The notes under the pieces were generated by a model, which worked only from the letters and a program-made list of their open reading frames with translations, had not been told where the DNA came from and searched no databases. Source: Bacteroidota bacterium (GTDB taxonomy: Bacteria; Bacteroidota; Bacteroidia; Chitinophagales; Chitinophagaceae). Taken from it: DNA of 64,000 bases. Both the position numbers and the translations under genes were made by a program. The first letter of the stretch is position 1. Every line of letters starts with the position of its first letter. Shown here one piece after another: positions 1 to 64,000 of this stretch. The stretch spans positions 1-64,000 of the forward strand of contig VGMN01000008.1 of the NCBI GenBank assembly GCA_016866355.1, given 5' to 3'.

Positions 1-10
1 GGTAACCACT

Positions 11-18
11 TATTTTTG
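11..18 (+). promoter_or_regulatory. Bacteroidota -7 box for the polyprenyl synthetase gene
   Basis: TATTTTTG fits the TAnnTTTG -7 consensus of the Bacteroidota primary sigma factor. It ends 8 bases before the ATG, so the transcript would be leaderless or nearly so. The upstream -33 region lies outside the window. Confidence 0.6.
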
Positions 19-26
19 TCCCCTGC

Positions 27-989
27 ATGAACCTACCCACCCACCTGGTACGGGAAGAATTAGAAATTTTTGAATCGAAGTTCAAGGAAGCGGTACAAAG
101 CCAAGCCCCCCTGCTCGATCGAATCATGCGGTATATTGTAAAACGCAAAGGCAAACAATTAAGACCGCTTTTTGTGTTACTCTCCGCAAAACTCTGCGGA
201 ACAGTCAACGATTCCGCCTACCGGGCTGCTTCCTTAGTTGAAATCCTGCATACGGCTACCTTAGTACATGATGATGTGGTGGATGATTCTAGCGAACGAA
301 GAGGATTTTTTTCAACCTATGCCCTATGGAAAACCAAAGCAAGCGTATTGATTGGAGATTATCTACTGGCAAAAGGATTATTATTAACGCTGGAGCATCA
401 AGATTATAAGCTATTGCACATTTTATCTGAAGCGGTAAAAAAAATAAGTGAGGGCGAACTGTTACAACTTGAAAAAGCACGTAACCTGAATTTACAGGAA
501 GAAGTATACTATGATATCATACGAAGCAAAACAGCCTCCTTATTAGCATCAGCTTGTGCAGCTGGAGCGTGGGCCACTAGTCAAAATGAAGTCTCCAGCA
601 ATCGACTAAAAAAATTTGGAGAACTCGCCGGGATGGCCTTTCAAATCAAGGATGACCTCTTTGATTACGCGAGTGAAGACATTGGCAAGCCTACTGGCAA
701 TGATATCAAAGAGCGTAAATTAACCCTGCCATTGATCTACACCCTTAATAAAGTGGACCGATCAATACGAAGAAAAATAATTTATATCGTTAAGAACCAA
801 AAAGAAGATAAAGAGCAATTGAATTGGTTAATTGGTGAAGTCATAAAAGCAGGAGGCATTGAGTATTCCATTCAAAAAATGAATGCATTCAAAGAGGAGG
901 CCATAAAAGAACTGCATCACTTTCCGGACAATCCCATCCGAAAAGGGTTAGAAGATATGGTCAGATTTGTAACTGATAGAAAATATTGA
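27..989 (+). CDS. Polyprenyl synthetase family protein (trans-isoprenyl diphosphate synthase)
   Basis: Condenses isopentenyl diphosphate onto an allylic diphosphate to make a polyprenyl chain, probably the octaprenyl or similar side chain of menaquinone. The 320 residues match the family length. Visible motifs are KGKQLRP at 41-47 (diphosphate binding), the first aspartate-rich motif DDVVD at 82-86 and the second, DDLFD, at 209-213, which bind the Mg-diphosphate. The basic GNDIKERKLTLP segment follows at about 224-235. There is no membrane segment, so the protein should be cytoplasmic. recJ begins 4 bases after the stop and is probably co-transcribed. Product chain length cannot be read from the sequence, so no symbol is given. 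Confidence 0.9.
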   Translation: MNLPTHLVREELEIFESKFKEAVQSQAPLLDRIMRYIVKRKGKQLRPLFVLLSAKLCGTVNDSAYRAASLVEILHTATLVHDDVVDDSSERRGFFSTYALWKTKASVLIGDYLLAKGLLLTLEHQDYKLLHILSEAVKKISEGELLQLEKARNLNLQEEVYYDIIRSKTASLLASACAAGAWATSQNEVSSNRLKKFGELAGMAFQIKDDLFDYASEDIGKPTGNDIKERKLTLPLIYTLNKVDRSIRRKIIYIVKNQKEDKEQLNWLIGEVIKAGGIEYSIQKMNAFKEEAIKELHHFPDNPIRKGLEDMVRFVTDRKY

Positions 990-993
990 GGCG

Positions 994-2697
994 TTGGAAA
1001 AAAGGTGGATTATAAAATCGGTTGACAAAGAAAAAGTCAATGCACTACAACAGGCCTTGCAAGTGCATCAAGCCCTTCCTACCCTATTATTACAAAGAGG
1101 CATCGAGGATTTTGAACAAGCACGCGCCTATTTCCGACCCCGCTTAGAAGACTTGCACAGTCCTTGGCTTTTTAAGGACATGGACAAAGCTGTAACCAGG
1201 GTTGAAAAAGCAATTTCACAGCAAGAAAAAATATTGATTTACGGAGATTACGATGTGGATGGCACTACGTCAGTGGCAAGCTTTTACTTATTTCTTCGCT
1301 CCATTCATCCAGCTTTAGATTACTACATCCCACACCGATACAAAGAAGGATATGGAATCAGCAAAGCAGGAATTGATTATGCTGCTGCTAATGGGTTTTC
1401 ACTTATCATTTCCCTTGACTGTGGAATTAAATCTGTAGAATTGGTTCAGTATGCAAAAACCTTAGGGATTGATTTTATTATATGTGACCACCACCTGCCC
1501 GATTCTATTCTTCCAGCGGCGGTTGCCATCTTAAATGCAAAACAACCCGATTGCCCTTACCCTTATAAAGAATTGTGTGGATGCGGAGTAGGATTCAAAT
1601 TAATGTGTGCGCTAGAGGAAAAACTACAGCTACCCGATAATCCATCACTTAAACACCTGGATTTACTTGCTACTGCCATTGCGGCTGATATTGTTCCAAT
1701 GACTGGCGAAAACAGAATTTTAGCCTTTCATGGTTTACTGAAAGCCAATAAAAATCCTAATCCAGGGATTGCAGCACTTTGCGAACTAAGTAATTTGAAA
1801 CAAGAACTAGATATTCAAAAACTTGTTTTTATCATAGCCCCACGAGTCAATGCCGCTGGAAGAATGGATGAGGCTGGGAAGGCTGTTGAACTTTTTATAG
1901 CAAACGATAAAGCAGCCGCAATTCATTTTGCATCACAACTTCATAGTGATAACTCCGATAGACGCGAGGCTGATCGGCAGATTACCCGAGAGGCACTGGA
2001 AATGCTTGAATCGGATACTACCATTCATCAGAAAAATGCAACCGTGGTCTATCAACCACATTGGCACAAAGGAGTGGTTGGAATTGTAGCGTCTAGACTG
2101 ACGGAGCATTATTACCGACCAACAGTGGTCCTGACAAAATCCGGAGAAATAGTTGCGGGTAGTGCCAGAAGTGTCATTGGGTTTAATCTTTACGAAGCTA
2201 TACATGCCTGCAAAGAATATTTATTAGGATATGGTGGCCATTTTGCAGCAGCGGGAATGACCTTAGAAGAAAAAAATGTAGTTGCATTTGCCGCGGCCTT
2301 TGAAAAAGTAGTAACGGCCACTATCCAACCTGAGCAAAAAGTTTCGCTGATTGAAATTGATTTAGCAATTGACTTGCAGGCACTGAACTGGAATCTGTAC
2401 AAATTAATTGGACAAATGGAACCTTTTGGTCCTGATAATTTTCGTCCGGTTTTTTTAGTCAGCGGTGTTTGGAATACCGGCTACTCAAAAATTGTTAAGG
2501 ATGAACACATTCGTTTCTCCATTACAGATGGCCAACACACATTCAATGGAATTGGTTTTGGCCTAGCAAAAAAATTCACGTTGCTACAGCAACAACAACC
2601 GATTGATATTGTATTCACCTTGGATGAAAATGATTTCAATGGCCAACGCAGCTTACAAATGCGTGTGATGGATATTCGAAGGCATATACCCGCATGA
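994..2697 (+). CDS. recJ: Single-stranded-DNA-specific 5'-3' exonuclease RecJ
   Basis: Degrades single-stranded DNA 5' to 3' in RecF-type recombination and in base-excision and mismatch repair. The 567 residues are the usual length for RecJ. The DHH phosphoesterase core shows GDYDVDG at 84-90, DCG at 142-144, DHH at 165-167 and GCGVG at 196-200. The DHHA1 domain shows RVNAAGRM at about 284-291, HKGVVGIVASRL at 358-369 and GGHFAAAG at 414-421. A C-terminal OB-like segment follows. The start is TTG, 4 bases after the previous stop. The next in-frame ATG is at residue 63, too far in, so TTG is preferred. It is probably translated from the upstream gene's mRNA. Confidence 0.93.
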   Translation: MEKRWIIKSVDKEKVNALQQALQVHQALPTLLLQRGIEDFEQARAYFRPRLEDLHSPWLFKDMDKAVTRVEKAISQQEKILIYGDYDVDGTTSVASFYLFLRSIHPALDYYIPHRYKEGYGISKAGIDYAAANGFSLIISLDCGIKSVELVQYAKTLGIDFIICDHHLPDSILPAAVAILNAKQPDCPYPYKELCGCGVGFKLMCALEEKLQLPDNPSLKHLDLLATAIAADIVPMTGENRILAFHGLLKANKNPNPGIAALCELSNLKQELDIQKLVFIIAPRVNAAGRMDEAGKAVELFIANDKAAAIHFASQLHSDNSDRREADRQITREALEMLESDTTIHQKNATVVYQPHWHKGVVGIVASRLTEHYYRPTVVLTKSGEIVAGSARSVIGFNLYEAIHACKEYLLGYGGHFAAAGMTLEEKNVVAFAAAFEKVVTATIQPEQKVSLIEIDLAIDLQALNWNLYKLIGQMEPFGPDNFRPVFLVSGVWNTGYSKIVKDEHIRFSITDGQHTFNGIGFGLAKKFTLLQQQQPIDIVFTLDENDFNGQRSLQMRVMDIRRHIPA

Positions 2698-2727
2698 AAA
2701 TACCCGGCCGCCAACGCAACCGGGTAT
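2697..2727 (-). terminator. Intrinsic terminator after the lamin-tail protein gene
   Basis: Arms ATACCCGG (2700-2707) and CCGGGTAT (2720-2727) pair around a 12-base loop. Read on the minus strand the stem runs into TATTTTC, a short T-run. It lies between two convergent genes and may also slow plus-strand transcription, although there is no T-run on that side. Confidence 0.5.
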
Positions 2728-2749
2728 AGCAGAAATCTTTTGTACTAGA

Positions 2750-5700
2750 CTATTGAATGACCAATTGTTGCACACCAACCTGTATGCTTTCGTTAGCCAA
2801 TACAACTCTATAAATTCCAAACGACAACGTTTCAGGCAAGGCAATCAATTCATTAATATATGTTCCTTGAACATTAAGCTGCTTTTGCCAAACACATTGT
2901 CCTTGCTGGTTGTACAGCAATAACGTGTAATTACCTGTGGTAAGAGGAGTCTGCGTAACACGTATTATTGCACCGCGTGATGCCGGACTTGGGAATAGCT
3001 TAAATCCATCACCAATACGGAGTGTGGTAAAAGATTGTTGCGTTCCATAATTGATGGCCCCGGTGGTGGTAACATAAGCTTTGTAATAATAAGTAGTGCC
3101 TTGTTGCAATCCGGAAAGCGCAACCGAATAATTGGCATTGGCATTAGTAGTAGCGGCTACTCTAGTTCCAGTTCCGTTTGCAAAACCATTTATTGTGCTG
3201 TACTCGATCCCATAACCTGAAAGTGCAGCACAGCCTCCAGTCCCAAATGAACTTGCCAGTGTTGCCGAACTAGTGGTAATACCAGTAGCAGCACCAGTAA
3301 CAACACTAGGAGGAGTATTAACGCCATTACCCGAAGCAGCTACTCCGGTAGCCGTTGCACCACCGCCGGATATTGGAATGACTCCTGCATATGCTTGAAT
3401 AGCAGTTGGTAAAAACCGTACATAAACAATCAATGTTTGAGTACCTCCGGATTGCAATAATCCAATCACATCGCTGTAGGAGCCCGTGGATGTTTGACTA
3501 AAAGTAAACCCAGTTAAAGGTCCAACAGTTATTAATGCATTTGTGAGGTTAGTACCTGTAATAGTAAACGAGTAAGGCCCTCCAATTGCACCCACACAAA
3601 CATTGCCAAATGAAGTAAGCGAGGAGACACTTAATTGAGCGGGCGGTGGAGCCGAAGTAGTGAACGATTGTTGACCTCCATAGGAAGTGCCCCCACTGTT
3701 GGTTGCATAGGCTTTATAATAATAAGTAGTACCTGCACTCAATCCACTCAAAGTGGAACTGAAATTTCCACTAGCCAAATTGGAAGAGGCAACCCTTGTT
3801 CCAGTTCCATTTGTAAATCCATTGGTTGTGCTATACTCAATGCCGTATGCCGTTACAGCACCGCAACCCGTTGCTGTAATTGAACCAGCTAATGTGGCTG
3901 CTGTTCCACTGATTCCACTACTTGCCCCAGAAGTAACAGCAGGAGCTGTATTAATACCACTGCCACTAGCAGCTACGGTTGTTGCAGCTGCTACACCCCC
4001 ACCAGCAACAGCAATATTTCCATTATAAGATTGAACAGCCGTTGGTGAAAATCTAACAAATACTTGCTGCGAGTAGCTACCGCCAGTTTGGCTCAATGAA
4101 AGTGTACTTGTATACGTACCGTTGGAGGTAGTGGCATAACTGTACCCATCAAGTGCCGCCACGGTTACAGCAGCCGTTGATAAATTACTGCCGGTAATGG
4201 TAAAAGAGGAAGGACCCGCGGATGTATTAATACAAACTGAACCAAATCCACTTAAAGCACTAACAGACATCGTTGGATTTAATGAAACAGTTGTAAAACT
4301 TTGTTGTGCCCCATAAGCTGTACCAGCAGCAGTAACTGCATAACTCTTATAATAATAAGTTGTTCCAGCAGTCAACCCACTTAGGTTAACTGAAAAGTTT
4401 CCACTAGCTAGATTAGCTCCAGCAACTTGTGTACCGCTTGTAAAATTATTTGTTGTACTATACTCAACTCCGTAAGCTGAAACGGTACCACAACCATTGG
4501 CAGTGATGGCTCCCGCTAGTGTAGCCGCAGTTTGAGATATACCAGTGGCAACGCCCGTTGTAGTTGTAGCCAACGTATTCACTCCCGACCCAGCCGCAGC
4601 AACATTGACTGCAGCTCCTAAACCAACCCCAGTCAATGCAATGTTTCCACTATAGGATTGAACGGCAGTGGGATTGAATTTTACAAACACCTCCTGCGAA
4701 AGAGAACTGCCAGTTACAGGAATAGACAACGAACTGGTATAACTTCCATTTGCTGTGGTAGCATAACTAAAACCAGAAAGTGACGCTACTGCCAAATTTC
4801 CGCTGGTTAAATTTGTTCCTGTAATAGTAAAAGAATTGGGACCCGCTGTTGTATTTATACAGACATTTCCAAATGCAGTCAATGCAGTAGTAGTGAGAGT
4901 GGGCGTGTTTGAGCTAGTTGTTACAGCAATCTCATTGGAATTTACAGAGGTCACTCCACCAGCAATTGCCCTGACCACAAAGTAATAAGTGGTTCCTCCA
5001 GTCAATCCAGTAACTCCATAGGTAGTTACATTGCCGACGTTTTGATTTTGAAGTATGTAATTATTGGTTGTACCAGTTGTGCTTCCTTTGATAATTACAG
5101 CAGAGATTCTACTGGTGCCTCCGGAGGCAATTGCTGCTCCTCCAACGCTATTATTACTGGTTTGTAACCAACGGACAGAGACTAGTGGTTTATTCGCTGC
5201 ATCAGTTGGCAAGGCAACATCAGTCAGCGCTCCCCAAGTTGATGCATTACCCGCAGCAACTGCGGTAGTTAACGCTACGGTGCCGCCCGTTACATCAGTC
5301 CATGAACCACTGGTTCCCACACGGTATTGAAGTTTGAAATCTTTAGGGCCCGTACTGGACGAACCCTGTAAAGAGGAAACAGTAATTGAAGTTGCCCCAG
5401 TGGTATTTACGTCAGCTTGCCAATATTTAGTATCGGCACCATTATCCCACCCATTTGTAGAGACAGCATATGGATTTGCCCCTGTAGTTCCTGTGGGACC
5501 ACCAGGCCAAGAAACCGTATTGCCACTAAATCCCTGTGGCGTTATAGTTTGAATTGAAATATTATTTGCATTGCCCACATCAGCAGTTTGTGCTGTAGCA
5601 GCAGCGGTAGTAAAATTCCAACCCGCCAATGTGCTGGTTACTTGTCCTGTTGATTGCGAATAAACATCCAAATAATACCCCACTGCACCCGTCACAGCAT

Positions 5701-6760
5701 TCCAATTAGCCGTGAATCCATTTCCACTCACTGCTGTACCTGCAGTGGCAACAGGGGCTGTAATTGCAACACCTGTACCAGATACTGCAGCAGTAGCGGT
5801 AGCACCACCACCTGAAAAATTCAGATTACCAGACCTTGCCCCAACTGCTTGTGGTTTGAATCGAACATAAACAGGAGTAGCCGCCAATGTAGCTGCACTG
5901 TATGCAATGGTAGCACTAGCCCCCCAAGTAGTGTTATTGGAAGAAACTTCAAAATCGGTAGAGGATGATGTGACAGTAATAGAACCAGGTGCACCCGTTA
6001 AATTAGCACCTGAAAGATTTGCAGCTTGTGAGGCCGTAGTAGCACCTACTGTTGTACTAGAAAAAGCAGTGTACGAAGCAATTGTTAGGGAAGGAGAAGC
6101 ACTAATGCAGAGTGCAACAGGAGAAGTACTTTTACGTGGCACTGGTGCTGTTACCACATCAAAATCATTATTATTATTATCAGTGTCTGTGCAACCGTTT
6201 GTTTTACGAACAGCGCCTTGGGTATTTACCAATGCAGTTCCATTATTTACAGTAGCATTACCTTCCCCATTATTAGAAGCGCCATATGAAACCAAGTCGA
6301 TAATCCCTGTTGCAGGAAGTGTACAAGGTGAGGCAGTTGCACCACATCCAAGTCCAGTAGCGCCATTCACCAACGCAACTTTTCCTGAACTTGCACTTAA
6401 TGAAAGATTGGTTGTTGTCAAATCTGGCGTTACAGGAAAATCTGCTCCAGCCGTTCCCAAGGTTCCACATTGAATAAACAGATATCCTCCTGCTGGAATA
6501 CTGGTACCAGCGGGAATTGCATATATCTGTGTAGCTGAGCCACCAAAATTTCCAGAGTTAGAACCATATTGAATTGAAAATCCATCCAATGACTGAGAGG
6601 CTGTGCTAACATTATGCAGTTCTACATAATCTGCTTTGTAAGTAGGAGAACCAGTAGTTGCCCCACCCCCTCCATATACTTGGCTAATCACTACAGTAGT
6701 AGATTGACCAAAAGAAGTAGAAGAAATTAAAACAAGGAGTGCAATGAATATTTTTTTCAT
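2750..6760 (-). CDS. Giant lamin-tail-domain surface protein with fibronectin-like repeats and type A T9SS signal
   Basis: 1336 residues. A signal peptide (MKKIFIALLVLISSTSFGQ) leads into a lamin tail domain at about 20-220 (VVISQVYGGGG, then YKADYVELHN and LDGFSIQYGS). Next come beta-sandwich domains including a fibronectin III-like segment, then three near-copies of a ~207-residue unit (see repeat entry). The C-terminal ~80 residues (from FKLFPSPASRGA) form a type A Por secretion signal, so the protein should cross the outer membrane by T9SS and be surface-bound or released. It is the last gene of the receptor operon, 12 bases after the DUF5689 protein. LTDs often accompany secreted nucleases, and a role in holding nucleic acid or matrix at the surface is inferred. 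No catalytic motif is seen. Confidence 0.85.
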   Translation of the reverse strand: MKKIFIALLVLISSTSFGQSTTVVISQVYGGGGATTGSPTYKADYVELHNVSTASQSLDGFSIQYGSNSGNFGGSATQIYAIPAGTSIPAGGYLFIQCGTLGTAGADFPVTPDLTTTNLSLSASSGKVALVNGATGLGCGATASPCTLPATGIIDLVSYGASNNGEGNATVNNGTALVNTQGAVRKTNGCTDTDNNNNDFDVVTAPVPRKSTSPVALCISASPSLTIASYTAFSSTTVGATTASQAANLSGANLTGAPGSITVTSSSTDFEVSSNNTTWGASATIAYSAATLAATPVYVRFKPQAVGARSGNLNFSGGGATATAAVSGTGVAITAPVATAGTAVSGNGFTANWNAVTGAVGYYLDVYSQSTGQVTSTLAGWNFTTAAATAQTADVGNANNISIQTITPQGFSGNTVSWPGGPTGTTGANPYAVSTNGWDNGADTKYWQADVNTTGATSITVSSLQGSSSTGPKDFKLQYRVGTSGSWTDVTGGTVALTTAVAAGNASTWGALTDVALPTDAANKPLVSVRWLQTSNNSVGGAAIASGGTSRISAVIIKGSTTGTTNNYILQNQNVGNVTTYGVTGLTGGTTYYFVVRAIAGGVTSVNSNEIAVTTSSNTPTLTTTALTAFGNVCINTTAGPNSFTITGTNLTSGNLAVASLSGFSYATTANGSYTSSLSIPVTGSSLSQEVFVKFNPTAVQSYSGNIALTGVGLGAAVNVAAAGSGVNTLATTTTGVATGISQTAATLAGAITANGCGTVSAYGVEYSTTNNFTSGTQVAGANLASGNFSVNLSGLTAGTTYYYKSYAVTAAGTAYGAQQSFTTVSLNPTMSVSALSGFGSVCINTSAGPSSFTITGSNLSTAAVTVAALDGYSYATTSNGTYTSTLSLSQTGGSYSQQVFVRFSPTAVQSYNGNIAVAGGGVAAATTVAASGSGINTAPAVTSGASSGISGTAATLAGSITATGCGAVTAYGIEYSTTNGFTNGTGTRVASSNLASGNFSSTLSGLSAGTTYYYKAYATNSGGTSYGGQQSFTTSAPPPAQLSVSSLTSFGNVCVGAIGGPYSFTITGTNLTNALITVGPLTGFTFSQTSTGSYSDVIGLLQSGGTQTLIVYVRFLPTAIQAYAGVIPISGGGATATGVAASGNGVNTPPSVVTGAATGITTSSATLASSFGTGGCAALSGYGIEYSTINGFANGTGTRVAATTNANANYSVALSGLQQGTTYYYKAYVTTTGAINYGTQQSFTTLRIGDGFKLFPSPASRGAIIRVTQTPLTTGNYTLLLYNQQGQCVWQKQLNVQGTYINELIALPETLSFGIYRVVLANESIQVGVQQLVIQ
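3027..4907 (-). repeat. Three tandem ~630-bp coding repeats in the lamin-tail protein gene
   Basis: Each unit encodes about 207 residues: an FGxVC...SFTITGTNL sandwich, then a fibronectin-like half ending TTYYYKAY...QQSFTT. Unit boundaries are near 3030, 3655, 4288 and 4905. DNA similarity is high, for example TATAATAATAAGT occurs near 3714 and 4346 with a one-base variant near 3080. This suggests recent internal duplication and possible length variation between strains. Confidence 0.8.
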
Positions 6761-6772
6761 ACAATGGTTTTA

Positions 6773-8890
6773 TTAATTCCAAGACAATTGAACATCATCG
6801 ATCGCAGAAGAGGGACGGTTACCACTCCCCGTAGTTGCAGCGAGAGTAACTATTCGAATCCATACTTTCTGATTTATATTATTCAACGCCGAACCAAAAC
6901 TTACTGTAACTGGCGTACTACTAAAAGTTCCCAGATTTGTAGTGAGTGTAGCAGGGTTAGTTGTGGCGGACGTAAAAGTTGAGGGATTATCACCCAAGCC
7001 ATATTCTACACGCCAAGCAGTAGTTCGCCCTCCAGGCGTAGCATCTAATGATTGAAGTAAAAAACTAAGCTGAAAATTAGTTTTAGCTGTGGTATTATCT
7101 AATAGTAACAGGAAAGCAGCACCAGGATCATAACCCGCCGCGCTAGTCTGACGGATTCCCAATGCACGATTTGTATGCGCTCCTTGCACAGCTGCATCGT
7201 TCGTGGAAGTCATGCCCGTAAAGGAGGCAAAGTTTTTCAACCCTGCACTAGTTTGATTCCAAGCTGTGGGACTCCCTAAACCAGTGGCAGGATAAAAAGG
7301 CATATCACCGGTGCCGATAGAAGTGGAAGTAGCACCAATTTTTACAGAAATACCTTGGGGCAATCCCGTTGCTATTCCATCAAAGTTTTGAATGTAGGGC
7401 GAACTAGTCAATGGAATGCCACTAGAGCCAGGAGGCGGACCGGCACCAGCCACCACATCAGATAAATTACGAATGGCTATTTGTTTTACCGTATTAAAAG
7501 GTGTGAGGTAACCCACAAAAGAATCAGCAGTTCCCGGAAAAATATTATTAGCAAAGGAAGCAGCTGTAGAAGTAAATGCAATAAGTGTTCCCGTGGCATC
7601 CGTCATTGTTACACTACCTCCCCAGCGGCCTGAAGTACCACCAACCAATGAGGTAATGTTAATAATTTTTACTAAAGTAGATTCCCATGCACGAAAATTG
7701 GTTTGAATAGCTGCAAAAGTGGCGGTACGCGGCGCAATAGATTTTCCAGTAGCAACACGCGTAGCATAGCCAAGTGGAACACTGTTGAGTTGAAGCAGCC
7801 CATTAAATTCAGTTAACTCCTGCCCTGTTATGTTGATATCGATTGAATCCCCTAAATCAAAGGAATGCGCACTTGAAAAACGAACACAAATACCAGCCAA
7901 TCCACTTCCTTGTTGGATATAAATATTTTGAGCATTTAAATTATTGGTAGCACGATCGCTGATTACCACTCCTGTTATGCGTTTATTAGTAGGAGCATAC
8001 GTAGTTGCACCCGTGTAAAGTGAACGAAGTTCAGCAATGGACAGTAATGTCGTAGGGCCTGTGCCACAGCGGGTAGAATTAAATCGAACATCTGCTGTAT
8101 CGCGAATTGTTAATTGTCGAGTTGAACCAAAATAGGAGTACACGCCAACCACAGCGCCATTACCGGCAGGCACTTTCACCTCAGCAAAATTTGAATAATT
8201 ACTAGTGCGTAATGTTATCCGATTTGCAGCAGGCACAGAACATCCCTGTATAATTCTATTGCCGGACTGTCCGGCATCAGCATATGTTTTTCCAGTATCG
8301 GTAACAGCAAATTCCATATCTTTAAGCCGAATCAACGTGCTGATATAGGGATCTTGCAGGGTTGTTGTAAGCTGCGTAGCGGAAACCTCAATTGGAACGA
8401 TAGGCTGATTCAATGCTCCTTTAATAATATGTTTATCAAATAAATTATAAGCCAACAGGGTAACACCTCCTTGGTTTAAATAAGCTGAGTCAATACCGCC
8501 TCCCAATTGGAGTGTTCCGCTATACTGCCCTAGATACAACCCATTTACTTTTACATATAGTTTTCTCCCAACCGGATAGGTATTAAAAAGATTAGCACTT
8601 CCTAAACGTAAAAGAATTCCACCTGTTGCATCTTGTATAGCAATCTGCTGGTAATAATTCCCACTACGATCATCACACACCACCACTCCTTCTATTACAT
8701 GATTGTCCGTAATAGCAACTGCGGCGCCAGCAGTATACCTAGTCTTCAAATCCTTGATACTAATGGTAGCCACTAAACCAGGGTCTCCAGTAGTGGCAGG
8801 TTGATCAAAACTTTTTTTACAAGCAACCACACTAAAAATTAATAAGGCAGCTGTGGCTACAAATAAGTTTGAATATTTTACTCTTAACAT
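6773..8890 (-). CDS. Lipoprotein with two DUF5689 (OB-like) domains and a C-terminal jelly-roll-like domain
   Basis: 705 residues from the ATG chosen here. This start gives a clean lipoprotein signal (MLRVKYSNLFVATAALLIFS, lipid-attachment Cys about residue 24) and leaves 10 bases after the upstream stop. Two OB-like segments have the pattern 'GVVxxD...IxIQ...GI.....Y/L.xGD...I.G...xYNGxLQL': about residues 65-132 and 303-370. The C-terminal ~200 residues (from YIQNFDG) look like a beta-sandwich binding domain. The OB pattern resembles the domain between the LTD and EEP parts of COG2374-type extracellular nucleases. It probably sits in the outer membrane next to the TonB receptor. Whether it faces outward cannot be read from the residues after the Cys (KKSFDQ). 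Confidence 0.75.
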   Translation of the reverse strand: MLRVKYSNLFVATAALLIFSVVACKKSFDQPATTGDPGLVATISIKDLKTRYTAGAAVAITDNHVIEGVVVCDDRSGNYYQQIAIQDATGGILLRLGSANLFNTYPVGRKLYVKVNGLYLGQYSGTLQLGGGIDSAYLNQGGVTLLAYNLFDKHIIKGALNQPIVPIEVSATQLTTTLQDPYISTLIRLKDMEFAVTDTGKTYADAGQSGNRIIQGCSVPAANRITLRTSNYSNFAEVKVPAGNGAVVGVYSYFGSTRQLTIRDTADVRFNSTRCGTGPTTLLSIAELRSLYTGATTYAPTNKRITGVVISDRATNNLNAQNIYIQQGSGLAGICVRFSSAHSFDLGDSIDINITGQELTEFNGLLQLNSVPLGYATRVATGKSIAPRTATFAAIQTNFRAWESTLVKIINITSLVGGTSGRWGGSVTMTDATGTLIAFTSTAASFANNIFPGTADSFVGYLTPFNTVKQIAIRNLSDVVAGAGPPPGSSGIPLTSSPYIQNFDGIATGLPQGISVKIGATSTSIGTGDMPFYPATGLGSPTAWNQTSAGLKNFASFTGMTSTNDAAVQGAHTNRALGIRQTSAAGYDPGAAFLLLLDNTTAKTNFQLSFLLQSLDATPGGRTTAWRVEYGLGDNPSTFTSATTNPATLTTNLGTFSSTPVTVSFGSALNNINQKVWIRIVTLAATTGSGNRPSSAIDDVQLSWN

Positions 8891-8900
8891 GGGCAAGATT

Positions 8901-9638
8901 TTATTGTATATCTGCTGCACTTCGAATGCCAATTTGTGTAGCATCCTGCGTAGTTGTTTTATAAATAGAAACATAACCAGTAATTGAGCGAGCGGCCGTG
9001 TTAACTGTAATGGCTGCTGCGGCCCTTACAAAAACCGTTAAACTGCCTGTAGCATCGGTTACCGTGTAAGTTGTACCAGTACTATTGGTGGAAGCTTGTG
9101 TAATGCTAGTCAAGTTATTAATCCTAACTAGTGTCGAGGCCCAAGTATTACGGTTTGCAATTATTTCAGCACAGGTTGAAATACGCGGCGTTATTGTTAG
9201 CGAGAGTGGTACAGTTACAATCTTATCCATTGGAACATTCTTTAATTCCAAATCACCATTGTAGAGCAACAACTGTCCAACGCCAGCCGCATCAATTTCT
9301 AAGACGGACCCAATAGGGTATACGGGCGAACCTACAACCGTATACAGATATATTCCACCCCCATTTTCATCTTGCAACCTAAAATTTCCAGCAGCCTCAT
9401 TGGCACTATTGGAGATAACAATTCCCCGTATCTTTTTAGTGCCAACAGGTACAAGTACTGTTCCTGTGCCAGGATACAATGCACGGAAATCGGCTATTTT
9501 CATCAATTCACTGGCAGGACTTGGAACAATAGGATCAGGGCCTGTTGGTCCAATAGGTTGCTTGTCACAGGAGAGTAAAGTAGTGGCAAACCAAAAGAAA
9601 CAGACCGGCAGTAATGAAATTTTTAATCGTATTGACAT
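8901..9638 (-). CDS. DUF5689 (OB-like) lipoprotein
   Basis: 245 residues from the ATG, with a lipoprotein signal ending LLSC (Cys 24) and then a Gly/Pro-rich linker. A single OB-like domain at about 68-134 shows KKIRGIVISN, GNFRLQDENGGGIYLYT, YPIGSVLEIDAAG and LLLYNGDLEL. A second beta-rich part carries WASTLVRINNLTS and TYTVTDATGSLTVF, a pattern shared with the next lipoprotein (ESTLVKIINITS, TMTDATGTLIAF), so the two are paralogues. It sits between the TonB receptor and the larger DUF5689 protein, where other Bacteroidota loci would have a SusD lipoprotein. The function is unknown. A TTG 18 bases upstream is an alternative start but spoils the signal peptide. Confidence 0.75.
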   Translation of the reverse strand: MSIRLKISLLPVCFFWFATTLLSCDKQPIGPTGPDPIVPSPASELMKIADFRALYPGTGTVLVPVGTKKIRGIVISNSANEAAGNFRLQDENGGGIYLYTVVGSPVYPIGSVLEIDAAGVGQLLLYNGDLELKNVPMDKIVTVPLSLTITPRISTCAEIIANRNTWASTLVRINNLTSITQASTNSTGTTYTVTDATGSLTVFVRAAAAITVNTAARSITGYVSIYKTTTQDATQIGIRSAADIQ

Positions 9639-9659
9639 AATTAATCGTTGATTCAAATG

Positions 9660-12251
9660 TTAAAAACGAAGTGTTGCGCTAGCAAAGAAGTTTAAACCAT
9701 ACGCATAAAATAAGCGTGGCGGAAACTTACCAACCTGTACAGGGTCAGCGGCAATCAATTGTTGATCGTAGCGTAGTTGTTCAAACCCGCCAGTAACAAT
9801 TTTCTTATTGTTCAATAGGTTATTAATCCCCACATTTAAAACAAGGAAGGTAGACTTTCTATTTACTTCGTAAGCCTTTGGTAATTTCCAGGAGTACCCA
9901 CCAAAGAAATCGATGGTGTATTGGGCATCAAACTTTGTTTGCTCAAAAACAGATTTATAGTCAGCGGTGCCAGGTGTTAAATACTGAAGTGCATCCCACG
10001 TACGTCTGAGTGGATTCATACTTAAATAAGATTGATCAAAATAACTTCCCGTTATACTTACAAACCAAAATTTGGGAGATCTGTAATTCAAGGAAACGCT
10101 ATACGCCTCCATAGGAGTAGAGGGAACCTTGAAGTTTTCCATATAGATAATATCTCTACCAAGCACCGATGCATTATTATCAACAGTTACAATAGCTTGT
10201 TGGCGGCTATCAAAGTAATAGCGCCCAATAGCTGCTGCAGCATTAACTGTTAAGGTGGGAGAAAGTTTTACTTCTATGCCAAACTCGCCACCAACATGTA
10301 GTCGATCAATGCCGCGTATAGCATAATTGACAAAATTCTGATAGAAGTCATGATAGAAAATCATGATGTCCATGCCTTTCCTAAACTGCGTATAGTAGCC
10401 GCCGATTCTTGCCTTCACTTTGGGAGCATTGAGTACATAGGCAGCCTCTCCAGATAAAATCTCTTCGCTTTGCAAGTCTGCTTGTTGCGCGTTGCGCGTG
10501 CGAGGGGAGATGTATACATTCTCAAAATAGGGAGCACGAGTCAAATAGGCCCCATTCACAAAAACATAATTTCGTCCATTGATTTTATAGGTCAGCCCTG
10601 CTTTGCCCGCATAATCTAAAAAATTATTAGTAGTGCCTTTTCCAAGAGACTCATTGGGAAAAATTCCATTACGAACATTTCCTTGCCGATAAAAGGAGGT
10701 TGCATACAAATTACCTGCTACAAAAAAATCAAGCTTATTAAATTTAAATACCCCTTGCACCCATGAAGCCGCGCGCGAAATATTCAGGTTATAATCATAC
10801 CCAAAACGGTCCCCTACTTTTAAAATTCTATTGGGACGATCTACATCAAATTGATTCACACCGCTGCCCACACCAAAGTCACGTTCGGCAAACTGATTCA
10901 CATTTACATAAAAATCCCCGCCAAGTAAATCTTCAACCTCTTTGTAATAATGATTTTGTTGTGTCTGATAAGAGACGCCAAACGTCACATCTACATGATT
11001 ACCTATTCGAGAATTTAATACACTATTGAAATTGAAACGAGTGGTATTAATAATTCGATTTTCAATAATATACCTGGAGCGATTTCCACTAATGTCATTA
11101 CCTATAACACCATTGGCATCCTTAACAGTTGCGTAACTAGCTGCATTTACATCATAAAGCCGTTGCCAATTGATCTGCCGCAGGTTAATATCAGCACGCA
11201 TGAGTGATGCGAGCCTCTCTGCCTGCGCGCCATCCGGCGAATTAGCCCAAACACCTGTATAACTAGGCAAATAACGATAATAATCAGGTCTTGGATCTGC
11301 CGCATTGTACCAATCAAATCCAGTTACGGAACGATTACCGGTAGAAATACTCAAGGCGGTAGTCAAGCTGGTGTTATTCCTGATGGTAAATTCATGGTTG
11401 ATGATAGCAACAGGTTGATGCGTTCTTCCTACACTAACATTGCGCTTTTTGCCATTTTGATAACCCCAGTTAGGATTATAATAAGGAGTACCTGCCAAAT
11501 CAATCATTTCCTGCACGGAGGCACCTTGCCTTCCGTTTTCATTAGGTGCATCAAATACAGTCAGAGAAAGTAGGTGGCGTCGATTGATTTTTTTATCGAT
11601 GCCTGCAAAGAATGCCCACCCATCATAATAAGTACCCGGCACATACCCTTCACCAGCCCATCTGCGACTTCCACTCAGCGCAAAAGCCCACCCCCTTTTA
11701 CTAAGACCGGTAGCATGCGTGAGCATCATCCGATTATTGTAATTACGGTTGGAGGCTGCATAGCTAAATTGTGTTTGCGCACGCTGTTTACTGGCACGCG
11801 CATCAATATTTGTGTTACCACCAATATCGCCGAATGTAAAAGTGTTGGTACGCAATCCCCAGGAGATATCACGGTTGCGCATCACATCATTCAATCCGCC
11901 CCATAAACCAAAAGGAGTAAACCCATTATCCAAATTATCCATGGGGATTCCATTCAAAAAAGTACTGAAATGATCATTTTCGTACCCACGTATTCTAAAA
12001 CGAACCGCACTAAAATTGAAAGAAGCTGCTGAAAAAAATGGATCACGTCCAGCGGTTAGCAGCGAGGAAACATTTTGACCGCCTGCATCGCCCATATCTC
12101 CTTCATCAAGAGTAATGGTTGGAATATTATCCAGGAGTGCATCTTTTACTTCATCCAAAATTGCTGTGTCTTTACGAGCAGTGGAGTCAACTTGTGCAAT
12201 TGAAATAAGTTGAAAACCGAGTAGGAACAAGAATAAAGCCACAATACGCAT
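9660..12251 (-). CDS. TonB-dependent outer-membrane receptor
   Basis: 863 residues with a signal peptide (MRIVALFLFLLGFQLISIAQ). A plug domain follows at about 40-160 (VSSLLTAGRDPFFSAASF, then RFRIRGYENDH and FLNGIPMDNLDNGF). The rest is a long beta-barrel with aromatic-rich strands, ending in ASATLRF with the terminal Phe typical of outer-membrane barrels. The N-terminal carboxypeptidase-like domain found in SusC proteins is absent, and no SusD gene is present. It is the first gene of a four-gene operon with two DUF5689 lipoproteins and the LTD protein, and is divergent from a secreted EEP nuclease. The substrate is unknown. Context suggests a product of extracellular nuclease or phosphodiesterase action, which is inference. 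Confidence 0.85.
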   Translation of the reverse strand: MRIVALFLFLLGFQLISIAQVDSTARKDTAILDEVKDALLDNIPTITLDEGDMGDAGGQNVSSLLTAGRDPFFSAASFNFSAVRFRIRGYENDHFSTFLNGIPMDNLDNGFTPFGLWGGLNDVMRNRDISWGLRTNTFTFGDIGGNTNIDARASKQRAQTQFSYAASNRNYNNRMMLTHATGLSKRGWAFALSGSRRWAGEGYVPGTYYDGWAFFAGIDKKINRRHLLSLTVFDAPNENGRQGASVQEMIDLAGTPYYNPNWGYQNGKKRNVSVGRTHQPVAIINHEFTIRNNTSLTTALSISTGNRSVTGFDWYNAADPRPDYYRYLPSYTGVWANSPDGAQAERLASLMRADINLRQINWQRLYDVNAASYATVKDANGVIGNDISGNRSRYIIENRIINTTRFNFNSVLNSRIGNHVDVTFGVSYQTQQNHYYKEVEDLLGGDFYVNVNQFAERDFGVGSGVNQFDVDRPNRILKVGDRFGYDYNLNISRAASWVQGVFKFNKLDFFVAGNLYATSFYRQGNVRNGIFPNESLGKGTTNNFLDYAGKAGLTYKINGRNYVFVNGAYLTRAPYFENVYISPRTRNAQQADLQSEEILSGEAAYVLNAPKVKARIGGYYTQFRKGMDIMIFYHDFYQNFVNYAIRGIDRLHVGGEFGIEVKLSPTLTVNAAAAIGRYYFDSRQQAIVTVDNNASVLGRDIIYMENFKVPSTPMEAYSVSLNYRSPKFWFVSITGSYFDQSYLSMNPLRRTWDALQYLTPGTADYKSVFEQTKFDAQYTIDFFGGYSWKLPKAYEVNRKSTFLVLNVGINNLLNNKKIVTGGFEQLRYDQQLIAADPVQVGKFPPRLFYAYGLNFFASATLRF

Positions 12252-12386
12252 GCAGTGTAGTTTTTAGGTGTAGTGAAGTTATTGGCTAGCTCAAAACAGG
12301 TTATTAAAAGTTAAACACATTTTAGGGGATAAATTGAGATCAAAAAGTGCTAGTAAGTTGTAGTTTTAGGCCTCGTTGTGACTTTT

Positions 12387-13430
12387 ATGAAAAAACACCT
12401 GCTTATATTGCCACTTTTCCTTCTCAGCATTTCATCGTTCGCCCAAAAAAAACAATTTAAGTCAGCCATTATTGGCTTTTATAACCTGGAAAATTTGTTT
12501 GACACATTAGATAACACTTTAATTAATGATGAGGAGTTTTTACCCAGTGGAATCAGAAATTATAATACCGCTATCTATAAGGATAAACTCGCTAAACTAG
12601 CTGCTGTTATTGCACAAATTGGCACCTCCTATACGCCAGATGGCCCTGCTCTTTTAGGTGTTGCTGAAATTGAAAATGACACCGTCCTACACGACCTTGT
12701 AAATGAACCACAATTACAAAAAAGAAACTATCGATATGTCCACTATGATTCAAAGGATGCGCGTGGTGTGGATGTTGGATTACTTTACAACCCAAACTAT
12801 TTTTCTGTACTCACCAGTAACAAGTTATTTGTTCCACTACCCACCGGCTCAAAGGACGCTTACTATACGCGAGACATTTTATGGGTTAAAGGGAAATTAA
12901 ATGGTGAAACTATACACGTATACGTAAACCATTGGCCAAGCCGAAGTGGCGGCGAAAAAAGAAGTGAACCTGGAAGAATTGCCGCCGCTGCGGTATGCAG
13001 GAAACACATTGACAGCATCCTTTCAAAAGAGCCAAATGCTAAGATTGTTGTTATGGGAGACCTTAATGATGACCCGATCAATAAAAGTGTAGAAAAAGTG
13101 CTGAGAGCTGTCGACAAAGACCAGTTAGACCAACAAGGGGCATTATTCAATCCCTGGTTGGATCTTTATAAAAAGGGTATTGGCACATTGGCTTACCAGG
13201 ATGCTTGGGGGCTTTTTGATCAAATCATTGTTTCAAAATCTTGGTTAGATAAAGATCAGGGCGGTTTCTTCTTATACCAACCCCAGGTTTTTAATAAAGA
13301 ATTCCTTGTTGAAAACAACGGGCGCTACAAAGGTTACCCCATGCGAACTTGGGATGGTAATAGTTACCGAGGTGGTTACAGTGATCATTTCCCTACATAT
13401 ATACTGGTAATCAAAGAGTTAGGTAATTAA
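12387..13430 (+). CDS. Secreted endonuclease/exonuclease/phosphatase (EEP) family protein
   Basis: 347 residues with a signal peptide (MKKHLLILPLFLLSISSFAQ), so periplasmic or exported, with no T9SS signal. Motifs of the metal-dependent EEP fold are present in order: FYNLENLFD (Asn33), GVAEIEN (Glu94), GVDVGLLY, NHWPSR (His182), GDLNDDP (Asp225, Asn227) and YSDHFPTY (Asp333, His334). All catalytic positions are intact. FYNLENLFD is typical of the extracellular nuclease branch (COG2374-like). Likely substrates are DNA, RNA or another phosphodiester. The ATG is preferred over a GTG 9 bases upstream because it starts the signal peptide directly. It is divergent from the TonB receptor across 135 bases. 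Confidence 0.88.
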   Translation: MKKHLLILPLFLLSISSFAQKKQFKSAIIGFYNLENLFDTLDNTLINDEEFLPSGIRNYNTAIYKDKLAKLAAVIAQIGTSYTPDGPALLGVAEIENDTVLHDLVNEPQLQKRNYRYVHYDSKDARGVDVGLLYNPNYFSVLTSNKLFVPLPTGSKDAYYTRDILWVKGKLNGETIHVYVNHWPSRSGGEKRSEPGRIAAAAVCRKHIDSILSKEPNAKIVVMGDLNDDPINKSVEKVLRAVDKDQLDQQGALFNPWLDLYKKGIGTLAYQDAWGLFDQIIVSKSWLDKDQGGFFLYQPQVFNKEFLVENNGRYKGYPMRTWDGNSYRGGYSDHFPTYILVIKELGN

Positions 13431-13484
13431 AATTATCCTAGCCCCTTCAATAGGCTTACGCTTGTACGGTAAGCAGATTTCCCA

Positions 13485-13492
13485 TATCTTTG
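13485..13492 (+). promoter_or_regulatory. -7 box of the rpsF-rpsR-rplI operon
   Basis: TATCTTTG matches TAnnTTTG exactly. Transcription would start near 13496-13500, giving a leader of about 105 bases before rpsF. Confidence 0.65.
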
Positions 13493-13499
13493 CCGCCCC

Positions 13500-13603
13500 C
13501 AAATCTGGATTCGCAGATTCTTTTTCACCCTGGTGAAATTGTCCAATGGGTAAACCGAATTATTAACCTTTTTCGGCTTAGAGCCGAAAACAAAACTTGG
13601 TAC
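13500..13603 (+). ncRNA. Structured 5' leader of rpsF with three hairpins
   Basis: Three consecutive perfect stems: AATCTG/CAGATT (13502-13519), TTTCAC/GTGAAA (13523-13538, loop CCTG) and TTTTCGGC/GCCGAAAA (13570-13590), the last ending 13 bases before the ATG. In other bacteria the S6:S18 complex represses its own operon by binding the rpsF leader. An analogous role here is inferred from position; I could not match the published motif base by base. Confidence 0.55.
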
Positions 13604-13960
13604 ATGAACAACTATGAACTGATGGTGATTTTCACCCCTGTTCTGAGTGACGACGAGTTCAAATCCCAGCAAAAAAAGATTGCTAAGATGGTCACCGAAG
13701 CTGGTGGCACCGTTGTTGCAGAGAACGCCTGGGGCCTCAAATCTCTGGCCTACCCTATTGCAAAGAAGACCACTGGTCTTTATTGGGTACTTGAGTACAG
13801 TGCAGCTGCTGACTTCAATGAAAAATTGAAAACTCAGTTGTTGCGTGACGAGACAGTGCTCCGTCATTTGTGCACAAAACTCGACAAATACGCCGTCGAG
13901 TACAATGCCCGTAAGAGAAGTGGTGTAAAATCTTATCAACAAAAAGCAGTGGAGGCCTAA
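13604..13960 (+). CDS. rpsF: 30S ribosomal protein bS6
   Basis: 118 residues beginning [15 protein letters not shown], the standard S6 N-terminus. S6 binds 16S rRNA in the platform of the small subunit as a pair with S18. The [23 protein letters not shown] strand-helix region is recognisable. An in-frame TTG 38 codons upstream is rejected because it falls inside the -7 box and the hairpin leader. rpsR follows after 4 bases and rplI after that, the usual S6-S18-L9 operon order. Confidence 0.96.
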
Positions 13961-13964
13961 TTGT

Positions 13965-14228
13965 ATGGCAAAGAATGAAATCAAATACTTGACGGCCATC
14001 AAAACTGATAAGCGCGTCAAGAAGTTCTGCCGATTCAAGAAATACGGCATCCGCTATATTGATTATAAGGATGTAGAGTTTCTTAAAAAATTTCTCAATG
14101 AGCAAGGCAAGCTTTTACCACGCCGCTTAACAGGAAACAGCTTGAAATTTCAGCGTAAAGTTTCCGATGCCGTGAAAAAAGCGCGTCAAATGGCGCTGCT
14201 GCCTTATGTAACTGATCTTTTAAAATAA
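13965..14228 (+). CDS. rpsR: 30S ribosomal protein bS18
   Basis: 87 residues. The conserved core reads [20 protein letters not shown], then [16 protein letters not shown] and [11 protein letters not shown], diagnostic of S18. It pairs with S6 in the 30S platform. No zinc-binding cysteine pattern is present; the only Cys is in KKFCRFKK. It is the second gene of the operon. Confidence 0.96.
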
Positions 14229-14296
14229 CCTCACCCTAACTCCTTTTTATAAGGAAGACAGTGCCAAGCACTGGGCAGGTGAACAAAAGAAAAAAA

Positions 14297-14743
14297 ATGG
14301 AAGTCATTTTAATCAAGGATGTAGATAATCTGGGTGCTGCTAACGAGGTAGTAAAAGTAAAAAACGGGTATGCCCGTAACTTTTTGATCCCTCGCAAGAT
14401 GGCAGTTGAAAATAGCCCCAACAATCAAAAGCAATTGGAAGAGCGTTTAAAGCAATTCCAAAAGAAGGAAGCTCTTATGCTGGCTCAAATTAATAGTGTA
14501 ATTGCAAAACTTAACGAAGGACCCATTCGCTTGGGAGCTAAATCAGGTACCAGCGGAAAGATCTTTGGAAGCGTTACCAGTCTTCAAATCAGCAGAGCTA
14601 TTCGCGAACAAAAAGGATATGAGATTGACCGTAAAAAAATCTCTATTGCGGAAGAAGTAAAAGAGCTGGGAAGCTACAAAGCTGTTATCAACTTCGGTAA
14701 CGGTAAGTCAGCAGAAGTCAGCTTTGAAGTAGTTGCTGAATAA
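14297..14743 (+). CDS. rplI: 50S ribosomal protein bL9
   Basis: 148 residues from the ATG giving MEVILIKDVDNLG, the canonical L9 start. The N-terminal domain carries VKNGYARNFLIPRKMA. A long connecting helix (about 45-75, NNQKQLEERLKQFQKKEA) leads to the C-terminal rRNA-binding domain (GSVTSLQISRAI). L9 sits at the base of the L1 stalk. The gene lies 68 bases after rpsR, and an earlier in-frame start would add 12 non-conserved residues. A strong terminator follows, so this is the end of the operon. Confidence 0.96.
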   Translation: MEVILIKDVDNLGAANEVVKVKNGYARNFLIPRKMAVENSPNNQKQLEERLKQFQKKEALMLAQINSVIAKLNEGPIRLGAKSGTSGKIFGSVTSLQISRAIREQKGYEIDRKKISIAEEVKELGSYKAVINFGNGKSAEVSFEVVAE

Positions 14744-14765
14744 AATATTACCCAAAACCAACTGC

Positions 14766-14791
14766 AAAGTCCTCTTCGGAGGACTTTTTTT
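14766..14791 (+). terminator. Intrinsic terminator of the rpsF-rpsR-rplI operon
   Basis: AAAGTCCTC and GAGGACTTT pair around a TTCG tetraloop and run into TTTTTTT. Confidence 0.92.
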
Positions 14792-14876
14792 ATTCCCTAA
14801 GCGGGTGCTAGTCAAGCGGTTGTAAGAAGTTTGCCCGAATCCCTAGACAAATTGGCTAGGAGAACTAAAAAAAACG

Positions 14877-14884
14877 TTACTTTG
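14877..14884 (+). promoter_or_regulatory. Possible -7 box and start of the RRM-protein leader
   Basis: TTACTTTG has one mismatch to TAnnTTTG, and a TTG lies about 22 bases upstream as a -33 candidate. It predicts a leader of about 105 bases whose 5' end begins with the hairpin GCACC-GTTATT-GGTGC (14884-14899). Confidence 0.4.
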
Positions 14885-14996
14885 CACCGTTATTGGTGCT
14901 CTTTCAGTTTCACATGTCCGGGGCGATTCGAATACGTAGAATGTTCTCTAGGTACTGTTTACTGTTGACACTCTTTATTTTTTAAAACCTAACAAG

Positions 14997-15365
14997 ATGA
15001 ACATTTACGTAGGAAATCTGAGCTGGAACCTAAAAGACCAGGATCTGCTCAATCTTTTTTCAGCCCATGGTGAAGTAACCACAGCAAAAATCATTAATGA
15101 CAAATTCACTGGTCGTAGCAAAGGCTTCGGTTTCGTGGAAATGCCAAATGATGATCAAGCTCAAGCTGCTATTGCTGCTCTTAACGGAACAGCAGTGGAT
15201 GGCCGTAATGTGGTTGTGAACGAAAGCCGTCCAAAGCCTGAAGGCAGTGGTGGCGGTGGTGGCTTCAAGAAGCGCAGCTTCAGCGGCGGCGGTGGCGGTG
15301 GCTATCGCGGTAACCGTGGCGGTGGCGACTACAATCGCGACAGCTTCAACAACGGAGACTTCTAA
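14997..15365 (+). CDS. Glycine-rich RRM RNA-binding protein
   Basis: 122 residues. One RNA recognition motif fills residues 1-80, with RNP2 IYVGNL at 3-8 and RNP1 KGFGFVEM at about 41-48. A disordered Gly/Arg/Ser-rich tail (GGGGGFKKRSF, GGYRGNRGGGDYN) should add non-specific RNA contact. This is the short Bacteroidota Rbp type, thought to act as a general post-transcriptional regulator in a phylum that often lacks Hfq. The ~105-base leader suggests the gene is itself regulated at the RNA level. It is monocistronic between two terminators. Confidence 0.92.
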   Translation: MNIYVGNLSWNLKDQDLLNLFSAHGEVTTAKIINDKFTGRSKGFGFVEMPNDDQAQAAIAALNGTAVDGRNVVVNESRPKPEGSGGGGGFKKRSFSGGGGGGYRGNRGGGDYNRDSFNNGDF

Positions 15366-15402
15366 ATCATTGACGGTTGATCCGTCGATTCAATTTACTC
15401 CT

Positions 15403-15434
15403 ATAGTCCGGTCTAAATGACCGGACTATTTTTT
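15403..15434 (+). terminator. Intrinsic terminator of the RRM-protein gene
   Basis: An 11-bp perfect stem, ATAGTCCGGTC/GACCGGACTAT, with loop TAAAT followed by TTTTTT. A weaker hairpin (GACGG-TTGAT-CCGTC, 15372-15386) precedes it. Confidence 0.93.
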
Positions 15435-15436
15435 GT

Positions 15437-15444
15437 TACCTTCG
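15437..15444 (+). promoter_or_regulatory. -7 box for guaA, near-leaderless
   Basis: TACCTTCG, the TAnnTTCG variant, ends 7 bases before the guaA ATG and directly abuts the upstream terminator T-run. Confidence 0.55.
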
Positions 15445-15451
15445 TACTGAA

Positions 15452-16984
15452 ATGACCGAAAAAATTCTGATCCTGGATTTTGGATCACAGTATACGCAGT
15501 TGATTGCACGGGCTGTACGCGAAGCAAATGTTTACTGCGAGATAATACCCTATCATCACGCTGTGCAAATTGAGCCAACGCTAAAAGGAATTATTCTTTC
15601 TGGCTCACCCGCATCTGTAAACGATGAAAAAGCTCCAGTAATAGATATAGCTGCGCTAAATGCCCATGTCCCCGTGCTAGGAATTTGTTATGGAGCCCAG
15701 CTTACGGCAAAATGTTTTGGTGGAATCGTTGCCAAAAGCAATAAGCGAGAATATGGACGTGCCCAATTAAGAAGAAAAAAAGAGGACCCTATTTTCAAAG
15801 GGATGGACACACAATCCCAAGTTTGGATGAGTCATAGCGATTCAATCAAAACACTTCCCACGGGTTATGCATTGCTCGCTGATACAGATAGTATTCCTGT
15901 AGCAGCCTTTAAAAAACAAGCTGACGGACAATCGTTATATGGAGTACAATTCCATCCTGAGGTATACCACTCTTCGCAAGGAAAAACATTCTTAAAAAAC
16001 TTTTTGTTGGAAATCTGTGGATGCAAACAAGATTGGACTCCTGCACATTTTATAACAGACACCGTGCATGCATTACGCAGTCAAATTGGAAATAGACGCG
16101 TCATAATGGCACTAAGTGGTGGCGTAGACTCAACAGTAGCGGCCACGCTAATACACCGTGCCATTGGCGATCAGTTAACAGGAATATTTGTTGACAATGG
16201 AGTATTAAGAAAAGACGAGTTCAATGCAGTATTAAAAACGTATCAGGAAATTGGATTACCAGTCAAAGGAGTTGATGCCAGCGAACGCTTTTACCAAAAC
16301 TTAGCAGGCAAAACGGATCCTGAGGCAAAACGAAAAGCAATCGGCTCTCTATTCATCGATATTTTCCAAGAAGAAGCTGCACAATTAAAAAATATTGAAT
16401 TATTAGGGCAGGGTACTATTTACCCTGACGTAATAGAAAGTGTTTCTGTTCACGGCCCCTCTGTTACCATCAAATCACACCATAATGTAGGCGGACTCCC
16501 CGAACATCTACATCTTGAATTAGTTGAGCCACTCCGTTTGTTATTCAAGGATGAAGTAAGAAAAATTGGATTAGAATTAGGTATTCCCCCAGCAATGATC
16601 CACCGACACCCTTTTCCTGGGCCGGGATTAGCTATTCGAATTATAGGTGAGGTAAATGCAGCACGTGTGCAATTGTTACAAGCTGCGGACCATGTATTTA
16701 TTCAAGCATTAAGAGATAAGAGCTTGTATGATTCAGTTTGGCAGGCAGGTGTAATGTTACTCCCCGTAAAAAGTGTAGGGGTAATGGGTGACGAGCGAAC
16801 GTATGAATATACCGTGGCACTCAGAGCCGTAACCAGTGTAGATGGAATGACAGCGGATTGGGCACACCTACCCTACGAATTTTTAGCGTATGTTTCTAAT
16901 GAAATCATCAATCACGTAAAGGGGATCAACCGGGTTGTATATGATATCAGCAGTAAACCACCCGCTACCATTGAGTGGGAGTAA
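15452..16984 (+). CDS. guaA: GMP synthase (glutamine-hydrolysing)
   Basis: Converts XMP, glutamine and ATP to GMP. The 510 residues are the usual length. The class I amidotransferase half has the nucleophile Cys79 in GICYGAQL and the His168/Glu170 pair in FHPEVYHS. The ATP pyrophosphatase half has SGGVDST at 222-228, and the C-terminal dimerisation domain ends PATIEWE. All catalytic residues are intact. It is preceded by its own -7 box, and the next gene starts 15 bases downstream. Confidence 0.97.
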
Positions 16985-16999
16985 TTTACATTGAATGAC

Positions 17000-18181
17000 A
17001 TGAAAGGCTTTCGTATTTTTTGGATGCTGTTATTTACATGCATTCTTTTTTCACAGCCACTGATTGCACAAAACAATGTGCCAAAAAAATCAGTTCGCAT
17101 AGGCCTTCTTTTACCTTTATTACTTGACTCCGCCATTGATCAAAAAAACAATTTCAAGTTTCCACCAAAAACTTTTCCCAAATATTTATTACCCGGTTTA
17201 GAATTTTATGAAGGAGCGTTACTTGCCTTAGACTCGCTCAATAAAAAAAGAGCGCCCATTCAATTAGTAGTACTAGATACACGTGCCGCAAAGGAAAACA
17301 TTCAAACACAACTTGAAAAACTGGCGGGTCCACCCCTGGATCTTATTCTGACACATTGCAATGCAACGGAGCTTAGAATTATTGCAACCTATGGATTAAA
17401 GAAAAATATACCCGTGATTAATGTGAATCTTCCAAACGATGCCGGCATCACTGGAAATCCATTTTTAGTGTTACTCAATTCCACCCTTCGCACGCAATGT
17501 GTAGCCCTTGCAGATCATATCCAATCTAAATACACCAAACAACAAGTGGTGGTTTTCCGTAAAAAGGGAGGATTGGAGGATCGGATTCGTAGTCATTGGG
17601 AGGAAAATAATCAAGCAAAAAAAATTATCAAATGGACCTATGTAGATTTACCAGATAGTTTTTCCGTAAATCACCTTAGCGCCAAATTGGATACCACCAA
17701 ATCTACTATCTGTGTAGCTGGCACTTTAGATGAAAATTTTGGAAAGCGACTAGCCGCGCAATTGGCCACCGTTTCCAAGCAACGATATAAAGTCAGTTTA
17801 TTTGGGTTACCAACCTGGGATGACAGTAAAGATTTTTCAAGACTTGAATACAGAGGCATTGATATTACCTACTGTACACCCTACTATAATTCTCGCACTG
17901 ATTCAGTCAGTCAGCAGGTACAGCAATTTTTTGCCACCACGCTCTACGCTCGACCAAGCGATATGGTGCTACGTGGTTACGAAGCTGTTTGGAAATACGC
18001 TAATCTTCTTCTCAAATACGGGAACAATATTGCTACGCAATTAGATTCCAACGAATTTGAGTTGTTTAGAGAAATGGAACTCAAACCTGTTATAGGAAAA
18101 GAAAAACAGCTAGACTATTTTGAGAATAAGAAACTTTTCTTCCTCAAATGGCAGGATGGAATACGTAAACTGATTTCCTGA
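17000..18181 (+). CDS. Periplasmic-binding-fold protein (type I, ABC substrate-binding-like)
   Basis: 393 residues from the ATG that begins a signal peptide (MKGFRIFWMLLFTCILFSQPLIAQ). The pattern VRIGLLLPLLLDS, then LEFYEGALLALDSL and LDLILTHCNATE, is that of a type I periplasmic-binding fold related to Leu/Ile/Val receptors. Related Bacteroidota proteins often carry LysM domains in front, but none is seen here. No permease or ATPase gene is adjacent, so it may be a sensor or envelope factor and not a transporter part. It is 15 bases after guaA and probably shares its transcript. An upstream TTG adds only three residues. Confidence 0.7.
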   Translation: MKGFRIFWMLLFTCILFSQPLIAQNNVPKKSVRIGLLLPLLLDSAIDQKNNFKFPPKTFPKYLLPGLEFYEGALLALDSLNKKRAPIQLVVLDTRAAKENIQTQLEKLAGPPLDLILTHCNATELRIIATYGLKKNIPVINVNLPNDAGITGNPFLVLLNSTLRTQCVALADHIQSKYTKQQVVVFRKKGGLEDRIRSHWEENNQAKKIIKWTYVDLPDSFSVNHLSAKLDTTKSTICVAGTLDENFGKRLAAQLATVSKQRYKVSLFGLPTWDDSKDFSRLEYRGIDITYCTPYYNSRTDSVSQQVQQFFATTLYARPSDMVLRGYEAVWKYANLLLKYGNNIATQLDSNEFELFREMELKPVIGKEKQLDYFENKKLFFLKWQDGIRKLIS

Positions 18182-18195
18182 TTACCTATTAATTG

Positions 18196-18945
18196 CTAGT
18201 TCATTTTTTTCTGTAAACTGGAAACTTGTTGCTGTAGATCTGAAACCACATTAGCAAGTTGATTCATATCCCACCGATGTTGTGAATTTGCCTTGGATAT
18301 AACTACCTGTGCTTGCCACATTTCAATCACTTCCTCCGTATTCACGGTGTACGGGTGAAACACAGGATTATCACTTACCAGTGTGAGTTTATCTTTCTGC
18401 TTACCATTCTTCTGAATGCGTTTATACACGATTCCTTCATTGCGAGAGACTACTATACAGGGCGTATCATTTTTCACTGCCTCCAGGTCATTCACCTTTT
18501 CTCCTACAATTACTGAACCGCTGGGAGTCGGCAACATTGAATCTCCAATAATTTCAAAAGCCCTGAAATTTCCTCCTGTCAACATGGGAAGGGTGAAGGT
18601 GTTTAATTCATCTATGAATTCAGGATCGGCATATCCAGCCAAGTATCCTGCAGCTGCTTTAATGGGAACAAAAGGGATTTCAGCAGGACCTGAGGCCATC
18701 TTAATTGCTCTGCGTTGACTCAAGTAGCTAGCCTTTTGATCACTCAGATCTTTCCGGAGCAAATCATCCATGGTCAACTTAAATAAATCACAAACAGCTT
18801 CCAACACCTCATAACGAGGTTCAGCCCTTTCCTCTTCATAAGCGCCTAACAGGGATCTTTTGATATTAAGCTTGGTGGCAAACTCCTCTTGTGTCCAGCC
18901 CCGCTGTTTGCGGAGATACTTTAGATTTTGATTTGAGTAGGACAT
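18196..18945 (-). CDS. XRE-family regulator with S24 (LexA/CI-like) domain
   Basis: 249 residues. An N-terminal helix-turn-helix of the XRE/Cro type occupies about 7-62 (LKYLRKQRGWTQEEFATKL). A LexA-type S24 domain follows, with an Ala-Gly bond in KAAAGYLAGY, the Ser of IIGDSM about 37 residues later and the Lys of IVYKRI about 39 after that. This spacing fits a self-cleaving Ser-Lys dyad. The C-terminal tail (about 215-249) is a short coiled coil (LANVVSDLQQQVSSLQKK). Targets are unknown. It is not the classical LexA, whose HTH is winged. It is convergent with the binding-fold gene and divergent from surE. Confidence 0.85.
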   Translation of the reverse strand: MSYSNQNLKYLRKQRGWTQEEFATKLNIKRSLLGAYEEERAEPRYEVLEAVCDLFKLTMDDLLRKDLSDQKASYLSQRRAIKMASGPAEIPFVPIKAAAGYLAGYADPEFIDELNTFTLPMLTGGNFRAFEIIGDSMLPTPSGSVIVGEKVNDLEAVKNDTPCIVVSRNEGIVYKRIQKNGKQKDKLTLVSDNPVFHPYTVNTEEVIEMWQAQVVISKANSQHRWDMNQLANVVSDLQQQVSSLQKKMN

Positions 18946-19051
18946 GTGACTCTAATTTATTTAGTTGCAAATTACTAATATTTTTAGATTTTCCAAATTT
19001 TTTAGTCCCCATCTTGGTCTGCGCCCAAAAAAAGGGGAGTTTTACATCGTT

Positions 19052-19876
19052 ATGTCAACAAAAAAGTCAAGCCCCCGTACCAGAAACAAAACGGCCAAAG
19101 TAACTGGAAAAGAAAAGCCTATCATCCTGATCACCAATGATGATGGCATAAGTGCGCCCGGAATACGCAATCTGGTGGAAGCAGTAAAAGACATTGGAAA
19201 AATTGTAGTAGTTGCACCCGACAAACCGCAGTCGGGTATGGGACATGCCATAACTATTGGTGAACCGCTGCGTTTGCATAAAACGCATCATTTTGAAGGC
19301 ATTGAATCATATTCTTGTTCAGGAACACCTGTAGATTGTGTGAAGCTGGCAGTAGATAAAGTGCTCCATCGAAAACCAGATCTCTGTGTAAGCGGAATCA
19401 ACCACGGGGCCAACCATAGTATAAATGTAATCTACTCCGGTACCATGTCCGCTGCTGTAGAGGCGGCTATAGAAGACATCCCTTCGGCAGGATTTTCACT
19501 GTTAGATTATAGCATTGAAGCTGATTTCTCCGGAGCACGCTACTACGCTAGACAAGTGGTTGAGTTGATGCTAAAAACTAAATTGGGAAAGCATACCGTA
19601 CTCAACGTGAACATACCTGCCAAGGCCTTAGAATTATTGAAAGGAATTAAACTATGCAGACAAGCTTATGCAAAGTACCAGGAGAACTATGTGCAGCGAA
19701 ATGATCCGCATGGTCGTCAATACTATTGGCTTACGGGTGAATTCCAGAATTTTGACAAAGGAAAAGACACGGACGTATGGGCATTAGCCAACAACTTTAT
19801 CAGTGTGGTACCTGTGCAATATGATTTGACGCATTCCGTTTATCTTAAACAATTAAAGGCAACCTGGAAAAAATGA
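19052..19876 (+). CDS. surE: 5'-nucleotidase SurE
   Basis: Dephosphorylates nucleoside 5'- and 3'-monophosphates, as a survival or stress enzyme. 274 residues from the ATG preceding STKKSS, with a basic, disordered first ~25 residues. Motifs: ITNDDGISAPGI (metal-binding Asp pair), SGTPVDCVKLA and SGINHGANHSINVIYSGTMSAA. A longer version starting 29 codons upstream is rejected because the extra residues are not SurE-like. The stop overlaps the next start by 4 bases (ATGA), so the genes are translationally coupled. Confidence 0.93.
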   Translation: MSTKKSSPRTRNKTAKVTGKEKPIILITNDDGISAPGIRNLVEAVKDIGKIVVVAPDKPQSGMGHAITIGEPLRLHKTHHFEGIESYSCSGTPVDCVKLAVDKVLHRKPDLCVSGINHGANHSINVIYSGTMSAAVEAAIEDIPSAGFSLLDYSIEADFSGARYYARQVVELMLKTKLGKHTVLNVNIPAKALELLKGIKLCRQAYAKYQENYVQRNDPHGRQYYWLTGEFQNFDKGKDTDVWALANNFISVVPVQYDLTHSVYLKQLKATWKK

Positions 19877-20169
19877 TTTTTACAAAAGACAATTTAAAGC
19901 TTGGATTGGTATTGGGTTTTGTAGGCCCCCTGTTAGGACTTCTTTTTCTTTATTATTACTTATATCCTTCGTTTACGCTGCTGGAGTTTTTAGATTCCTT
20001 TTTCCATGAAAATAGATTATTGACTTCTGTTGGTTCGCTTAGCTTGCTGGTCAATGCCATTCTTTTTACTTTTTATGTGAACACGCAGCGAGACCAAACT
20101 GCAAAAGGTATTTTTATCATCACTATTTTTTATGGAATTGGGATTTTATTGCTAAAGCTGTTTAATTAA
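19873..20169 (+). CDS. Small three-helix membrane protein
   Basis: 98 residues with three hydrophobic helices at about 9-30, 50-70 and 78-96, and a short polar loop NTQRDQTAKG between the last two. No known motif. It is locked between surE (4-base overlap) and lpxB (4-base gap), so it is expressed with lipid A synthesis. An envelope role is only suggested by position. Confidence 0.7.
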   Translation: MIFTKDNLKLGLVLGFVGPLLGLLFLYYYLYPSFTLLEFLDSFFHENRLLTSVGSLSLLVNAILFTFYVNTQRDQTAKGIFIITIFYGIGILLLKLFN

Positions 20170-20173
20170 TCGC

Positions 20174-21283
20174 ATGCGCTATTATATCATAGCCGGAGAA
20201 GCCTCAGGTGACCTACATGGAGGCAGATTAATAAAAGCAATTCGAGCATTAGATACAGCAGCAATCATCCAAGCCTGGGGAGGCCCAGAGATGCAGCAAG
20301 CAGGAGCCACTATTGTAAAACATTATAGAGAATTAGCATTCATGGGATTTGCAGAGGTAGTGAAAAATCTACCTGCAATTTTTCGAAATATTCAATTTTG
20401 TAAAAAAGATATCCAAACGTTCCAGCCCGATGTATTGGTGCTGATTGATTATCCTGGATTTAATTTAACTATTGCGCCATGGGCAAAAAAGAAGGGCTAT
20501 AAAATTGCCTACTATATTTCGCCACAGGTTTGGGCCTGGAAAGAAGGCCGCGTAAAAAAAATGAAGTCCTGTATTGATCACTTGATGGCTATTCTACCCT
20601 TTGAAAAAGAGTATTTTCTCAACCGTTGGAACTGGAAAATTGAATACGTTGGCCATCCTTTACTAGAGGCAATCGATCAAGCCCAACAACACCCCCCTAC
20701 TCAACTACCAACCTCACAACCAATTGTAGCGCTGCTGCCTGGAAGTAGAAAACAAGAAATCACGCAAAAACTTCCGCTTATGCTGAAAGTGAGTAGCCAT
20801 TTCAAAGACTACCAATTTGTGGTGGCTAAAGCTCCCGGACTTCCCGAAACATTTTACACTAATTGGGAACAACAATACCCAAACGTATTATTCATTGCTG
20901 GAAAAACATATGATTTATTACGTCAATCACAGGCTGCATTGGTCACTTCAGGAACCGCCACCCTGGAAACGGCATTACTGCAAATACCACAAGTAGTTTG
21001 CTATAAAGGTTCCGCTATATCCTTCGAAATTGGTAAACGTGTAATTAAGATAAAGTACATCTCCTTGGTAAATTTAATATTGGATCAGCCATTAGTGGAA
21101 GAATTGATTCAATACAAACTCACCGTTCCAGCACTCACTGCTTCGCTGGAAAAAATTCTTGCCCCCACTGCGGCTCGACATGCGATACTCGAAGGTTATG
21201 GAAAATTGCGCAGGCTATTACAACAAGAAGAACCTGCTTCAAAAAAAGCAGCCCAATCCATTCATGCATTAGCTAAAAAATAA
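20174..21283 (+). CDS. lpxB: Lipid-A-disaccharide synthase
   Basis: Joins UDP-2,3-diacylglucosamine and lipid X to make the lipid A disaccharide. 369 residues. The N-terminal motif YIIAGEASGDLHGG (4-17) is diagnostic. Also visible are DYPGFN, YYISPQVWAWKEGR and the nucleotide-binding LLPGSRKQEI and SGTATLETAL segments of the GT-B fold. It is the last gene of the surE operon and overlaps the minus-strand 53-residue gene by 11 bases at the 3' ends. Confidence 0.95.
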   Translation: MRYYIIAGEASGDLHGGRLIKAIRALDTAAIIQAWGGPEMQQAGATIVKHYRELAFMGFAEVVKNLPAIFRNIQFCKKDIQTFQPDVLVLIDYPGFNLTIAPWAKKKGYKIAYYISPQVWAWKEGRVKKMKSCIDHLMAILPFEKEYFLNRWNWKIEYVGHPLLEAIDQAQQHPPTQLPTSQPIVALLPGSRKQEITQKLPLMLKVSSHFKDYQFVVAKAPGLPETFYTNWEQQYPNVLFIAGKTYDLLRQSQAALVTSGTATLETALLQIPQVVCYKGSAISFEIGKRVIKIKYISLVNLILDQPLVEELIQYKLTVPALTASLEKILAPTAARHAILEGYGKLRRLLQQEEPASKKAAQSIHALAKK

Positions 21284-21434
21284 GCTTGATAGCCAGGATA
21301 ACCAGGCAAAGCAGAAAAATAAAAAGGCTGATACGATTGATCCCGTGCATATATCCTATCCAAGCAGACTTAGGTCGGGAAGGATCTTTCTTTCGCAAAT
21401 ACAAATACTCAGCTAATTGATTTAAAACACTCAT
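21273..21434 (-). CDS. 53-residue single-pass membrane protein (DUF6728-like)
   Basis: From the ATG downstream of tRNA-Ala: MSVLNQLAEYLYLRKKDP, then SAWIGYMHGINRISL and a hydrophobic helix at about 34-52. The pattern resembles small Bacteroidota proteins I recall as DUF6728; the name is tentative. A longer frame would start inside the tRNA gene and is rejected. The start lies 20 bases after the tRNA 3' end with no promoter between them, so it is probably expressed from the tRNA transcript. Function unknown. Confidence 0.7.
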   Translation of the reverse strand: MSVLNQLAEYLYLRKKDPSRPKSAWIGYMHGINRISLFIFLLCLVILAIKLIF

Positions 21435-21452
21435 AATAGGTGTGAAAATAGT

Positions 21453-21528
<76 letters not shown>

Positions 21529-21536
21529 GAGGGCGG

Positions 21537-21544
21537 CAAATATA
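21537..21544 (-). promoter_or_regulatory. -7 box of tRNA-Ala
   Basis: TATATTTG on the minus strand, a perfect TAnnTTTG match, ends 8 bases before the mature tRNA 5' end. Confidence 0.6.
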
Positions 21545-21554
21545 CCGATATTCC

Positions 21555-22880
21555 TTATTCTCCCCAGATCTGCTCCTTACCATCCAGCCATTTCTTGACT
21601 GCATCGGTAGTGATAGATTTAGGACGCTCGATGGAGAAGCCCAATGCACGATCCCAACACAAACTGGCTAATACTCCTAAGGCACGACTTACTGCAAATA
21701 ACACGGTGTAAAATTCGTACTCCACCATACCATAATGAACTAATAAGGCGCCACTATGTGCATCCACATTAGGCCATGGATTTTTTATTTTACCTAGCTG
21801 TTGTAAAATGGGTGGCACTACTTCATAAATATTCCAAACAGTATTTACCAATTTATCATCAGGCATATGCTTTTTGCCAAATTCCATTTGTGCAGTGAAT
21901 CGAGGATCTGTTTTACGTAATACAGCATGTCCATAACCTGGCACCACTTTACCGGAGTTAAGCGTACTTTTTACATAGTCAACAATTTGCTCTTTGGTTG
22001 GTGCATCTGTATTCAACTCTTTTTGCATCTCAAAAATCCATTTGACCACCTCCTGATTAGCCAGTCCATGTAGAGGCCCTGCCAATCCATTCATTCCAGC
22101 TGCATACGCTAAATAGGGGTCACTCAACGCAGAACCCACCAAGTGTGTAGTATGTGCTGACACATTTCCGCCTTCATGGTCTGCATGAATGGTCATGTAT
22201 AAGCGCATGAGTTCTTTGAAACTCTCATCCCCGTATCCGAGCATGTGTGCAAAATTACCAGCCCAATCTAGGAGACCATTTGGTTGAATATGATCTCCAT
22301 TTTTATATTTTCTACGATAGATATAAGCTGCAATACGAGGCAAGCGAGAGAGCAGTACAATACTATCATCGAATACGGGCAACCAATAATCTTTTTTATT
22401 AATCCCTTCGGAATATCTTTTCTGAAAATAGTTTTCTGTTTGAAGTGCCATCACCCCTACCACAAACATGGTCATCGGATGTGTATTAAGCGGCAATGCA
22501 TCAATGGCTTCAAAGACGTGTGATGGAACATGGCTACGGCGTTGCAACACATTAGTCACATGATTGGCGTCCTCCTCGGTTGGCAATTCGCCAATCATCA
22601 TTAAATAAAATAGTCCTTCTGGTAAGGGCTCACTACCCCCAGGTGCCTTTGGTAATTTAGCTTGTAACTCAGGGATGGAATATCCCCGGAAACGAATTCC
22701 CTCTTGTGCATCCAGCAATGAGGTTTCAGTCACAAGCCCAGTGATACCACGCATACCCTGGTATACCTGAGAAAGTGTCACTTCTCCAACTACTTTATTG
22801 CCGTGCTCTTTAAGTATTTCCTTGATTTCAGCAGACAACGTAGTTGACTTCTCTAAAAATCTGTCCTTCATGATACCCAT
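21555..22880 (-). CDS. gltA: Citrate (Si)-synthase, mitochondrial-type
   Basis: Condenses oxaloacetate and acetyl-CoA in the TCA cycle. 441 residues. Catalytic residues are visible: His271 in GLAGPLHGLANQEV, His318 in VVPGYGHAVLR and Asp373 in NVDAHSGALL. The N-terminal region (YQGMRGITGLV, EGIRFRGYSIPEL) and the overall sequence resemble the eukaryotic mitochondrial enzyme more than the E. coli hexameric type, consistent with a non-NADH-regulated dimer. A second ATG three codons in is an equally good start. The gene stands alone downstream of lptG. Confidence 0.95.
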   Translation of the reverse strand: MGIMKDRFLEKSTTLSAEIKEILKEHGNKVVGEVTLSQVYQGMRGITGLVTETSLLDAQEGIRFRGYSIPELQAKLPKAPGGSEPLPEGLFYLMMIGELPTEEDANHVTNVLQRRSHVPSHVFEAIDALPLNTHPMTMFVVGVMALQTENYFQKRYSEGINKKDYWLPVFDDSIVLLSRLPRIAAYIYRRKYKNGDHIQPNGLLDWAGNFAHMLGYGDESFKELMRLYMTIHADHEGGNVSAHTTHLVGSALSDPYLAYAAGMNGLAGPLHGLANQEVVKWIFEMQKELNTDAPTKEQIVDYVKSTLNSGKVVPGYGHAVLRKTDPRFTAQMEFGKKHMPDDKLVNTVWNIYEVVPPILQQLGKIKNPWPNVDAHSGALLVHYGMVEYEFYTVLFAVSRALGVLASLCWDRALGFSIERPKSITTDAVKKWLDGKEQIWGE

Positions 22881-22978
22881 ATAGCAGCCTTATTTAAACG
22901 TGAAAATGAGATGCTTAAAGTTACGTCAGGGCAGGTGCCGGACAAAAATTAACCCTGTTATAAAAAGCAAAAGATTCT

Positions 22979-24082
22979 CTATTTGGGGGTCGTGCGATAA
23001 AGCCGCAAGGCCACCAGGGAAAAAACCAGGTTGGGCAACCAGGCTGCCAGCAACGGATGCAGGTTTCCCTTTACGGCAAACACGGTAGAAAAGCGGTCAG
23101 ACATGATAAAAAGTGAAGCGATAATAATACCTAAAGCAAGGTGCATCCCACTACCGCCACGAGTTTTCCGGCTGGCAATGGTTACCCCAATCAATGTTAA
23201 CAGGACTACGCTAAAAGCACCAGCAGTACGTTTGTAGCGTTCCACTTTCAAGGTATCCAGTCCTTCAGTTCCTCTTAATTCCTCTCTGCGAATATGCGCC
23301 ACCAATTCAGGTGTACTAAGTTTATCCTTGAGATATTCGTCCCTACGCAATTCTGCCGGATTTAAATGTAGTTGAAGTAACAAGGTGTCGTAAAAACGAA
23401 CTCGTTCACCTACGGAATCAAGATGTCTTTCAGTAGCCTTGTATAATTTCCATCGATTGGTCAAGGTATCCCACATCATGTTTTCAGCTCGAAGGTTATA
23501 TACTAATTGGCCGTTTTTGGTTCGTTCTAAAAAAAGACCTCTGGCGCTTTTACTCACCGTATCATAATCTCTAATTCCCACAAAGGCATTAGTGTCAACG
23601 CGCAGGTAAAAACAATTTATACAATTGGTATAGGTTACATACTTTGAGGGATCATTCCGATCAAGATAGGTGGATTGAAACTGTCCTCTAATTATATTGG
23701 CTTTGGGAATCCAATACCTATTACCCACCCACCACAACATGGCCAATAAAAATCCTCCTATAAAGTAGGGTCTTAAAAACCGATTATAACTGGTTCCACT
23801 AGATAAAATGGCAATGATTTCAGATTGTGTTGCCATTTTTGATGTAAAGAAAATGACAGCAATAAAAACAAAAAGAGGAAAAAGCAGACTCCAGATATGT
23901 GGTATAAAACCAATGTAGTATTGATCAAAAAGTTGTCGGGAGCTTAGCCCTGATTGAACAAAATCATCTGTCTTTTCGCTAATATCCACCGCTACAGCCA
24001 CGGCTGTGAATAACAGCATGCAGAATACAAACGTCACCAGAAACTTTTTAAGAATATACCGATCAAGCTGCTGCATAATCAA
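22979..24082 (-). CDS. lptG: LptF/LptG family permease
   Basis: Inner-membrane half of the LptB2FG ABC transporter that extracts lipopolysaccharide. 367 residues. An N-terminal LDRYILKKFLVTF start is followed by helices at about 11-32, 58-80 and 98-118, a periplasmic beta-jellyroll region (about 125-270) and three C-terminal helices (about 283-365). Bacteroidota encode two such paralogues, so assignment to G over F is tentative. It starts 15 bases after tgt on the same strand. Confidence 0.85.
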   Translation of the reverse strand: MIMQQLDRYILKKFLVTFVFCMLLFTAVAVAVDISEKTDDFVQSGLSSRQLFDQYYIGFIPHIWSLLFPLFVFIAVIFFTSKMATQSEIIAILSSGTSYNRFLRPYFIGGFLLAMLWWVGNRYWIPKANIIRGQFQSTYLDRNDPSKYVTYTNCINCFYLRVDTNAFVGIRDYDTVSKSARGLFLERTKNGQLVYNLRAENMMWDTLTNRWKLYKATERHLDSVGERVRFYDTLLLQLHLNPAELRRDEYLKDKLSTPELVAHIRREELRGTEGLDTLKVERYKRTAGAFSVVLLTLIGVTIASRKTRGGSGMHLALGIIIASLFIMSDRFSTVFAVKGNLHPLLAAWLPNLVFSLVALRLYRTTPK

Positions 24083-24097
24083 AAGTAGGTAAAGAAA

Positions 24098-25237
24098 TCA
24101 GCAACGTTGTTGAAGTTTGACTACCATTTCCTTTTTCCATTGAATAAAGTCTCCAGCAAGAATTCTTCGTCTTGCCTCAGTAACCAGCCATCGGTAAAAA
24201 GCAAGATTATGGATACTGGCAATCGTGTATCCTAAAAATTCTTTTGATTTAATTAAGTGGCGGAGATACGCTTTGCTATAGTATTCGCTAATGGGCGAAT
24301 CAATACCCGTATCCAGTGGTGAAAAATCGGTCTCCCATTTTTTATTGTCAACATTAACAATCCCTTGGGTTGTAAAGAGCATCGCGTTTCTTCCATTCCG
24401 AGTAGGCATAACACAATCAAACATATCAACTCCCAGACTGATACACTCCAAAATATTCCAGGGAGTGCCAACGCCCATGAGGTACCGCGGTTTTTGCGCA
24501 GGTAAATGTTCACAGCACCACCCACAGATATCGTATAACACGGCTTCAGGTTCTCCCACACTCAATCCACCAATAGCATGCCCAACCGCCTCCTTTGCCA
24601 TGCTATATTCACAGGATTGTTTTCGAAGTTCTTTGAAGGAAGCTCCTTGAACAATGGGAAATAAATTTTGTGTATATCCATAACGGGGAGCTGTCTCTTC
24701 AAATCGTTTGAAACAACGATTCAGCCAACGATGTGTTAGCTCCATTGATTTTTTTGCATACTGAAAATCACAATCTCCAGGAGGACACTCGTCAAAAGCC
24801 ATTATGATATCAGCACCAATACTTCGTTGAATATCCATCACTGACTCAGGCGTAAATAAATGTTTACCTCCATCAATATGAGATTGAAATGTAACGCCCT
24901 CTTCATTGATCTTACGCGTTCCCGACAAGGAAAAAACCTGATAACCGCCACTATCCGTAAGGATTGGCCTATCCCACCCCATAAACTGATGCAATCCACC
25001 AGCAGCCTCTAAAACATTCATTCCAGGACGGAGGTAAAGATGATACGTATTACCTAAAATAATTTGAACCTGTACAGATTCACGAAGTTGCTGTTGTGAT
25101 ACGGCTTTCACACTTCCCACCGTGCCAACGGGCATAAAAATGGGGGTAGTAATGGTACCATGATCAGTTTTAATAAGTCCCGCCCGGGCATTTGAACCCG
25201 TATCCGTTTTTTCCAATGTGAATTGTAAGGCCGCCAT
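24098..25237 (-). CDS. tgt: tRNA-guanine transglycosylase
   Basis: Exchanges guanine-34 for preQ1 in GUN-anticodon tRNAs on the way to queuosine. 379 residues from the ATG; a TTG six codons upstream is disfavoured. The acid/base Asp95 (LTDSGGYQVFSLSG) and the nucleophile Asp274 (GVDMFDCVMPTRNGRNA) are present. The usual zinc motif CxCxxC before SRAYLHHL is replaced by DSPISEYYSKAYLRHL (about 313-328), with none of the three Cys; the fourth ligand, His343 in SIHNL, remains. The fold must be stabilised differently, or zinc is not bound. Upstream of lptG in the same operon. Confidence 0.94.
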   Translation of the reverse strand: MAALQFTLEKTDTGSNARAGLIKTDHGTITTPIFMPVGTVGSVKAVSQQQLRESVQVQIILGNTYHLYLRPGMNVLEAAGGLHQFMGWDRPILTDSGGYQVFSLSGTRKINEEGVTFQSHIDGGKHLFTPESVMDIQRSIGADIIMAFDECPPGDCDFQYAKKSMELTHRWLNRCFKRFEETAPRYGYTQNLFPIVQGASFKELRKQSCEYSMAKEAVGHAIGGLSVGEPEAVLYDICGWCCEHLPAQKPRYLMGVGTPWNILECISLGVDMFDCVMPTRNGRNAMLFTTQGIVNVDNKKWETDFSPLDTGIDSPISEYYSKAYLRHLIKSKEFLGYTIASIHNLAFYRWLVTEARRRILAGDFIQWKKEMVVKLQQRC

Positions 25238-25264
25238 TGTTCGCGCAAGATACAAGTATCTTAT

Positions 25265-25272
25265 TATCTTCG
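25265..25272 (+). promoter_or_regulatory. -7 box for the glycosyltransferase gene, near-leaderless
   Basis: TATCTTCG ends 5 bases before the ATG. It lies in the 40-base gap between the divergent tgt and glycosyltransferase starts. Confidence 0.5.
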
Positions 25273-25277
25273 CCGCT

Positions 25278-26399
25278 ATGTTGATGATCGACTGGAGAGA
25301 TTTGCTTTTCTACGCGTTTTCGGCCGCCGCCCTGATTCAATTATTCTACTACACCTGGCTTTTTAGTCAGCTGGCATTTTTTAAAAAGAAAGAAAAACCC
25401 ACGCAACGCCAACACCCAGTATCGGTAGTAATTTGTGCCAGGGATGAAGACGAAAATCTGGCACGCAATCTGCCTGGTGTATTAGTACAGCAATATCCGA
25501 GTAGTAAGGAAGTAGTGGTAGTCAATGACAATTCTGTTGATGATTCAAAATTTATTTTACAGGAATTAAAACGAACTTTTAAAAATCTGCAAATTGTTGA
25601 ACTCACGCAGGAAGCCAAATTAATTGCTGGAAAAAAATATCCGCTCTCCATTGGAATCAGAGAAGCCAATCATGAGATACTCCTACTCACCGACGCTGAC
25701 TGTGTCCCTTCCAGTGAACATTGGATTCAAAAAATGCAAGAAGCCTATGGAGAAAATACTGAGATTGTATTGGGCTACGGAGGTTATCACCGAAGAAAGG
25801 GACTACTCAATAAGTTAATTCGATTTGAAACCTTTCACACAGCACTGCAATACCTTTCTTATGCCTTAGCTGGCATTCCTTATATGGGAGTAGGACGCAA
25901 CCTTTCTTATCGAAAAGACCTTTTTTTACGTAACAAAGGCTTTTCATCTATTAACCATATTCCCAGTGGGGATGATGATTTATTTGTGAATAAATTAGCT
26001 AATAAGTTTAATACAGCTGTAGTAATTGACCGGGAAGCTATCACAAGATCTGTTCCAAAAACCACTTGGGGTAGTTGGCTTAACCAAAAGTCTCGCCACT
26101 ACACAACGGCTAAATATTATAAGCTGCTCCACAAGTTTCTACTAGGGCTCTACTTTATTTCTCAATTTTTATTTTATCCATTATTGGGGATGGCACTTGC
26201 CTTTTGTAGTTGGCAGTGGGTAGCGGGTATTGCAGTTTTAAAATTGCTTCCACAGGCGGTTATTCTTTATAATGCAATGAAAAAGCTAGATGAGAAAGAC
26301 CTCTGGCCTTGGTTTATATTCCTGGATATGTGGATGTTTTTCTATTACCTGCTTTTCTTTCCTGCATTATGGAGAAGGCCAACAAAAAACTGGAATTGA
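25278..26399 (+). CDS. Membrane-anchored family 2 glycosyltransferase
   Basis: 373 residues from the ATG after the -7 box. One N-terminal helix (about 8-32) is followed by a GT-A catalytic domain: VSVVICARDEDENL, VVVVNDNSVDDS, the metal-binding DAD of LLLTDADCVPS, SGDDDLF and the acceptor-side QKSRHY motif (a QxxRW variant). The last ~90 residues contain three or four more helices, the topology of processive or polyprenyl-linked GT2 enzymes. The sugar donor and acceptor are unknown. rsmG starts 1 base after the stop, so the two are co-transcribed. Confidence 0.85.
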   Translation: MLMIDWRDLLFYAFSAAALIQLFYYTWLFSQLAFFKKKEKPTQRQHPVSVVICARDEDENLARNLPGVLVQQYPSSKEVVVVNDNSVDDSKFILQELKRTFKNLQIVELTQEAKLIAGKKYPLSIGIREANHEILLLTDADCVPSSEHWIQKMQEAYGENTEIVLGYGGYHRRKGLLNKLIRFETFHTALQYLSYALAGIPYMGVGRNLSYRKDLFLRNKGFSSINHIPSGDDDLFVNKLANKFNTAVVIDREAITRSVPKTTWGSWLNQKSRHYTTAKYYKLLHKFLLGLYFISQFLFYPLLGMALAFCSWQWVAGIAVLKLLPQAVILYNAMKKLDEKDLWPWFIFLDMWMFFYYLLFFPALWRRPTKNWN

Positions 26400-26400
26400 A

Positions 26401-27066
26401 ATGAGCCCCGCTCCTGATGCAACACATACTGGCGTAGCACTACTTCAACAGTATTTCACTGAATTCAGTCCCACGCAACTTGCACAACTTGAACAACTGG
26501 GACCATTATACAAAGATTGGAATGAAAAAATCAATGTCATCTCTCGTAAGGATATCGATTCACTTTATGAAAGACATGTATTACACTCACTCAGTATTGC
26601 TGCTGTTGGGAATTTTGCAAACGGCAGTACGGTGATCGATATTGGCACAGGCGGCGGTTTCCCCGGAATACCCCTTGCCATATTTTTCCCTGAAGTATCC
26701 TTTCACTTAGTGGATAGCATCGCAAAAAAACTAAAAGTAGTTGAAGCCATAGCCAACACCATTGGCCTTACAAATCTCACCACCCAACATACCCGTGCAG
26801 AAGAAATTAAAAATAGAAAATTTGACTTTGCTGTTTCCAGAGCGGTAGCTCCCCTAAATGAGCTATGGGGTTGGAGTAAGCCACTTCTTCAAACCAAACA
26901 CCGCGTTGCAGGAAATGAATTAGCACCCGGTTTACTCTGTTTAAAAGGCGGTGATTTGGCAGCAGAGATACAAGCCAGCGGAACTAAGCCCAAGCAATTA
27001 CCCCTGACACAACTATTTCCACTGCCGTTTTTCGAAGAGAAATTTTTACTCTACGTGCCTCGCTAG
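26401..27066 (+). CDS. rsmG: 16S rRNA (guanine-527-N7)-methyltransferase RsmG
   Basis: 221 residues from the ATG directly after the glycosyltransferase stop. The SAM-binding motif VIDIGTGGGFPGIPLAI is the RsmG signature. The upstream helix has NVISRKDIDSLYERHVLHSL. Target-side residues include FAVSRAVAPL. Longer in-frame starts lie inside the upstream gene and are rejected. The gene stops one base before the convergent M1 peptidase stop. Confidence 0.94.
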   Translation: MSPAPDATHTGVALLQQYFTEFSPTQLAQLEQLGPLYKDWNEKINVISRKDIDSLYERHVLHSLSIAAVGNFANGSTVIDIGTGGGFPGIPLAIFFPEVSFHLVDSIAKKLKVVEAIANTIGLTNLTTQHTRAEEIKNRKFDFAVSRAVAPLNELWGWSKPLLQTKHRVAGNELAPGLLCLKGGDLAAEIQASGTKPKQLPLTQLFPLPFFEEKFLLYVPR

Positions 27067-27067
27067 T

Positions 27068-28969
27068 TTACTGGACCGATAAAGTACCAGGTTGCGTCCA
27101 ATTCAATTTAAGCTGATTATTTTTTCGATCGATATCGGCTAAACGCTGTGAGGGATCAATTTCCACAACTTGCAAGGTGGTTATTTTTCTAGCAGTTGTA
27201 ATGGTATATGTCCCACTTGTCCATTTCCAGGCCGGATATACAACACGGGTACTACCTGCATCCTCCATGGGCTTTTGTCCATATTGAAGATCAAGCGGTA
27301 TATAATGTAGTTCCTTTGAGCCATCTGCAAATGTCAACTCCAGATCAATAGGCATGGGCATCAAACCCACTCGTTTCAGTCGGACTTGCGTTAACCCCTT
27401 TTCTTCCCATAGGCTGTCAATAGCATAGTCAATGGTTTTAATAGAATTAACCCAATATTCTTTGTACCAATCCAATTTCAATCCACTTCGTTTTTCGGAC
27501 AAACGAATCAAATCATGCACAGTAGGATGTTTGAATTTCCATTTATCATAATAGTCCAATAAAATTTGATCACGCACCGCAGCACCGGTAATGTACCCCA
27601 GCTGCTCCATGAATACGGCTCCTTTTGAATAAGCAGCAGCCCCGTATGCAGCATTCGTGTTGAAATGATCCGCATGCGTGGTGAGCGGTTCCTCACGACC
27701 ACTCTTGGCCAAACTCAAATAGCCACGATAGGAGCCTGAATGAGCAAATGATGTATCATTTTCTAGAAATGCACTGATCCGATCTTCCGCAAATGTGGTG
27801 AACCCCTCATCCATCCAAGCATAGAGTGACTCATTAGTGGCCAAGAGGCCTTGATACCAGTTGTGCATCCATTCATGCAACCAAGCACCTGGACCAATTA
27901 ATAAAGTTGACATCGGATATTCCATACCGCCATCTCCCCCATGAATAAAAGAATATTGTTTATAAGGATAGAGACCAAAATGCTTTTCAATAAATGGCAA
28001 TGCACGCGCCGCATCTGGTAAAATTTTCTCCCAGGTTGCCGCCTTTTCATTCGTTGGCTTATACAATAAGTGAAGCGTTAAGGCAGGTATTGCCGGAGAA
28101 GTTTTTGTGGGAGGTATGCTATCCCGAATTTTTAATGTCCGATGAATGTAATCCGGATCAGCTGCCCACATAAAGTCATGTACTTGTGGAGCTACAAAAT
28201 GCCAGGTCAATTTTTCACCCGCAGGTCTACTAACTTTTTGTCCAGGCAACTCATAGCCGTACCCAATTTGTTGAGGATTCTGTAAATAGCCGGTGCCTCC
28301 GAGTATATATTTTTTATCAATATTAATTTTTACATCAAAGTTCCCCCATACCCCATAAAATTCTCTCCCCACATACGGAGTCGGATGCCAACCATCTTCA
28401 TCATAGGCACAAATCTTAGGATACCACTGACTCATTGAATAACGAACTTTTGAGCTGGGATTATCCCGGCCACTTCGTCTAATTTGCAAGGGCACCTGAC
28501 CTTCAAATTGCAAATCGAAAACTACTTTACTCTTAGGAAGAATCGGGCTATCTAATACAACTTCCAAAATTGTTTCCTGTTCTTTCAATTGCTGCACCCG
28601 TCCGTTCATTTTAAGGATTTTCACCGTTTGCTCACCATACTCCTCAGGCTTAAGATTAATGATGCGATCTTTCACACGACCATCCCAGTCCGCACCACGA
28701 CCCACCTGAATAGTTCCCTGACGGCGACTTCGGGTATCCATCATACTACCCGGACGAAAGGCATTAAAATAAAGATGAAAAAATACGCGCCGAAGCGTAT
28801 CTGGAGAATTGTTCCAATAATCTAGCCGCTGCGTACCTGTAAAACGGTTGGTGTTTACATCCATATCCACCTCCATCTTATAATTAACACGCTGCTGCCA
28901 AGCCCCGGTTTGTGCAAATGCAAAAAAAGTGCAGTTTACAAATACCAGTGTACTCAATAGTCGTTTCAT
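27068..28969 (-). CDS. M1-family metallopeptidase (aminopeptidase N-like)
   Basis: 633 residues with a signal peptide (MKRLLSTLVFVNCTFFAFAQ), so periplasmic or exported. The zinc site HEWMH (365-369) is followed by Glu388 in WMDEGFTTFAED, the HExxH-x18-E spacing of gluzincins. The exopeptidase GxMEN motif appears as GGDGGMEYP (about 344-351), where Asn is replaced by Tyr, so amino-terminal specificity may differ. No T9SS signal is seen. It is the last gene of the trpS-to-M1 run, 18 bases after rsmI. Confidence 0.88.
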   Translation of the reverse strand: MKRLLSTLVFVNCTFFAFAQTGAWQQRVNYKMEVDMDVNTNRFTGTQRLDYWNNSPDTLRRVFFHLYFNAFRPGSMMDTRSRRQGTIQVGRGADWDGRVKDRIINLKPEEYGEQTVKILKMNGRVQQLKEQETILEVVLDSPILPKSKVVFDLQFEGQVPLQIRRSGRDNPSSKVRYSMSQWYPKICAYDEDGWHPTPYVGREFYGVWGNFDVKINIDKKYILGGTGYLQNPQQIGYGYELPGQKVSRPAGEKLTWHFVAPQVHDFMWAADPDYIHRTLKIRDSIPPTKTSPAIPALTLHLLYKPTNEKAATWEKILPDAARALPFIEKHFGLYPYKQYSFIHGGDGGMEYPMSTLLIGPGAWLHEWMHNWYQGLLATNESLYAWMDEGFTTFAEDRISAFLENDTSFAHSGSYRGYLSLAKSGREEPLTTHADHFNTNAAYGAAAYSKGAVFMEQLGYITGAAVRDQILLDYYDKWKFKHPTVHDLIRLSEKRSGLKLDWYKEYWVNSIKTIDYAIDSLWEEKGLTQVRLKRVGLMPMPIDLELTFADGSKELHYIPLDLQYGQKPMEDAGSTRVVYPAWKWTSGTYTITTARKITTLQVVEIDPSQRLADIDRKNNQLKLNWTQPGTLSVQ

Positions 28970-28987
28970 CTTGAATAGTTTTATGCA

Positions 28988-29707
28988 TTAAGATTTTCCC
29001 GCAAGTACAATCACTAATTCGCCTTTGATGGTTCCAGCAGAAAAATGAGTGATACAATCGCGTATACTTCCTCTAAAATTTTCTTCAAATCGTTTAGATA
29101 ATTCTCTACTTACACTACAGCGCCTGTCCTCTCCAAAATATGAACAGCATTCTTCCAATGTTTTGATCAATCGTTGTGGTGATTCATAAAGGATAATAGT
29201 GCGTTCTTCCTCGGCCAGTGCCTTTAGCAAGGTTTGCCGACCTTTCTTGAGCGGTAGAAATCCTTCAAAACAAAATCGGGTGGAAGGAATTCCACTATTC
29301 ACTAGCGCAGGTACAAAAGCAGTGGCCCCTGGCAAGGTTTCCACTTGAACACCTGCTTGTACACAGGCCCTTACTAATAAAAAGGCAGGATCAGATATAC
29401 CGGGTGTACCGGCATCAGTGATCAATGCCATTCGCTTTCCATTTTTGAGCTGATCAACCAGGTGCTGCAGCACTTTATGCTCGTTGTGCTGATGATAAGG
29501 ACTAACGGGTTTCTGAATATTGTAATGCTGTAGTAGCACAGCACTGGTGCGGGTATCCTCCGCCAATATCACATCAACTGCCTGCAAAACATCTATTGCA
29601 CGCAGGGTTATGTCACGTAAATTACCAATGGGAGTGGGCACCAAATACAAAGCCGTAGTGGGAGATAAATTAGACGGACCAGATTCTGTATGCTCGATAA
29701 CCGTCAC
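28988..29707 (-). CDS. rsmI: 16S rRNA (cytidine-1402-2'-O)-methyltransferase RsmI
   Basis: 239 residues. The tetrapyrrole-methylase fold shows LYLVPTPIGNLRDITLRA, ILAEDTRTSAVLL and LITDAGTPGISDP (SAM binding), then GLPST-like GIPSTRFCFEGFLP. The start is GTG, giving about 20 residues before the conserved LYLVPTP. No ATG lies nearby; a TTG just before YLVPTP is the alternative. It sits 19 bases after purS. Confidence 0.92.
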   Translation of the reverse strand: MTVIEHTESGPSNLSPTTALYLVPTPIGNLRDITLRAIDVLQAVDVILAEDTRTSAVLLQHYNIQKPVSPYHQHNEHKVLQHLVDQLKNGKRMALITDAGTPGISDPAFLLVRACVQAGVQVETLPGATAFVPALVNSGIPSTRFCFEGFLPLKKGRQTLLKALAEEERTIILYESPQRLIKTLEECCSYFGEDRRCSVSRELSKRFEENFRGSIRDCITHFSAGTIKGELVIVLAGKS

Positions 29708-29726
29708 GCGCGGGTTTTAAATTGAA

Positions 29727-29978
29727 TCAGGCTTTTTGACAGTGCACTTCAAAATATTCCATGACTGGATTAGCCAGTAATTTCTGTGCAGCTTCACGGG
29801 CAATTGCTTCAGCAGCATCCGCTGATATAGCTTCTATTTGCAAGGTTATATTCTTTCCCACGCGTACATCCCCAACACCTGCCAATCCCAAGTTAGATAG
29901 ACCCCCCAGGACCGCCTTTCCCTGCGGATCCAAGAGTTCTTTGTGTGGCATCACTTTAATTTCAGCTATATAACTCAT
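29727..29978 (-). CDS. purS: Phosphoribosylformylglycinamidine synthase subunit PurS
   Basis: 83 residues beginning MSYIAEIKVMPHKELLDPQG, the standard PurS N-terminus, with VGDVRVGKNITLQIE in the middle. PurS bridges PurL and PurQ in the three-part FGAM synthase of purine synthesis. Neither purL nor purQ is nearby, so this is an orphan location. Its ATG overlaps the pssA stop by 4 bases, so it is translationally coupled to lipid synthesis genes. Confidence 0.88.
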   Translation of the reverse strand: MSYIAEIKVMPHKELLDPQGKAVLGGLSNLGLAGVGDVRVGKNITLQIEAISADAAEAIAREAAQKLLANPVMEYFEVHCQKA

Positions 29979-30754
29979 GCAAAATGCTTTTTGAAAAACA
30001 AAGATAAGAGAACATAGATCATTATGATGAGGGGAATAGCCAGCCATTGTAAAAGCAAAAGCAGTATCACTGCTATTCCTAAAACGCCATATCGGAGCTT
30101 GTTTTCCTTCCAGGCAAATGAATTAAACTTAAAAGAAAGGAGGGGGCGCTGAGATAGCATTAGTCCGGATAAAACCAAAATCACACTATATAAGAAAAAT
30201 GAATTGAGTAATAAAGCAGGAACCCATGCTTGGTTTGTCTGCCAGTAAACAAGTGGAAGTGAAGCCACAAAAAGACCGGCAGCAGGCACCGGCAAGCCCT
30301 TAAAATAGGAAGTGGGATTGGTTGTTTGATGTACGTTAAATCTTGCCAAACGCCAAGCCGCAGCTGCAGGTACTAAAAAAGCTGGCCACAACACTACAAC
30401 AGATTGATCTAAGCCCTGCTCTCCTTGTGCCCAGGACAATCTTAAAAATTGATACAATATCAAGGAAGGAGCAACTCCAAAACTTACTACATCTGAAAGT
30501 GAATCTAATTCACGACCCAATGCAGAACTTGCTTTAAGCAATCGTGCCAACAGTCCGTCTGCATAATCAACAACAGCACCGGCCAAGATAAAAACAGAGG
30601 CCAGCCAAATCTGCTCGGGAACATCATAATAAAGTTGTCCATTATTATCCGCCGTCATGATGATGCCAGGTTGCAAGGCAGCCACGCAAGCCATACATCC
30701 AAAAACAAGATTCAACAGCGTAAATAGATTAGGAATTTGCTTTACCATACTCAT
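29975..30754 (-). CDS. pssA: CDP-diacylglycerol-serine O-phosphatidyltransferase
   Basis: Makes phosphatidylserine, the precursor of phosphatidylethanolamine. 259 residues, several membrane helices. The CDP-alcohol transferase motif DGxxARx8GxxxDxxxD is present as DGLLARLLKASSALGRELDS followed by LSD. It overlaps pepP upstream by 4 bases (ATGA) and purS downstream likewise. A second ATG two codons in is possible. Confidence 0.93.
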   Translation of the reverse strand: MSMVKQIPNLFTLLNLVFGCMACVAALQPGIIMTADNNGQLYYDVPEQIWLASVFILAGAVVDYADGLLARLLKASSALGRELDSLSDVVSFGVAPSLILYQFLRLSWAQGEQGLDQSVVVLWPAFLVPAAAAWRLARFNVHQTTNPTSYFKGLPVPAAGLFVASLPLVYWQTNQAWVPALLLNSFFLYSVILVLSGLMLSQRPLLSFKFNSFAWKENKLRYGVLGIAVILLLLLQWLAIPLIIMIYVLLSLFFKKHFA

Positions 30755-32040
30755 TTTTTCATCAACGCTTCAATTTCATCAGCCTCAATTGGAATATTTT
30801 TCATCAAATCCTTATTGCCTGACTTGGTTATCCAAACATTATTTTCAATTCTAACTCCCATTTGCTCTTCTTCAATGTAAATGCCCGGCTCTATAGTAAA
30901 CACCATGCCCGCTTTAATAGGTTCTGTTCGCGTTCCCAGGTCATGCACATCAATACCCAGGTGATGAGAAATACCATGATAGAGATACTTGCGATAGGCT
31001 CTATTCTCGGGGTCTTCATTTTTTACTTCAGCCTTTCTTAATAACCCTAGTTTTAAAAATTGCTGCGTAGCCTCCTCTCCAATTTTATCTGTATACTTAA
31101 CAATAGAAATCCCCGGCCTTAAAATACTCTTTGCATAATTATGCAAATGCAAACAAGCATCATATACATTTTTTTGACGACGGGTAAATTTTCCACTCAC
31201 TGGAATTGTTCGAGTAAGATCTGCACAATATCCCCCATACTCAGCACCAAAATCCATCAATAATAATTCTCCGGCTTTACAGGCTTGGTTATTGTCTATA
31301 TAGTGTAAGGTTCTTGCACGATCACCACTGGCAATAATACTATGATAAGCAGGTCCGGTGGCACGTTGGTTTAAAAAGGTATGCCAGATCTCCGCTTCAA
31401 TCTGATATTCCATCACACCTGGCTTTACAAATCCAAGTAAGTGTCGGAAAGTTTGCTCAGTAATATGTATGGCTTTTTCAAGTACCGCTACCTCCAGTGG
31501 TGTTTTGATAGCGCGCAATTCACGCATAATTTTTGCAGCGCGAGCATACTGATGTAAGGGGTAACGCTGCTTCATTTCCTCAATGAAACGATATTCACGC
31601 GTTCTGATTAAACTAGCCTTACGATCATTCTCATTACTATCCAAACAAATGGTATCTGCCAAATGCACCCAGGTTTGTAACAAGGCATCGAAGCTATCCA
31701 ACCATACAATCGTTTGAATCCCACTAATGGCTTGGGCCTCTTTAATACGTAATTGTCTGCCATCCCATTTTTCTTTTAATTCATTAGGACGAACAAGCAC
31801 CAACACCTCACGAAATTTTGGATCTGGATTATCCGGAAACAATATCACCATGGTTTCTTCCTGCTCAATACCAGAAAGCCAGTATAGATCACTATTTTGC
31901 TTGAATGGATGCAGTGCATCTCCATTGGAAGGAAAGGCGTCATTGCTAACAAAAATGGCCAGTGTCCGAGAAGGGAGCGCTTTAGCAAATCGTTGTCTGT
32001 TCTCCGTAAATAAAGCCGGATTGAGTGGATGATATTTCAT
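30751..32040 (-). CDS. pepP: Aminopeptidase P (Xaa-Pro aminopeptidase)
   Basis: Removes N-terminal residues preceding proline. 429 residues. The N-terminal domain (FKQNSDLYWLSGIEQEE) precedes a pita-bread metallopeptidase domain with the dinuclear ligands in MDFGAEYGGYCADLTRT (two Asp), GISHHLGIDVHD (His), TIEPGIYIE (Glu) and VRIENNVWIT (Glu). No signal peptide, so cytoplasmic. It is 60 bases after the deoxynucleoside kinase on the same strand. Confidence 0.93.
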   Translation of the reverse strand: MKYHPLNPALFTENRQRFAKALPSRTLAIFVSNDAFPSNGDALHPFKQNSDLYWLSGIEQEETMVILFPDNPDPKFREVLVLVRPNELKEKWDGRQLRIKEAQAISGIQTIVWLDSFDALLQTWVHLADTICLDSNENDRKASLIRTREYRFIEEMKQRYPLHQYARAAKIMRELRAIKTPLEVAVLEKAIHITEQTFRHLLGFVKPGVMEYQIEAEIWHTFLNQRATGPAYHSIIASGDRARTLHYIDNNQACKAGELLLMDFGAEYGGYCADLTRTIPVSGKFTRRQKNVYDACLHLHNYAKSILRPGISIVKYTDKIGEEATQQFLKLGLLRKAEVKNEDPENRAYRKYLYHGISHHLGIDVHDLGTRTEPIKAGMVFTIEPGIYIEEEQMGVRIENNVWITKSGNKDLMKNIPIEADEIEALMKK

Positions 32041-32100
32041 TACAAAAAATTAATCAAGACAGAAAAGCGCTTTTGCCAGCAAAAAAAACTACTATAAGCG

Positions 32101-32736
32101 CTAGAACAAGCCGTAAAGCGCACTATCCACTTTGCTGATAATTTCTCCTAAATCTTCCTCACGTTCAGCAAACTTGATCTTATCTACATCTATTACCAAG
32201 AGCTTACCTTCTTTATAGTTAGCAATCCACTTGTTGTAAAACTCATTCAACTTTTTTAAATAGTCCAACCGTATGTTCTCCTCGTAATCGCGTCCTCTTT
32301 TTTGTATTTGCCCAACTAATGTTGGCACAGAAGCCTGTAAATAAATCAACAGGTCAGGGGGCTGCACCAGGGTTTTTAGCGTTTGAAAAAAATTGTAATA
32401 ATTATCAAAATCACGCTTACTCATCAGCCCCATCTCATGCAAATTGGGAGCAAAGATGTTGGCATCCTCATAGATGGTACGATCTTGAATAACGGTTTCA
32501 GTTCCTTGTTGAATTTCCACCAACTGCTTCAGCCTGCTATTCAAAAAGTATACTTGCAAATTGAAACTCCAACGTGGCATGTCCTCATAAAAATCCATGA
32601 GGTAGGGGTTGTGATCTACATCTTCAAAATGGGGAATCCATTTGTAATGTTTACTCAGTAACTCCGTGAGGGTTGTTTTACCCGCTCCAATGTTACCAGC
32701 TATTGCAATATGTTTGGGTTTCTTTGCCTTTGCCAT
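32101..32736 (-). CDS. Deoxynucleoside kinase
   Basis: Phosphorylates deoxynucleosides for salvage. 211 residues with P-loop GNIGAGKTT at about 13-21, the substrate-side Glu in HFEDVDHNPY, QDRTIYEDA (the DRS-like motif) and the lid arginines in QKRGRDYEENIRLDY. The family covers dAK, dGK and dCK, and specificity cannot be decided here. With B12-dependent ribonucleotide reductase in the same window it gives a second dNTP source. It follows trpS by 48 bases. Confidence 0.88.
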   Translation of the reverse strand: MAKAKKPKHIAIAGNIGAGKTTLTELLSKHYKWIPHFEDVDHNPYLMDFYEDMPRWSFNLQVYFLNSRLKQLVEIQQGTETVIQDRTIYEDANIFAPNLHEMGLMSKRDFDNYYNFFQTLKTLVQPPDLLIYLQASVPTLVGQIQKRGRDYEENIRLDYLKKLNEFYNKWIANYKEGKLLVIDVDKIKFAEREEDLGEIISKVDSALYGLF

Positions 32737-32784
32737 GCCGAGGGGCCGAAGCCAATTTTTAGGTGGGGTTAAAAGTAGGAAAAA

Positions 32785-33789
32785 TCAATAATAGTTGAGC
32801 CCCATTGCTTTTCTTACCATCGCCATGGTAGTGGTGGCACTGGCACGAGCCTTTTCAGCACCTTGCTTCATGATTTTTTCTAAATAGCTTTTATCCTTTT
32901 GCAACTGGGCTGCCTTATCTCTGATAGGAGCTATGAATTGAATCAGTTCCTCAGCCAATTGCTTCTTCATATCGCCATACCGAATGGTGCAGCCCCGATA
33001 AGCCTCTTCGAATGAATGAATGGTGGCAGATTCGCTTACCAATTGCATTAATAAAAAAAGATTCTCGATATAATCAGGCTTTGGCGTATTAGGTGCGGTG
33101 GGGCCCGCATCGGTTTTTGCTTTCATGACTTTTTTACGAATCGTATCATCGTCATCAGCCAAATACAAAGTGGCCAGGTTATTTTCGCTTTTACTCATCT
33201 TACCAGTGCCATTCAAGCTAGGCACTTTTACCAACTCACTGCCAAAATTAAATGCCTTTGGCTCCGGAAATACTTCGCCATATCGATGGTTGAATCGTTG
33301 GACAAAGTTTCTGGCCATCTCCAGATGTTGCTCCTGGTCTTTTCCAACAGGAACCAAGGAAGCCCTGTGAAGAATAATATCAGCAGTTTGTAAAACGGGA
33401 TACGTTAGCAACCCTGCATTTACATTTTCTGGGTGCAACCGAGCTTTGTCTTTGAATGTAACCGTTTTTTCAAGTTCGCCCTTATAGGCCAACATATTCA
33501 AATAGAGATAAAGCTCAGCCGTTTCAGGAACATGACTCTGGCAATACAACGCCAAAAGGTCTGGATTAAGCCCACAAGCAATATTCTCTGCCAAAACACG
33601 ATGCACATTTTCTTTAAGGGTAGCTGTGTCAGGATGTGTGGTCAACGAATGTAAATCCGCCACCATAAAAAAGCAGGGATAGGTCTCCTGCATTTTTACG
33701 TAATTACGAAGTGCCCCAAAATAATTTCCAAGGTGCAAATACCCTGTGGGGCGTATACCGCTCATCACAATTTGCTTCTGCTTGTCCAT
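32785..33789 (-). CDS. trpS: Tryptophanyl-tRNA synthetase
   Basis: 334 residues, a class I synthetase of normal length. The HIGH-type signature appears as GYLHLGNYFGAL (16-27) and KMSKS at 197-201 is intact. The Trp-site region DLHSLTTHP and the GKDQEQHLEMAR segment are conserved. The ATG is chosen over a TTG six codons upstream because the -7 box TATCTTCG ends 6 bases before it. It is the first gene of the long minus-strand run to the M1 peptidase. Confidence 0.96.
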   Translation of the reverse strand: MDKQKQIVMSGIRPTGYLHLGNYFGALRNYVKMQETYPCFFMVADLHSLTTHPDTATLKENVHRVLAENIACGLNPDLLALYCQSHVPETAELYLYLNMLAYKGELEKTVTFKDKARLHPENVNAGLLTYPVLQTADIILHRASLVPVGKDQEQHLEMARNFVQRFNHRYGEVFPEPKAFNFGSELVKVPSLNGTGKMSKSENNLATLYLADDDDTIRKKVMKAKTDAGPTAPNTPKPDYIENLFLLMQLVSESATIHSFEEAYRGCTIRYGDMKKQLAEELIQFIAPIRDKAAQLQKDKSYLEKIMKQGAEKARASATTTMAMVRKAMGLNYY

Positions 33790-33795
33790 TGAGGG

Positions 33796-33803
33796 CGAAG
33801 ATA
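33796..33803 (-). promoter_or_regulatory. -7 box for trpS, near-leaderless
   Basis: TATCTTCG on the minus strand, ending 6 bases before the trpS ATG. It faces the lolD-like gene's box 15 bases away, making a compact divergent promoter pair. Confidence 0.55.
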
Positions 33804-33818
33804 GCAAAAGGGATCAGT

Positions 33819-33826
33819 TATCTTTG
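33819..33826 (+). promoter_or_regulatory. -7 box for the first LolD-like ATPase gene
   Basis: TATCTTTG, perfect TAnnTTTG, 22 bases before the ATG. Confidence 0.6.
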
Positions 33827-33848
33827 ATCCACGTTACAAAAACAACAT

Positions 33849-34565
33849 ATGGCAGCCAGCATTATTCACTTAGAAGAAATCAAGAAAAGCTACTTCATGG
33901 GCAAGCACGAGTTGCCTGTATTAAAAGGGTTGTCATTGGATATTTTGAAGAACGAATATGTGGCACTCATGGGCCCCTCCGGTTCCGGAAAAAGTACACT
34001 CATGAATATCATTGGTTGTTTAGACACGCCCACCGCAGGTCGGTACGTTCTTAACAACAATGATGTAAGTCAAATGGAGGACGATGCACTAGCCACTGTG
34101 AGAAATAAAGAAATTGGCTTTGTGTTTCAGCAATTCAATTTGCTACCCCGTTTAACAGCCGCAGAAAATGTAGCCCTGCCCTTGGTCTATGCAGGCATGA
34201 AAAAGAAAGAGAGATTGGAAAAGGCCATGCAAATGCTAGAGCTGGTAAAACTCACCGATCGCAGTCATCACCGACCCAATGAATTATCGGGTGGTCAGTG
34301 TCAGCGTGTGGCCATAGCCAGAGCCCTGGTAAACGATCCCTCAATTATTTTGGCAGACGAACCTACGGGAAATTTGGATAGCCGCACTTCTGGTGAAATC
34401 ATGGAAATTTTTGAGGAAATCTATCAAAATGGAAATACCATTGTGATTGTCACACACGAAGAGGATATTGCCAATCACTCCAGACGTATCGTACGTATGC
34501 GAGATGGCGTGATAGAAACTGACAAGCTTAACCCCTTGTTTGCAAAGCCGGCCGTCACTGCTTAA
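33849..34565 (+). CDS. ABC transporter ATP-binding protein, LolD/MacB type
   Basis: 238 residues. Walker [10 protein letters not shown] at 42-50, Q-loop [10 protein letters not shown], signature LSGGQ at 146-150, Walker B IILADE at 166-171 with EPTGNLDS, and the H-loop His in VIVTHEED. The GNLDS Walker B and the ~240-residue size place it with LolD/MacB/FtsE ATPases that serve lipoprotein release, efflux or envelope machines. No permease gene is adjacent, so the partner is encoded elsewhere. A second ATPase of this type lies 640 bases downstream on the other strand. Confidence 0.88.
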
Positions 34566-34611
34566 TTTTTTTAGGGTCTAACTGAACCTTCGGCCCTAGC
34601 CATTGTTACAG

Positions 34612-34619
34612 TACTTTTG
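34612..34619 (+). promoter_or_regulatory. -7 box for the cobalamin adenosyltransferase gene
   Basis: TACTTTTG, perfect TAnnTTTG, 22 bases before the ATG. Confidence 0.6.
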
Positions 34620-34641
34620 CACTCCCTAAAGAAATAGTGAA

Positions 34642-35208
34642 ATGGCATTTAGAATTTATACCAAAACAGGAGATAACGGCACCACTTCATTGATTGGTGG
34701 AACCAAGGTTCCCAAATCACATCTTCGTATCGAGGCCTATGGAACAGTCGATGAATTAAACTCCTATTTGGGGCTTTGCCATGATCTCATACAGGATACA
34801 GCCACTAAAAAAATATTGGCCGAAATCCAGGATCGCTTATTCACGGTGGGGTCCTGCTTGGCCTGCGATCCAGAAAAAGAACCTGGACTTGCCTTACCTG
34901 ATCTGATACAAGACGATGTGTTGTTACTTGAAAAAGAAATAGACCGAATGACGGCCGCTTTGTCTGAAATGAAAAGTTTTATTCTTCCAGCCGGTCATCC
35001 TACCGTTTCTCATCTCCATGTTTTACGTTGTATTTGCAGAAGAACAGAGCGATGCTGTGTTCGTATGGGCTACGAAGGAATTCAAGTAGAGCCCTTAGTA
35101 ATTATCTACCTAAATAGGTTGAGTGATTATTTATTTGTGTTGGCCAGGTTTGTAGGTCAACAAGTAGGTGCAGTCGAAGTTCCATGGAAACCTCGTATCA
35201 AGGGTTAA
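34642..35208 (+). CDS. pduO: Cob(I)alamin adenosyltransferase, PduO type
   Basis: Transfers the adenosyl group of ATP to cob(I)alamin, giving adenosylcobalamin. 188 residues. The ATP-binding N-terminus reads RIYTKTGDNGTTSLIGG, then RIEAYGTVDELNSYLGL. The helix with FILPAGHPTVSHLHVLRCICRRTER carries the family's Arg/Glu pair. This cofactor is required by the NrdJ-type ribonucleotide reductase at the right end of the window. It is monocistronic, convergent with the second LolD-like gene (4-base 3' overlap). Confidence 0.93.
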   Translation: MAFRIYTKTGDNGTTSLIGGTKVPKSHLRIEAYGTVDELNSYLGLCHDLIQDTATKKILAEIQDRLFTVGSCLACDPEKEPGLALPDLIQDDVLLLEKEIDRMTAALSEMKSFILPAGHPTVSHLHVLRCICRRTERCCVRMGYEGIQVEPLVIIYLNRLSDYLFVLARFVGQQVGAVEVPWKPRIKG

Positions 35209-35867
35209 CCTACAAATTTTCCATCTTTCATAGTAAGAATACGGTCACTTTGTGCCGCTAATTCCTGGTTGTGCGTTACAATCAAAAAAGTTTGCCCGAG
35301 TTCTTTTTTCAACGAATGAAATAAGGAATGTAGTTCGCTGGCATGAACACCATCCAGGTTACCGGTTGGCTCATCAGCCAGGACTACAGCGGGTTGATTT
35401 ATCAAGGCCCTTGCTACAGCAACCCGTTGTTGCTCTCCTCCAGATAACTCACCGGGTTTATGCGTAAGACGGTCTTTTAATCCCAGCTTTTCCAGTAATT
35501 CAGTGGCTGCTTTTTTTACTGCTGCTTTTTTTTGTCCGGCAATCCAAGCGGGGATACTGACATTTTCTAAGGCTGTAAACTCTGGAAGCAAGTGATGAAA
35601 CTGAAAAACAAAACCAATTTTTTGATTTCGGAATTTAGCCAGGGCAGACCCGGAAAGTAAACTAAGATCTACCCCATCTACTTCAACCAAACCCTGATCC
35701 GCTTTATCCAGGGTTCCTAATATGTGTAAAAGCGTACTCTTCCCACACCCGGATGGACCCACAATGGTCACTAACTGGCCCTTATCGAGTACCAAATCCA
35801 ATCCGCGGAGCACCTCCACAGACCCATATTTCTTATAAACACCGGTAGCCTTTAACAAGGGTAACAA
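35205..35867 (-). CDS. ABC transporter ATP-binding protein, LolD type
   Basis: 220 residues. Walker A GPSGCGKST at 37-45, Q-loop FVFQFHHLLPEF, signature LSGGE at 141-145, Walker B VVLADE at 161-166 with EPTGNLDG, H-loop FLIVTHNQ. The HHLLPEFTALENV segment is typical of LolD, the ATPase that powers lipoprotein release from the inner membrane by LolCE. No ATG is available at the N-terminus: the start is TTG, either the one given or one three codons in (MLKATGVYKKYG). The -7 box TAGTTTCG ends 8 bases before the first TTG. Confidence 0.87.
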   Translation of the reverse strand: MLPLLKATGVYKKYGSVEVLRGLDLVLDKGQLVTIVGPSGCGKSTLLHILGTLDKADQGLVEVDGVDLSLLSGSALAKFRNQKIGFVFQFHHLLPEFTALENVSIPAWIAGQKKAAVKKAATELLEKLGLKDRLTHKPGELSGGEQQRVAVARALINQPAVVLADEPTGNLDGVHASELHSLFHSLKKELGQTFLIVTHNQELAAQSDRILTMKDGKFVG

Positions 35868-35875
35868 TTGTGACC

Positions 35876-35883
35876 CGAAACTA
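35876..35883 (-). promoter_or_regulatory. -7 box for the LolD-like gene
   Basis: TAGTTTCG on the minus strand, a TAnnTTCG match, 8 bases before the TTG start. Confidence 0.45.
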
Positions 35884-35916
35884 TCAAAATCCCCCCAAAT
35901 CAGGATCTTGTAGAAT

Positions 35917-35935
35917 GGTTATTTGGAAAATAACC
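35917..35935. promoter_or_regulatory. Perfect 19-base inverted repeat, possible operator
   Basis: GGTTATTT-GGA-AAATAACC has two perfect 8-base arms. It lies where the -33 element of the DUF2795 gene should be (9 bases before its -7 box) in a divergent intergenic region. Binding of a dimeric repressor there would block that promoter. No regulator can be named. Confidence 0.45.
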
Positions 35936-35944
35936 TAATCCGAT

Positions 35945-35952
35945 TACATTTG
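35945..35952 (+). promoter_or_regulatory. -7 box for the DUF2795 gene
   Basis: TACATTTG, perfect TAnnTTTG, 15 bases before the ATG. Confidence 0.6.
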
Positions 35953-35967
35953 CGCAAAAATCGGACT

Positions 35968-36189
35968 ATGTTTTGGACACTTGAGTTGGCCTCGTTTTTG
36001 GAAGATGCCCCTTGGCCTGCTACAAAAGATGAGTTGATTGATTATTCAATCCGATCTGGCGCTCCGATCGAGGTAGTAGAAAATCTCCAAGAATTGGAGG
36101 ACGAAGGTGATGTCTATGAAACCATCGAGGACATCTGGCCAGATTACCCCACACAGGATGATTTCTTATTTAACGAGGACGAGTACTAA
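35968..36189 (+). CDS. Small acidic DUF2795 protein
   Basis: 73 residues starting MFWTLELASFLEDAPWPATKDE, then LIDYSIRSGAPIEVVENLQEL and an acidic tail rich in Asp and Glu (IEDIWPDYPTQDDFLFNEDEY). The middle resembles DUF2795, a small helical domain of unknown function. The start is set by the -7 box; a longer frame upstream would run through the inverted repeat and promoter. It is monocistronic, with a terminator-like hairpin after the stop. Confidence 0.8.
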   Translation: MFWTLELASFLEDAPWPATKDELIDYSIRSGAPIEVVENLQELEDEGDVYETIEDIWPDYPTQDDFLFNEDEY

Positions 36190-36196
36190 ACCTACT

Positions 36197-36221
36197 TGGA
36201 AAAATTACTTTTCCATTTTTT
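36197..36221 (+). terminator. Intrinsic terminator of the DUF2795 gene, inside the fabI 3' end
   Basis: TGGAAAA and TTTTCCA pair around ATTAC and are followed by TTTTTT. The hairpin overlaps the last codons of the convergent fabI gene. Confidence 0.6.
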
Positions 36222-37020
36222 CAATTACCGTTTGCGTTACACCAGTAAAACTAAATCCACCATCGTGGAATAAATTTTGCATGGTTACAAACTTGGTCAT
36301 ATCACTAAACAAAGTGATACAATAGTTAGCGCAATCATCTGCACCCGCATTGCCAAGTGGACTCATCGCTTCTGCATAATTCATAAATCCATCAAAGCCT
36401 TTAACCCCACTTCCCGCAGTGGTACGAGTCGGAGATTGGGAAACAGTATTCACCCTAACTTTTCTTTTAACGCCATAGTGATAACCAAAGCTACGTGTTA
36501 CACTTTCCAATAATGCTTTAGCATCAGCCATCTCATTATAGTCAGGAAACACACGTTGTGCAGCTATATAACTTAAGGCTACCACACTACCCCATTCATT
36601 CAAGGCATCTAAATCCCAGGCGGTACGTAATACCCGATGTAAACTCATGGCAGAAATATCCAAGGTTTTACCGTTCCACTCGTAATTCATTTCTGTGTAG
36701 TGCTTTCCTTTACGCACGTTCAAACTCATACCAATTGAATGCAGCACAAAATCAATCTTACCTCCAAAATGCTGCATAGATTGCTCAAACAGATTTTTGA
36801 GATCGTCCATATTGGTTACATCTGCACCAATTACGGGGGCATTTCCACAGACGGCTGACAACTTATTTATCTCTCCCATTCGCAATGCAACCGGGGCATT
36901 TGTCAAAACCAATTGTGCTCCTTCTTCCTGACAACGAAGCGCTGTTCTCCACGCAATAGAGCGTTCATCAAGTGCACCAAATATGATTCCTTTTTTTCCT
37001 TTTAGCAATTGGTTGGACAT
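36205..37020 (-). CDS. fabI: Enoyl-[acyl-carrier-protein] reductase (NADH) FabI
   Basis: Performs the last reduction of each fatty-acid elongation cycle. 271 residues, a short-chain dehydrogenase with the divergent FabI nucleotide motif GIIFGALDERSIAW and IDFVLHSIGMS. The catalytic triad is spaced as in E. coli FabI: Tyr151, Tyr161 and Lys168 in ALSYIAAQRVFPDYNEMADAK. This is the triclosan-type target family. It is divergent from a KAS III gene, another fatty-acid-type enzyme, across 89 bases. Confidence 0.95.
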   Translation of the reverse strand: MSNQLLKGKKGIIFGALDERSIAWRTALRCQEEGAQLVLTNAPVALRMGEINKLSAVCGNAPVIGADVTNMDDLKNLFEQSMQHFGGKIDFVLHSIGMSLNVRKGKHYTEMNYEWNGKTLDISAMSLHRVLRTAWDLDALNEWGSVVALSYIAAQRVFPDYNEMADAKALLESVTRSFGYHYGVKRKVRVNTVSQSPTRTTAGSGVKGFDGFMNYAEAMSPLGNAGADDCANYCITLFSDMTKFVTMQNLFHDGGFSFTGVTQTVIEKMEK

Positions 37021-37096
37021 AGGTTGAATTTGAGCCCTAAATTAAGAAGATATTTGTTTGCGAAGTTGACTAACAGCTGTTCTTACAAAAGGGTGT

Positions 37097-37104
37097 TATA
37101 TTTA
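37097..37104 (+). promoter_or_regulatory. Possible -7 box for the KAS III gene
   Basis: TATATTTA matches TAnnTTTG except for the last base. It ends 5 bases before the ATG. Confidence 0.4.
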
Positions 37105-37109
37105 CAAGT

Positions 37110-38186
37110 ATGGCAAGTCAAACGGTAATCACAGGCACCGGTTGTTATATTCCACCGGTTATCAAAACAAATCAGGAATTTGTTGCACAAACTTTCTATG
37201 CGGAGGATCAAAAGAAGATTGAGGCTGACGGTAATGAGATCGTAGAAAAATTTCAAGAAATTACGGGTATTGAAGAAAGACGCTATGCCGAGGAAAAAGT
37301 AAATGCCTCCGATATGGCCGTGGCTGCCGCTAAATTGGCTTTAGAGGAAAGTGGCATTAACCCTGAGGAATTAGATCAGCTGATCGTTGCACACAATTTT
37401 GGAGATGTGGTAAAGCACACTATACAAACTGATATACTTCCTGCACTAGCTTCACGAGTTAAACATGAGCTGGGTATACAAAATCCTTCCTGTGTGGCCT
37501 ACGATATTTTATTTGGATGTCCTGGTTGGCTTCAAGGCGTAATTCAAGCAGATGCCTTTATCAAAGCAGGGGTGGCTAAAAAAGCCTTGGTGATTGGAAC
37601 AGAAACCTTGAGCCGGGTAGTGGACCATTTTGACAGAGATAGTATGATCTTTTCTGATGGAGCGGGTGCGGCTATATTAGAATCAAAACCCAGTGAACAA
37701 GATGGACCTGGTGTCCTTGCTTCCTCTGTTCAAAGCCATTGCACCGAGGAAGCCTATTATCTTTTTCTGGGAAAGAGTAATTTACCAGAAGCAGATCCGA
37801 GTGTGCGTTATATCAAAATGAAAGGCCGAAAAGTTTATGAATACGCCATGCAACATGTGCCGGCCGCTATGAAAGATTGCCTTGATAAAGCAGGTGTTCC
37901 TATCAGTGCTGTAAAAAAAGTATTTATTCACCAGGCCAATGAAAAAATGGATGAGGGAATCATCAAAAGATTGTTCCGTTTGTATGGGCTCAAAGATATC
38001 CCGGCACACATTGTGCCTATGAGTATACACAAACTTGGTAACAGCTCAGTGGCCACCATTCCTACCCTTTTAGATCTGGTTAGAAAAGGAAATTGGGCTG
38101 AGCATTCACTCGAAAAGGGGGATATTATACTCTTTGCATCCGTGGGTGCTGGTATGAACATCAATGCGGTTTGTTACCGAATGTAA
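37110..38186 (+). CDS. 3-oxoacyl-ACP synthase III family protein (KAS III)
   Basis: 358 residues, about 30 longer than classical FabH because of an extra helical segment near 25-60 (FYAEDQKKIEADGNEIVEKF). The thiolase-fold catalytic triad is complete: Cys137 in LFGCPGW, His274 in FIHQANEKM and Asn311 in IHKLGNSSVA. It starts fatty-acid or related chains by condensing an acyl-CoA with malonyl-ACP. The extra segment suggests a starter or product other than that of housekeeping FabH, so I do not call it fabH. Divergent from fabI, with pheT following 48 bases downstream. Confidence 0.87.
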   Translation: MASQTVITGTGCYIPPVIKTNQEFVAQTFYAEDQKKIEADGNEIVEKFQEITGIEERRYAEEKVNASDMAVAAAKLALEESGINPEELDQLIVAHNFGDVVKHTIQTDILPALASRVKHELGIQNPSCVAYDILFGCPGWLQGVIQADAFIKAGVAKKALVIGTETLSRVVDHFDRDSMIFSDGAGAAILESKPSEQDGPGVLASSVQSHCTEEAYYLFLGKSNLPEADPSVRYIKMKGRKVYEYAMQHVPAAMKDCLDKAGVPISAVKKVFIHQANEKMDEGIIKRLFRLYGLKDIPAHIVPMSIHKLGNSSVATIPTLLDLVRKGNWAEHSLEKGDIILFASVGAGMNINAVCYRM

Positions 38187-38202
38187 ACAAGCCCCTTTCC
38201 AT

Positions 38203-38210
38203 TATCTTCG
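38203..38210 (+). promoter_or_regulatory. -7 box for pheT
   Basis: TATCTTCG (TAnnTTCG variant), 24 bases before the ATG and 16 bases after the KAS III stop. Confidence 0.5.
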
Positions 38211-38234
38211 CAACTAGTAAATTTTGGTTCGAAG

Positions 38235-40655
38235 ATGACGCTCTCCTACAAATGGCTCTGCGACTACCTGCCTGAAAAACCAGCTCCTGAAAAGCTGAGT
38301 CAACTGCTTACTTCCGTTGGGTTGGAGGTAGAAAGTATGCAGCCTTATGAAGAGGTTAAAGGCGGACTCAAAGGTTTGATTATTGGAGAAGTAGTAAGCA
38401 CAGCCAAACATCCCAACGCAGATAAATTAACACTCACAAAAGTTAATATTGGACAATCACCATCACTCTCGATTGTTTGTGGTGCTCCCAATGTTGCCGC
38501 TGGCCAAAAAGTTGTAGTAGCACCCGTAGGCACTACCATTTACCCTACCCAAGGCCAACCCTTAACGATGCGAGTAGCAAAAATTCGCGGAGAGGAAAGT
38601 CAAGGAATGATTTGTGCGGAAGATGAAATTGGATTGGGCGAAAGTCACGCAGGTATTTTAGTACTGGATGCAACAGCAATTCCAGGCACTCCTGCTTCGG
38701 AATATTTCAATTTATACGATGATATCATTTATGAAATTGGGCTAACCCCCAACCGAATGGATGCCATGAGTCACTGGGGTGTAGCAAGAGATGTTTGCGC
38801 CTATATCAATCATCACGAAAATAAAAATCTTACTCCGATACTCCCTGCAATTGCTTCGCTGGAAAAGGGCGGCAAACAAGACAGGTTTCAGGTTACTATT
38901 GAAAACAAAAAAGCTTGTCCGCGTTATTCAGGTATTGCAATCACCGGAATTAAAGTAGGACCGTCCCCCACTTGGTTACAGAAAAGATTAAAGGCAGTTG
39001 GCGTTCGTCCCATTAATAATATTGTAGATATCACCAATTATATTCAGCATGAAACAGGGCAACCCCTTCATGCGTTTGATGCAACAGCTATTGCAGGAAA
39101 TCAAATTATTGTAAAAAACTTACCCGCCGGCACTGAATTTGTTACGCTGGATGGCACTACAAGAAAATTACATGAAGAAGATTTGATGATTTGCAATGCA
39201 AAAGAAGGCATGTGCATCGCTGGTGTTTTTGGTGGCCTTCACAGTGGCGTAAAAGAATCTACACGCTCCCTATTCATTGAAAGTGCATTTTTTGAAGGGA
39301 TCTCGATCCGTAAAACTTCATTCAGACATGGACTTCGAACAGACGCAGCCACTCGATTTGAAAAAGGAACTGATATAGAAGCCACAGTCCGTGTATTAGA
39401 AAGAGCTACTCAATTAATCCAAGAGATAGCGGGTGGTGAGGTAGCAGGATCACTAATTGATTGCTATCCGAGTCCACAACCTAAAAAAACGGTGACGGTA
39501 CGCTGGTCCATGCTCGCTAAACTCAGTGGAAAAGTATACACACCGGTTACTGTAAAAAAATTGTTGACCAGCTTGGGTTTTGAATGGGCCATGGAAGATG
39601 GAGACGGATTTACCGTATTGGTGCCTACCCATAAAACAGATATTAGTTTACAAGCTGATATTGTGGAGGAGATCATTCGTGTTGACGGACTTGATAATAT
39701 TGAGACCCCTACTCAAATTAAATTATCACCTGCTATTGATCCTGAAAATTGGAAAGCAACCTTGAAAGAAAAAACCGCTAACCAATTAGCAGGAATGGGA
39801 TTTCAGGAAATGATGACTAATTCTATTACCAATGCTGCCTATTACAACAATAGCCAGGGATTAGTAACCATGATCAATAGTTTGAGCGCTGAATTGAATT
39901 GCTTACGTCCCCGTTTGCTTGAAACTGCATTGGAAGTGGTGGCACATAACCTCAATCACCGAAATTTAAATCTTCGGTTATTTGAATTTGGGAAAATATA
40001 CAACCGAAAAGATAGTGACCAATTTGAGGAAGCAGAAAGATGTTGTATAGTGATCACCGGTCAAAAACAAGAAAGTAGTTGGAGACAAGGGGCTACTGCA
40101 TCAGATTTCTATGCCCTGAAAGGAGCCGTTGAAGCCCTATTAAAAGGATTAGGACTCAACAACAGTGAGCAAAAGATGGAACCCACTGCAGCCATTGGCT
40201 ATGGCATTAACTGGACGCACGCAAAACAAATCCTTGGGTATGGAGGTGAAGTTGCTCCTGCAATACTTGAGAAGATGGGAATCAAACAACCAGTTTTCTA
40301 CGCTGAGCTAAATTGGAATTTAATAGCAACACAATCCAACCAACAGCGTCGCACTATCCGTGAAATTCCTCGTTTTCCCGCTGTACAACGGGACCTGGCA
40401 TTGATTGCTCCCCGTAGTTTAACCTGGGAGCAGATTCAATCTGCTGTGCATAAGATCCAACTTGAATGCCTGCAGGATATCAAACTCTTTGATATATTCG
40501 AGAGTGATAAGCTAGGCGTTGATAAAAAATCTATGGCAGTGAATTTCACATTTCAACATGTAGAGAGAACCTTAACTGACAAAGAGATTGAAGAATGGAT
40601 GAATAAAATACTGGCTACCCTAGAAAAAGACCTTAGTATAAACTTGAGAAAATGA
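38235..40655 (+). CDS. pheT: Phenylalanyl-tRNA synthetase beta subunit
   Basis: 806 residues, the usual length. Domains in order: N-terminal helix MTLSYKWLCDYLPEK, EMAP/OB tRNA-binding domain (about 40-155, KHPNADKLTLTKVNIG), B1/B3-B4 editing region (LTPNRMDAMSHWGVARDV, RFEKGTD), B5 domain (about 410-480), catalytic-like core (LRPRLLETALEVVAHN) and C-terminal FDX-ACB anticodon-binding domain (REIPRFPAVQRDLALI). pheS is not in the window, so the subunits are unlinked as in other Bacteroidota. Its stop overlaps the next start by 4 bases. Confidence 0.97.
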   Translation: MTLSYKWLCDYLPEKPAPEKLSQLLTSVGLEVESMQPYEEVKGGLKGLIIGEVVSTAKHPNADKLTLTKVNIGQSPSLSIVCGAPNVAAGQKVVVAPVGTTIYPTQGQPLTMRVAKIRGEESQGMICAEDEIGLGESHAGILVLDATAIPGTPASEYFNLYDDIIYEIGLTPNRMDAMSHWGVARDVCAYINHHENKNLTPILPAIASLEKGGKQDRFQVTIENKKACPRYSGIAITGIKVGPSPTWLQKRLKAVGVRPINNIVDITNYIQHETGQPLHAFDATAIAGNQIIVKNLPAGTEFVTLDGTTRKLHEEDLMICNAKEGMCIAGVFGGLHSGVKESTRSLFIESAFFEGISIRKTSFRHGLRTDAATRFEKGTDIEATVRVLERATQLIQEIAGGEVAGSLIDCYPSPQPKKTVTVRWSMLAKLSGKVYTPVTVKKLLTSLGFEWAMEDGDGFTVLVPTHKTDISLQADIVEEIIRVDGLDNIETPTQIKLSPAIDPENWKATLKEKTANQLAGMGFQEMMTNSITNAAYYNNSQGLVTMINSLSAELNCLRPRLLETALEVVAHNLNHRNLNLRLFEFGKIYNRKDSDQFEEAERCCIVITGQKQESSWRQGATASDFYALKGAVEALLKGLGLNNSEQKMEPTAAIGYGINWTHAKQILGYGGEVAPAILEKMGIKQPVFYAELNWNLIATQSNQQRRTIREIPRFPAVQRDLALIAPRSLTWEQIQSAVHKIQLECLQDIKLFDIFESDKLGVDKKSMAVNFTFQHVERTLTDKEIEEWMNKILATLEKDLSINLRK

Positions 40656-40939
40656 GCACGCTGCAAATAGATTTAGAACGCATTCAACAAAAGTTGCAAC
40701 AATTAGTGCAATACCAGCAAAAGCTGCGTGCAGAGAATCAGGTTTTACGGGAACAAGTAGCTAAAAGCGTTGAAGAAAAAGAAATCCTTGCGGCACAAAT
40801 TTCACAACTGCAAGAACAAATTGGACTTCTTAAATTGAATAACGGAACGTTGGAAAGTCAGGATAAAAAAGAAATGGAGAAAAAAATCAATCAGTATATC
40901 CGTGAGATTGATCGTTGTATTGCTCAATTAGGAGAATAA
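40652..40939 (+). CDS. Small coiled-coil protein, possible ZapB-like division partner
   Basis: 95 residues, almost entirely heptad-patterned coiled coil (LERIQQKLQQLVQYQQKLRA, then LREQVAKSVEEKEILAAQISQL) with a C-terminal tail KKINQYIREIDRCIAQLGE. It overlaps pheT by 4 bases and is followed 3 bases later by zapA. Position and coiled-coil nature suggest a division-associated partner of ZapA; this is inferred and not shown by a motif. Confidence 0.75.
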   Translation: MSTLQIDLERIQQKLQQLVQYQQKLRAENQVLREQVAKSVEEKEILAAQISQLQEQIGLLKLNNGTLESQDKKEMEKKINQYIREIDRCIAQLGE

Positions 40940-40942
40940 CCT

Positions 40943-41239
40943 ATGGCAGAACTTATACCACTATCCGCACAAATTGGAGACAGGGCCTACCGCATCAAGG
41001 TGGAACCCAAGGACGAAGCCTTGGTTAGAAAAACGCTCCAACAAATCAATGATAAAATTATGGAGCTGAAATCACTGTATGTAGGTAAGGACATGCAAGA
41101 TTATGTATCCATGACCATGATCTGGTATGCTACACAACAGCCTACCACAACAGCCGCTGTTGGAGCAGTAGAAGATCCCACTATCAGACAAGGGTTAGCA
41201 ATCTTGGAAGGGCTGATTGAAAACGGCCTCCAACAATAA
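40943..41239 (+). CDS. zapA: Cell division protein ZapA
   Basis: 98 residues. The N-terminal strand-helix part IGDRAYRIKVEPKDEALVRKTLQQINDKI and the C-terminal coiled coil are the ZapA pattern. ZapA cross-links FtsZ filaments at the division ring. It is the third gene of a pheT-coiled coil-zapA unit and is convergent with the thioredoxin-like gene, 7 bases apart. Confidence 0.87.
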   Translation: MAELIPLSAQIGDRAYRIKVEPKDEALVRKTLQQINDKIMELKSLYVGKDMQDYVSMTMIWYATQQPTTTAAVGAVEDPTIRQGLAILEGLIENGLQQ

Positions 41240-41246
41240 CACCCTC

Positions 41247-42419
41247 CTATTTTCCTTCCAGGAGTTCTTCCATTTTTTTAGCTAAGGCCTCTCCACGTAA
41301 ATTTTTAGCAATGATTTTTCCAGTAGGATCTAAAAGAAGATTCTGAGGAATAGCACGAATGCCATACTGTTTGGAAACAGCATTATCCCAATATTTAAGG
41401 TCACTTAGATGTGACCAGGTTAGATTATCATCATGGATGGCCTTCATCCATTTGTCTTTTTGTCCGGCACGATCCAATGAAATACCAAGTATATGAAAGT
41501 TTTTATCCTTGTATTGGTTGAATACTTTCACTACGTTCGGATTCTCTTGACGGCAAGGACCACACCAGCTAGCCCAAAAGTCAATCAACAGATAACGGCC
41601 TTTGAAGGAGGATAATTGAACAGGCTGCTCTAACGTATCGTTTTGTGTAAACTCAGGGGCCATCCGACCAATACCAGTCAGTTTTGCTGTTTCAAGTTGT
41701 TCTTTAAAACTTTTTACTGTTGGGTACTCCTGTACTGCAGCAGGTAGGGCGTTGAAAAGAGGCTCAACCTTATCAGGATTAATATCCCATCCGGCATATT
41801 GCTGAAGTGCATAAAATGCAGCTGGAGAACTTGGATTTTTTTGAATGTAGCCGGACAATACATTTTCTTTTAAATCGGATTCTAACACATCAATCTGCGC
41901 TTCCACCCGGTCTCTGGCTTCAGTATCTTTCTTTGCGTTGGCCTTAGCATAATCCTGATATAAAACTTTCATCTTGTCATCGTAGGGTTTACGTAAAGCT
42001 TGAAGAGCCAGGTAAGCTTCATGGTGTTTGGACCCCTTGATGCTAACGTTACTAAAAGAGTCGGTGGAATTAATTCTAATCCGTCCGTCACCAGCATAAA
42101 CATTGAAGGCATCACGGGATTGATTACTGGTAGACCCTCCGGCAAGTGGGGTAAATTGCTTTGCAGAGCCCGCGTTTGCATATTTCACACGAAAGGCTAA
42201 TAGTTCTGGCTCCACCATTTTTAATGTGAACGTGTAAGCATTATCTATCACTTTACAACTATCCTTGACAGAGGTTCCATTAACACGGTGGTACAAATAA
42301 ACCCACTCAGGCTCAGGCTGGACATTTTTAAAACTTCCCTTGATAGACAAAGGCTTAGCATTATCCTGACCAAACAGGGAAAATGGGAAGGCCAAACAGG
42401 CCAAAAGTAGGTTACGCAT
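41247..42419 (-). CDS. TlpA-like thiol-disulfide oxidoreductase with DUF4369 N-terminal domain
   Basis: 390 residues from the ATG that begins a signal peptide (MRNLLLACLAFPFSLFGQ). The N-terminal ~200 residues are a DUF4369-type region (LSIKGSFKNV...VYLYHRVNGTSVKDSCKV). The C-terminal domain from about 250 is thioredoxin-like, with WASWCGPC (Cys286, Cys289) and the cis-Pro in IRAIPQN. It probably reduces periplasmic protein disulfides, for example in cytochrome maturation. Longer upstream starts lie in the rny promoter region and are rejected. Confidence 0.87.
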   Translation of the reverse strand: MRNLLLACLAFPFSLFGQDNAKPLSIKGSFKNVQPEPEWVYLYHRVNGTSVKDSCKVIDNAYTFTLKMVEPELLAFRVKYANAGSAKQFTPLAGGSTSNQSRDAFNVYAGDGRIRINSTDSFSNVSIKGSKHHEAYLALQALRKPYDDKMKVLYQDYAKANAKKDTEARDRVEAQIDVLESDLKENVLSGYIQKNPSSPAAFYALQQYAGWDINPDKVEPLFNALPAAVQEYPTVKSFKEQLETAKLTGIGRMAPEFTQNDTLEQPVQLSSFKGRYLLIDFWASWCGPCRQENPNVVKVFNQYKDKNFHILGISLDRAGQKDKWMKAIHDDNLTWSHLSDLKYWDNAVSKQYGIRAIPQNLLLDPTGKIIAKNLRGEALAKKMEELLEGK

Positions 42420-42456
42420 GGGGTAAATTGAGGGCTCTAATATACGCATCTTTTCA

Positions 42457-42464
42457 TACCTTTG
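42457..42464 (+). promoter_or_regulatory. -7 box for rny
   Basis: TACCTTTG, perfect TAnnTTTG, 53 bases before the ATG. Confidence 0.6.
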
Positions 42465-42517
42465 TAGACCACACATTTGTGGAACAAGCATTGTGAAACA
42501 ACTAAATCAAAAATTCA

Positions 42518-44083
42518 ATGGATCTCAATATATTGTACGCCCTTATTGGCGTAATCGCAGGGGGGGCTGGCCTCTTGGCGGGAAAAGTCTTCTTTGCAAA
42601 GGGGAGTCGTAAGCAAGTAGAAGAGGCTGAAATTCAAGCACAAACAATTTTAAAAGAGGCTGAACTAAGGGCTGAAACAGTTCGGAAAGAAAAAGAACTA
42701 GAGGCCAAAGAAAGGTTTGTCCAGCTAAAGGCTGCTCATGAAAGAGAGGTACTGGATCGTAACAAAAAGGTGATCGATTCGGAAAACCGCGTTCGTCAGA
42801 AGGAGCAATCCATCAGCCAAAAAGAAAATAACCTGGATAAGCAAATCAAGGAAAATGAAACGCTGAAGGAAAACCTGAACCGCCAATTGGAACAAACCAA
42901 TATGAAACGGGCGGAGTTGGAAAAAAATCAGGAAGAACATGTTCGTCGGCTAGAAAAAATTGCCAATCTGTCTGCAGATGATGCACGGGCTCAATTAATT
43001 GAAAGCTTGCGTAGCGAAACACAAACCAAGGCACTGGTTTTACAACAGGAGATTATTGAGGATGCCAAACAAAAGGCACAGAAGGAAGCTCGTAAAATAA
43101 TTATTCAAACCATTCAACGTACGGCCGCAGAGCAAGCCATCGAAAACTCCATTACTGTTTTTAATCTGGAGAGTGACGAAATCAAAGGCCAGATCATTGG
43201 AAGAGAAGGTAGAAATATCCGTGCTATTGAGGCGGCTACCGGAGTGGATCTTATTGTGGATGATACCCCTGAGGCCATTCTTTTATCAAGCTTTGATCCA
43301 TTGCGTCGTGAGATTGCCCGCTTGAGCTTGCAACGTTTAGTGACTGATGGACGTATCCACCCTGCCCGTATTGAGGAAGTGGTGGAAAAAACACGTAAGC
43401 AAATTGAAGAGCAGGTAATGGAAATTGGTGAACGCACAGTAATTGAACTGGGTATTCATGGTTTACACAAAGAATTGATTAGGATGGTGGGAAGAATGCG
43501 CTTCCGTTCGTCCTACGGACAAAACTTATTGATGCATAGCCGCGAAACCGCCAATCTGTGTGCCACCATGGCTGCGGAATTAGGACTTAATCCCAAGCTA
43601 GCAAAACGCGCCGGGCTTTTGCACGATATTGGAAAAGTACCTGATGAGGAAAGTGAATTAAGCCACGCACTATTAGGTGCCAAGCTGGCTGAGAAATATG
43701 GTGAAAATCCTGCGGTGGTTAACGCAATTGGTGCCCACCACGATGAGATGGAAATGCAATATGTAATTTCCCCCATTATCCAGGCCTGTGATGCTATTTC
43801 CGGTGCCCGTCCAGGTGCCAGAAGGGAGATCATGCAGCAATACCTGCAACGTATCAAGGATCTGGAAAACCTGGCTATGTCCTACACTGGCGTAGAAAAA
43901 GCTTATGCCATCCAGGCCGGCCGAGAGTTACGCGTAATTGTTGAGGCTGAGAAGGTAAGCGATCAAGAATCAGACAAACTTTCCTTTGAAATTGCGCAAA
44001 AAATTCAAACAGAGATGACCTTCCCTGGCCAGATTAAGGTGACGGTTATCCGGGAAAAAAGAGCAGTAAATGTTGCCCGATAG
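42518..44083 (+). CDS. rny: Ribonuclease Y
   Basis: Membrane-anchored endoribonuclease that starts mRNA decay. 521 residues. An N-terminal helix (about 4-26) is followed by a long coiled coil (about 35-195), a KH RNA-binding domain ([22 protein letters not shown]) and an HD hydrolase domain whose metal motif is [12 protein letters not shown] with [10 protein letters not shown] downstream. All motifs are intact. Monocistronic, with rplS starting 42 bases later from its own promoter. Confidence 0.96.
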
Positions 44084-44095
44084 GGTGATTTTCAC

Positions 44096-44103
44096 TACCT
44101 TTG
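44096..44103 (+). promoter_or_regulatory. -7 box for rplS
   Basis: TACCTTTG, perfect TAnnTTTG, 22 bases before the ATG. Confidence 0.6.
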
Positions 44104-44125
44104 TTCTCCTTTAAAACTTTTACAC

Positions 44126-44497
44126 ATGAACGCCATTGCCTTTGTACACGAGCAGCTGACGGCAAAAAAGGAATTCCCGGCTTTCAAGCCTGGAGATAAT
44201 ATCACCGTCAATTACAAGATCATTGAGGGTAACAAGGAGCGTATCCAGTCCTTCAAAGGTGATGTGACCAAGAAGCAGGGCACTGGTAACACTGCCAGCT
44301 TTACGGTACGTAAGATCTCTGACGGAGTTGGTGTAGAAAGAGTATTCCCCTTCTACTCCCCTAATATTGAATCAATCGAATTGAATAAAACAGGTCAGGT
44401 ACGTCGTGCTAAACTGTTCTACCAGCGTAAGCGTAGCGGTAAAAGTGCTCGTATCCGTGAAAAGAGAATGGCAGTGGCAGAAACTGCAGAAGCTTAA
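44126..44497 (+). CDS. rplS: 50S ribosomal protein bL19
   Basis: 123 residues. The conserved L19 core [26 protein letters not shown], then [24 protein letters not shown] and the [21 protein letters not shown] tail are unmistakable. L19 lies at the 30S-50S interface. It is preceded by its own promoter and followed by a strong terminator. Confidence 0.97.
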
Positions 44498-44519
44498 TCC
44501 AATCCAACTTGTTAAATTG

Positions 44520-44549
44520 AATCCCGTTCCACAACAAACGGGATTTTTT
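44520..44549 (+). terminator. Intrinsic terminator of rplS
   Basis: AATCCCGTT and AACGGGATT pair around an eight-base loop and are followed by TTTTT. Confidence 0.88.
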
Positions 44550-44573
44550 ATGCCGGTTAATAAACAGCTGTCT

Positions 44574-44581
44574 TATCTTTA
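44574..44581 (+). promoter_or_regulatory. Possible -7 box for tatA
   Basis: TATCTTTA, one mismatch to TAnnTTTG, 19 bases before the first tatA ATG and directly after the rplS terminator. Confidence 0.42.
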
Positions 44582-44600
44582 CAACTACAATTTTAGTTTT

Positions 44601-44810
44601 ATGATGAACCCCATTCTGCTAGGCATGCTTGGAACCAACGAAATCATCATCATTCTGGTTATCGTGCTTTTATTATTTGGAGGTCGCAAGATCCCTGAGT
44701 TGATGAAAGGGCTTGGAAAAGGCGTGCGTGAATTCAATGATGCCAAGAATAATGTGAAAAAGGAAATCGAGGACAGCGCCAATGATGTAACGCGTTCTGT
44801 TAAGGAATAA
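44601..44810 (+). CDS. tatA: Sec-independent protein translocase TatA/E
   Basis: 69 residues. A hydrophobic helix (about 13-26, NEIIIILVIVLLLFGG) leads into the FGGRKIPELMKGLGKG hinge and amphipathic helix that define TatA, then a charged tail. It forms the pore of the twin-arginine export system. Two adjacent ATG codons make the exact start uncertain by one residue. The lytic transglycosylase gene follows after 15 bases. tatC is not in the window. Confidence 0.93.
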   Translation: MMNPILLGMLGTNEIIIILVIVLLLFGGRKIPELMKGLGKGVREFNDAKNNVKKEIEDSANDVTRSVKE

Positions 44811-44825
44811 TTCCTTTTGAATTGT

Positions 44826-45794
44826 ATGCCCTTATTGGTTAATCTAGGACCAATGCTCGCCTTGGTTTTCCTGTTATCCTATTGCAACTTTACCAGTCAG
44901 GCTCAAACCGGTCCCAGAGGTTTTAGTCAATTATTTGATAGCACCAGCTGGAATACCTCCACAGGTGTCAGGCTAAATCCGCAAGCCATCAGTTTTGTTG
45001 AAAGCTATATGCAACGGGTGGGTCCTGGTATGCGAAAAATGAAAGATTGGGGGCTGCCTTACTTTACTATGATGGATGAAGTGTTAGCTGCAAACAATTT
45101 ACCCGGGCAACTAAAATACCTGGCTGTTATTGAATCCGGATTACGTTCAACGGCAGTTTCCTGGGCAGGCGCAGTGGGTCCATGGCAATTTATGCCCGCT
45201 ACTGGTACAAGATATGGTTTAAAAATTTCTGCACAGAAAGATGAACGGATGGATTATATCAAAAGCACCAAAGCCGCTGCACGCTATCTTACTGATCTTT
45301 ACAAACAATTTCAAGATTGGCTCTTAGTTATTGCTGCCTACAATGGTGGAGAAGGATCTGTTAATCGTGCCATTAGACTAAGTGGTAGCAGGGATTTTTG
45401 GAAGCTTCAACGCTATTTACCTGCGGAGTCCATGAATCATGTCAAAAAGTTCATTGCCACCCATTATGTTTTTGAAGGCGAGGGCGGAGCAACCACACTT
45501 ACCAAAGCAGAATCACAGGCACAAGCCGAACGGCTGACACAACCCTTATCGGTAGCCGAACAAGAGGGAACAACCACCTTGTTATTAGAAGGTCGTTATA
45601 AAAAAGAAGCCATTTTGAAATACACGGGTGTAGATCCTGCAGCATTCAAACGTTACAACCCTTCGTTTGATGAAACAATCTCAATGCGCGGAAATTATTT
45701 GCTACGGCTATCAGTTCCCTGTATGCAAGCTTTTGAAGAAAATAAGGGATCCATTTTAGAGGAAAGCCTACAGCTGCTACTCAGAAGAAATTAA
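44826..45794 (+). CDS. Lytic transglycosylase, SLT/MltD-like
   Basis: 322 residues with a hydrophobic N-terminal signal (MPLLVNLGPMLALVFLLSYC; a Cys at 20 could be a lipidation site). The goose-lysozyme-like SLT domain has the catalytic Glu103 in LAVIESGLRS, then GAVGPWQFMPATGTRYGL and AAYNGGEGSVNRAI. It cleaves the glycan strands of peptidoglycan. A degenerate LysM-like tail may occupy about 245-300 (EAILKYTGVDPAAFKRYNP). It shares its transcript with tatA. Its 3' end overlaps the acidic-protein gene by 4 bases. Confidence 0.88.
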   Translation: MPLLVNLGPMLALVFLLSYCNFTSQAQTGPRGFSQLFDSTSWNTSTGVRLNPQAISFVESYMQRVGPGMRKMKDWGLPYFTMMDEVLAANNLPGQLKYLAVIESGLRSTAVSWAGAVGPWQFMPATGTRYGLKISAQKDERMDYIKSTKAAARYLTDLYKQFQDWLLVIAAYNGGEGSVNRAIRLSGSRDFWKLQRYLPAESMNHVKKFIATHYVFEGEGGATTLTKAESQAQAERLTQPLSVAEQEGTTTLLLEGRYKKEAILKYTGVDPAAFKRYNPSFDETISMRGNYLLRLSVPCMQAFEENKGSILEESLQLLLRRN

Positions 45795-46114
45795 AAATCA
45801 TCCTCCTCGTCCAACTCCTTATCGTTGAAGAGATCATCATCAAATTCATCCTCTTCAATTTTAAAATCGTCTTCCTCCTCTCCTTTTTTTGCAGGACCTT
45901 TTTTCCCTTTTGATTTGGGTAAATCGAATTCATCAAAATCAGGATCCCAATTATCGTCCTCTTGTTTTTCCCAATCATCTTGCGCTACATCATCTTCTTC
46001 CTCATCGTACTGTTGACTCTTTTTAGGTTTAGAAGAATCTTTTGCAGCAGCAAAACCGGAAATTTTTTCGGTTGTAGTAGCAAGCTTTTTTGCCTTTTCT
46101 GATTTTATGGCCAT
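45791..46114 (-). CDS. Highly acidic low-complexity protein
   Basis: 107 residues. A basic N-terminus (MAIKSEKAKKLATTTEKIS) is followed by alternating acidic stretches (YDEEEDDVAQDD, EEEDDFKIEEDEFDDDLFND) separated by a Lys-rich KSKGKKGPAKKG. It is probably disordered and soluble. No family is recognised. The antisense frame in the same place is only the mirror of this composition. It lies upstream of no gene and downstream of purA on the same strand orientation, with a 70-base gap. Confidence 0.65.
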   Translation of the reverse strand: MAIKSEKAKKLATTTEKISGFAAAKDSSKPKKSQQYDEEEDDVAQDDWEKQEDDNWDPDFDEFDLPKSKGKKGPAKKGEEEDDFKIEEDEFDDDLFNDKELDEEDDF

Positions 46115-46184
46115 AGCAGAATCGGATTAGTATTGTAAATTTTCAGCGAAGTTTTTAAATCGCCAAATTTTTAAAATTCTTTTT

Positions 46185-47453
46185 TTAGGGTGTAACCGTA
46201 ACTAATTGATTACGCCCTGGGCCGTTGGAGATATATTTCACATTCACGCCCAGGTATGTATTAATAAAATTTACATACGTTTTCATAGCGTCGGGGAGTG
46301 ATGCGTACGTTTTACAGGTGCTGGTATTTACACTCCAGCCAGGAAACTTTTCTAAAAAAGGAGTTGGTTTTGTTCGTTCTAATTGATAGGGAATTTCTGC
46401 CGTTTTCTTACCCTCCACCTCATAAGCAGTACAAACAGATAACGTAGCAAATGAATCTAATACATCTGCTTTTGTCATTACAATTTGTGTTACACCATTG
46501 ATCATACAAGCATAGCGAAGTGCTACCAGATCAATCCAGCCGCAACGACGAGGTCTGCCCGTAGTGGCGCCAAACTCATTACCAATTTTGCGTAGTTCCT
46601 CACCGATAGCATCTTCCAACTCAGTTGGAAAGGGCCCGCTTCCAACACGGGTACAATACGCTTTAGTTACCCCAATCACTTCGCCAATTTCTCGAGGAGC
46701 AATACCCAATCCATTACAAACACCCGCAGCAATGGTGTTGGAGGAAGTAACAAAAGGAAAGGTTCCAAAATCAATATCTAACATACTGCCTTGTGCCCCT
46801 TCTGCCAGTACTTTGTTTCCGGCTTTTATCTTCTCGTTGATAAAATATTCTCCATTTACAATATTGAGCTGCCGCAAAAATTCGATGGCTTCAAAAAATT
46901 CTTCCTCCCAAGCACTGATGTCTTCTTGGAATCCAAAACTATCCAGCAAACGCTGATGTTTTAAGCGGAGCTTAATATATTGAGTGGTGAAATTTTTATC
47001 GAGCAAGTCACCCACGCGTAATCCATTGCGCCCTGTTTTGTCCATGTATGCAGGGCCAATTCCTTTTAGTGTGGAACCAATTTTTTGGTTTCCTTTTGAA
47101 AGCTCTGCAGTTTTATCTAGCGCACGGTGTGTAGGAACAATTATATGTGTACGATCCGCGATAAATAGATTTTTTTTCACATCCACGCCAAATGCAGCCA
47201 CACTTTCACATTCGCGCTTGAGCGTTACCGGATCCAGCACTACCCCATTCCCAATTAAATTGACAATGCCAGGATGAAAAATCCCAGATGGAATTTGGTG
47301 CAATACTAATTTTTTGTCATTGACATAAAGGGTATGTCCAGCGTTAGGTCCGCCCTGAAACCGAGCAACAACCTGATAGTCTTTTGCGAAGAAATCGACA
47401 ATCTTACCCTTTCCTTCATCGCCCCATTGGAGGCCCAAGATAACATCGACCAT
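46185..47453 (-). CDS. purA: Adenylosuccinate synthetase
   Basis: Joins IMP and aspartate with GTP in AMP synthesis. 422 residues. GTP-binding GLQWGDEGKGKIVDFF at 7-22, then RFQGGPNAGHTLY, IGPAYMDKTGRNGLR, LAEGAQGSMLDIDFGTFPFVTSS and the C-terminal TTGRPRRCGWIDL. All family landmarks are present. A -7 box (TATTTTCG) lies 19 bases before the ATG. guaA and purS occur elsewhere in the window, so the purine genes are scattered. Confidence 0.96.
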   Translation of the reverse strand: MVDVILGLQWGDEGKGKIVDFFAKDYQVVARFQGGPNAGHTLYVNDKKLVLHQIPSGIFHPGIVNLIGNGVVLDPVTLKRECESVAAFGVDVKKNLFIADRTHIIVPTHRALDKTAELSKGNQKIGSTLKGIGPAYMDKTGRNGLRVGDLLDKNFTTQYIKLRLKHQRLLDSFGFQEDISAWEEEFFEAIEFLRQLNIVNGEYFINEKIKAGNKVLAEGAQGSMLDIDFGTFPFVTSSNTIAAGVCNGLGIAPREIGEVIGVTKAYCTRVGSGPFPTELEDAIGEELRKIGNEFGATTGRPRRCGWIDLVALRYACMINGVTQIVMTKADVLDSFATLSVCTAYEVEGKKTAEIPYQLERTKPTPFLEKFPGWSVNTSTCKTYASLPDAMKTYVNFINTYLGVNVKYISNGPGRNQLVTVTP

Positions 47454-47472
47454 GTTGTAAAAGTATGCGTCG

Positions 47473-47480
47473 CGAAAATA
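47473..47480 (-). promoter_or_regulatory. -7 box for purA, overlapping a 14-base palindrome
   Basis: TATTTTCG on the minus strand. It partly overlaps the perfect palindrome AAATAGGCCTATTT (47476-47489), which also covers the stop codon of the upstream gene. Confidence 0.42.
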
Positions 47481-47483
47481 GGC

Positions 47484-50400
47484 CTATTTAATCAGCATTA
47501 CCGAACCTTTTTTAGTAATGATTCGATCGTCCTTTGTAATGCCCTCAATCATCCAGATATAAATTCCCTCTGGTTGCAATTGACCCCCAATAGTGCCATC
47601 CCAACCCTCCATCATTTTACGAGTCTGAAACACTACCTGACCCCATCGGTTGAAGATGCGGAAGTAATTATAGCTTTTCATTCCTACCGGGAAGGGAGTG
47701 AACTTATCGTTTTTACCATCCCCATTGGGTGTAAAACCTGTGGGCACATAAATATCCGGGCCTTTGTAAACACGAATAGTAACATAGGCTTCTCCTTTGC
47801 AGCCTGCATTGGTGAAGGCTACTACTTTATATCGAACATCTGAACCAATAGCTCCGATGGTTACGGTTGGATCCTTAACCAGGGCATTACTAAGCCCCAC
47901 CGCAGGAGTCCAGGTATAAGAAGTTACTGCCGGATCATTGGGAACAGCAAGCAATACAAATTGATCACCAGGGTATCCGATGGTGTCGGCCGGAAATGTT
48001 TTAACCTGTATGGGAGGCGTAACAGCAATCCGAACCGTGTCGGTTATTAAAGCTGCACAACCGTTGGCATCTGATAAAACAGATAGCACATAGAAAATAT
48101 CACGATCAGGTGTTGAAATAGCATTGGGTAATGAAGGATTATTCAAATAAGTGGAAGGCGTCCACTGATAAACGGTTCCTCCTGAACCTTGTAAGGTAAC
48201 AGTTTGTCCATAGCAGATCACACGGTCAGGGCCTGCATCAGGTATAGGAGCAGGATTGACCCGTACTACTACCGTATCTTGATCAACACATCGGCCTAAT
48301 GTGATAGTTACTACATACTGTGTTGTGCTGACTGGCGAAGCAACCGGGTTGAATATATTAACCGCACTGAGACCAGTAGCAGGAGTCCAATCATATTGCA
48401 AACCATTAGAAACGGCTGTTAATTGCGTGGATCTGCTTTCACAAATGACAGCATCATTTTGAGGCGTGAAAGTGAGATTGTTTGTCAAACCAACCGTAAC
48501 AGTTTGTGTGGTCAAGCAATTCAACGCATCTTTCACTTTTACGGAATAAGTACCTGGTGCAAGGTTATATGTATTTGTGGTTTGCCAGCTAACGCCGCCA
48601 TCGATGGAATAGTTAAAGCTGCCATTGCCACCCGTTGCTGTAATAGTTAATCCACCATCATTTCCTCCATTACAGGAAGCATTGGTAGTGGTGGTGATTG
48701 CAGTAAGTGCTGCAGGTTCCGTTATAACAATGGGAGCCGTTCTTGTGCAGTTGTTAGCATCTTTAATAGTAAGTGTATAATTACCGGCAGGCAAATTAAA
48801 GGCCGTAGCCGGTTGCCAGTTTACTGCATCCACACTAAATTGATAAGGAGCCACACCGCCACTGGCCGTGATAGTTAGTTGTCCGTTGGATTGTCCATTA
48901 CAGATTACTGGCACCGTATTGGTTATAGCGCTAATTACTGAAGGTTCTGTTACCACCACCGAAGTAGTACCTGTGCAACCATTACTTTCTCTGAAACGTA
49001 TAGTATGAGTTCCGGCGGGGACTCCTGTAAATTGATTACTACTTTGCCATGTTACTCCATCCAATGAATACTGATAAGGAGCGGCACCCACTGTTGGTGT
49101 GACAACAGAAAGTGTACCTGTGCTGGCGCCGTTACAGAGTGCAGCGGTAGAAGTTGCCGTTGTGGTGAGTGCAGGACCAGGTGATACCGCAACAATGGAG
49201 GCAGTACTCACACAACCCAATGCATCCCGTATTAAAATTGAGTGATTTCCTGCGGAGAGTCCATTGAAAGTATAAGGAGCGGCACCAGTAAAAAATGCAC
49301 CCCCGTCAATTGAAAATTCATAGGGAGCTGTGCCATTGGTGGGCGTAACAGTTAATGTACCATTGATGGCACCTTCGCAACTAGTAGCTGCCGAAGCAAA
49401 ACTGGAAGCCAATGGAGGACCAGCTGCCACAACCAAGGTCCTGGTTAATTGACAACCCAAATTATCTCTTATTACAATAGTGTGACTTCCTGGTGCAACA
49501 TTGCTAAAGGTGAACGGGTTAGAACCTGTTTGAATAGTTCCACCATCTAATTGAAAAGTAAAAGGAGCTGTTCCAGTTGTGGCATTAACAGTAATACTTC
49601 CATTAGTAGCTGTAGGACAAGAGCTGGCTGCAGTAGTTGTAGTTGCTGCAACACCTGACCCTACTGCTACATTCACAGTTTGTGGTCCGGAAGAACAGCC
49701 TGTAGCCAAATCAGTAACAATTACGGTGTGATTACCCGATACTACATTATTAAAAGTGAATGGCAGTGTTCCTTGAACAGCGGGGTTAGCATCCAATTTA
49801 AAAGTATGAGGACCGGCGCCCGCAGCAGCTGAAATGGTAATAGAACCATTATTGACTCCCGTACAAGCAGTAGGCGCTGCACCAATCGTTGCAGCTAATT
49901 GTCCTGCTGAAGCAATGGTAACGGGTATGCTGATAGTACAAACACCCGGAGCATCTCTTACAGTGACTGTGTAAGCCCCTGCTGCCAAGCTATTAAATAC
50001 GTTACTACTTTGCCAATTGGTTCCGTTAATCGAATATTGATATGGAGCGGTACCACCTGATGGAGCACCAATAGTTATCACACCATTGGCATTTCCACAA
50101 GAAGCGGCACTGGGAGTAGCGGTAGCCGCAAGTCCGGCTGCGCGGTTCACTCGCACTGTATCGGTTCCAAAAATTTCTACTGTGGGATCATCAAACTTTT
50201 CATACACTGATCTGATCACATAATTAGTAACGGCACCAGCAGGAGGACAGATATTGGGAAAAGACACTTCCAAATTTCCATTACCCAGGTTTACTGTAGC
50301 AGCTGGCAATACAGTTGCCACAATTGCTCCGGTATTATTTACCAGTTCAACTCGTTTCAATAAGGAGGGTCCATCATTTGGCACAAAGCGCCAGCTTTCA

Positions 50401-51188
50401 TTCATGTTAAGCCCGCCCCATGATGGTCCTAATGCTGTGCGGCCGGGAGCCATCATGCCTGACGTACGATCCCAGTTCTGAATACCAACAATGGCACGAC
50501 CACTATTCCAAGTGGCACAGGTTTGTTTACTGAAAAGCAACACCTCTATCACGTTCAATGATTCGTACAAAACTATCTGGTGTGTGTTTTGTGTTAAACT
50601 AGTGCAAGAAAATAGCCGAACCTCATTATAACTGAGAATCCATCTGCGATGCGGCGCGGTACCAAACGCTTGATACTGGATACGTTGATTAGGTTGACTG
50701 GTGGTAGGATACAAATCATGATTAGGCCCCATGATTGTTGCTCTGTCATAACTACCACTGGGTAAATCTGCAGGAATACTCCAAGCAGCATATTGACTTG
50801 CGCGTGAAGCATCAAAAGTTAAATATCCATTGGTACTTGCGGCAAGTGTAGTATAGGTAGCCCCATAAAATGAAAAGGGAAATCCCATGGTGATTAGGGG
50901 AGTATAGGTATCGTCAACAGTTAAATTCGTAGGTGTTCCCTGTGGATCATTCGGAGCAACATACACAGGAAAACAACCTGGTGTTGTGCTGGTTGGATTA
51001 ATAGTATAAGAATTGGATTGCTTTTTGATATCAGGCAATCGGCCTTTTAACGTAAAACAAAAGTTAGCAGGGCAGCTTGGCACCAGGGTATCCCGCGTGC
51101 AATTAAGTGTAAAGCTTTGTGCTGCAGAAAAAAAGCAAGAACCAGTCAATACAAGTAAAACAAAAAGACGCTGGGCTTGATGAATCAT
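47484..51188 (-). CDS. SprB-repeat surface protein with gliding-motility-type (type B) C-terminal domain
   Basis: 1234 residues from the ATG that begins a signal peptide (MIHQAQRLFVLLVLTGSCFFSAAQ). Layout: a ~320-residue N-terminal head (GFPFSFYGATYTTLAASTNGY, NTHQIVLYESLNVIEV), seven SprB-type repeats, two or three PKD-like or Ig-like domains (ICESRSTQL, ICYGQTVTLQGSGG) and a CHU_C type B T9SS signal (YVPTGFTPNGDGKNDKF, FNRWGQVVFQT, EGWDGT, PEGIYIW). It is exported by T9SS and should be a filamentous adhesin or motility protein. The head is homologous to that of the gene at 54469. It follows rsh by 57 bases. A TTG three codons upstream is a less likely start. Confidence 0.88.
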   Translation of the reverse strand: MIHQAQRLFVLLVLTGSCFFSAAQSFTLNCTRDTLVPSCPANFCFTLKGRLPDIKKQSNSYTINPTSTTPGCFPVYVAPNDPQGTPTNLTVDDTYTPLITMGFPFSFYGATYTTLAASTNGYLTFDASRASQYAAWSIPADLPSGSYDRATIMGPNHDLYPTTSQPNQRIQYQAFGTAPHRRWILSYNEVRLFSCTSLTQNTHQIVLYESLNVIEVLLFSKQTCATWNSGRAIVGIQNWDRTSGMMAPGRTALGPSWGGLNMNESWRFVPNDGPSLLKRVELVNNTGAIVATVLPAATVNLGNGNLEVSFPNICPPAGAVTNYVIRSVYEKFDDPTVEIFGTDTVRVNRAAGLAATATPSAASCGNANGVITIGAPSGGTAPYQYSINGTNWQSSNVFNSLAAGAYTVTVRDAPGVCTISIPVTIASAGQLAATIGAAPTACTGVNNGSITISAAAGAGPHTFKLDANPAVQGTLPFTFNNVVSGNHTVIVTDLATGCSSGPQTVNVAVGSGVAATTTTAASSCPTATNGSITVNATTGTAPFTFQLDGGTIQTGSNPFTFSNVAPGSHTIVIRDNLGCQLTRTLVVAAGPPLASSFASAATSCEGAINGTLTVTPTNGTAPYEFSIDGGAFFTGAAPYTFNGLSAGNHSILIRDALGCVSTASIVAVSPGPALTTTATSTAALCNGASTGTLSVVTPTVGAAPYQYSLDGVTWQSSNQFTGVPAGTHTIRFRESNGCTGTTSVVVTEPSVISAITNTVPVICNGQSNGQLTITASGGVAPYQFSVDAVNWQPATAFNLPAGNYTLTIKDANNCTRTAPIVITEPAALTAITTTTNASCNGGNDGGLTITATGGNGSFNYSIDGGVSWQTTNTYNLAPGTYSVKVKDALNCLTTQTVTVGLTNNLTFTPQNDAVICESRSTQLTAVSNGLQYDWTPATGLSAVNIFNPVASPVSTTQYVVTITLGRCVDQDTVVVRVNPAPIPDAGPDRVICYGQTVTLQGSGGTVYQWTPSTYLNNPSLPNAISTPDRDIFYVLSVLSDANGCAALITDTVRIAVTPPIQVKTFPADTIGYPGDQFVLLAVPNDPAVTSYTWTPAVGLSNALVKDPTVTIGAIGSDVRYKVVAFTNAGCKGEAYVTIRVYKGPDIYVPTGFTPNGDGKNDKFTPFPVGMKSYNYFRIFNRWGQVVFQTRKMMEGWDGTIGGQLQPEGIYIWMIEGITKDDRIITKKGSVMLIK
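48492..50131 (-). repeat. Seven SprB-type coding repeats
   Basis: Units of about 72-78 residues with the pattern 'C.G...G.ltvt...G.aPY.yS.dg..w.......f..l.aG.yt..v.d..gC'. Boundaries are approximate. The repeats are divergent at the protein level, unlike the near-identical ones in the lamin-tail gene. Confidence 0.75.
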
Positions 51189-51245
51189 CAGTAACAATTT
51201 GCGCAGTAGTATTTTAGCTGAACAAGGTAAGAAAAATGAAGGAAA

Positions 51246-53498
51246 TTAAGAAGGTATATCCTCCATGTCGTAACGCTCAACGGACTCTACCCCTGATAAG
51301 CCCAATAAGGCCTGGACTAATCTTTCAAGTTCTTCTTTATCATGTACATACAAACGGATGTTTCCCATAAATAAACCTTCTTTAGCCTCAATGGTTAAGG
51401 CAGCTATATTGATCTTGAGTTCACCGCTGATCAAATTGGTAATCATACTCACTACTCCTACATCATCCAAGCCCACAATCTTGATACCCGTCAAGAATGA
51501 AATCTCTTTATTCTTAGCCCACTTTGTTTTCACCACACGATGGCCATAACTCGCCAACAGTTTTGCTGCATTGGGACAATTAGTTCTGTGAATCGTGAGT
51601 CCTTTACCAGTGGTTACAAACCCAAACACGTCATCTCCAGGAATAGGCTTACAACAATTTGCCAAGTTGTAAACTACTTTATCACTACGCTCACCAAAAA
51701 TGATAAGTTCGGTATCTTTTTTGGGAAGCAAATGATGCGGAACAATATCAGATTTGTCTGTTGGTGCAGCAACAGGCTTTATAGGTTTTGGCGCTTCAAT
51801 TTTATCACCACTAACCTTGAACAAACGCAACTCTTTTAAATCAATTGTTTTGACCGCAATCTGATATAACAAATCCAAACTAGAACCAATCTTATACCAC
51901 TGCATTAATTCGTCCAGATTATGCTGTGAAAGTGCGGCACCCATGCCTTCCAATTTTCGCTGTAGCATATATTTTCCTTCGTCAGCTACTTTTCGCTTGT
52001 CTTCTTTTAATGCATCCCGTATACGTCCTTTTGCCTTAGAGGTAACTACAAAACCAAGCCAATCCTCCGAAGCTTTTTGCTTATTGCTGGTTATAATTTC
52101 AACCTGATCGCCACTTTGTAATTTGTGGCTGATGGGAACCAACTTGTGATTGACTTTTGCTCCAATTGTTTTCACACCAATGGCACTATGAATAGAAAAT
52201 GCAAAGTCCAGCGCAGTAGAACCTACGGGCAACATTTTTACATCCCCTTTAGGTGTGTAGACATAAATTTCCTCCGCCAGAAAACTGGTTTTGAAATCTT
52301 GGAGAAAATCAACACCATCGGTTTCTTGGTTTGAGATTACTTCCCGTATTTGCTGGAACCATTTATCGAATCTACTTTCATCCTGCGTACCCTCTTTGTA
52401 TTTCCAATGTGCCGCTAATCCTTTTTCCGCAATTTCATTCATCCGTTGCGAACGAATCTGCACCTCCACCCATTTCCCTTGTGGACCCATCACGGTAGTG
52501 TGTAAGGCTTCATACCCATTGGCTTTGGGATTACTCAGCCAATCGCGTAATCGCTCCGGAGAGGGACTGTACTCATCAGTGATCAATGAATAAACCTTCC
52601 AACATTCTTCTTTTTCTTTTTCAGGTGTAGAATCAAGAATTACACGAATGGCAAACAAATCATAGACCTCGTCAAATTCCACGCCCTTCTTCTTCATTTT
52701 ATTCCAAATGGAGTGAATGCTTTTAGGGCGTCCGTAAATATCACCCTTGATAGAAGCCTGCTCAATTTTTTCTTTGATAGGACGAATAAAATCATTGATA
52801 TAGCGAGTGCGATCTTTTTTTGTTTCTGCCAACTTTTTAGCAATATCCCGATACGCATCAGGTTCCATATATTTCATGGAAAGATCCTCCAGCTCTGTCT
52901 TGATATTATATAGTCCCATTCGATGAGCTAGTGGCGCGTAAATAAAAATAGTCTCCGATGCAATTTTTAATTGCTTCTCCCGCTTCATTACATCCAGCGT
53001 TCGCATGTTATGCAATCGATCAGAGAGCTTGATCAGAATAACACGGGGATCGTCTGTTAAGGTGAGTAGGATTTTTTTAAAATTCTCTGCTTGCTGCGAA
53101 GCATTTACATCAATAACATTATCAATTTTTGTCAGTCCGTCTACAATTCGCGTGATTTCTTCACCAAACTCGCGTTTAATATCATCTAGAGTAATGTCAG
53201 TATCCTCCACGGTATCATGCAAGAGCGCACAAATAGTAGAACGAACGCCTAACCCAATTTCCTCCACACAAATTTTTGCTACAGCAATAGGATGTAAAAT
53301 ATAAGGCTCCCCCGTTTTCCGTCGCATGGTTACATGGGCATCTGCGGCCATTTCAAAAGCTATACGGAGTAATTTTTTATCGCCGGGCTTTAGACGAGAC
53401 TTTAGTAAACGAAGCAGGGAACGGTATTCCCGAAGGATGAGTTTTTTCTCTTCCTCGCCACTTAGATTATACTTGGCTAATGTAGCTACAGCTTCCAT
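51246..53498 (-). CDS. rsh: Bifunctional (p)ppGpp synthetase/hydrolase (RelA/SpoT family)
   Basis: 750 residues, full-length long RSH. The hydrolase HD domain is intact (His70 in ILHPIAVA, His94-Asp95 in LLHDTVEDTD). The synthetase domain has YGRPKSIHSIWNKMKKK, DLFAIRVILD and EVQIRSQRMNEIAEKGLAAHWKYKE. TGS (VYTPKGDVKMLPVGSTALDFAF), helical, zinc-finger-like (CCKPIPGDDVFGF) and ACT domains follow. Both activities are predicted. It lies between two T9SS adhesin loci, 57 bases from each neighbour. Confidence 0.95.
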   Translation of the reverse strand: MEAVATLAKYNLSGEEEKKLILREYRSLLRLLKSRLKPGDKKLLRIAFEMAADAHVTMRRKTGEPYILHPIAVAKICVEEIGLGVRSTICALLHDTVEDTDITLDDIKREFGEEITRIVDGLTKIDNVIDVNASQQAENFKKILLTLTDDPRVILIKLSDRLHNMRTLDVMKREKQLKIASETIFIYAPLAHRMGLYNIKTELEDLSMKYMEPDAYRDIAKKLAETKKDRTRYINDFIRPIKEKIEQASIKGDIYGRPKSIHSIWNKMKKKGVEFDEVYDLFAIRVILDSTPEKEKEECWKVYSLITDEYSPSPERLRDWLSNPKANGYEALHTTVMGPQGKWVEVQIRSQRMNEIAEKGLAAHWKYKEGTQDESRFDKWFQQIREVISNQETDGVDFLQDFKTSFLAEEIYVYTPKGDVKMLPVGSTALDFAFSIHSAIGVKTIGAKVNHKLVPISHKLQSGDQVEIITSNKQKASEDWLGFVVTSKAKGRIRDALKEDKRKVADEGKYMLQRKLEGMGAALSQHNLDELMQWYKIGSSLDLLYQIAVKTIDLKELRLFKVSGDKIEAPKPIKPVAAPTDKSDIVPHHLLPKKDTELIIFGERSDKVVYNLANCCKPIPGDDVFGFVTTGKGLTIHRTNCPNAAKLLASYGHRVVKTKWAKNKEISFLTGIKIVGLDDVGVVSMITNLISGELKINIAALTIEAKEGLFMGNIRLYVHDKEELERLVQALLGLSGVESVERYDMEDIPS

Positions 53499-53555
53499 GG
53501 GTTACGAATTTACAAATTAATACCCAGTGAAACTAGCCTGTTGTTTACTGGCTGC

Positions 53556-54449
53556 TTACTTTAGAAATTGATAGCGAAGCAATACTTCATGTGCGTTAGG
53601 ACCTTTGTCAAACACACTTAAAGGAGATGAATAAATATCAAATGAATACCCTAGCATTAGTTTTTTCTGTACGTTGACACCAGCGGAGAGCATCCAACTT
53701 TGTCTGGCACGTAAAGACAGTCCCCACCAAAAAAGTTCACGATGCTCAATTCTGGCACCAGCTTGCAACTCAGTTGGTGCATTAGGTAAATAGATGACCA
53801 AAAAGTTAGGCGTTACGGTTGTATTAGCATCTACTTTCCATTGGTAAGAACCATGTAAATAGAAATGACGATACAAGCGAGCTTCCTCAATACGAGAGAG
53901 ACTACCTGAATAAAAGTTTAGCGCAGACTGAATAAGTTGGCTAACCGACATACCCAGTTGCCATTTTTTGGCAGTGTACGCTAGTCCTACACCCGCGTCT
54001 CCTTTGAAACGATTGGCAGCTCCACCCATCACCGGGTCACTTCCCAACGCATCAATCAACATGGCTTTATCAATGGCAAATTGCTGAAAGCGAGCTTCCA
54101 ACCCTACAGAAAAAGTTCCTCCACTATTGGTGGGGATATGATAGGCATAGGAAGTTTGAATTCCTCTGCGACTGGTTGGCCCCGTAACATCGCTATACAA
54201 ATAGGCGCCCACTCCAAGATTCGCTTTTTCTAAAAAAGTAGATCCATACACTAACGCAGTAACCGGGCTTCCGGCAATCCCACTCCACATACTACGATAG
54301 GAAGCACCCATGGTTGTTTTCTTTGAAACACCCGCCACAGCGGGATTATGCAAGTTGCCTTGCAAATCATAAAGGGAGGAGGTCATTAACTGCTGACCCA
54401 AGATGGGACCACTCATGGTCAAGAAAAGTATAGTAAGAATTTTTTTCAT
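53556..54449 (-). CDS. Type IX secretion membrane protein, PorP/SprF family
   Basis: 297 residues with a signal peptide (MKKILTILFLTMSGPILGQQ). The family start LMTSSLYDLQGNLHNPAVAGV and SYRSMWSGIAGSPVTALVYGS are diagnostic. The rest is an outer-membrane beta-barrel ending EVLLRYQFLK. SprF-type proteins are dedicated partners of type B cargo and let it attach to or pass through the T9SS. The gene sits 19 bases after the adhesin gene at 54469, so that protein is its likely client. Confidence 0.92.
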   Translation of the reverse strand: MKKILTILFLTMSGPILGQQLMTSSLYDLQGNLHNPAVAGVSKKTTMGASYRSMWSGIAGSPVTALVYGSTFLEKANLGVGAYLYSDVTGPTSRRGIQTSYAYHIPTNSGGTFSVGLEARFQQFAIDKAMLIDALGSDPVMGGAANRFKGDAGVGLAYTAKKWQLGMSVSQLIQSALNFYSGSLSRIEEARLYRHFYLHGSYQWKVDANTTVTPNFLVIYLPNAPTELQAGARIEHRELFWWGLSLRARQSWMLSAGVNVQKKLMLGYSFDIYSSPLSVFDKGPNAHEVLLRYQFLK

Positions 54450-54468
54450 ATCAGTCAGTTGTAATTAA

Positions 54469-56685
54469 TCAACGAAGAATGGTTACGTTACCCGTTCTGG
54501 ATTCCACTTTATTATTGATCAATTGGAAACTGATCACGTAATAGTACGTGCCATCAGGAAGTGGCTTTCCACTATACGTTCCATCCCATGTATTTTTATA
54601 GTTCAAGTCTTCAAAAACTTTTGCTCCGTATCGGTTAAAGACCTGTGCCCTTGCCTTAATCAAACAGTTTCCATTAGTAATTAACCAACGATCATTCACC
54701 CCATCTCCATTTGGAGTAAAGGCATTCATTGGTTTGATACAATATGGCACAACGGTGATGGTCATATCGTCGGTAGCGATACAACCCAGGTTGGTGGTAA
54801 CACGCAATGCATACGTTGTGGTGATAGCAGGTGTAGCAGCAGGATTTAAAATGGCTGGATTATTTAAACCGGTAGAGGGAGACCACAAGTACGATCCAGC
54901 AGAACCGGTGGCTTGCATAGCATACACATCACCGGCAATGATGATAGCATCAGGCCCGGCGTTGGCAGTAGCTCCCGGGAATATGGTGATGTTCATACTC
55001 TGACGGGTGGTACAAGTACCTAAACGTGCTTCCAATGTGTAAGCCGTTGTTGCAGCAGGAGCAAATACCGGTGTAGCAATAGCAGGGTTACTGACCCCTG
55101 TTGTGGGTGTCCAACTGAAAATAGTGGCATTGGTATTTACAGTTGGAGTAAATGAATTTCCAAAACAGATGCTAGTTCCATTGATAGGATCTAGCGTTAA
55201 AGTATTTGTGAAAGTGATAGTGATAGCTGTTGTTGAGGTACAGGTAGTAACAGGATTTCTTGTAACCACACTATAATTACCCCCCGCTAATCCCGTAAAA
55301 GTATTGGAGGATTGCCATGTAGTCCCTCCATTTATGCTGTATTCATAGGGAGGATTGCCTCCACCTGTTGCAGTGATAGTTATGGTTCCAGGCGTGGTGC
55401 AATTAGCGTCTGTTTTTGCAATAGTTTGCGATAAATTATTAGTCAACGCCAAGGTTACGGGTTGTGGCCCAGAGGTACAGTTGTTGACATCTTTCACTAA
55501 GACATTATAAGTGCCGCCCCCTAAACCAGTGAACACGTTAGAGGCTTGCCACGTAGTACCACCATTGATACTATACTGATAAGGAGCCGTTCCCCCTAGT
55601 GCCGTTACAGTGATAGTTCCATTAGGGGCACAGTTAGGATCTGTTTTAGCTGCTGTTGCACTGGGGCCAACTTTTTTTACAAAAACAGTGTCGGTGAAGT
55701 TGACATCATTTGCCGGGTTGTTGCAATCTCCATAAGTTACTTGTACAACATAGGCTGTACTATCCGCAGTAGGACAGATATTTTGAAAGTTCAAATTCAA
55801 AACACCAGGTGTGGTGGCAGAACTAGTATCACCAGTAGCAACCTGTGTACCATTCACAAATAATTTAGCAGACTTGAATCGGGGGGTGCCGCCACTAGGT
55901 AAAAAACGATAGCACTCATTCATGCCAGTGCTACCCCACTGTGTTGCATTTTTTCCAGGCGCAGCAACAGCCTGTGTACGCGTACCATCTTGCATTCCTA
56001 AAATAGTGTTACCGCCATTCCAAGCGGTACAGAAAGGCTTGTCTTGAATATACACCTCAACGATACCTGTGCCCTCATACAGTACCATTTGGTGTGTAGC
56101 CCTTTGTGTAGTGCAGCTAGAGCCAAAGTAAGGAACATCATTGTAGCTGGCTATGAAACGACGCTTTGGTGCGGCACCCTCAATTCGCCATTCAATTTTT
56201 TTATTAGCGGAAGAAAGTCCCGGATCAATGTCATGATAAGGGCCAAAGATCATGTTAGCTGTATAAACTGTGTTGGGAATAGCACCAGTTGTGCTGCTAA
56301 TAGAATAGCCACTACCAAAACCAGCACGACTGATATCGAAAGTGATGGCAGAATTGGAGCCCATTAATAGTGAGGTAAAACTATTGTTGTAAAAACAAAA
56401 ACTAAAAGGAATTGCAATTACCTGACTCCAGGTATCATCAATATAAATGGAGCTTACTACATTACCCGTAGGAGTGGTGTAGGCAAATGGCACATAAGAA
56501 GGTGTGGTAACTAAATAGCCACTGGTTTGCTTGATGTGCGGCACTTGTACGCTTATGGGTGTACAGGAAGTGCCACAGGGCAATTGAATAACCCGGTTAG
56601 CAATAGTAAAAGTTGTGGCAGGGTTCTGGGCATGCGTTGCTGAAATTACAAACAAGAGTAAAAGCCCTGTTAAAATTTTTCTCAT
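54469..56685 (-). CDS. SprB-repeat surface protein with type B T9SS C-terminal domain
   Basis: 738 residues with a signal peptide (MRKILTGLLLLFVISATHAQ). The N-terminal head (about 25-330; IPFSFCFYNNSFTSLLMGSN, THQMVLYEGTGIVEVYIQ) is homologous to that of the gene at 47484. Two SprB repeats follow (CAPNGTITVTALGGTAPYQY; CTTPGTITITATGG), then two PKD/Ig-like domains and a CHU_C type B signal (MNAFTPNGDGVNDRW, FNRYGAKVFED, NTWDGTYSGKPLPDGTYYY). It is a shorter relative of the 1234-residue protein and is paired with the adjacent PorP/SprF protein. Expected on the cell surface. Confidence 0.88.
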   Translation of the reverse strand: MRKILTGLLLLFVISATHAQNPATTFTIANRVIQLPCGTSCTPISVQVPHIKQTSGYLVTTPSYVPFAYTTPTGNVVSSIYIDDTWSQVIAIPFSFCFYNNSFTSLLMGSNSAITFDISRAGFGSGYSISSTTGAIPNTVYTANMIFGPYHDIDPGLSSANKKIEWRIEGAAPKRRFIASYNDVPYFGSSCTTQRATHQMVLYEGTGIVEVYIQDKPFCTAWNGGNTILGMQDGTRTQAVAAPGKNATQWGSTGMNECYRFLPSGGTPRFKSAKLFVNGTQVATGDTSSATTPGVLNLNFQNICPTADSTAYVVQVTYGDCNNPANDVNFTDTVFVKKVGPSATAAKTDPNCAPNGTITVTALGGTAPYQYSINGGTTWQASNVFTGLGGGTYNVLVKDVNNCTSGPQPVTLALTNNLSQTIAKTDANCTTPGTITITATGGGNPPYEYSINGGTTWQSSNTFTGLAGGNYSVVTRNPVTTCTSTTAITITFTNTLTLDPINGTSICFGNSFTPTVNTNATIFSWTPTTGVSNPAIATPVFAPAATTAYTLEARLGTCTTRQSMNITIFPGATANAGPDAIIIAGDVYAMQATGSAGSYLWSPSTGLNNPAILNPAATPAITTTYALRVTTNLGCIATDDMTITVVPYCIKPMNAFTPNGDGVNDRWLITNGNCLIKARAQVFNRYGAKVFEDLNYKNTWDGTYSGKPLPDGTYYYVISFQLINNKVESRTGNVTILR

Positions 56686-56854
56686 CGGCAGTTGGTTTAG
56701 TAATGAGCAGCCCGTATTTATTTTTTTGGGACGAACAGCACCTTGTGTTCAAATCTAAGTTTTTTAGCGGTTTTTGTGAAAAAAAGACCCTAATAGCCTG
56801 TGTTTTTTACGCAACAATTTGGGATTTTATGCGAGGGAAACTGAAAAAAAGGCT

Positions 56855-56862
56855 TACATTTG
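56855..56862 (+). promoter_or_regulatory. -7 box of tRNA-Leu (and probably tig)
   Basis: TACATTTG, perfect TAnnTTTG, 21 bases before the mature tRNA 5' end. No other -7 box lies between the tRNA and tig. Confidence 0.6.
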
Positions 56863-56883
56863 CAACCCCTTAACCAAGGGTAC

Positions 56884-56965
56884 CCGGATGTGGTGAAATT
56901 GGTAGACACGTCAGACTTAGGATCTGATGCCGCAAGGTTTGGGGGTTCGAGTCCCTCCATCCGGA
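56884..56965 (+). tRNA. tRNA-Leu (anticodon TAG)
   Basis: Acceptor CCGGATG pairs with CATCCGG. The anticodon arm is TCAGA-CTTAGGA-TCTGA with TAG in the centre. There is a long variable arm, as expected for a class II tRNA, and the T arm has GGTTCGAGTCC. Length 82 bases; the 3' CCA is not encoded. Confidence 0.95.
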
Positions 56966-56988
56966 CTTAGTACCGCTTAAATTGTTCT

Positions 56989-58371
56989 ATGGCAACCATC
57001 TCCCGATCTAACATCGGCAACCTGCACGACAAAATCACCGTCAAACTAGACAAAACCGATTACCTCCCCACTTTCGAAAAAGCACTGAAAGAATATGGCC
57101 GTAAAGCTAATATTCCAGGATTTCGTAAAGGGATGGTTCCTGCCGGACTAATCAAAAAAATGTACGGCCCCTCTTTATTTACTGACGAGGTGCTAAAAAC
57201 AGTGGATCGTGAACTAATTGGTTGGTTGCAAACTGAAAAAGTGAACATTTTTGCACAACCGTTGCCACTTGAAACTGACTTACAACAATTAGACGTCAAT
57301 AATCCATTAGATTATGTATTCCATTTTGAAATTGGGCTGAAGCCACCTTTTAAATTGCCTGATTTAGCCAAGGCAAAAACTACTCGCTATGTAGTCACTG
57401 TAACAGAGGAAATGATTGATAGTGAAGTAACGCGTTTGCAGAACCGCTATGGCAACATGAAAGACCAAGAGACGGTGGAGAGCGAGGAGAATGTGATCAA
57501 TGTAAATTTTACTGAGTCCGATGCGCAGGGAAATCCAATTGAAGGCGGAGCTACCAAAGAAAACTCCTTGTTAGTTAAATATTTCGCTGAGAAAAAAAGA
57601 GCAGGCTGGATGGGAAAGAAAGTGGGAGATCAACTCACTTTGTCTTTGAAAGAAGCTTTTGAGGAAAAAGAAAGAGAGTGGATCATAAGTGACATGGGCC
57701 TTGACAAAGCCGATCCGGCATCAGCAAACAAATATTTTACTATTAGTCTCACTAAAGTAGGACTGCTAGAAAAAAAAGAGTTGAATGAAGAATTCTTCAA
57801 CCAGCTTTATCCCGGTAAAGAAGTAAAAACCTTGGAAGAATTTCGTGGTAAAATCAAAGAAGAAATTGAAGCTTATTGGGCAGGTCAAGCAACCAATCAG
57901 TTACATGACCAGCTTTACCACCAATTGTTAGACACTGCAAAAATGGATTTCCCAGAGAGCTTCTTGAAAAAGTGGTTGAAAACGCAGGGAGAAACCCCCA
58001 AAACAGATGAGGAAGTAGAAGCAGATTTTCCAAAGTTTACCAGTCAGCTTAAATGGACACTTATTTCTGAACAGATTGTAAAAGAAAATAATATTCAGGT
58101 TGACCCCGAAGAGATTCGCGGATTTGCTAAAAATCAACTCTTCAGTTACATGGGCGGTGCCGGATTAGCAGATGATCAACCCTGGGTAAACAACTACACT
58201 GAACGGATGATGAAGGATCGTAAGTTCGTAGAAGACGCCTACCATCGTATCCAAACGCAGAAGATATTTGAGTGGGGAGCAGCCTTACTAAAGCCCAGTG
58301 ACAAGCCTATTGAGGCAGAGGCTTTTACCAAAATGGTCGAGGGCATCAGCACCATCATCATTGATCCCTAG
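56989..58371 (+). CDS. tig: Trigger factor
   Basis: Ribosome-bound chaperone and peptidyl-prolyl isomerase that meets nascent chains. 460 residues. The ribosome-binding tail region contains GFRKGMVPAGLIKKMYG (the GFRxGxxP signature at about 41-48). The middle PPIase domain is degenerate (VNFTESDAQGNPIEGG), as in other Bacteroidota trigger factors, and the long C-terminal helical arms follow. The ATG lies 23 bases after tRNA-Leu with no promoter in between. The clp genes follow in the same direction. Confidence 0.94.
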   Translation: MATISRSNIGNLHDKITVKLDKTDYLPTFEKALKEYGRKANIPGFRKGMVPAGLIKKMYGPSLFTDEVLKTVDRELIGWLQTEKVNIFAQPLPLETDLQQLDVNNPLDYVFHFEIGLKPPFKLPDLAKAKTTRYVVTVTEEMIDSEVTRLQNRYGNMKDQETVESEENVINVNFTESDAQGNPIEGGATKENSLLVKYFAEKKRAGWMGKKVGDQLTLSLKEAFEEKEREWIISDMGLDKADPASANKYFTISLTKVGLLEKKELNEEFFNQLYPGKEVKTLEEFRGKIKEEIEAYWAGQATNQLHDQLYHQLLDTAKMDFPESFLKKWLKTQGETPKTDEEVEADFPKFTSQLKWTLISEQIVKENNIQVDPEEIRGFAKNQLFSYMGGAGLADDQPWVNNYTERMMKDRKFVEDAYHRIQTQKIFEWGAALLKPSDKPIEAEAFTKMVEGISTIIIDP

Positions 58372-58456
58372 GCTTAAAAGCCTGACAGCCTGTCTACAAT
58401 TTTGCTGACCCACCTTTTGGTCGGATATTTGCTGTTTGTATTTCAAATTCAATACT

Positions 58457-59149
58457 ATGAGCATCCGATCCGAGTTCGAGAAGTATGCCGTAAAGCACCG
58501 GGGCATTTCCAGTAACACTCTCCATCAGTATGCCAATCACCTGGTAACAGGTATGACGCCTAATATCATTGAGGAGCGTTCACTGAATGTGGCCGTAATG
58601 GATGTATACAGCCGATTGATGATGGACCGCATCATCTTTTTGGGATATCCCATCAATGACGAAGTGGCCAATATCATAACCGCACAGTTATTATTTCTGG
58701 ATTCTGCAGACCGTTCCCGCGATATCAATATGTATATCAACAGCCCGGGCGGAAGTGTTTATGCAGGGTTAGGCGTTTATGATACCATGCAGTATGTGAG
58801 TCCTGATATTGCCACTATCTGTATTGGGGTAGCTGCTTCTATGGCATGTGTGTTACTGGGAGCGGGAACCAAAGGAAAGCGTGCAGCACTCAAGCACTCT
58901 CGCATCATGATGCATCAGCCCAGTGGTGCTATTGGTGGACAAGCCAGCGATATTGAAATAACCGTTAAGGAAATTCGCAAACTCAAAAAAGAGTTATACG
59001 AAGTAGTACATGCGCACACTGGCAAATCCGTTGAGCAAATTGAAAAAGATTTTGATCGTGATAATTGGATGACCGCCATCGAAGCCAAAGAATATGGCCT
59101 AGTAGATGAAGTATTGGTAACCAATCCACGTAAACAAAAGAAAGATTAA
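58457..59149 (+). CDS. clpP: ATP-dependent Clp protease proteolytic subunit (copy 1)
   Basis: 230 residues with a long N-terminal extension (about 35 residues) before IIEERSLNVAVMDVYSRLM, probably processed. Catalytic Ser128 (GVAASMA), His153 (MMHQPSG) and an Asp in KDFDRDNWM (about 200-202) are present. The start is the ATG that follows a short leader; an upstream TTG-type extension adds only seven residues. The second copy starts 4 bases after the stop. The two proteins are clearly diverged (INSPGGSVYAGLGVYDT versus [17 protein letters not shown]). Confidence 0.94.
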   Translation: MSIRSEFEKYAVKHRGISSNTLHQYANHLVTGMTPNIIEERSLNVAVMDVYSRLMMDRIIFLGYPINDEVANIITAQLLFLDSADRSRDINMYINSPGGSVYAGLGVYDTMQYVSPDIATICIGVAASMACVLLGAGTKGKRAALKHSRIMMHQPSGAIGGQASDIEITVKEIRKLKKELYEVVHAHTGKSVEQIEKDFDRDNWMTAIEAKEYGLVDEVLVTNPRKQKKD

Positions 59150-59153
59150 TCCC

Positions 59154-59783
59154 ATGAATAGAGAAACCTATTATTCCACCAATTGGAAAATGGAGGACGA
59201 AGAAGAGAAGGAAGAACAACCCAAGTCAGATATTGGTATGTTTAGCAAAAAACTTGAACGCTATTTTTTTGAAAAGCGTGCAGTTTATCTATGGGGTGTT
59301 GTAGATGACAAGAGTGCCAAAGATGTAGTAAGCAAACTCCTATTATTGGAAGCAGACAAACCGGGTACCGAGATAAAATTTTATATCAATAGTCCCGGAG
59401 GTGTAGTAACCAGTGGTATGGTGATTTATGATAGCATGCAACTAATCAGTAGTCCCGTTAGCACTATTTGTATGGGATTAGCCGCTTCTATGGGCAGCGT
59501 TTTGCTCAGTGGCGGTGTCAAAGGAAAGCGATATATCTATCCCCATGGCGAAGTAATGATTCACCAACCCTCGTTGGGTGGCTTTATCAGAGGTGTGAGT
59601 GCAGATTTGGAGATCCAAGCTGAGCAAACACGCCGTGTAAAAGAAATTGGAGCGGGTATACTCGCTAAAAACTGCGGAAAAAGTGTGGAACAAATTATGA
59701 AAGACTTTGACCGTGATTACTGGATGGATGCCAAACAAGCAATTGAGTATGGCATCGCGGACAAGTTGGTTGAAAAAATATAA
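59154..59783 (+). CDS. clpP: ATP-dependent Clp protease proteolytic subunit (copy 2)
   Basis: 209 residues. The N-terminus is acidic ([14 protein letters not shown]) and unlike the first copy. The catalytic triad is intact: Ser112 (GLAASMG), His137 (VMIHQPS) and an Asp in DFDRDYWM. It may form a mixed tetradecamer with copy 1, as ClpP1P2 of Mycobacterium and some other bacteria do; that is inferred. It is 4 bases after copy 1 and 2 bases before clpX, so all three are made together. Confidence 0.93.
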
Positions 59784-59785
59784 CC

Positions 59786-61027
59786 ATGGCAAAGAACACC
59801 CTGCATTGTGCTTTTTGTGGACGTAGTCGGGACGAAGTAAAAATTTTGATAGCCGGACAGGAAGGGCATATCTGCGAAAACTGTGTTGAGCATGCCCGTG
59901 AAATCATTGGTCAGGAACTGACGGCCAAGGAGGAAAAAGCAAAATCCTCTTTCAAGTTAACGGTCAAGAAGCCAATTGAAATAAAAAAGTTTTTGGACGA
60001 ATATGTGATTGGACAAGATGATGCCAAAAAAGTTTTATCCGTAGCCGTTTACAATCACTACAAGCGTCTACAACAAAAAAATGCAGAGTCCAAAGAAGCA
60101 GAGATTGAAATTGAAAAAAGTAATATTGTAATGGTGGGCGAAACAGGCACCGGTAAAACCCTGTTGGCCAAAAGTATTGCTAGACTATTAAATGTTCCGT
60201 TTGCTATTGTAGATGCCACCGTTTTTACCGAGGCTGGCTATGTAGGAGAAGATGTAGAAAGTATCTTAACAAGATTACTACAGGTATGTAATTACGACGT
60301 AGCCGCTGCCGAACGTGGTATAGTATACATCGATGAGATAGACAAGATTGCACGCAAGGGGGATAACCCTTCCATCACAAGAGATGTAAGCGGTGAAGGT
60401 GTCCAACAAGGGATGCTCAAATTATTGGAGGGCACAGATGTGCTGGTACCCCCGCAAGGTGGTCGCAAACATCCTGAGCAAAAGTTAATTAAGATAAATA
60501 CACAGAATATTCTTTTTATCTGTGGAGGCGCTTTTGATGGAATCGATAAGGTTATTGCACGACGTGTCCAAACCAATACCATCGGCTTTAATGTGGACAA
60601 AGAATTACAAGAAAGTCGTCAAAAAAATCTCTTACGCTTTGTCAATGCTACGGATCTAAAACAATTTGGGCTTATCCCTGAATTATTAGGAAGACTACCC
60701 GTGGTCACACACCTGGATCCGCTGGATGCTCCTACCCTTCGGTTGATTTTGACCACTCCTAAGAATGCATTAATCAAACAATATACCCGTTTATTTGAAA
60801 TGGAAGGCATCAAACTAACCATCGAAGAAGGTGTATTGGACTTTATGGTAAATAAAGCCATGGAATACAAATTGGGCGCCCGCGGTTTGCGCAGCATCTG
60901 TGAAAGTATTTTAACTGACGCGATGTATGAATTGCCCTCGGCCGCTGTCAAACAATTCCATTTGAATCTAGATTACACACAACGTCACTTTGAAAAAAGT
61001 ACCATCAATTTTTTAAAAGTCGCTTAA
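59786..61027 (+). CDS. clpX: ATP-dependent Clp protease ATP-binding subunit ClpX
   Basis: AAA+ unfoldase that feeds substrates to ClpP. 413 residues. The N-terminal C4 zinc finger has Cys8, Cys11, Cys30 and Cys33. Walker A GETGTGKT is at 118-125 and Walker B IVYIDE at 179-184. The IGF loop (TNTIGFNV) that docks on ClpP is present at about 268. Sensor region [11 protein letters not shown] is near the C-terminus. Confidence 0.97.
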
Positions 61028-61037
61028 TAAGCAACCT

Positions 61038-61181
61038 ATGCAAGAACTTATCGATAAACTCAAAGCAGAAGCGGGACTTACTGACCAACAAGCAACACAA
61101 GTATTATTAATCTTAAAGGATTACGTTGCTGAAAAATACCCGATGCTAGCTGGCATGGCAAAGAATTTCTTTGGGAAATAA
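61038..61181 (+). CDS. 47-residue helical protein downstream of clpX
   Basis: A complete ATG-to-TAA frame of 48 codons, 10 bases after the clpX stop. The protein starts MQELIDKLKAEAGLTDQQ, continues ATQVLLILKDYVAEKYPM and ends LAGMAKNFFGK. Amphipathic helices and the KYPMLAGM turn look like a real small protein of the kind that recurs in Bacteroidota. The codon use and tight spacing support translation with clpX. Function unknown; a Clp accessory role is only suggested by position. Confidence 0.65.
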   Translation: MQELIDKLKAEAGLTDQQATQVLLILKDYVAEKYPMLAGMAKNFFGK

Positions 61182-61365
61182 CCTTCGCAATTACATTTCA
61201 ACGAATCATACTTTCCTCGTCATAGTCTGTTGCTCATTTCAGCGGATCATACACTCCTCTGCGAAGAAATAAAAAATTGAGATAATAAGAATCCTACATA
61301 AAAGGAAGGACCTTGCTTCAAATTTAAAACCTTAGCTGATTTTAATTTCTTTATTCCTTGGCCTG

Positions 61366-61549
61366 TTTTTTTCATGCATACTAACGAGGCATCGGTAAAA
61401 TAAACGACGGCTTTGCCGAAAGTGGGTTGATGATGAGCCCATAGAAGCCGGCGCTGTTTGAGGCCCGAAGGGCCGAGTTCGCCGGCTTCGGGCGAAACAT
61501 AAACCCACTTAGTTTATTTTATCGCAGCCAAGGGAGTATGCATAAAAAA
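61366..61549. repeat. 184-base imperfect inverted-repeat (long hairpin) element
   Basis: Nested paired arms from outside in: TTTTTT-C-ATGCATACT with AGTATGCATAAAAAA (15 bp, one bulge); CGGTAAAATAAAC (393-405) with GTTTATTTTATCG (512-524); AAGTGGGTT (420-428) with AACCCACTT (502-510); GCCC with GGGC; GAAGCCGGCG (444-453) with CGCCGGCTTC (480-489); and an apical GGCCC-GAA-GGGCC (462-474). A side hairpin CGGC-TTT-GCCG sits at 408-418. Coordinates in brackets are offsets from 61000. It may be a structured RNA, a MITE/REP-like element or a bidirectional terminator. Confidence 0.75.
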
Positions 61550-61572
61550 TCCCGTCGATGAAGACAGGATTT
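61544..61572 (-). terminator. Intrinsic terminator of nrdJ
   Basis: On the minus strand AAATCC-T-GTC pairs with GAC-G-GGATTT around TTCATC and runs into TTTTTT. The T-run is also the outer arm of the long hairpin element. Confidence 0.7.
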
Positions 61573-61597
61573 GAAATAAAGCAATCGTTAGTTAAAA

Positions 61598-64000
61598 TCA
61601 ACCACACCCACCCTGGTTGCCACAGTTATTACACTTGTAGCAAGCACCGCTACGCATCATGATGTTACCACATACATTACAAGCCGGCGCATCGCTTTGC
61701 ATATTCTTAGCCACGGCGTTCATAGCATCAAATGCAGATTCTACTTTTTCAACCTTTGCAGCCTTAGGCGCTGTTGATTTAGCAGCCGGAGTGGCACCTG
61801 GCGTAATTCGTACGCTGGAAAGCTCAGGCTCCTTTGCATATTCTAAAGGATTGGAGGGAACTTCATCCCAATCATCCGCACCTGTGTTAAGCACTTCTGG
61901 CTTGTCTAATACATGCACCAGATCCGTACGTCCGAGATACTCATAACCAAGCACACGGAAAATAAAGTCAACGATAGAAGTTGTGGTTTTGATATTCGGG
62001 TGCTCAACAAATCCAGACGGATCAAAGCGAGTGAATGCAAACTTGTCTACGAACTCTTCGAGCGGTACCCCATATTGTAGTCCAATCGAAACGGCAATCG
62101 CAAAACAGTTCATCATACTACGCATGGTAGCACCTTCTTTGGCCATGTCCACGAAAATTTCACCCAAGGTTCCATCGGCGTATTCTCCGGTACGGAGGAA
62201 TACCGCTTGGCCACTGATCTTAGCTTTTTGCGTAAATCCACGACGCTTAGCAGGAAGTGTACGACGCTCAACAATCTTTGCCAAACGACGCTTCAACTTG
62301 GTATCGGGTGAAGACTGTACACGTTTTTGTACTTCATCAAGCAACTCTTCAACAGTCAGTTGACCTAGATCAACAATATTTGTTCCCGCAAGATCAGCGG
62401 CAGGTGCTGCTGTTTCAGCAGTAGCTCCAGCGTCTGTTTTCTTTTTCTTATCGCTCTTGTTGCTGAGTGGCTGAGAAAGTTTAGAACCATCACGATAAAG
62501 TGCGTTCGCCTTTAAACCCAATTTCCAGCTGAGGTAATACGCATCGGCAATATCTTCAACCGCTGCTTCATTTGGTAGGTTGATGGTTTTAGAGATAGCA
62601 CCACTGATGAAAGGCTGTGTAGCACCCATCATACGGATGTGACCGTGTGCATGAATATAACGCTGTCCTTTTTGACCACATTTATTGGCGCAATCAAACA
62701 CAGGCAGGTGTTCTTCCTTAAGACCAGGAGCACCTTCGAGCATCATAGTACCGCACACGTAGTCGTTTGCAGCTTCAATTTGTTCGTCACTAAATCCTAA
62801 TGCTTCGAGTAGACTCCATTCAAAATCATTGTACTGCTCAGGAGTAAATCCAAGACGCTGCAAGCACTCCTCGCCAAGCGTGTATTTGTTGAATACAAAT
62901 GCAATTTCAAATGCAGTCAGCGCTGCCGCATCCAAACGCTTGATCTCATCGGCAATAAATCCTTTCTCACTTAGAGATTGGTGATTGATAAATGGAGCAC
63001 CAGCAAAAGAAGCCGCACCAACGGCGTATTTGATAATACTATCTGTTTCTTTCTCCGTGTAACCGAGATTCTTCAAGGCAGTAGGAACAGACTGGTTGAT
63101 GATTTTAAAGTAGCCACCACCTGATAATTTTTTAAACTTCACCAAGGCAAAGTCAGGTTCAACTCCTGTAGTATCGCAATCCATTACCAATCCGATGGTA
63201 CCGGTTGGAGCAATTACAGTTGCCTGCGCATTGCGGTAACCATACTTCTCTCCATATTCTACTGCCTCATCCCATGCTTTGCAAGCCGCTTTCAATAAAT
63301 AATCAGGGCAATATTTTGCTTTCAATCCTTGTGGCTTCAAACTTAATCCTTCGTAATCGTCAGCATCGTAAGCGGCCAAGCGGTGATTGCGCATTACACG
63401 CATCATTTGCTTTTTATTTTCCTCATAGCGAGGGAAAGCACCCAAGATTTTGGCCATCTCTGCAGAAGTGCGGTATGAAATACCCGTCATGATAGCCGTC
63501 AATGCACCGGCAATAGCGCGGGCTTCTTCACTGTCATAAGGAATACCGCTAACCATTAGCATGGTTCCAAGGTTGGCATACCCTAATCCCAATGTGCGAT
63601 ATTCATAACTGAGTTGTGCTACTTCCTTAGAAGGGAATTGCGCCATCAACACAGAAACTTCCAATACCACTGTCCACAAGCGAACATTGTATTCATAACC
63701 CTCTACGTCAAATGTATTAGTAGTGGAATCATAGAATTTCATCAGATTAGCAGAAGCCAAGTTACAAGCCGTATTGTCCAGGAACATATATTCTGAACAA
63801 GGGTTTGAGGCACGGATAGGACCTCCTTCAGGACAAGTATGCCACTCATTGATGGTGGTATTGTACTGGGTACCAGGGTCGGCACAACGCCATGCCGCAT
63901 AGGCAATCTGATTCCACAACTCACGAGCTGGTACTTTCTTCATCACACGACCATCTTGTCGTGCTGTTAATTCCCAATCCTCGTCTTTTGCTAGTTTTTC
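61598..64000 (-). CDS. nrdJ: Vitamin B12-dependent ribonucleotide reductase (class II), 5' end beyond window
   Basis: 800 C-terminal residues are visible. The frame stays open to the window edge (EKLAKDEDWELTARQDGRV precedes the first visible GTG), so the true start lies outside. Reduces ribonucleotides to deoxyribonucleotides with adenosylcobalamin, independent of oxygen. NPCSEYMFLDNTACNLAS contains the active-site Cys and Glu. The thiyl loop region and VIAPTGTIG are present. The C-terminus has a Zn-ribbon (CNVCGNIMMRSGACYKCNNCG). A pduO gene for its cofactor lies in the window. No small nrdB subunit is adjacent, as expected for class II. Confidence 0.92.
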   Translation of the reverse strand, partial: EKLAKDEDWELTARQDGRVMKKVPARELWNQIAYAAWRCADPGTQYNTTINEWHTCPEGGPIRASNPCSEYMFLDNTACNLASANLMKFYDSTTNTFDVEGYEYNVRLWTVVLEVSVLMAQFPSKEVAQLSYEYRTLGLGYANLGTMLMVSGIPYDSEEARAIAGALTAIMTGISYRTSAEMAKILGAFPRYEENKKQMMRVMRNHRLAAYDADDYEGLSLKPQGLKAKYCPDYLLKAACKAWDEAVEYGEKYGYRNAQATVIAPTGTIGLVMDCDTTGVEPDFALVKFKKLSGGGYFKIINQSVPTALKNLGYTEKETDSIIKYAVGAASFAGAPFINHQSLSEKGFIADEIKRLDAAALTAFEIAFVFNKYTLGEECLQRLGFTPEQYNDFEWSLLEALGFSDEQIEAANDYVCGTMMLEGAPGLKEEHLPVFDCANKCGQKGQRYIHAHGHIRMMGATQPFISGAISKTINLPNEAAVEDIADAYYLSWKLGLKANALYRDGSKLSQPLSNKSDKKKKTDAGATAETAAPAADLAGTNIVDLGQLTVEELLDEVQKRVQSSPDTKLKRRLAKIVERRTLPAKRRGFTQKAKISGQAVFLRTGEYADGTLGEIFVDMAKEGATMRSMMNCFAIAVSIGLQYGVPLEEFVDKFAFTRFDPSGFVEHPNIKTTTSIVDFIFRVLGYEYLGRTDLVHVLDKPEVLNTGADDWDEVPSNPLEYAKEPELSSVRITPGATPAAKSTAPKAAKVEKVESAFDAMNAVAKNMQSDAPACNVCGNIMMRSGACYKCNNCGNQGGCG

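Follow-up and report, generated by a model that had tools for sequence, protein, structure and literature searches.

Organization of the locus

The window, i.e., the whole stretch of 64,000 nucleotides that was analysed, carries a cluster of five genes encoding a lamin tail domain (LTD) protein, two DUF5689 lipoproteins, a TonB-dependent-receptor-like barrel protein and an EEP nuclease (Table 1). A first-pass annotation had placed LTD, OB and EEP parts together with a receptor in a single locus, and all five open reading frames were recovered at the expected positions in the ORF list of the window, with their domains. Internal ATG codons at 8890, 9638 and 12387, read from the ORF translations, are the likely starts; with these starts, the two lipoprotein genes no longer overlap.

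Table 1. Features of the cluster and of its borders in the window.
Feature	Coordinates	Strand	Remarks
recJ	994-2697	+	beyond the LTD/fn3 protein; read from translation
LTD/fn3 protein, weak T9SS tail	2750..6760	-	accessory, outside the conserved core
DUF5689 lipoprotein a	6773..8890	-	two domains and a C-terminal domain; lipobox VVAC; ORF opens at 8974
DUF5689 lipoprotein b	8901..9638	-	one domain; lipobox LLSC; ORF opens at 9656
TonB-dependent-receptor-like barrel protein	9660..12251	-	orthologue of a Riemerella transformation protein
EEP/receptor divergent intergenic region	12252..12386	.	partly conserved within the genus
EEP nuclease (PF19580)	12387..13430	+	ORF opens at 12378, likely ATG at 12387; signal-peptide-like start

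Pfam searches assigned DUF5689 to the two lipoprotein ORFs, 6773-8974 with 306.2 bits in two stretches (8087-8770 and 7454-8050) and 8901-9656 with 47.3 bits (match at 8907-9509; cut-off 28.6 in both cases). These three domains are the only DUF5689 domains found in the genome; a B. subtilis control search also turned up a DUF5689 match. Alignment of the intergenic region as a putative promoter pointed to no regulator. The most frequent words of 8 to 12 nucleotides in the window yielded no uptake-sequence candidate: most of them are rich in A and T, and their counts are close to what a Markov model predicts.

Two further features of the surroundings were recorded. The single-strand exonuclease gene recJ follows the cluster in the window and also in many of the same-genus loci (L085-L097), a proximity that possibly reflects a functional link or mere synteny. 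At 47484-56685 of the window, a PorP/SprF protein is flanked on either side by a protein that has SprB repeats and a CHU_C sorting domain; these are genes of type IX secretion and gliding-type adhesins.

The receptor is orthologous to a Riemerella transformation protein

Riemerella anatipestifer is a bacterium of ducks, and one of its proteins and the window receptor are reciprocal best matches: the search of R. anatipestifer returned the orthologue with 389.3 bits (next-best, 92.6), and the reverse search of the genome that holds the window returned 391.5 bits (next-best, 21.3). With six paralogues as outgroup, both receptors fall in one clade with a support of 0.925. The R. anatipestifer locus (L205) has the order comEC, two genes, EEP, receptor, DUF5689, which is that of RA0C_RS04895-RS04920; the L205 receptor is equated with RS04915 by order, annotation and identity rather than by accession. 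In the Riemerella study, RS04895 is ComEC, RS04910 lies upstream of RS04915, RS04915 bears a carboxypeptidase-regulatory domain and RS04920 is a DUF5689 protein (PMC8459023). The identity of the Bergeyella receptor is 61% in our comparison and 60.46% in that text (PMC8459023). As reported there, markerless deletion of RS04915 or RS04920 left no transformants (below 4.2e-10 vs 5.4e-5). The authors also state that Flavobacterium johnsoniae has homologues and yet was not transformed under the conditions tried, that receptor homologues were seen in Flavobacteriaceae only, and that the step readying DNA for ComEC was assigned to a protein left unidentified by the authors (PMC8459023). Deletion of tonBA or tonBB reduces R. 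anatipestifer transformation, and the authors put the tonBB effect down to iron (PMC8383284). Beyond one Riemerella transposon screen, no other genetics of this locus was found in open-licence PMC, where a single paper mentions DUF5689 by name.

The window locus thus resembles the RA0C_RS04915/RS04920 locus in its orthologous receptor, in the DUF5689 gene directly downstream and in the divergent EEP gene upstream. It differs in having two DUF5689 lipoproteins with three domains in all, an LTD protein behind them, a receptor devoid of the carboxypeptidase-regulatory domain, and comEC elsewhere in the genome (193.6 bits, G000:C3). The genome also encodes, twice, a DUF1343 protein, another Riemerella transformation gene family. 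No DprA match was found in this assembly, which is 96% complete; of the 39 genomes of the genus searched, counting this one, 36 have DprA, and it was likewise not found in two of the other 38, so that an assembly gap is possible. Two observations made on these genomes are noted separately: G024:C3:48805-49411 is the sole same-genus DprA gene that lies in two pieces, with an internal stop, and in R. anatipestifer the uptake unit is followed (L205:15664-21106) by a 1400-aa protein, Cas9-like by eye, and small cas-like genes.

At the domain level, the receptor scored 21.6 bits for Plug, under the Pfam cut-off of 23.9, and in the family, with E up to 0.01 as the limit, 9 of the 15 proteins examined match Plug. 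Its structural model consists mostly of long strands and is poor (pLDDT 58.5, with the N-terminal 148 residues under 50). A profile search for solved relatives returned a single weak match, human NOMO2, in the N-terminal part only (17.5 bits). The receptor had been described as lacking a carboxypeptidase-like domain, which is accurate for the window protein and does not extend to the family, since CarbopepD_reg_2 was found in 9 of the 15 members. In SusC/SusD importers, a lipoprotein acts as a lid on the barrel. The present unit likewise pairs a barrel with a surface lipoprotein, encoded behind it, that could be a lid; it differs in that the lipoprotein has a predicted tandem OB build and that the SusC model TIGR04056 was matched by only one of the 15 receptors. 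That SusD is missing, as first annotated, was borne out by the absence of any SusD family match among the five window proteins, and the DUF5689 lipoprotein may stand in for it as a lid.

The unit is conserved across the class

Conservation was surveyed in a class sample of 247 genomes, among which 91 have DUF5689 and 141 have PF19580. At E up to 1e-60 the receptor family was found in 55 genomes; the 52 scoring above 440 bits were kept and three at 221–231 bits were dropped. All 50 genomes with a DUF5689 match of at least 100 bits have the receptor, and only 2 of the 52 receptor genomes are without such a match, one of them having a weaker match (79.9 bits); by Fisher's test, p is about 2e-50, uncorrected for genome relatedness. 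The DUF5689 gene lies directly downstream of the receptor gene in 49 of the 52; in the remaining three it is on another contig (two) or was not found (one genome, 69% complete). PF19580 is encoded within 5 kb of the receptor in at least 40 of the 52, and upstream and divergently in at least 31 of these. Among the other 12 are G158 and G277, which we take to be Flavobacterium-like genomes and whose loci L076 and L077 showed no EEP in the vicinity of the unit.

The arrangement recurs in the named loci, i.e., the best 80 of 220, mostly from Chryseobacterium and its kin: a DUF5689 gene is present in 80/80 (73, plus 7 with overlapping starts) and a divergent EEP gene in 78/80, the exceptions being a contig that is too short and Bergeyella, which has no EEP there. 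The receptor match is missing from 7 of 34 same-genus genomes. An order-wide receptor search (171/246 at E up to 0.001) mixes paralogues in and served for the choice of loci only. The conserved core unit consists of the TonB-receptor-like barrel and the DUF5689 lipoprotein encoded immediately after it, in most cases together with an EEP nuclease; the neighbourhood survey proposed with the first annotation came out in favour of a conserved association.

DUF5689 has a predicted tandem OB fold

A confident model (pLDDT 89.5, 28 sequences) of the N-terminal of the two DUF5689 domains of lipoprotein a contains two OB barrels. The domain is thus, as modelled, a tandem OB fold, and by extension from this one domain the three DUF5689 domains of the window would make six OB barrels. 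The first-pass annotation had counted three OB-like DUF5689 domains: the number of domains and the OB character hold, a non-OB fold did not arise, and the equation of one domain with one OB has to be given up. Foldseek comparison of the model with the PDB, at E up to 0.001, gave 14 matches: eight entries are HIN-200 proteins by their titles, another four (4qgu, 4jbj, 4jbk and 3rn2) are presumably HIN domains as well, and the last two are OB proteins of telomeres. As the TM-scores of these 14 best matches are low (0.25–0.36, at 6–13% identity), the HIN-200 match is a likeness of build: DUF5689 shares a tandem OB build with the HIN-200 DNA sensors (IFI16, p204 and their kin), and kinship is not claimed. 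In a profile search of solved structures, only three proteins matched DUF5689 with an E-value of 1 or less; the top match is to a repeat of an antifreeze adhesin and covers 19 residues.

The lipoproteins have pI values of 9.3 and 8.8 in the window, vs 5.6 for the Riemerella DUF5689 lipoprotein. At L141, the lipoprotein behind the receptor is not recognised as DUF5689 and its OB matches are sub-threshold. A motif that starts at the lipid cysteine, C-x(1,6)-[FYW]-D-x-P, was considered as a signature and rejected: it is common, being present in 50 of the 124 lipobox proteins among the 147 DUF5689 proteins examined, many of which are closely related.

The Riemerella DUF5689 protein belongs to the NCBI M949_1556 family (590.8 bits, cut-off 475); M949_1556 is cited as affecting antigenicity and pathogenicity (PMC12566107) and LPS (PMC6557517) and is also treated in PMC11481396. 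The lipoprotein could accordingly shape the cell surface, the loss of transformation in Riemerella being indirect. We regard this as very unlikely: both the OB fold and the association with a receptor and an EEP nuclease point to nucleic acid, and the deletion was markerless for the receptor gene as well as for the lipoprotein gene (PMC8459023).

The EEP nuclease is probably periplasmic

The EEP protein matches Exo_endo_phos_3 (PF19580) with 395.1 bits (Pfam cut-off 27), and its catalytic columns are invariant in 62/62 family members. No solved relative was found by sequence at E up to 0.001. Downstream of the last [YF]SDH, 61 of the 62 proteins stop within 11–22 residues, the remaining one lacking that string, and a lipobox-like cysteine occurs in 3/62. 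The window enzyme has a signal-peptide-like start and no C-terminal sorting tail, and because of this lack of an export tail it is probably periplasmic, judging from its sequence. It had been annotated as a secreted enzyme with all catalytic residues; the residues are indeed complete, and "secreted" most likely means periplasmic.

Further secreted nucleases, namely PLD-type proteins with a DUF5689 of their own, endonuclease I or tailed EEPs, were found near the unit in 9/20 class loci and in 1/20 of another locus set, in which two loci hold no receptor; with three queries, none was found in the genus and order loci (0/20). Such neighbours favour nucleic acid as the substrate, whatever its use. 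The PLD-type nucleases with a T9SS tail are at L064:10621-12834, L069:10648-12876, L073:10656-12875 (recognised by phmmer only) and L082:13624-15810; the three that were scanned (L064, L069 and L082) have their own DUF5689 match, which is weak in L082.

These nucleases bear on a nutritional use, in which DNA or RNA is captured, cut by nucleases and imported by the receptor as oligonucleotides for phosphorus, carbon and nitrogen, transformation being a by-product where the remaining machinery is kept. The tailed enzymes beside the class loci agree with it, as do the failure to find DprA in the genome's own assembly and the reasoning of the first annotation, according to which the receptor imports the fragments. 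We nevertheless consider it unlikely, and import of fragments less likely than import of long DNA: the Riemerella orthologues are required for transformation (PMC8459023), the three queries found no extra secreted nuclease in the genus and order loci, and the window EEP looks periplasmic.

The LTD protein is an accessory

The LTD protein scores 37.6 bits for LTD at 2750-6760 (Pfam cut-off 34.3). It had been called a T9SS protein; the LTD assignment stands, while the Por_Secre_tail match is weak (14.1 bits, below the cut-off of 27). Relatives of this protein were found by phmmer behind the locus in 12/19 same-genus loci, some of the others being cut by contig ends, and no LTD domain was found in the three same-genus relatives scanned. 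The LTD protein is an accessory, not a core part of the unit. At L143:5376-7883, an LTD protein (92.2 bits), which also falls slightly short of the cut-off for DUF5017, is encoded behind a receptor where DUF5689 was not found.

COG2374-type nucleases such as ExeM carry lamin tail, OB-fold and EEP domains in one chain. The first-pass annotation had read the locus as such an extracellular nuclease split into parts, in which the LTD and OB proteins hold DNA for an extracellular EEP. The window does resemble ExeM/NucH in its EEP catalytic domain with OB and LTD parts nearby; the three genes adjoin one another, and the L143 locus again has an LTD protein behind the receptor. The differences weigh more: the parts are in separate chains and the EEP is from another family (PF19580), scoring 28.0 bits against the ExeM/NucH cut-off of 300 and devoid of an export tail, and the LTD domain was not found in the three same-genus relatives scanned. 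The split-nuclease interpretation is thus scarcely tenable. What was upheld from the same annotation is the capture and import of nucleic acid by OB-type lipoproteins partnered with a receptor.

A model for DNA uptake

Taking transformation and feeding uses together, import of nucleic acid by this unit is highly probable. Our main reading is more specific: the locus would be an outer-membrane DNA uptake device feeding ComEC, as in Riemerella natural transformation, with a probability of roughly 0.65. Its basis in the genome is orthology, gene order, the catalytic residues and the OB fold in the model. In this device, the DUF5689 tandem-OB surface lipoproteins would bind DNA outside the cell and keep it at the entrance to the TonB-dependent barrel, and the TonB system would open the barrel so that DNA reaches the periplasm without a pilus. 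There, the divergently encoded EEP, if periplasmic, may trim or degrade the incoming DNA, and ComEC, encoded elsewhere, would move one strand into the cytoplasm. Four elements of this model are inferred: that the lipoproteins bind DNA, that DNA passes the barrel, where the EEP resides and what it does, and that the organism is transformable.

Like the type IV pilus uptake of other Gram-negatives, the device would bring DNA to the periplasm for ComEC (in part after PMC8383284); it differs in that the unit has no pilus gene, the energy presumably coming from TonB. Counting against the uptake reading are the failure to find DprA, the same-genus genomes without the receptor, the comEC gene that is not adjacent, the sub-cut-off plug, the poor receptor model, the low TM-scores, a basic charge that is not common to the Riemerella lipoprotein, the link of that lipoprotein's family to antigenicity, the untransformed F. 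johnsoniae and the iron explanation of the tonBB effect. Also, where relatives encode secreted nucleases next to the unit, these enzymes would degrade the DNA ahead of uptake. A broader proposal, that of a class-wide pilus-free machine in which the barrel passes the DNA polymer, HIN-like tandem-OB lipoproteins serve as gate and the divergent EEP, as the periplasmic nuclease, prepares DNA for ComEC, is put forward tentatively and may well not hold in full.

How DNA crosses the outer membrane in Bacteroidota is poorly known. The present analysis follows the unit, whose gene order is fixed, through numerous families of the class and adds an OB fold, as modelled, for a previously unknown domain and a candidate nuclease. 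The mechanism is now directly testable, and the distribution of the unit hints at the Bacteroidota in which transformation may be a route of gene acquisition.
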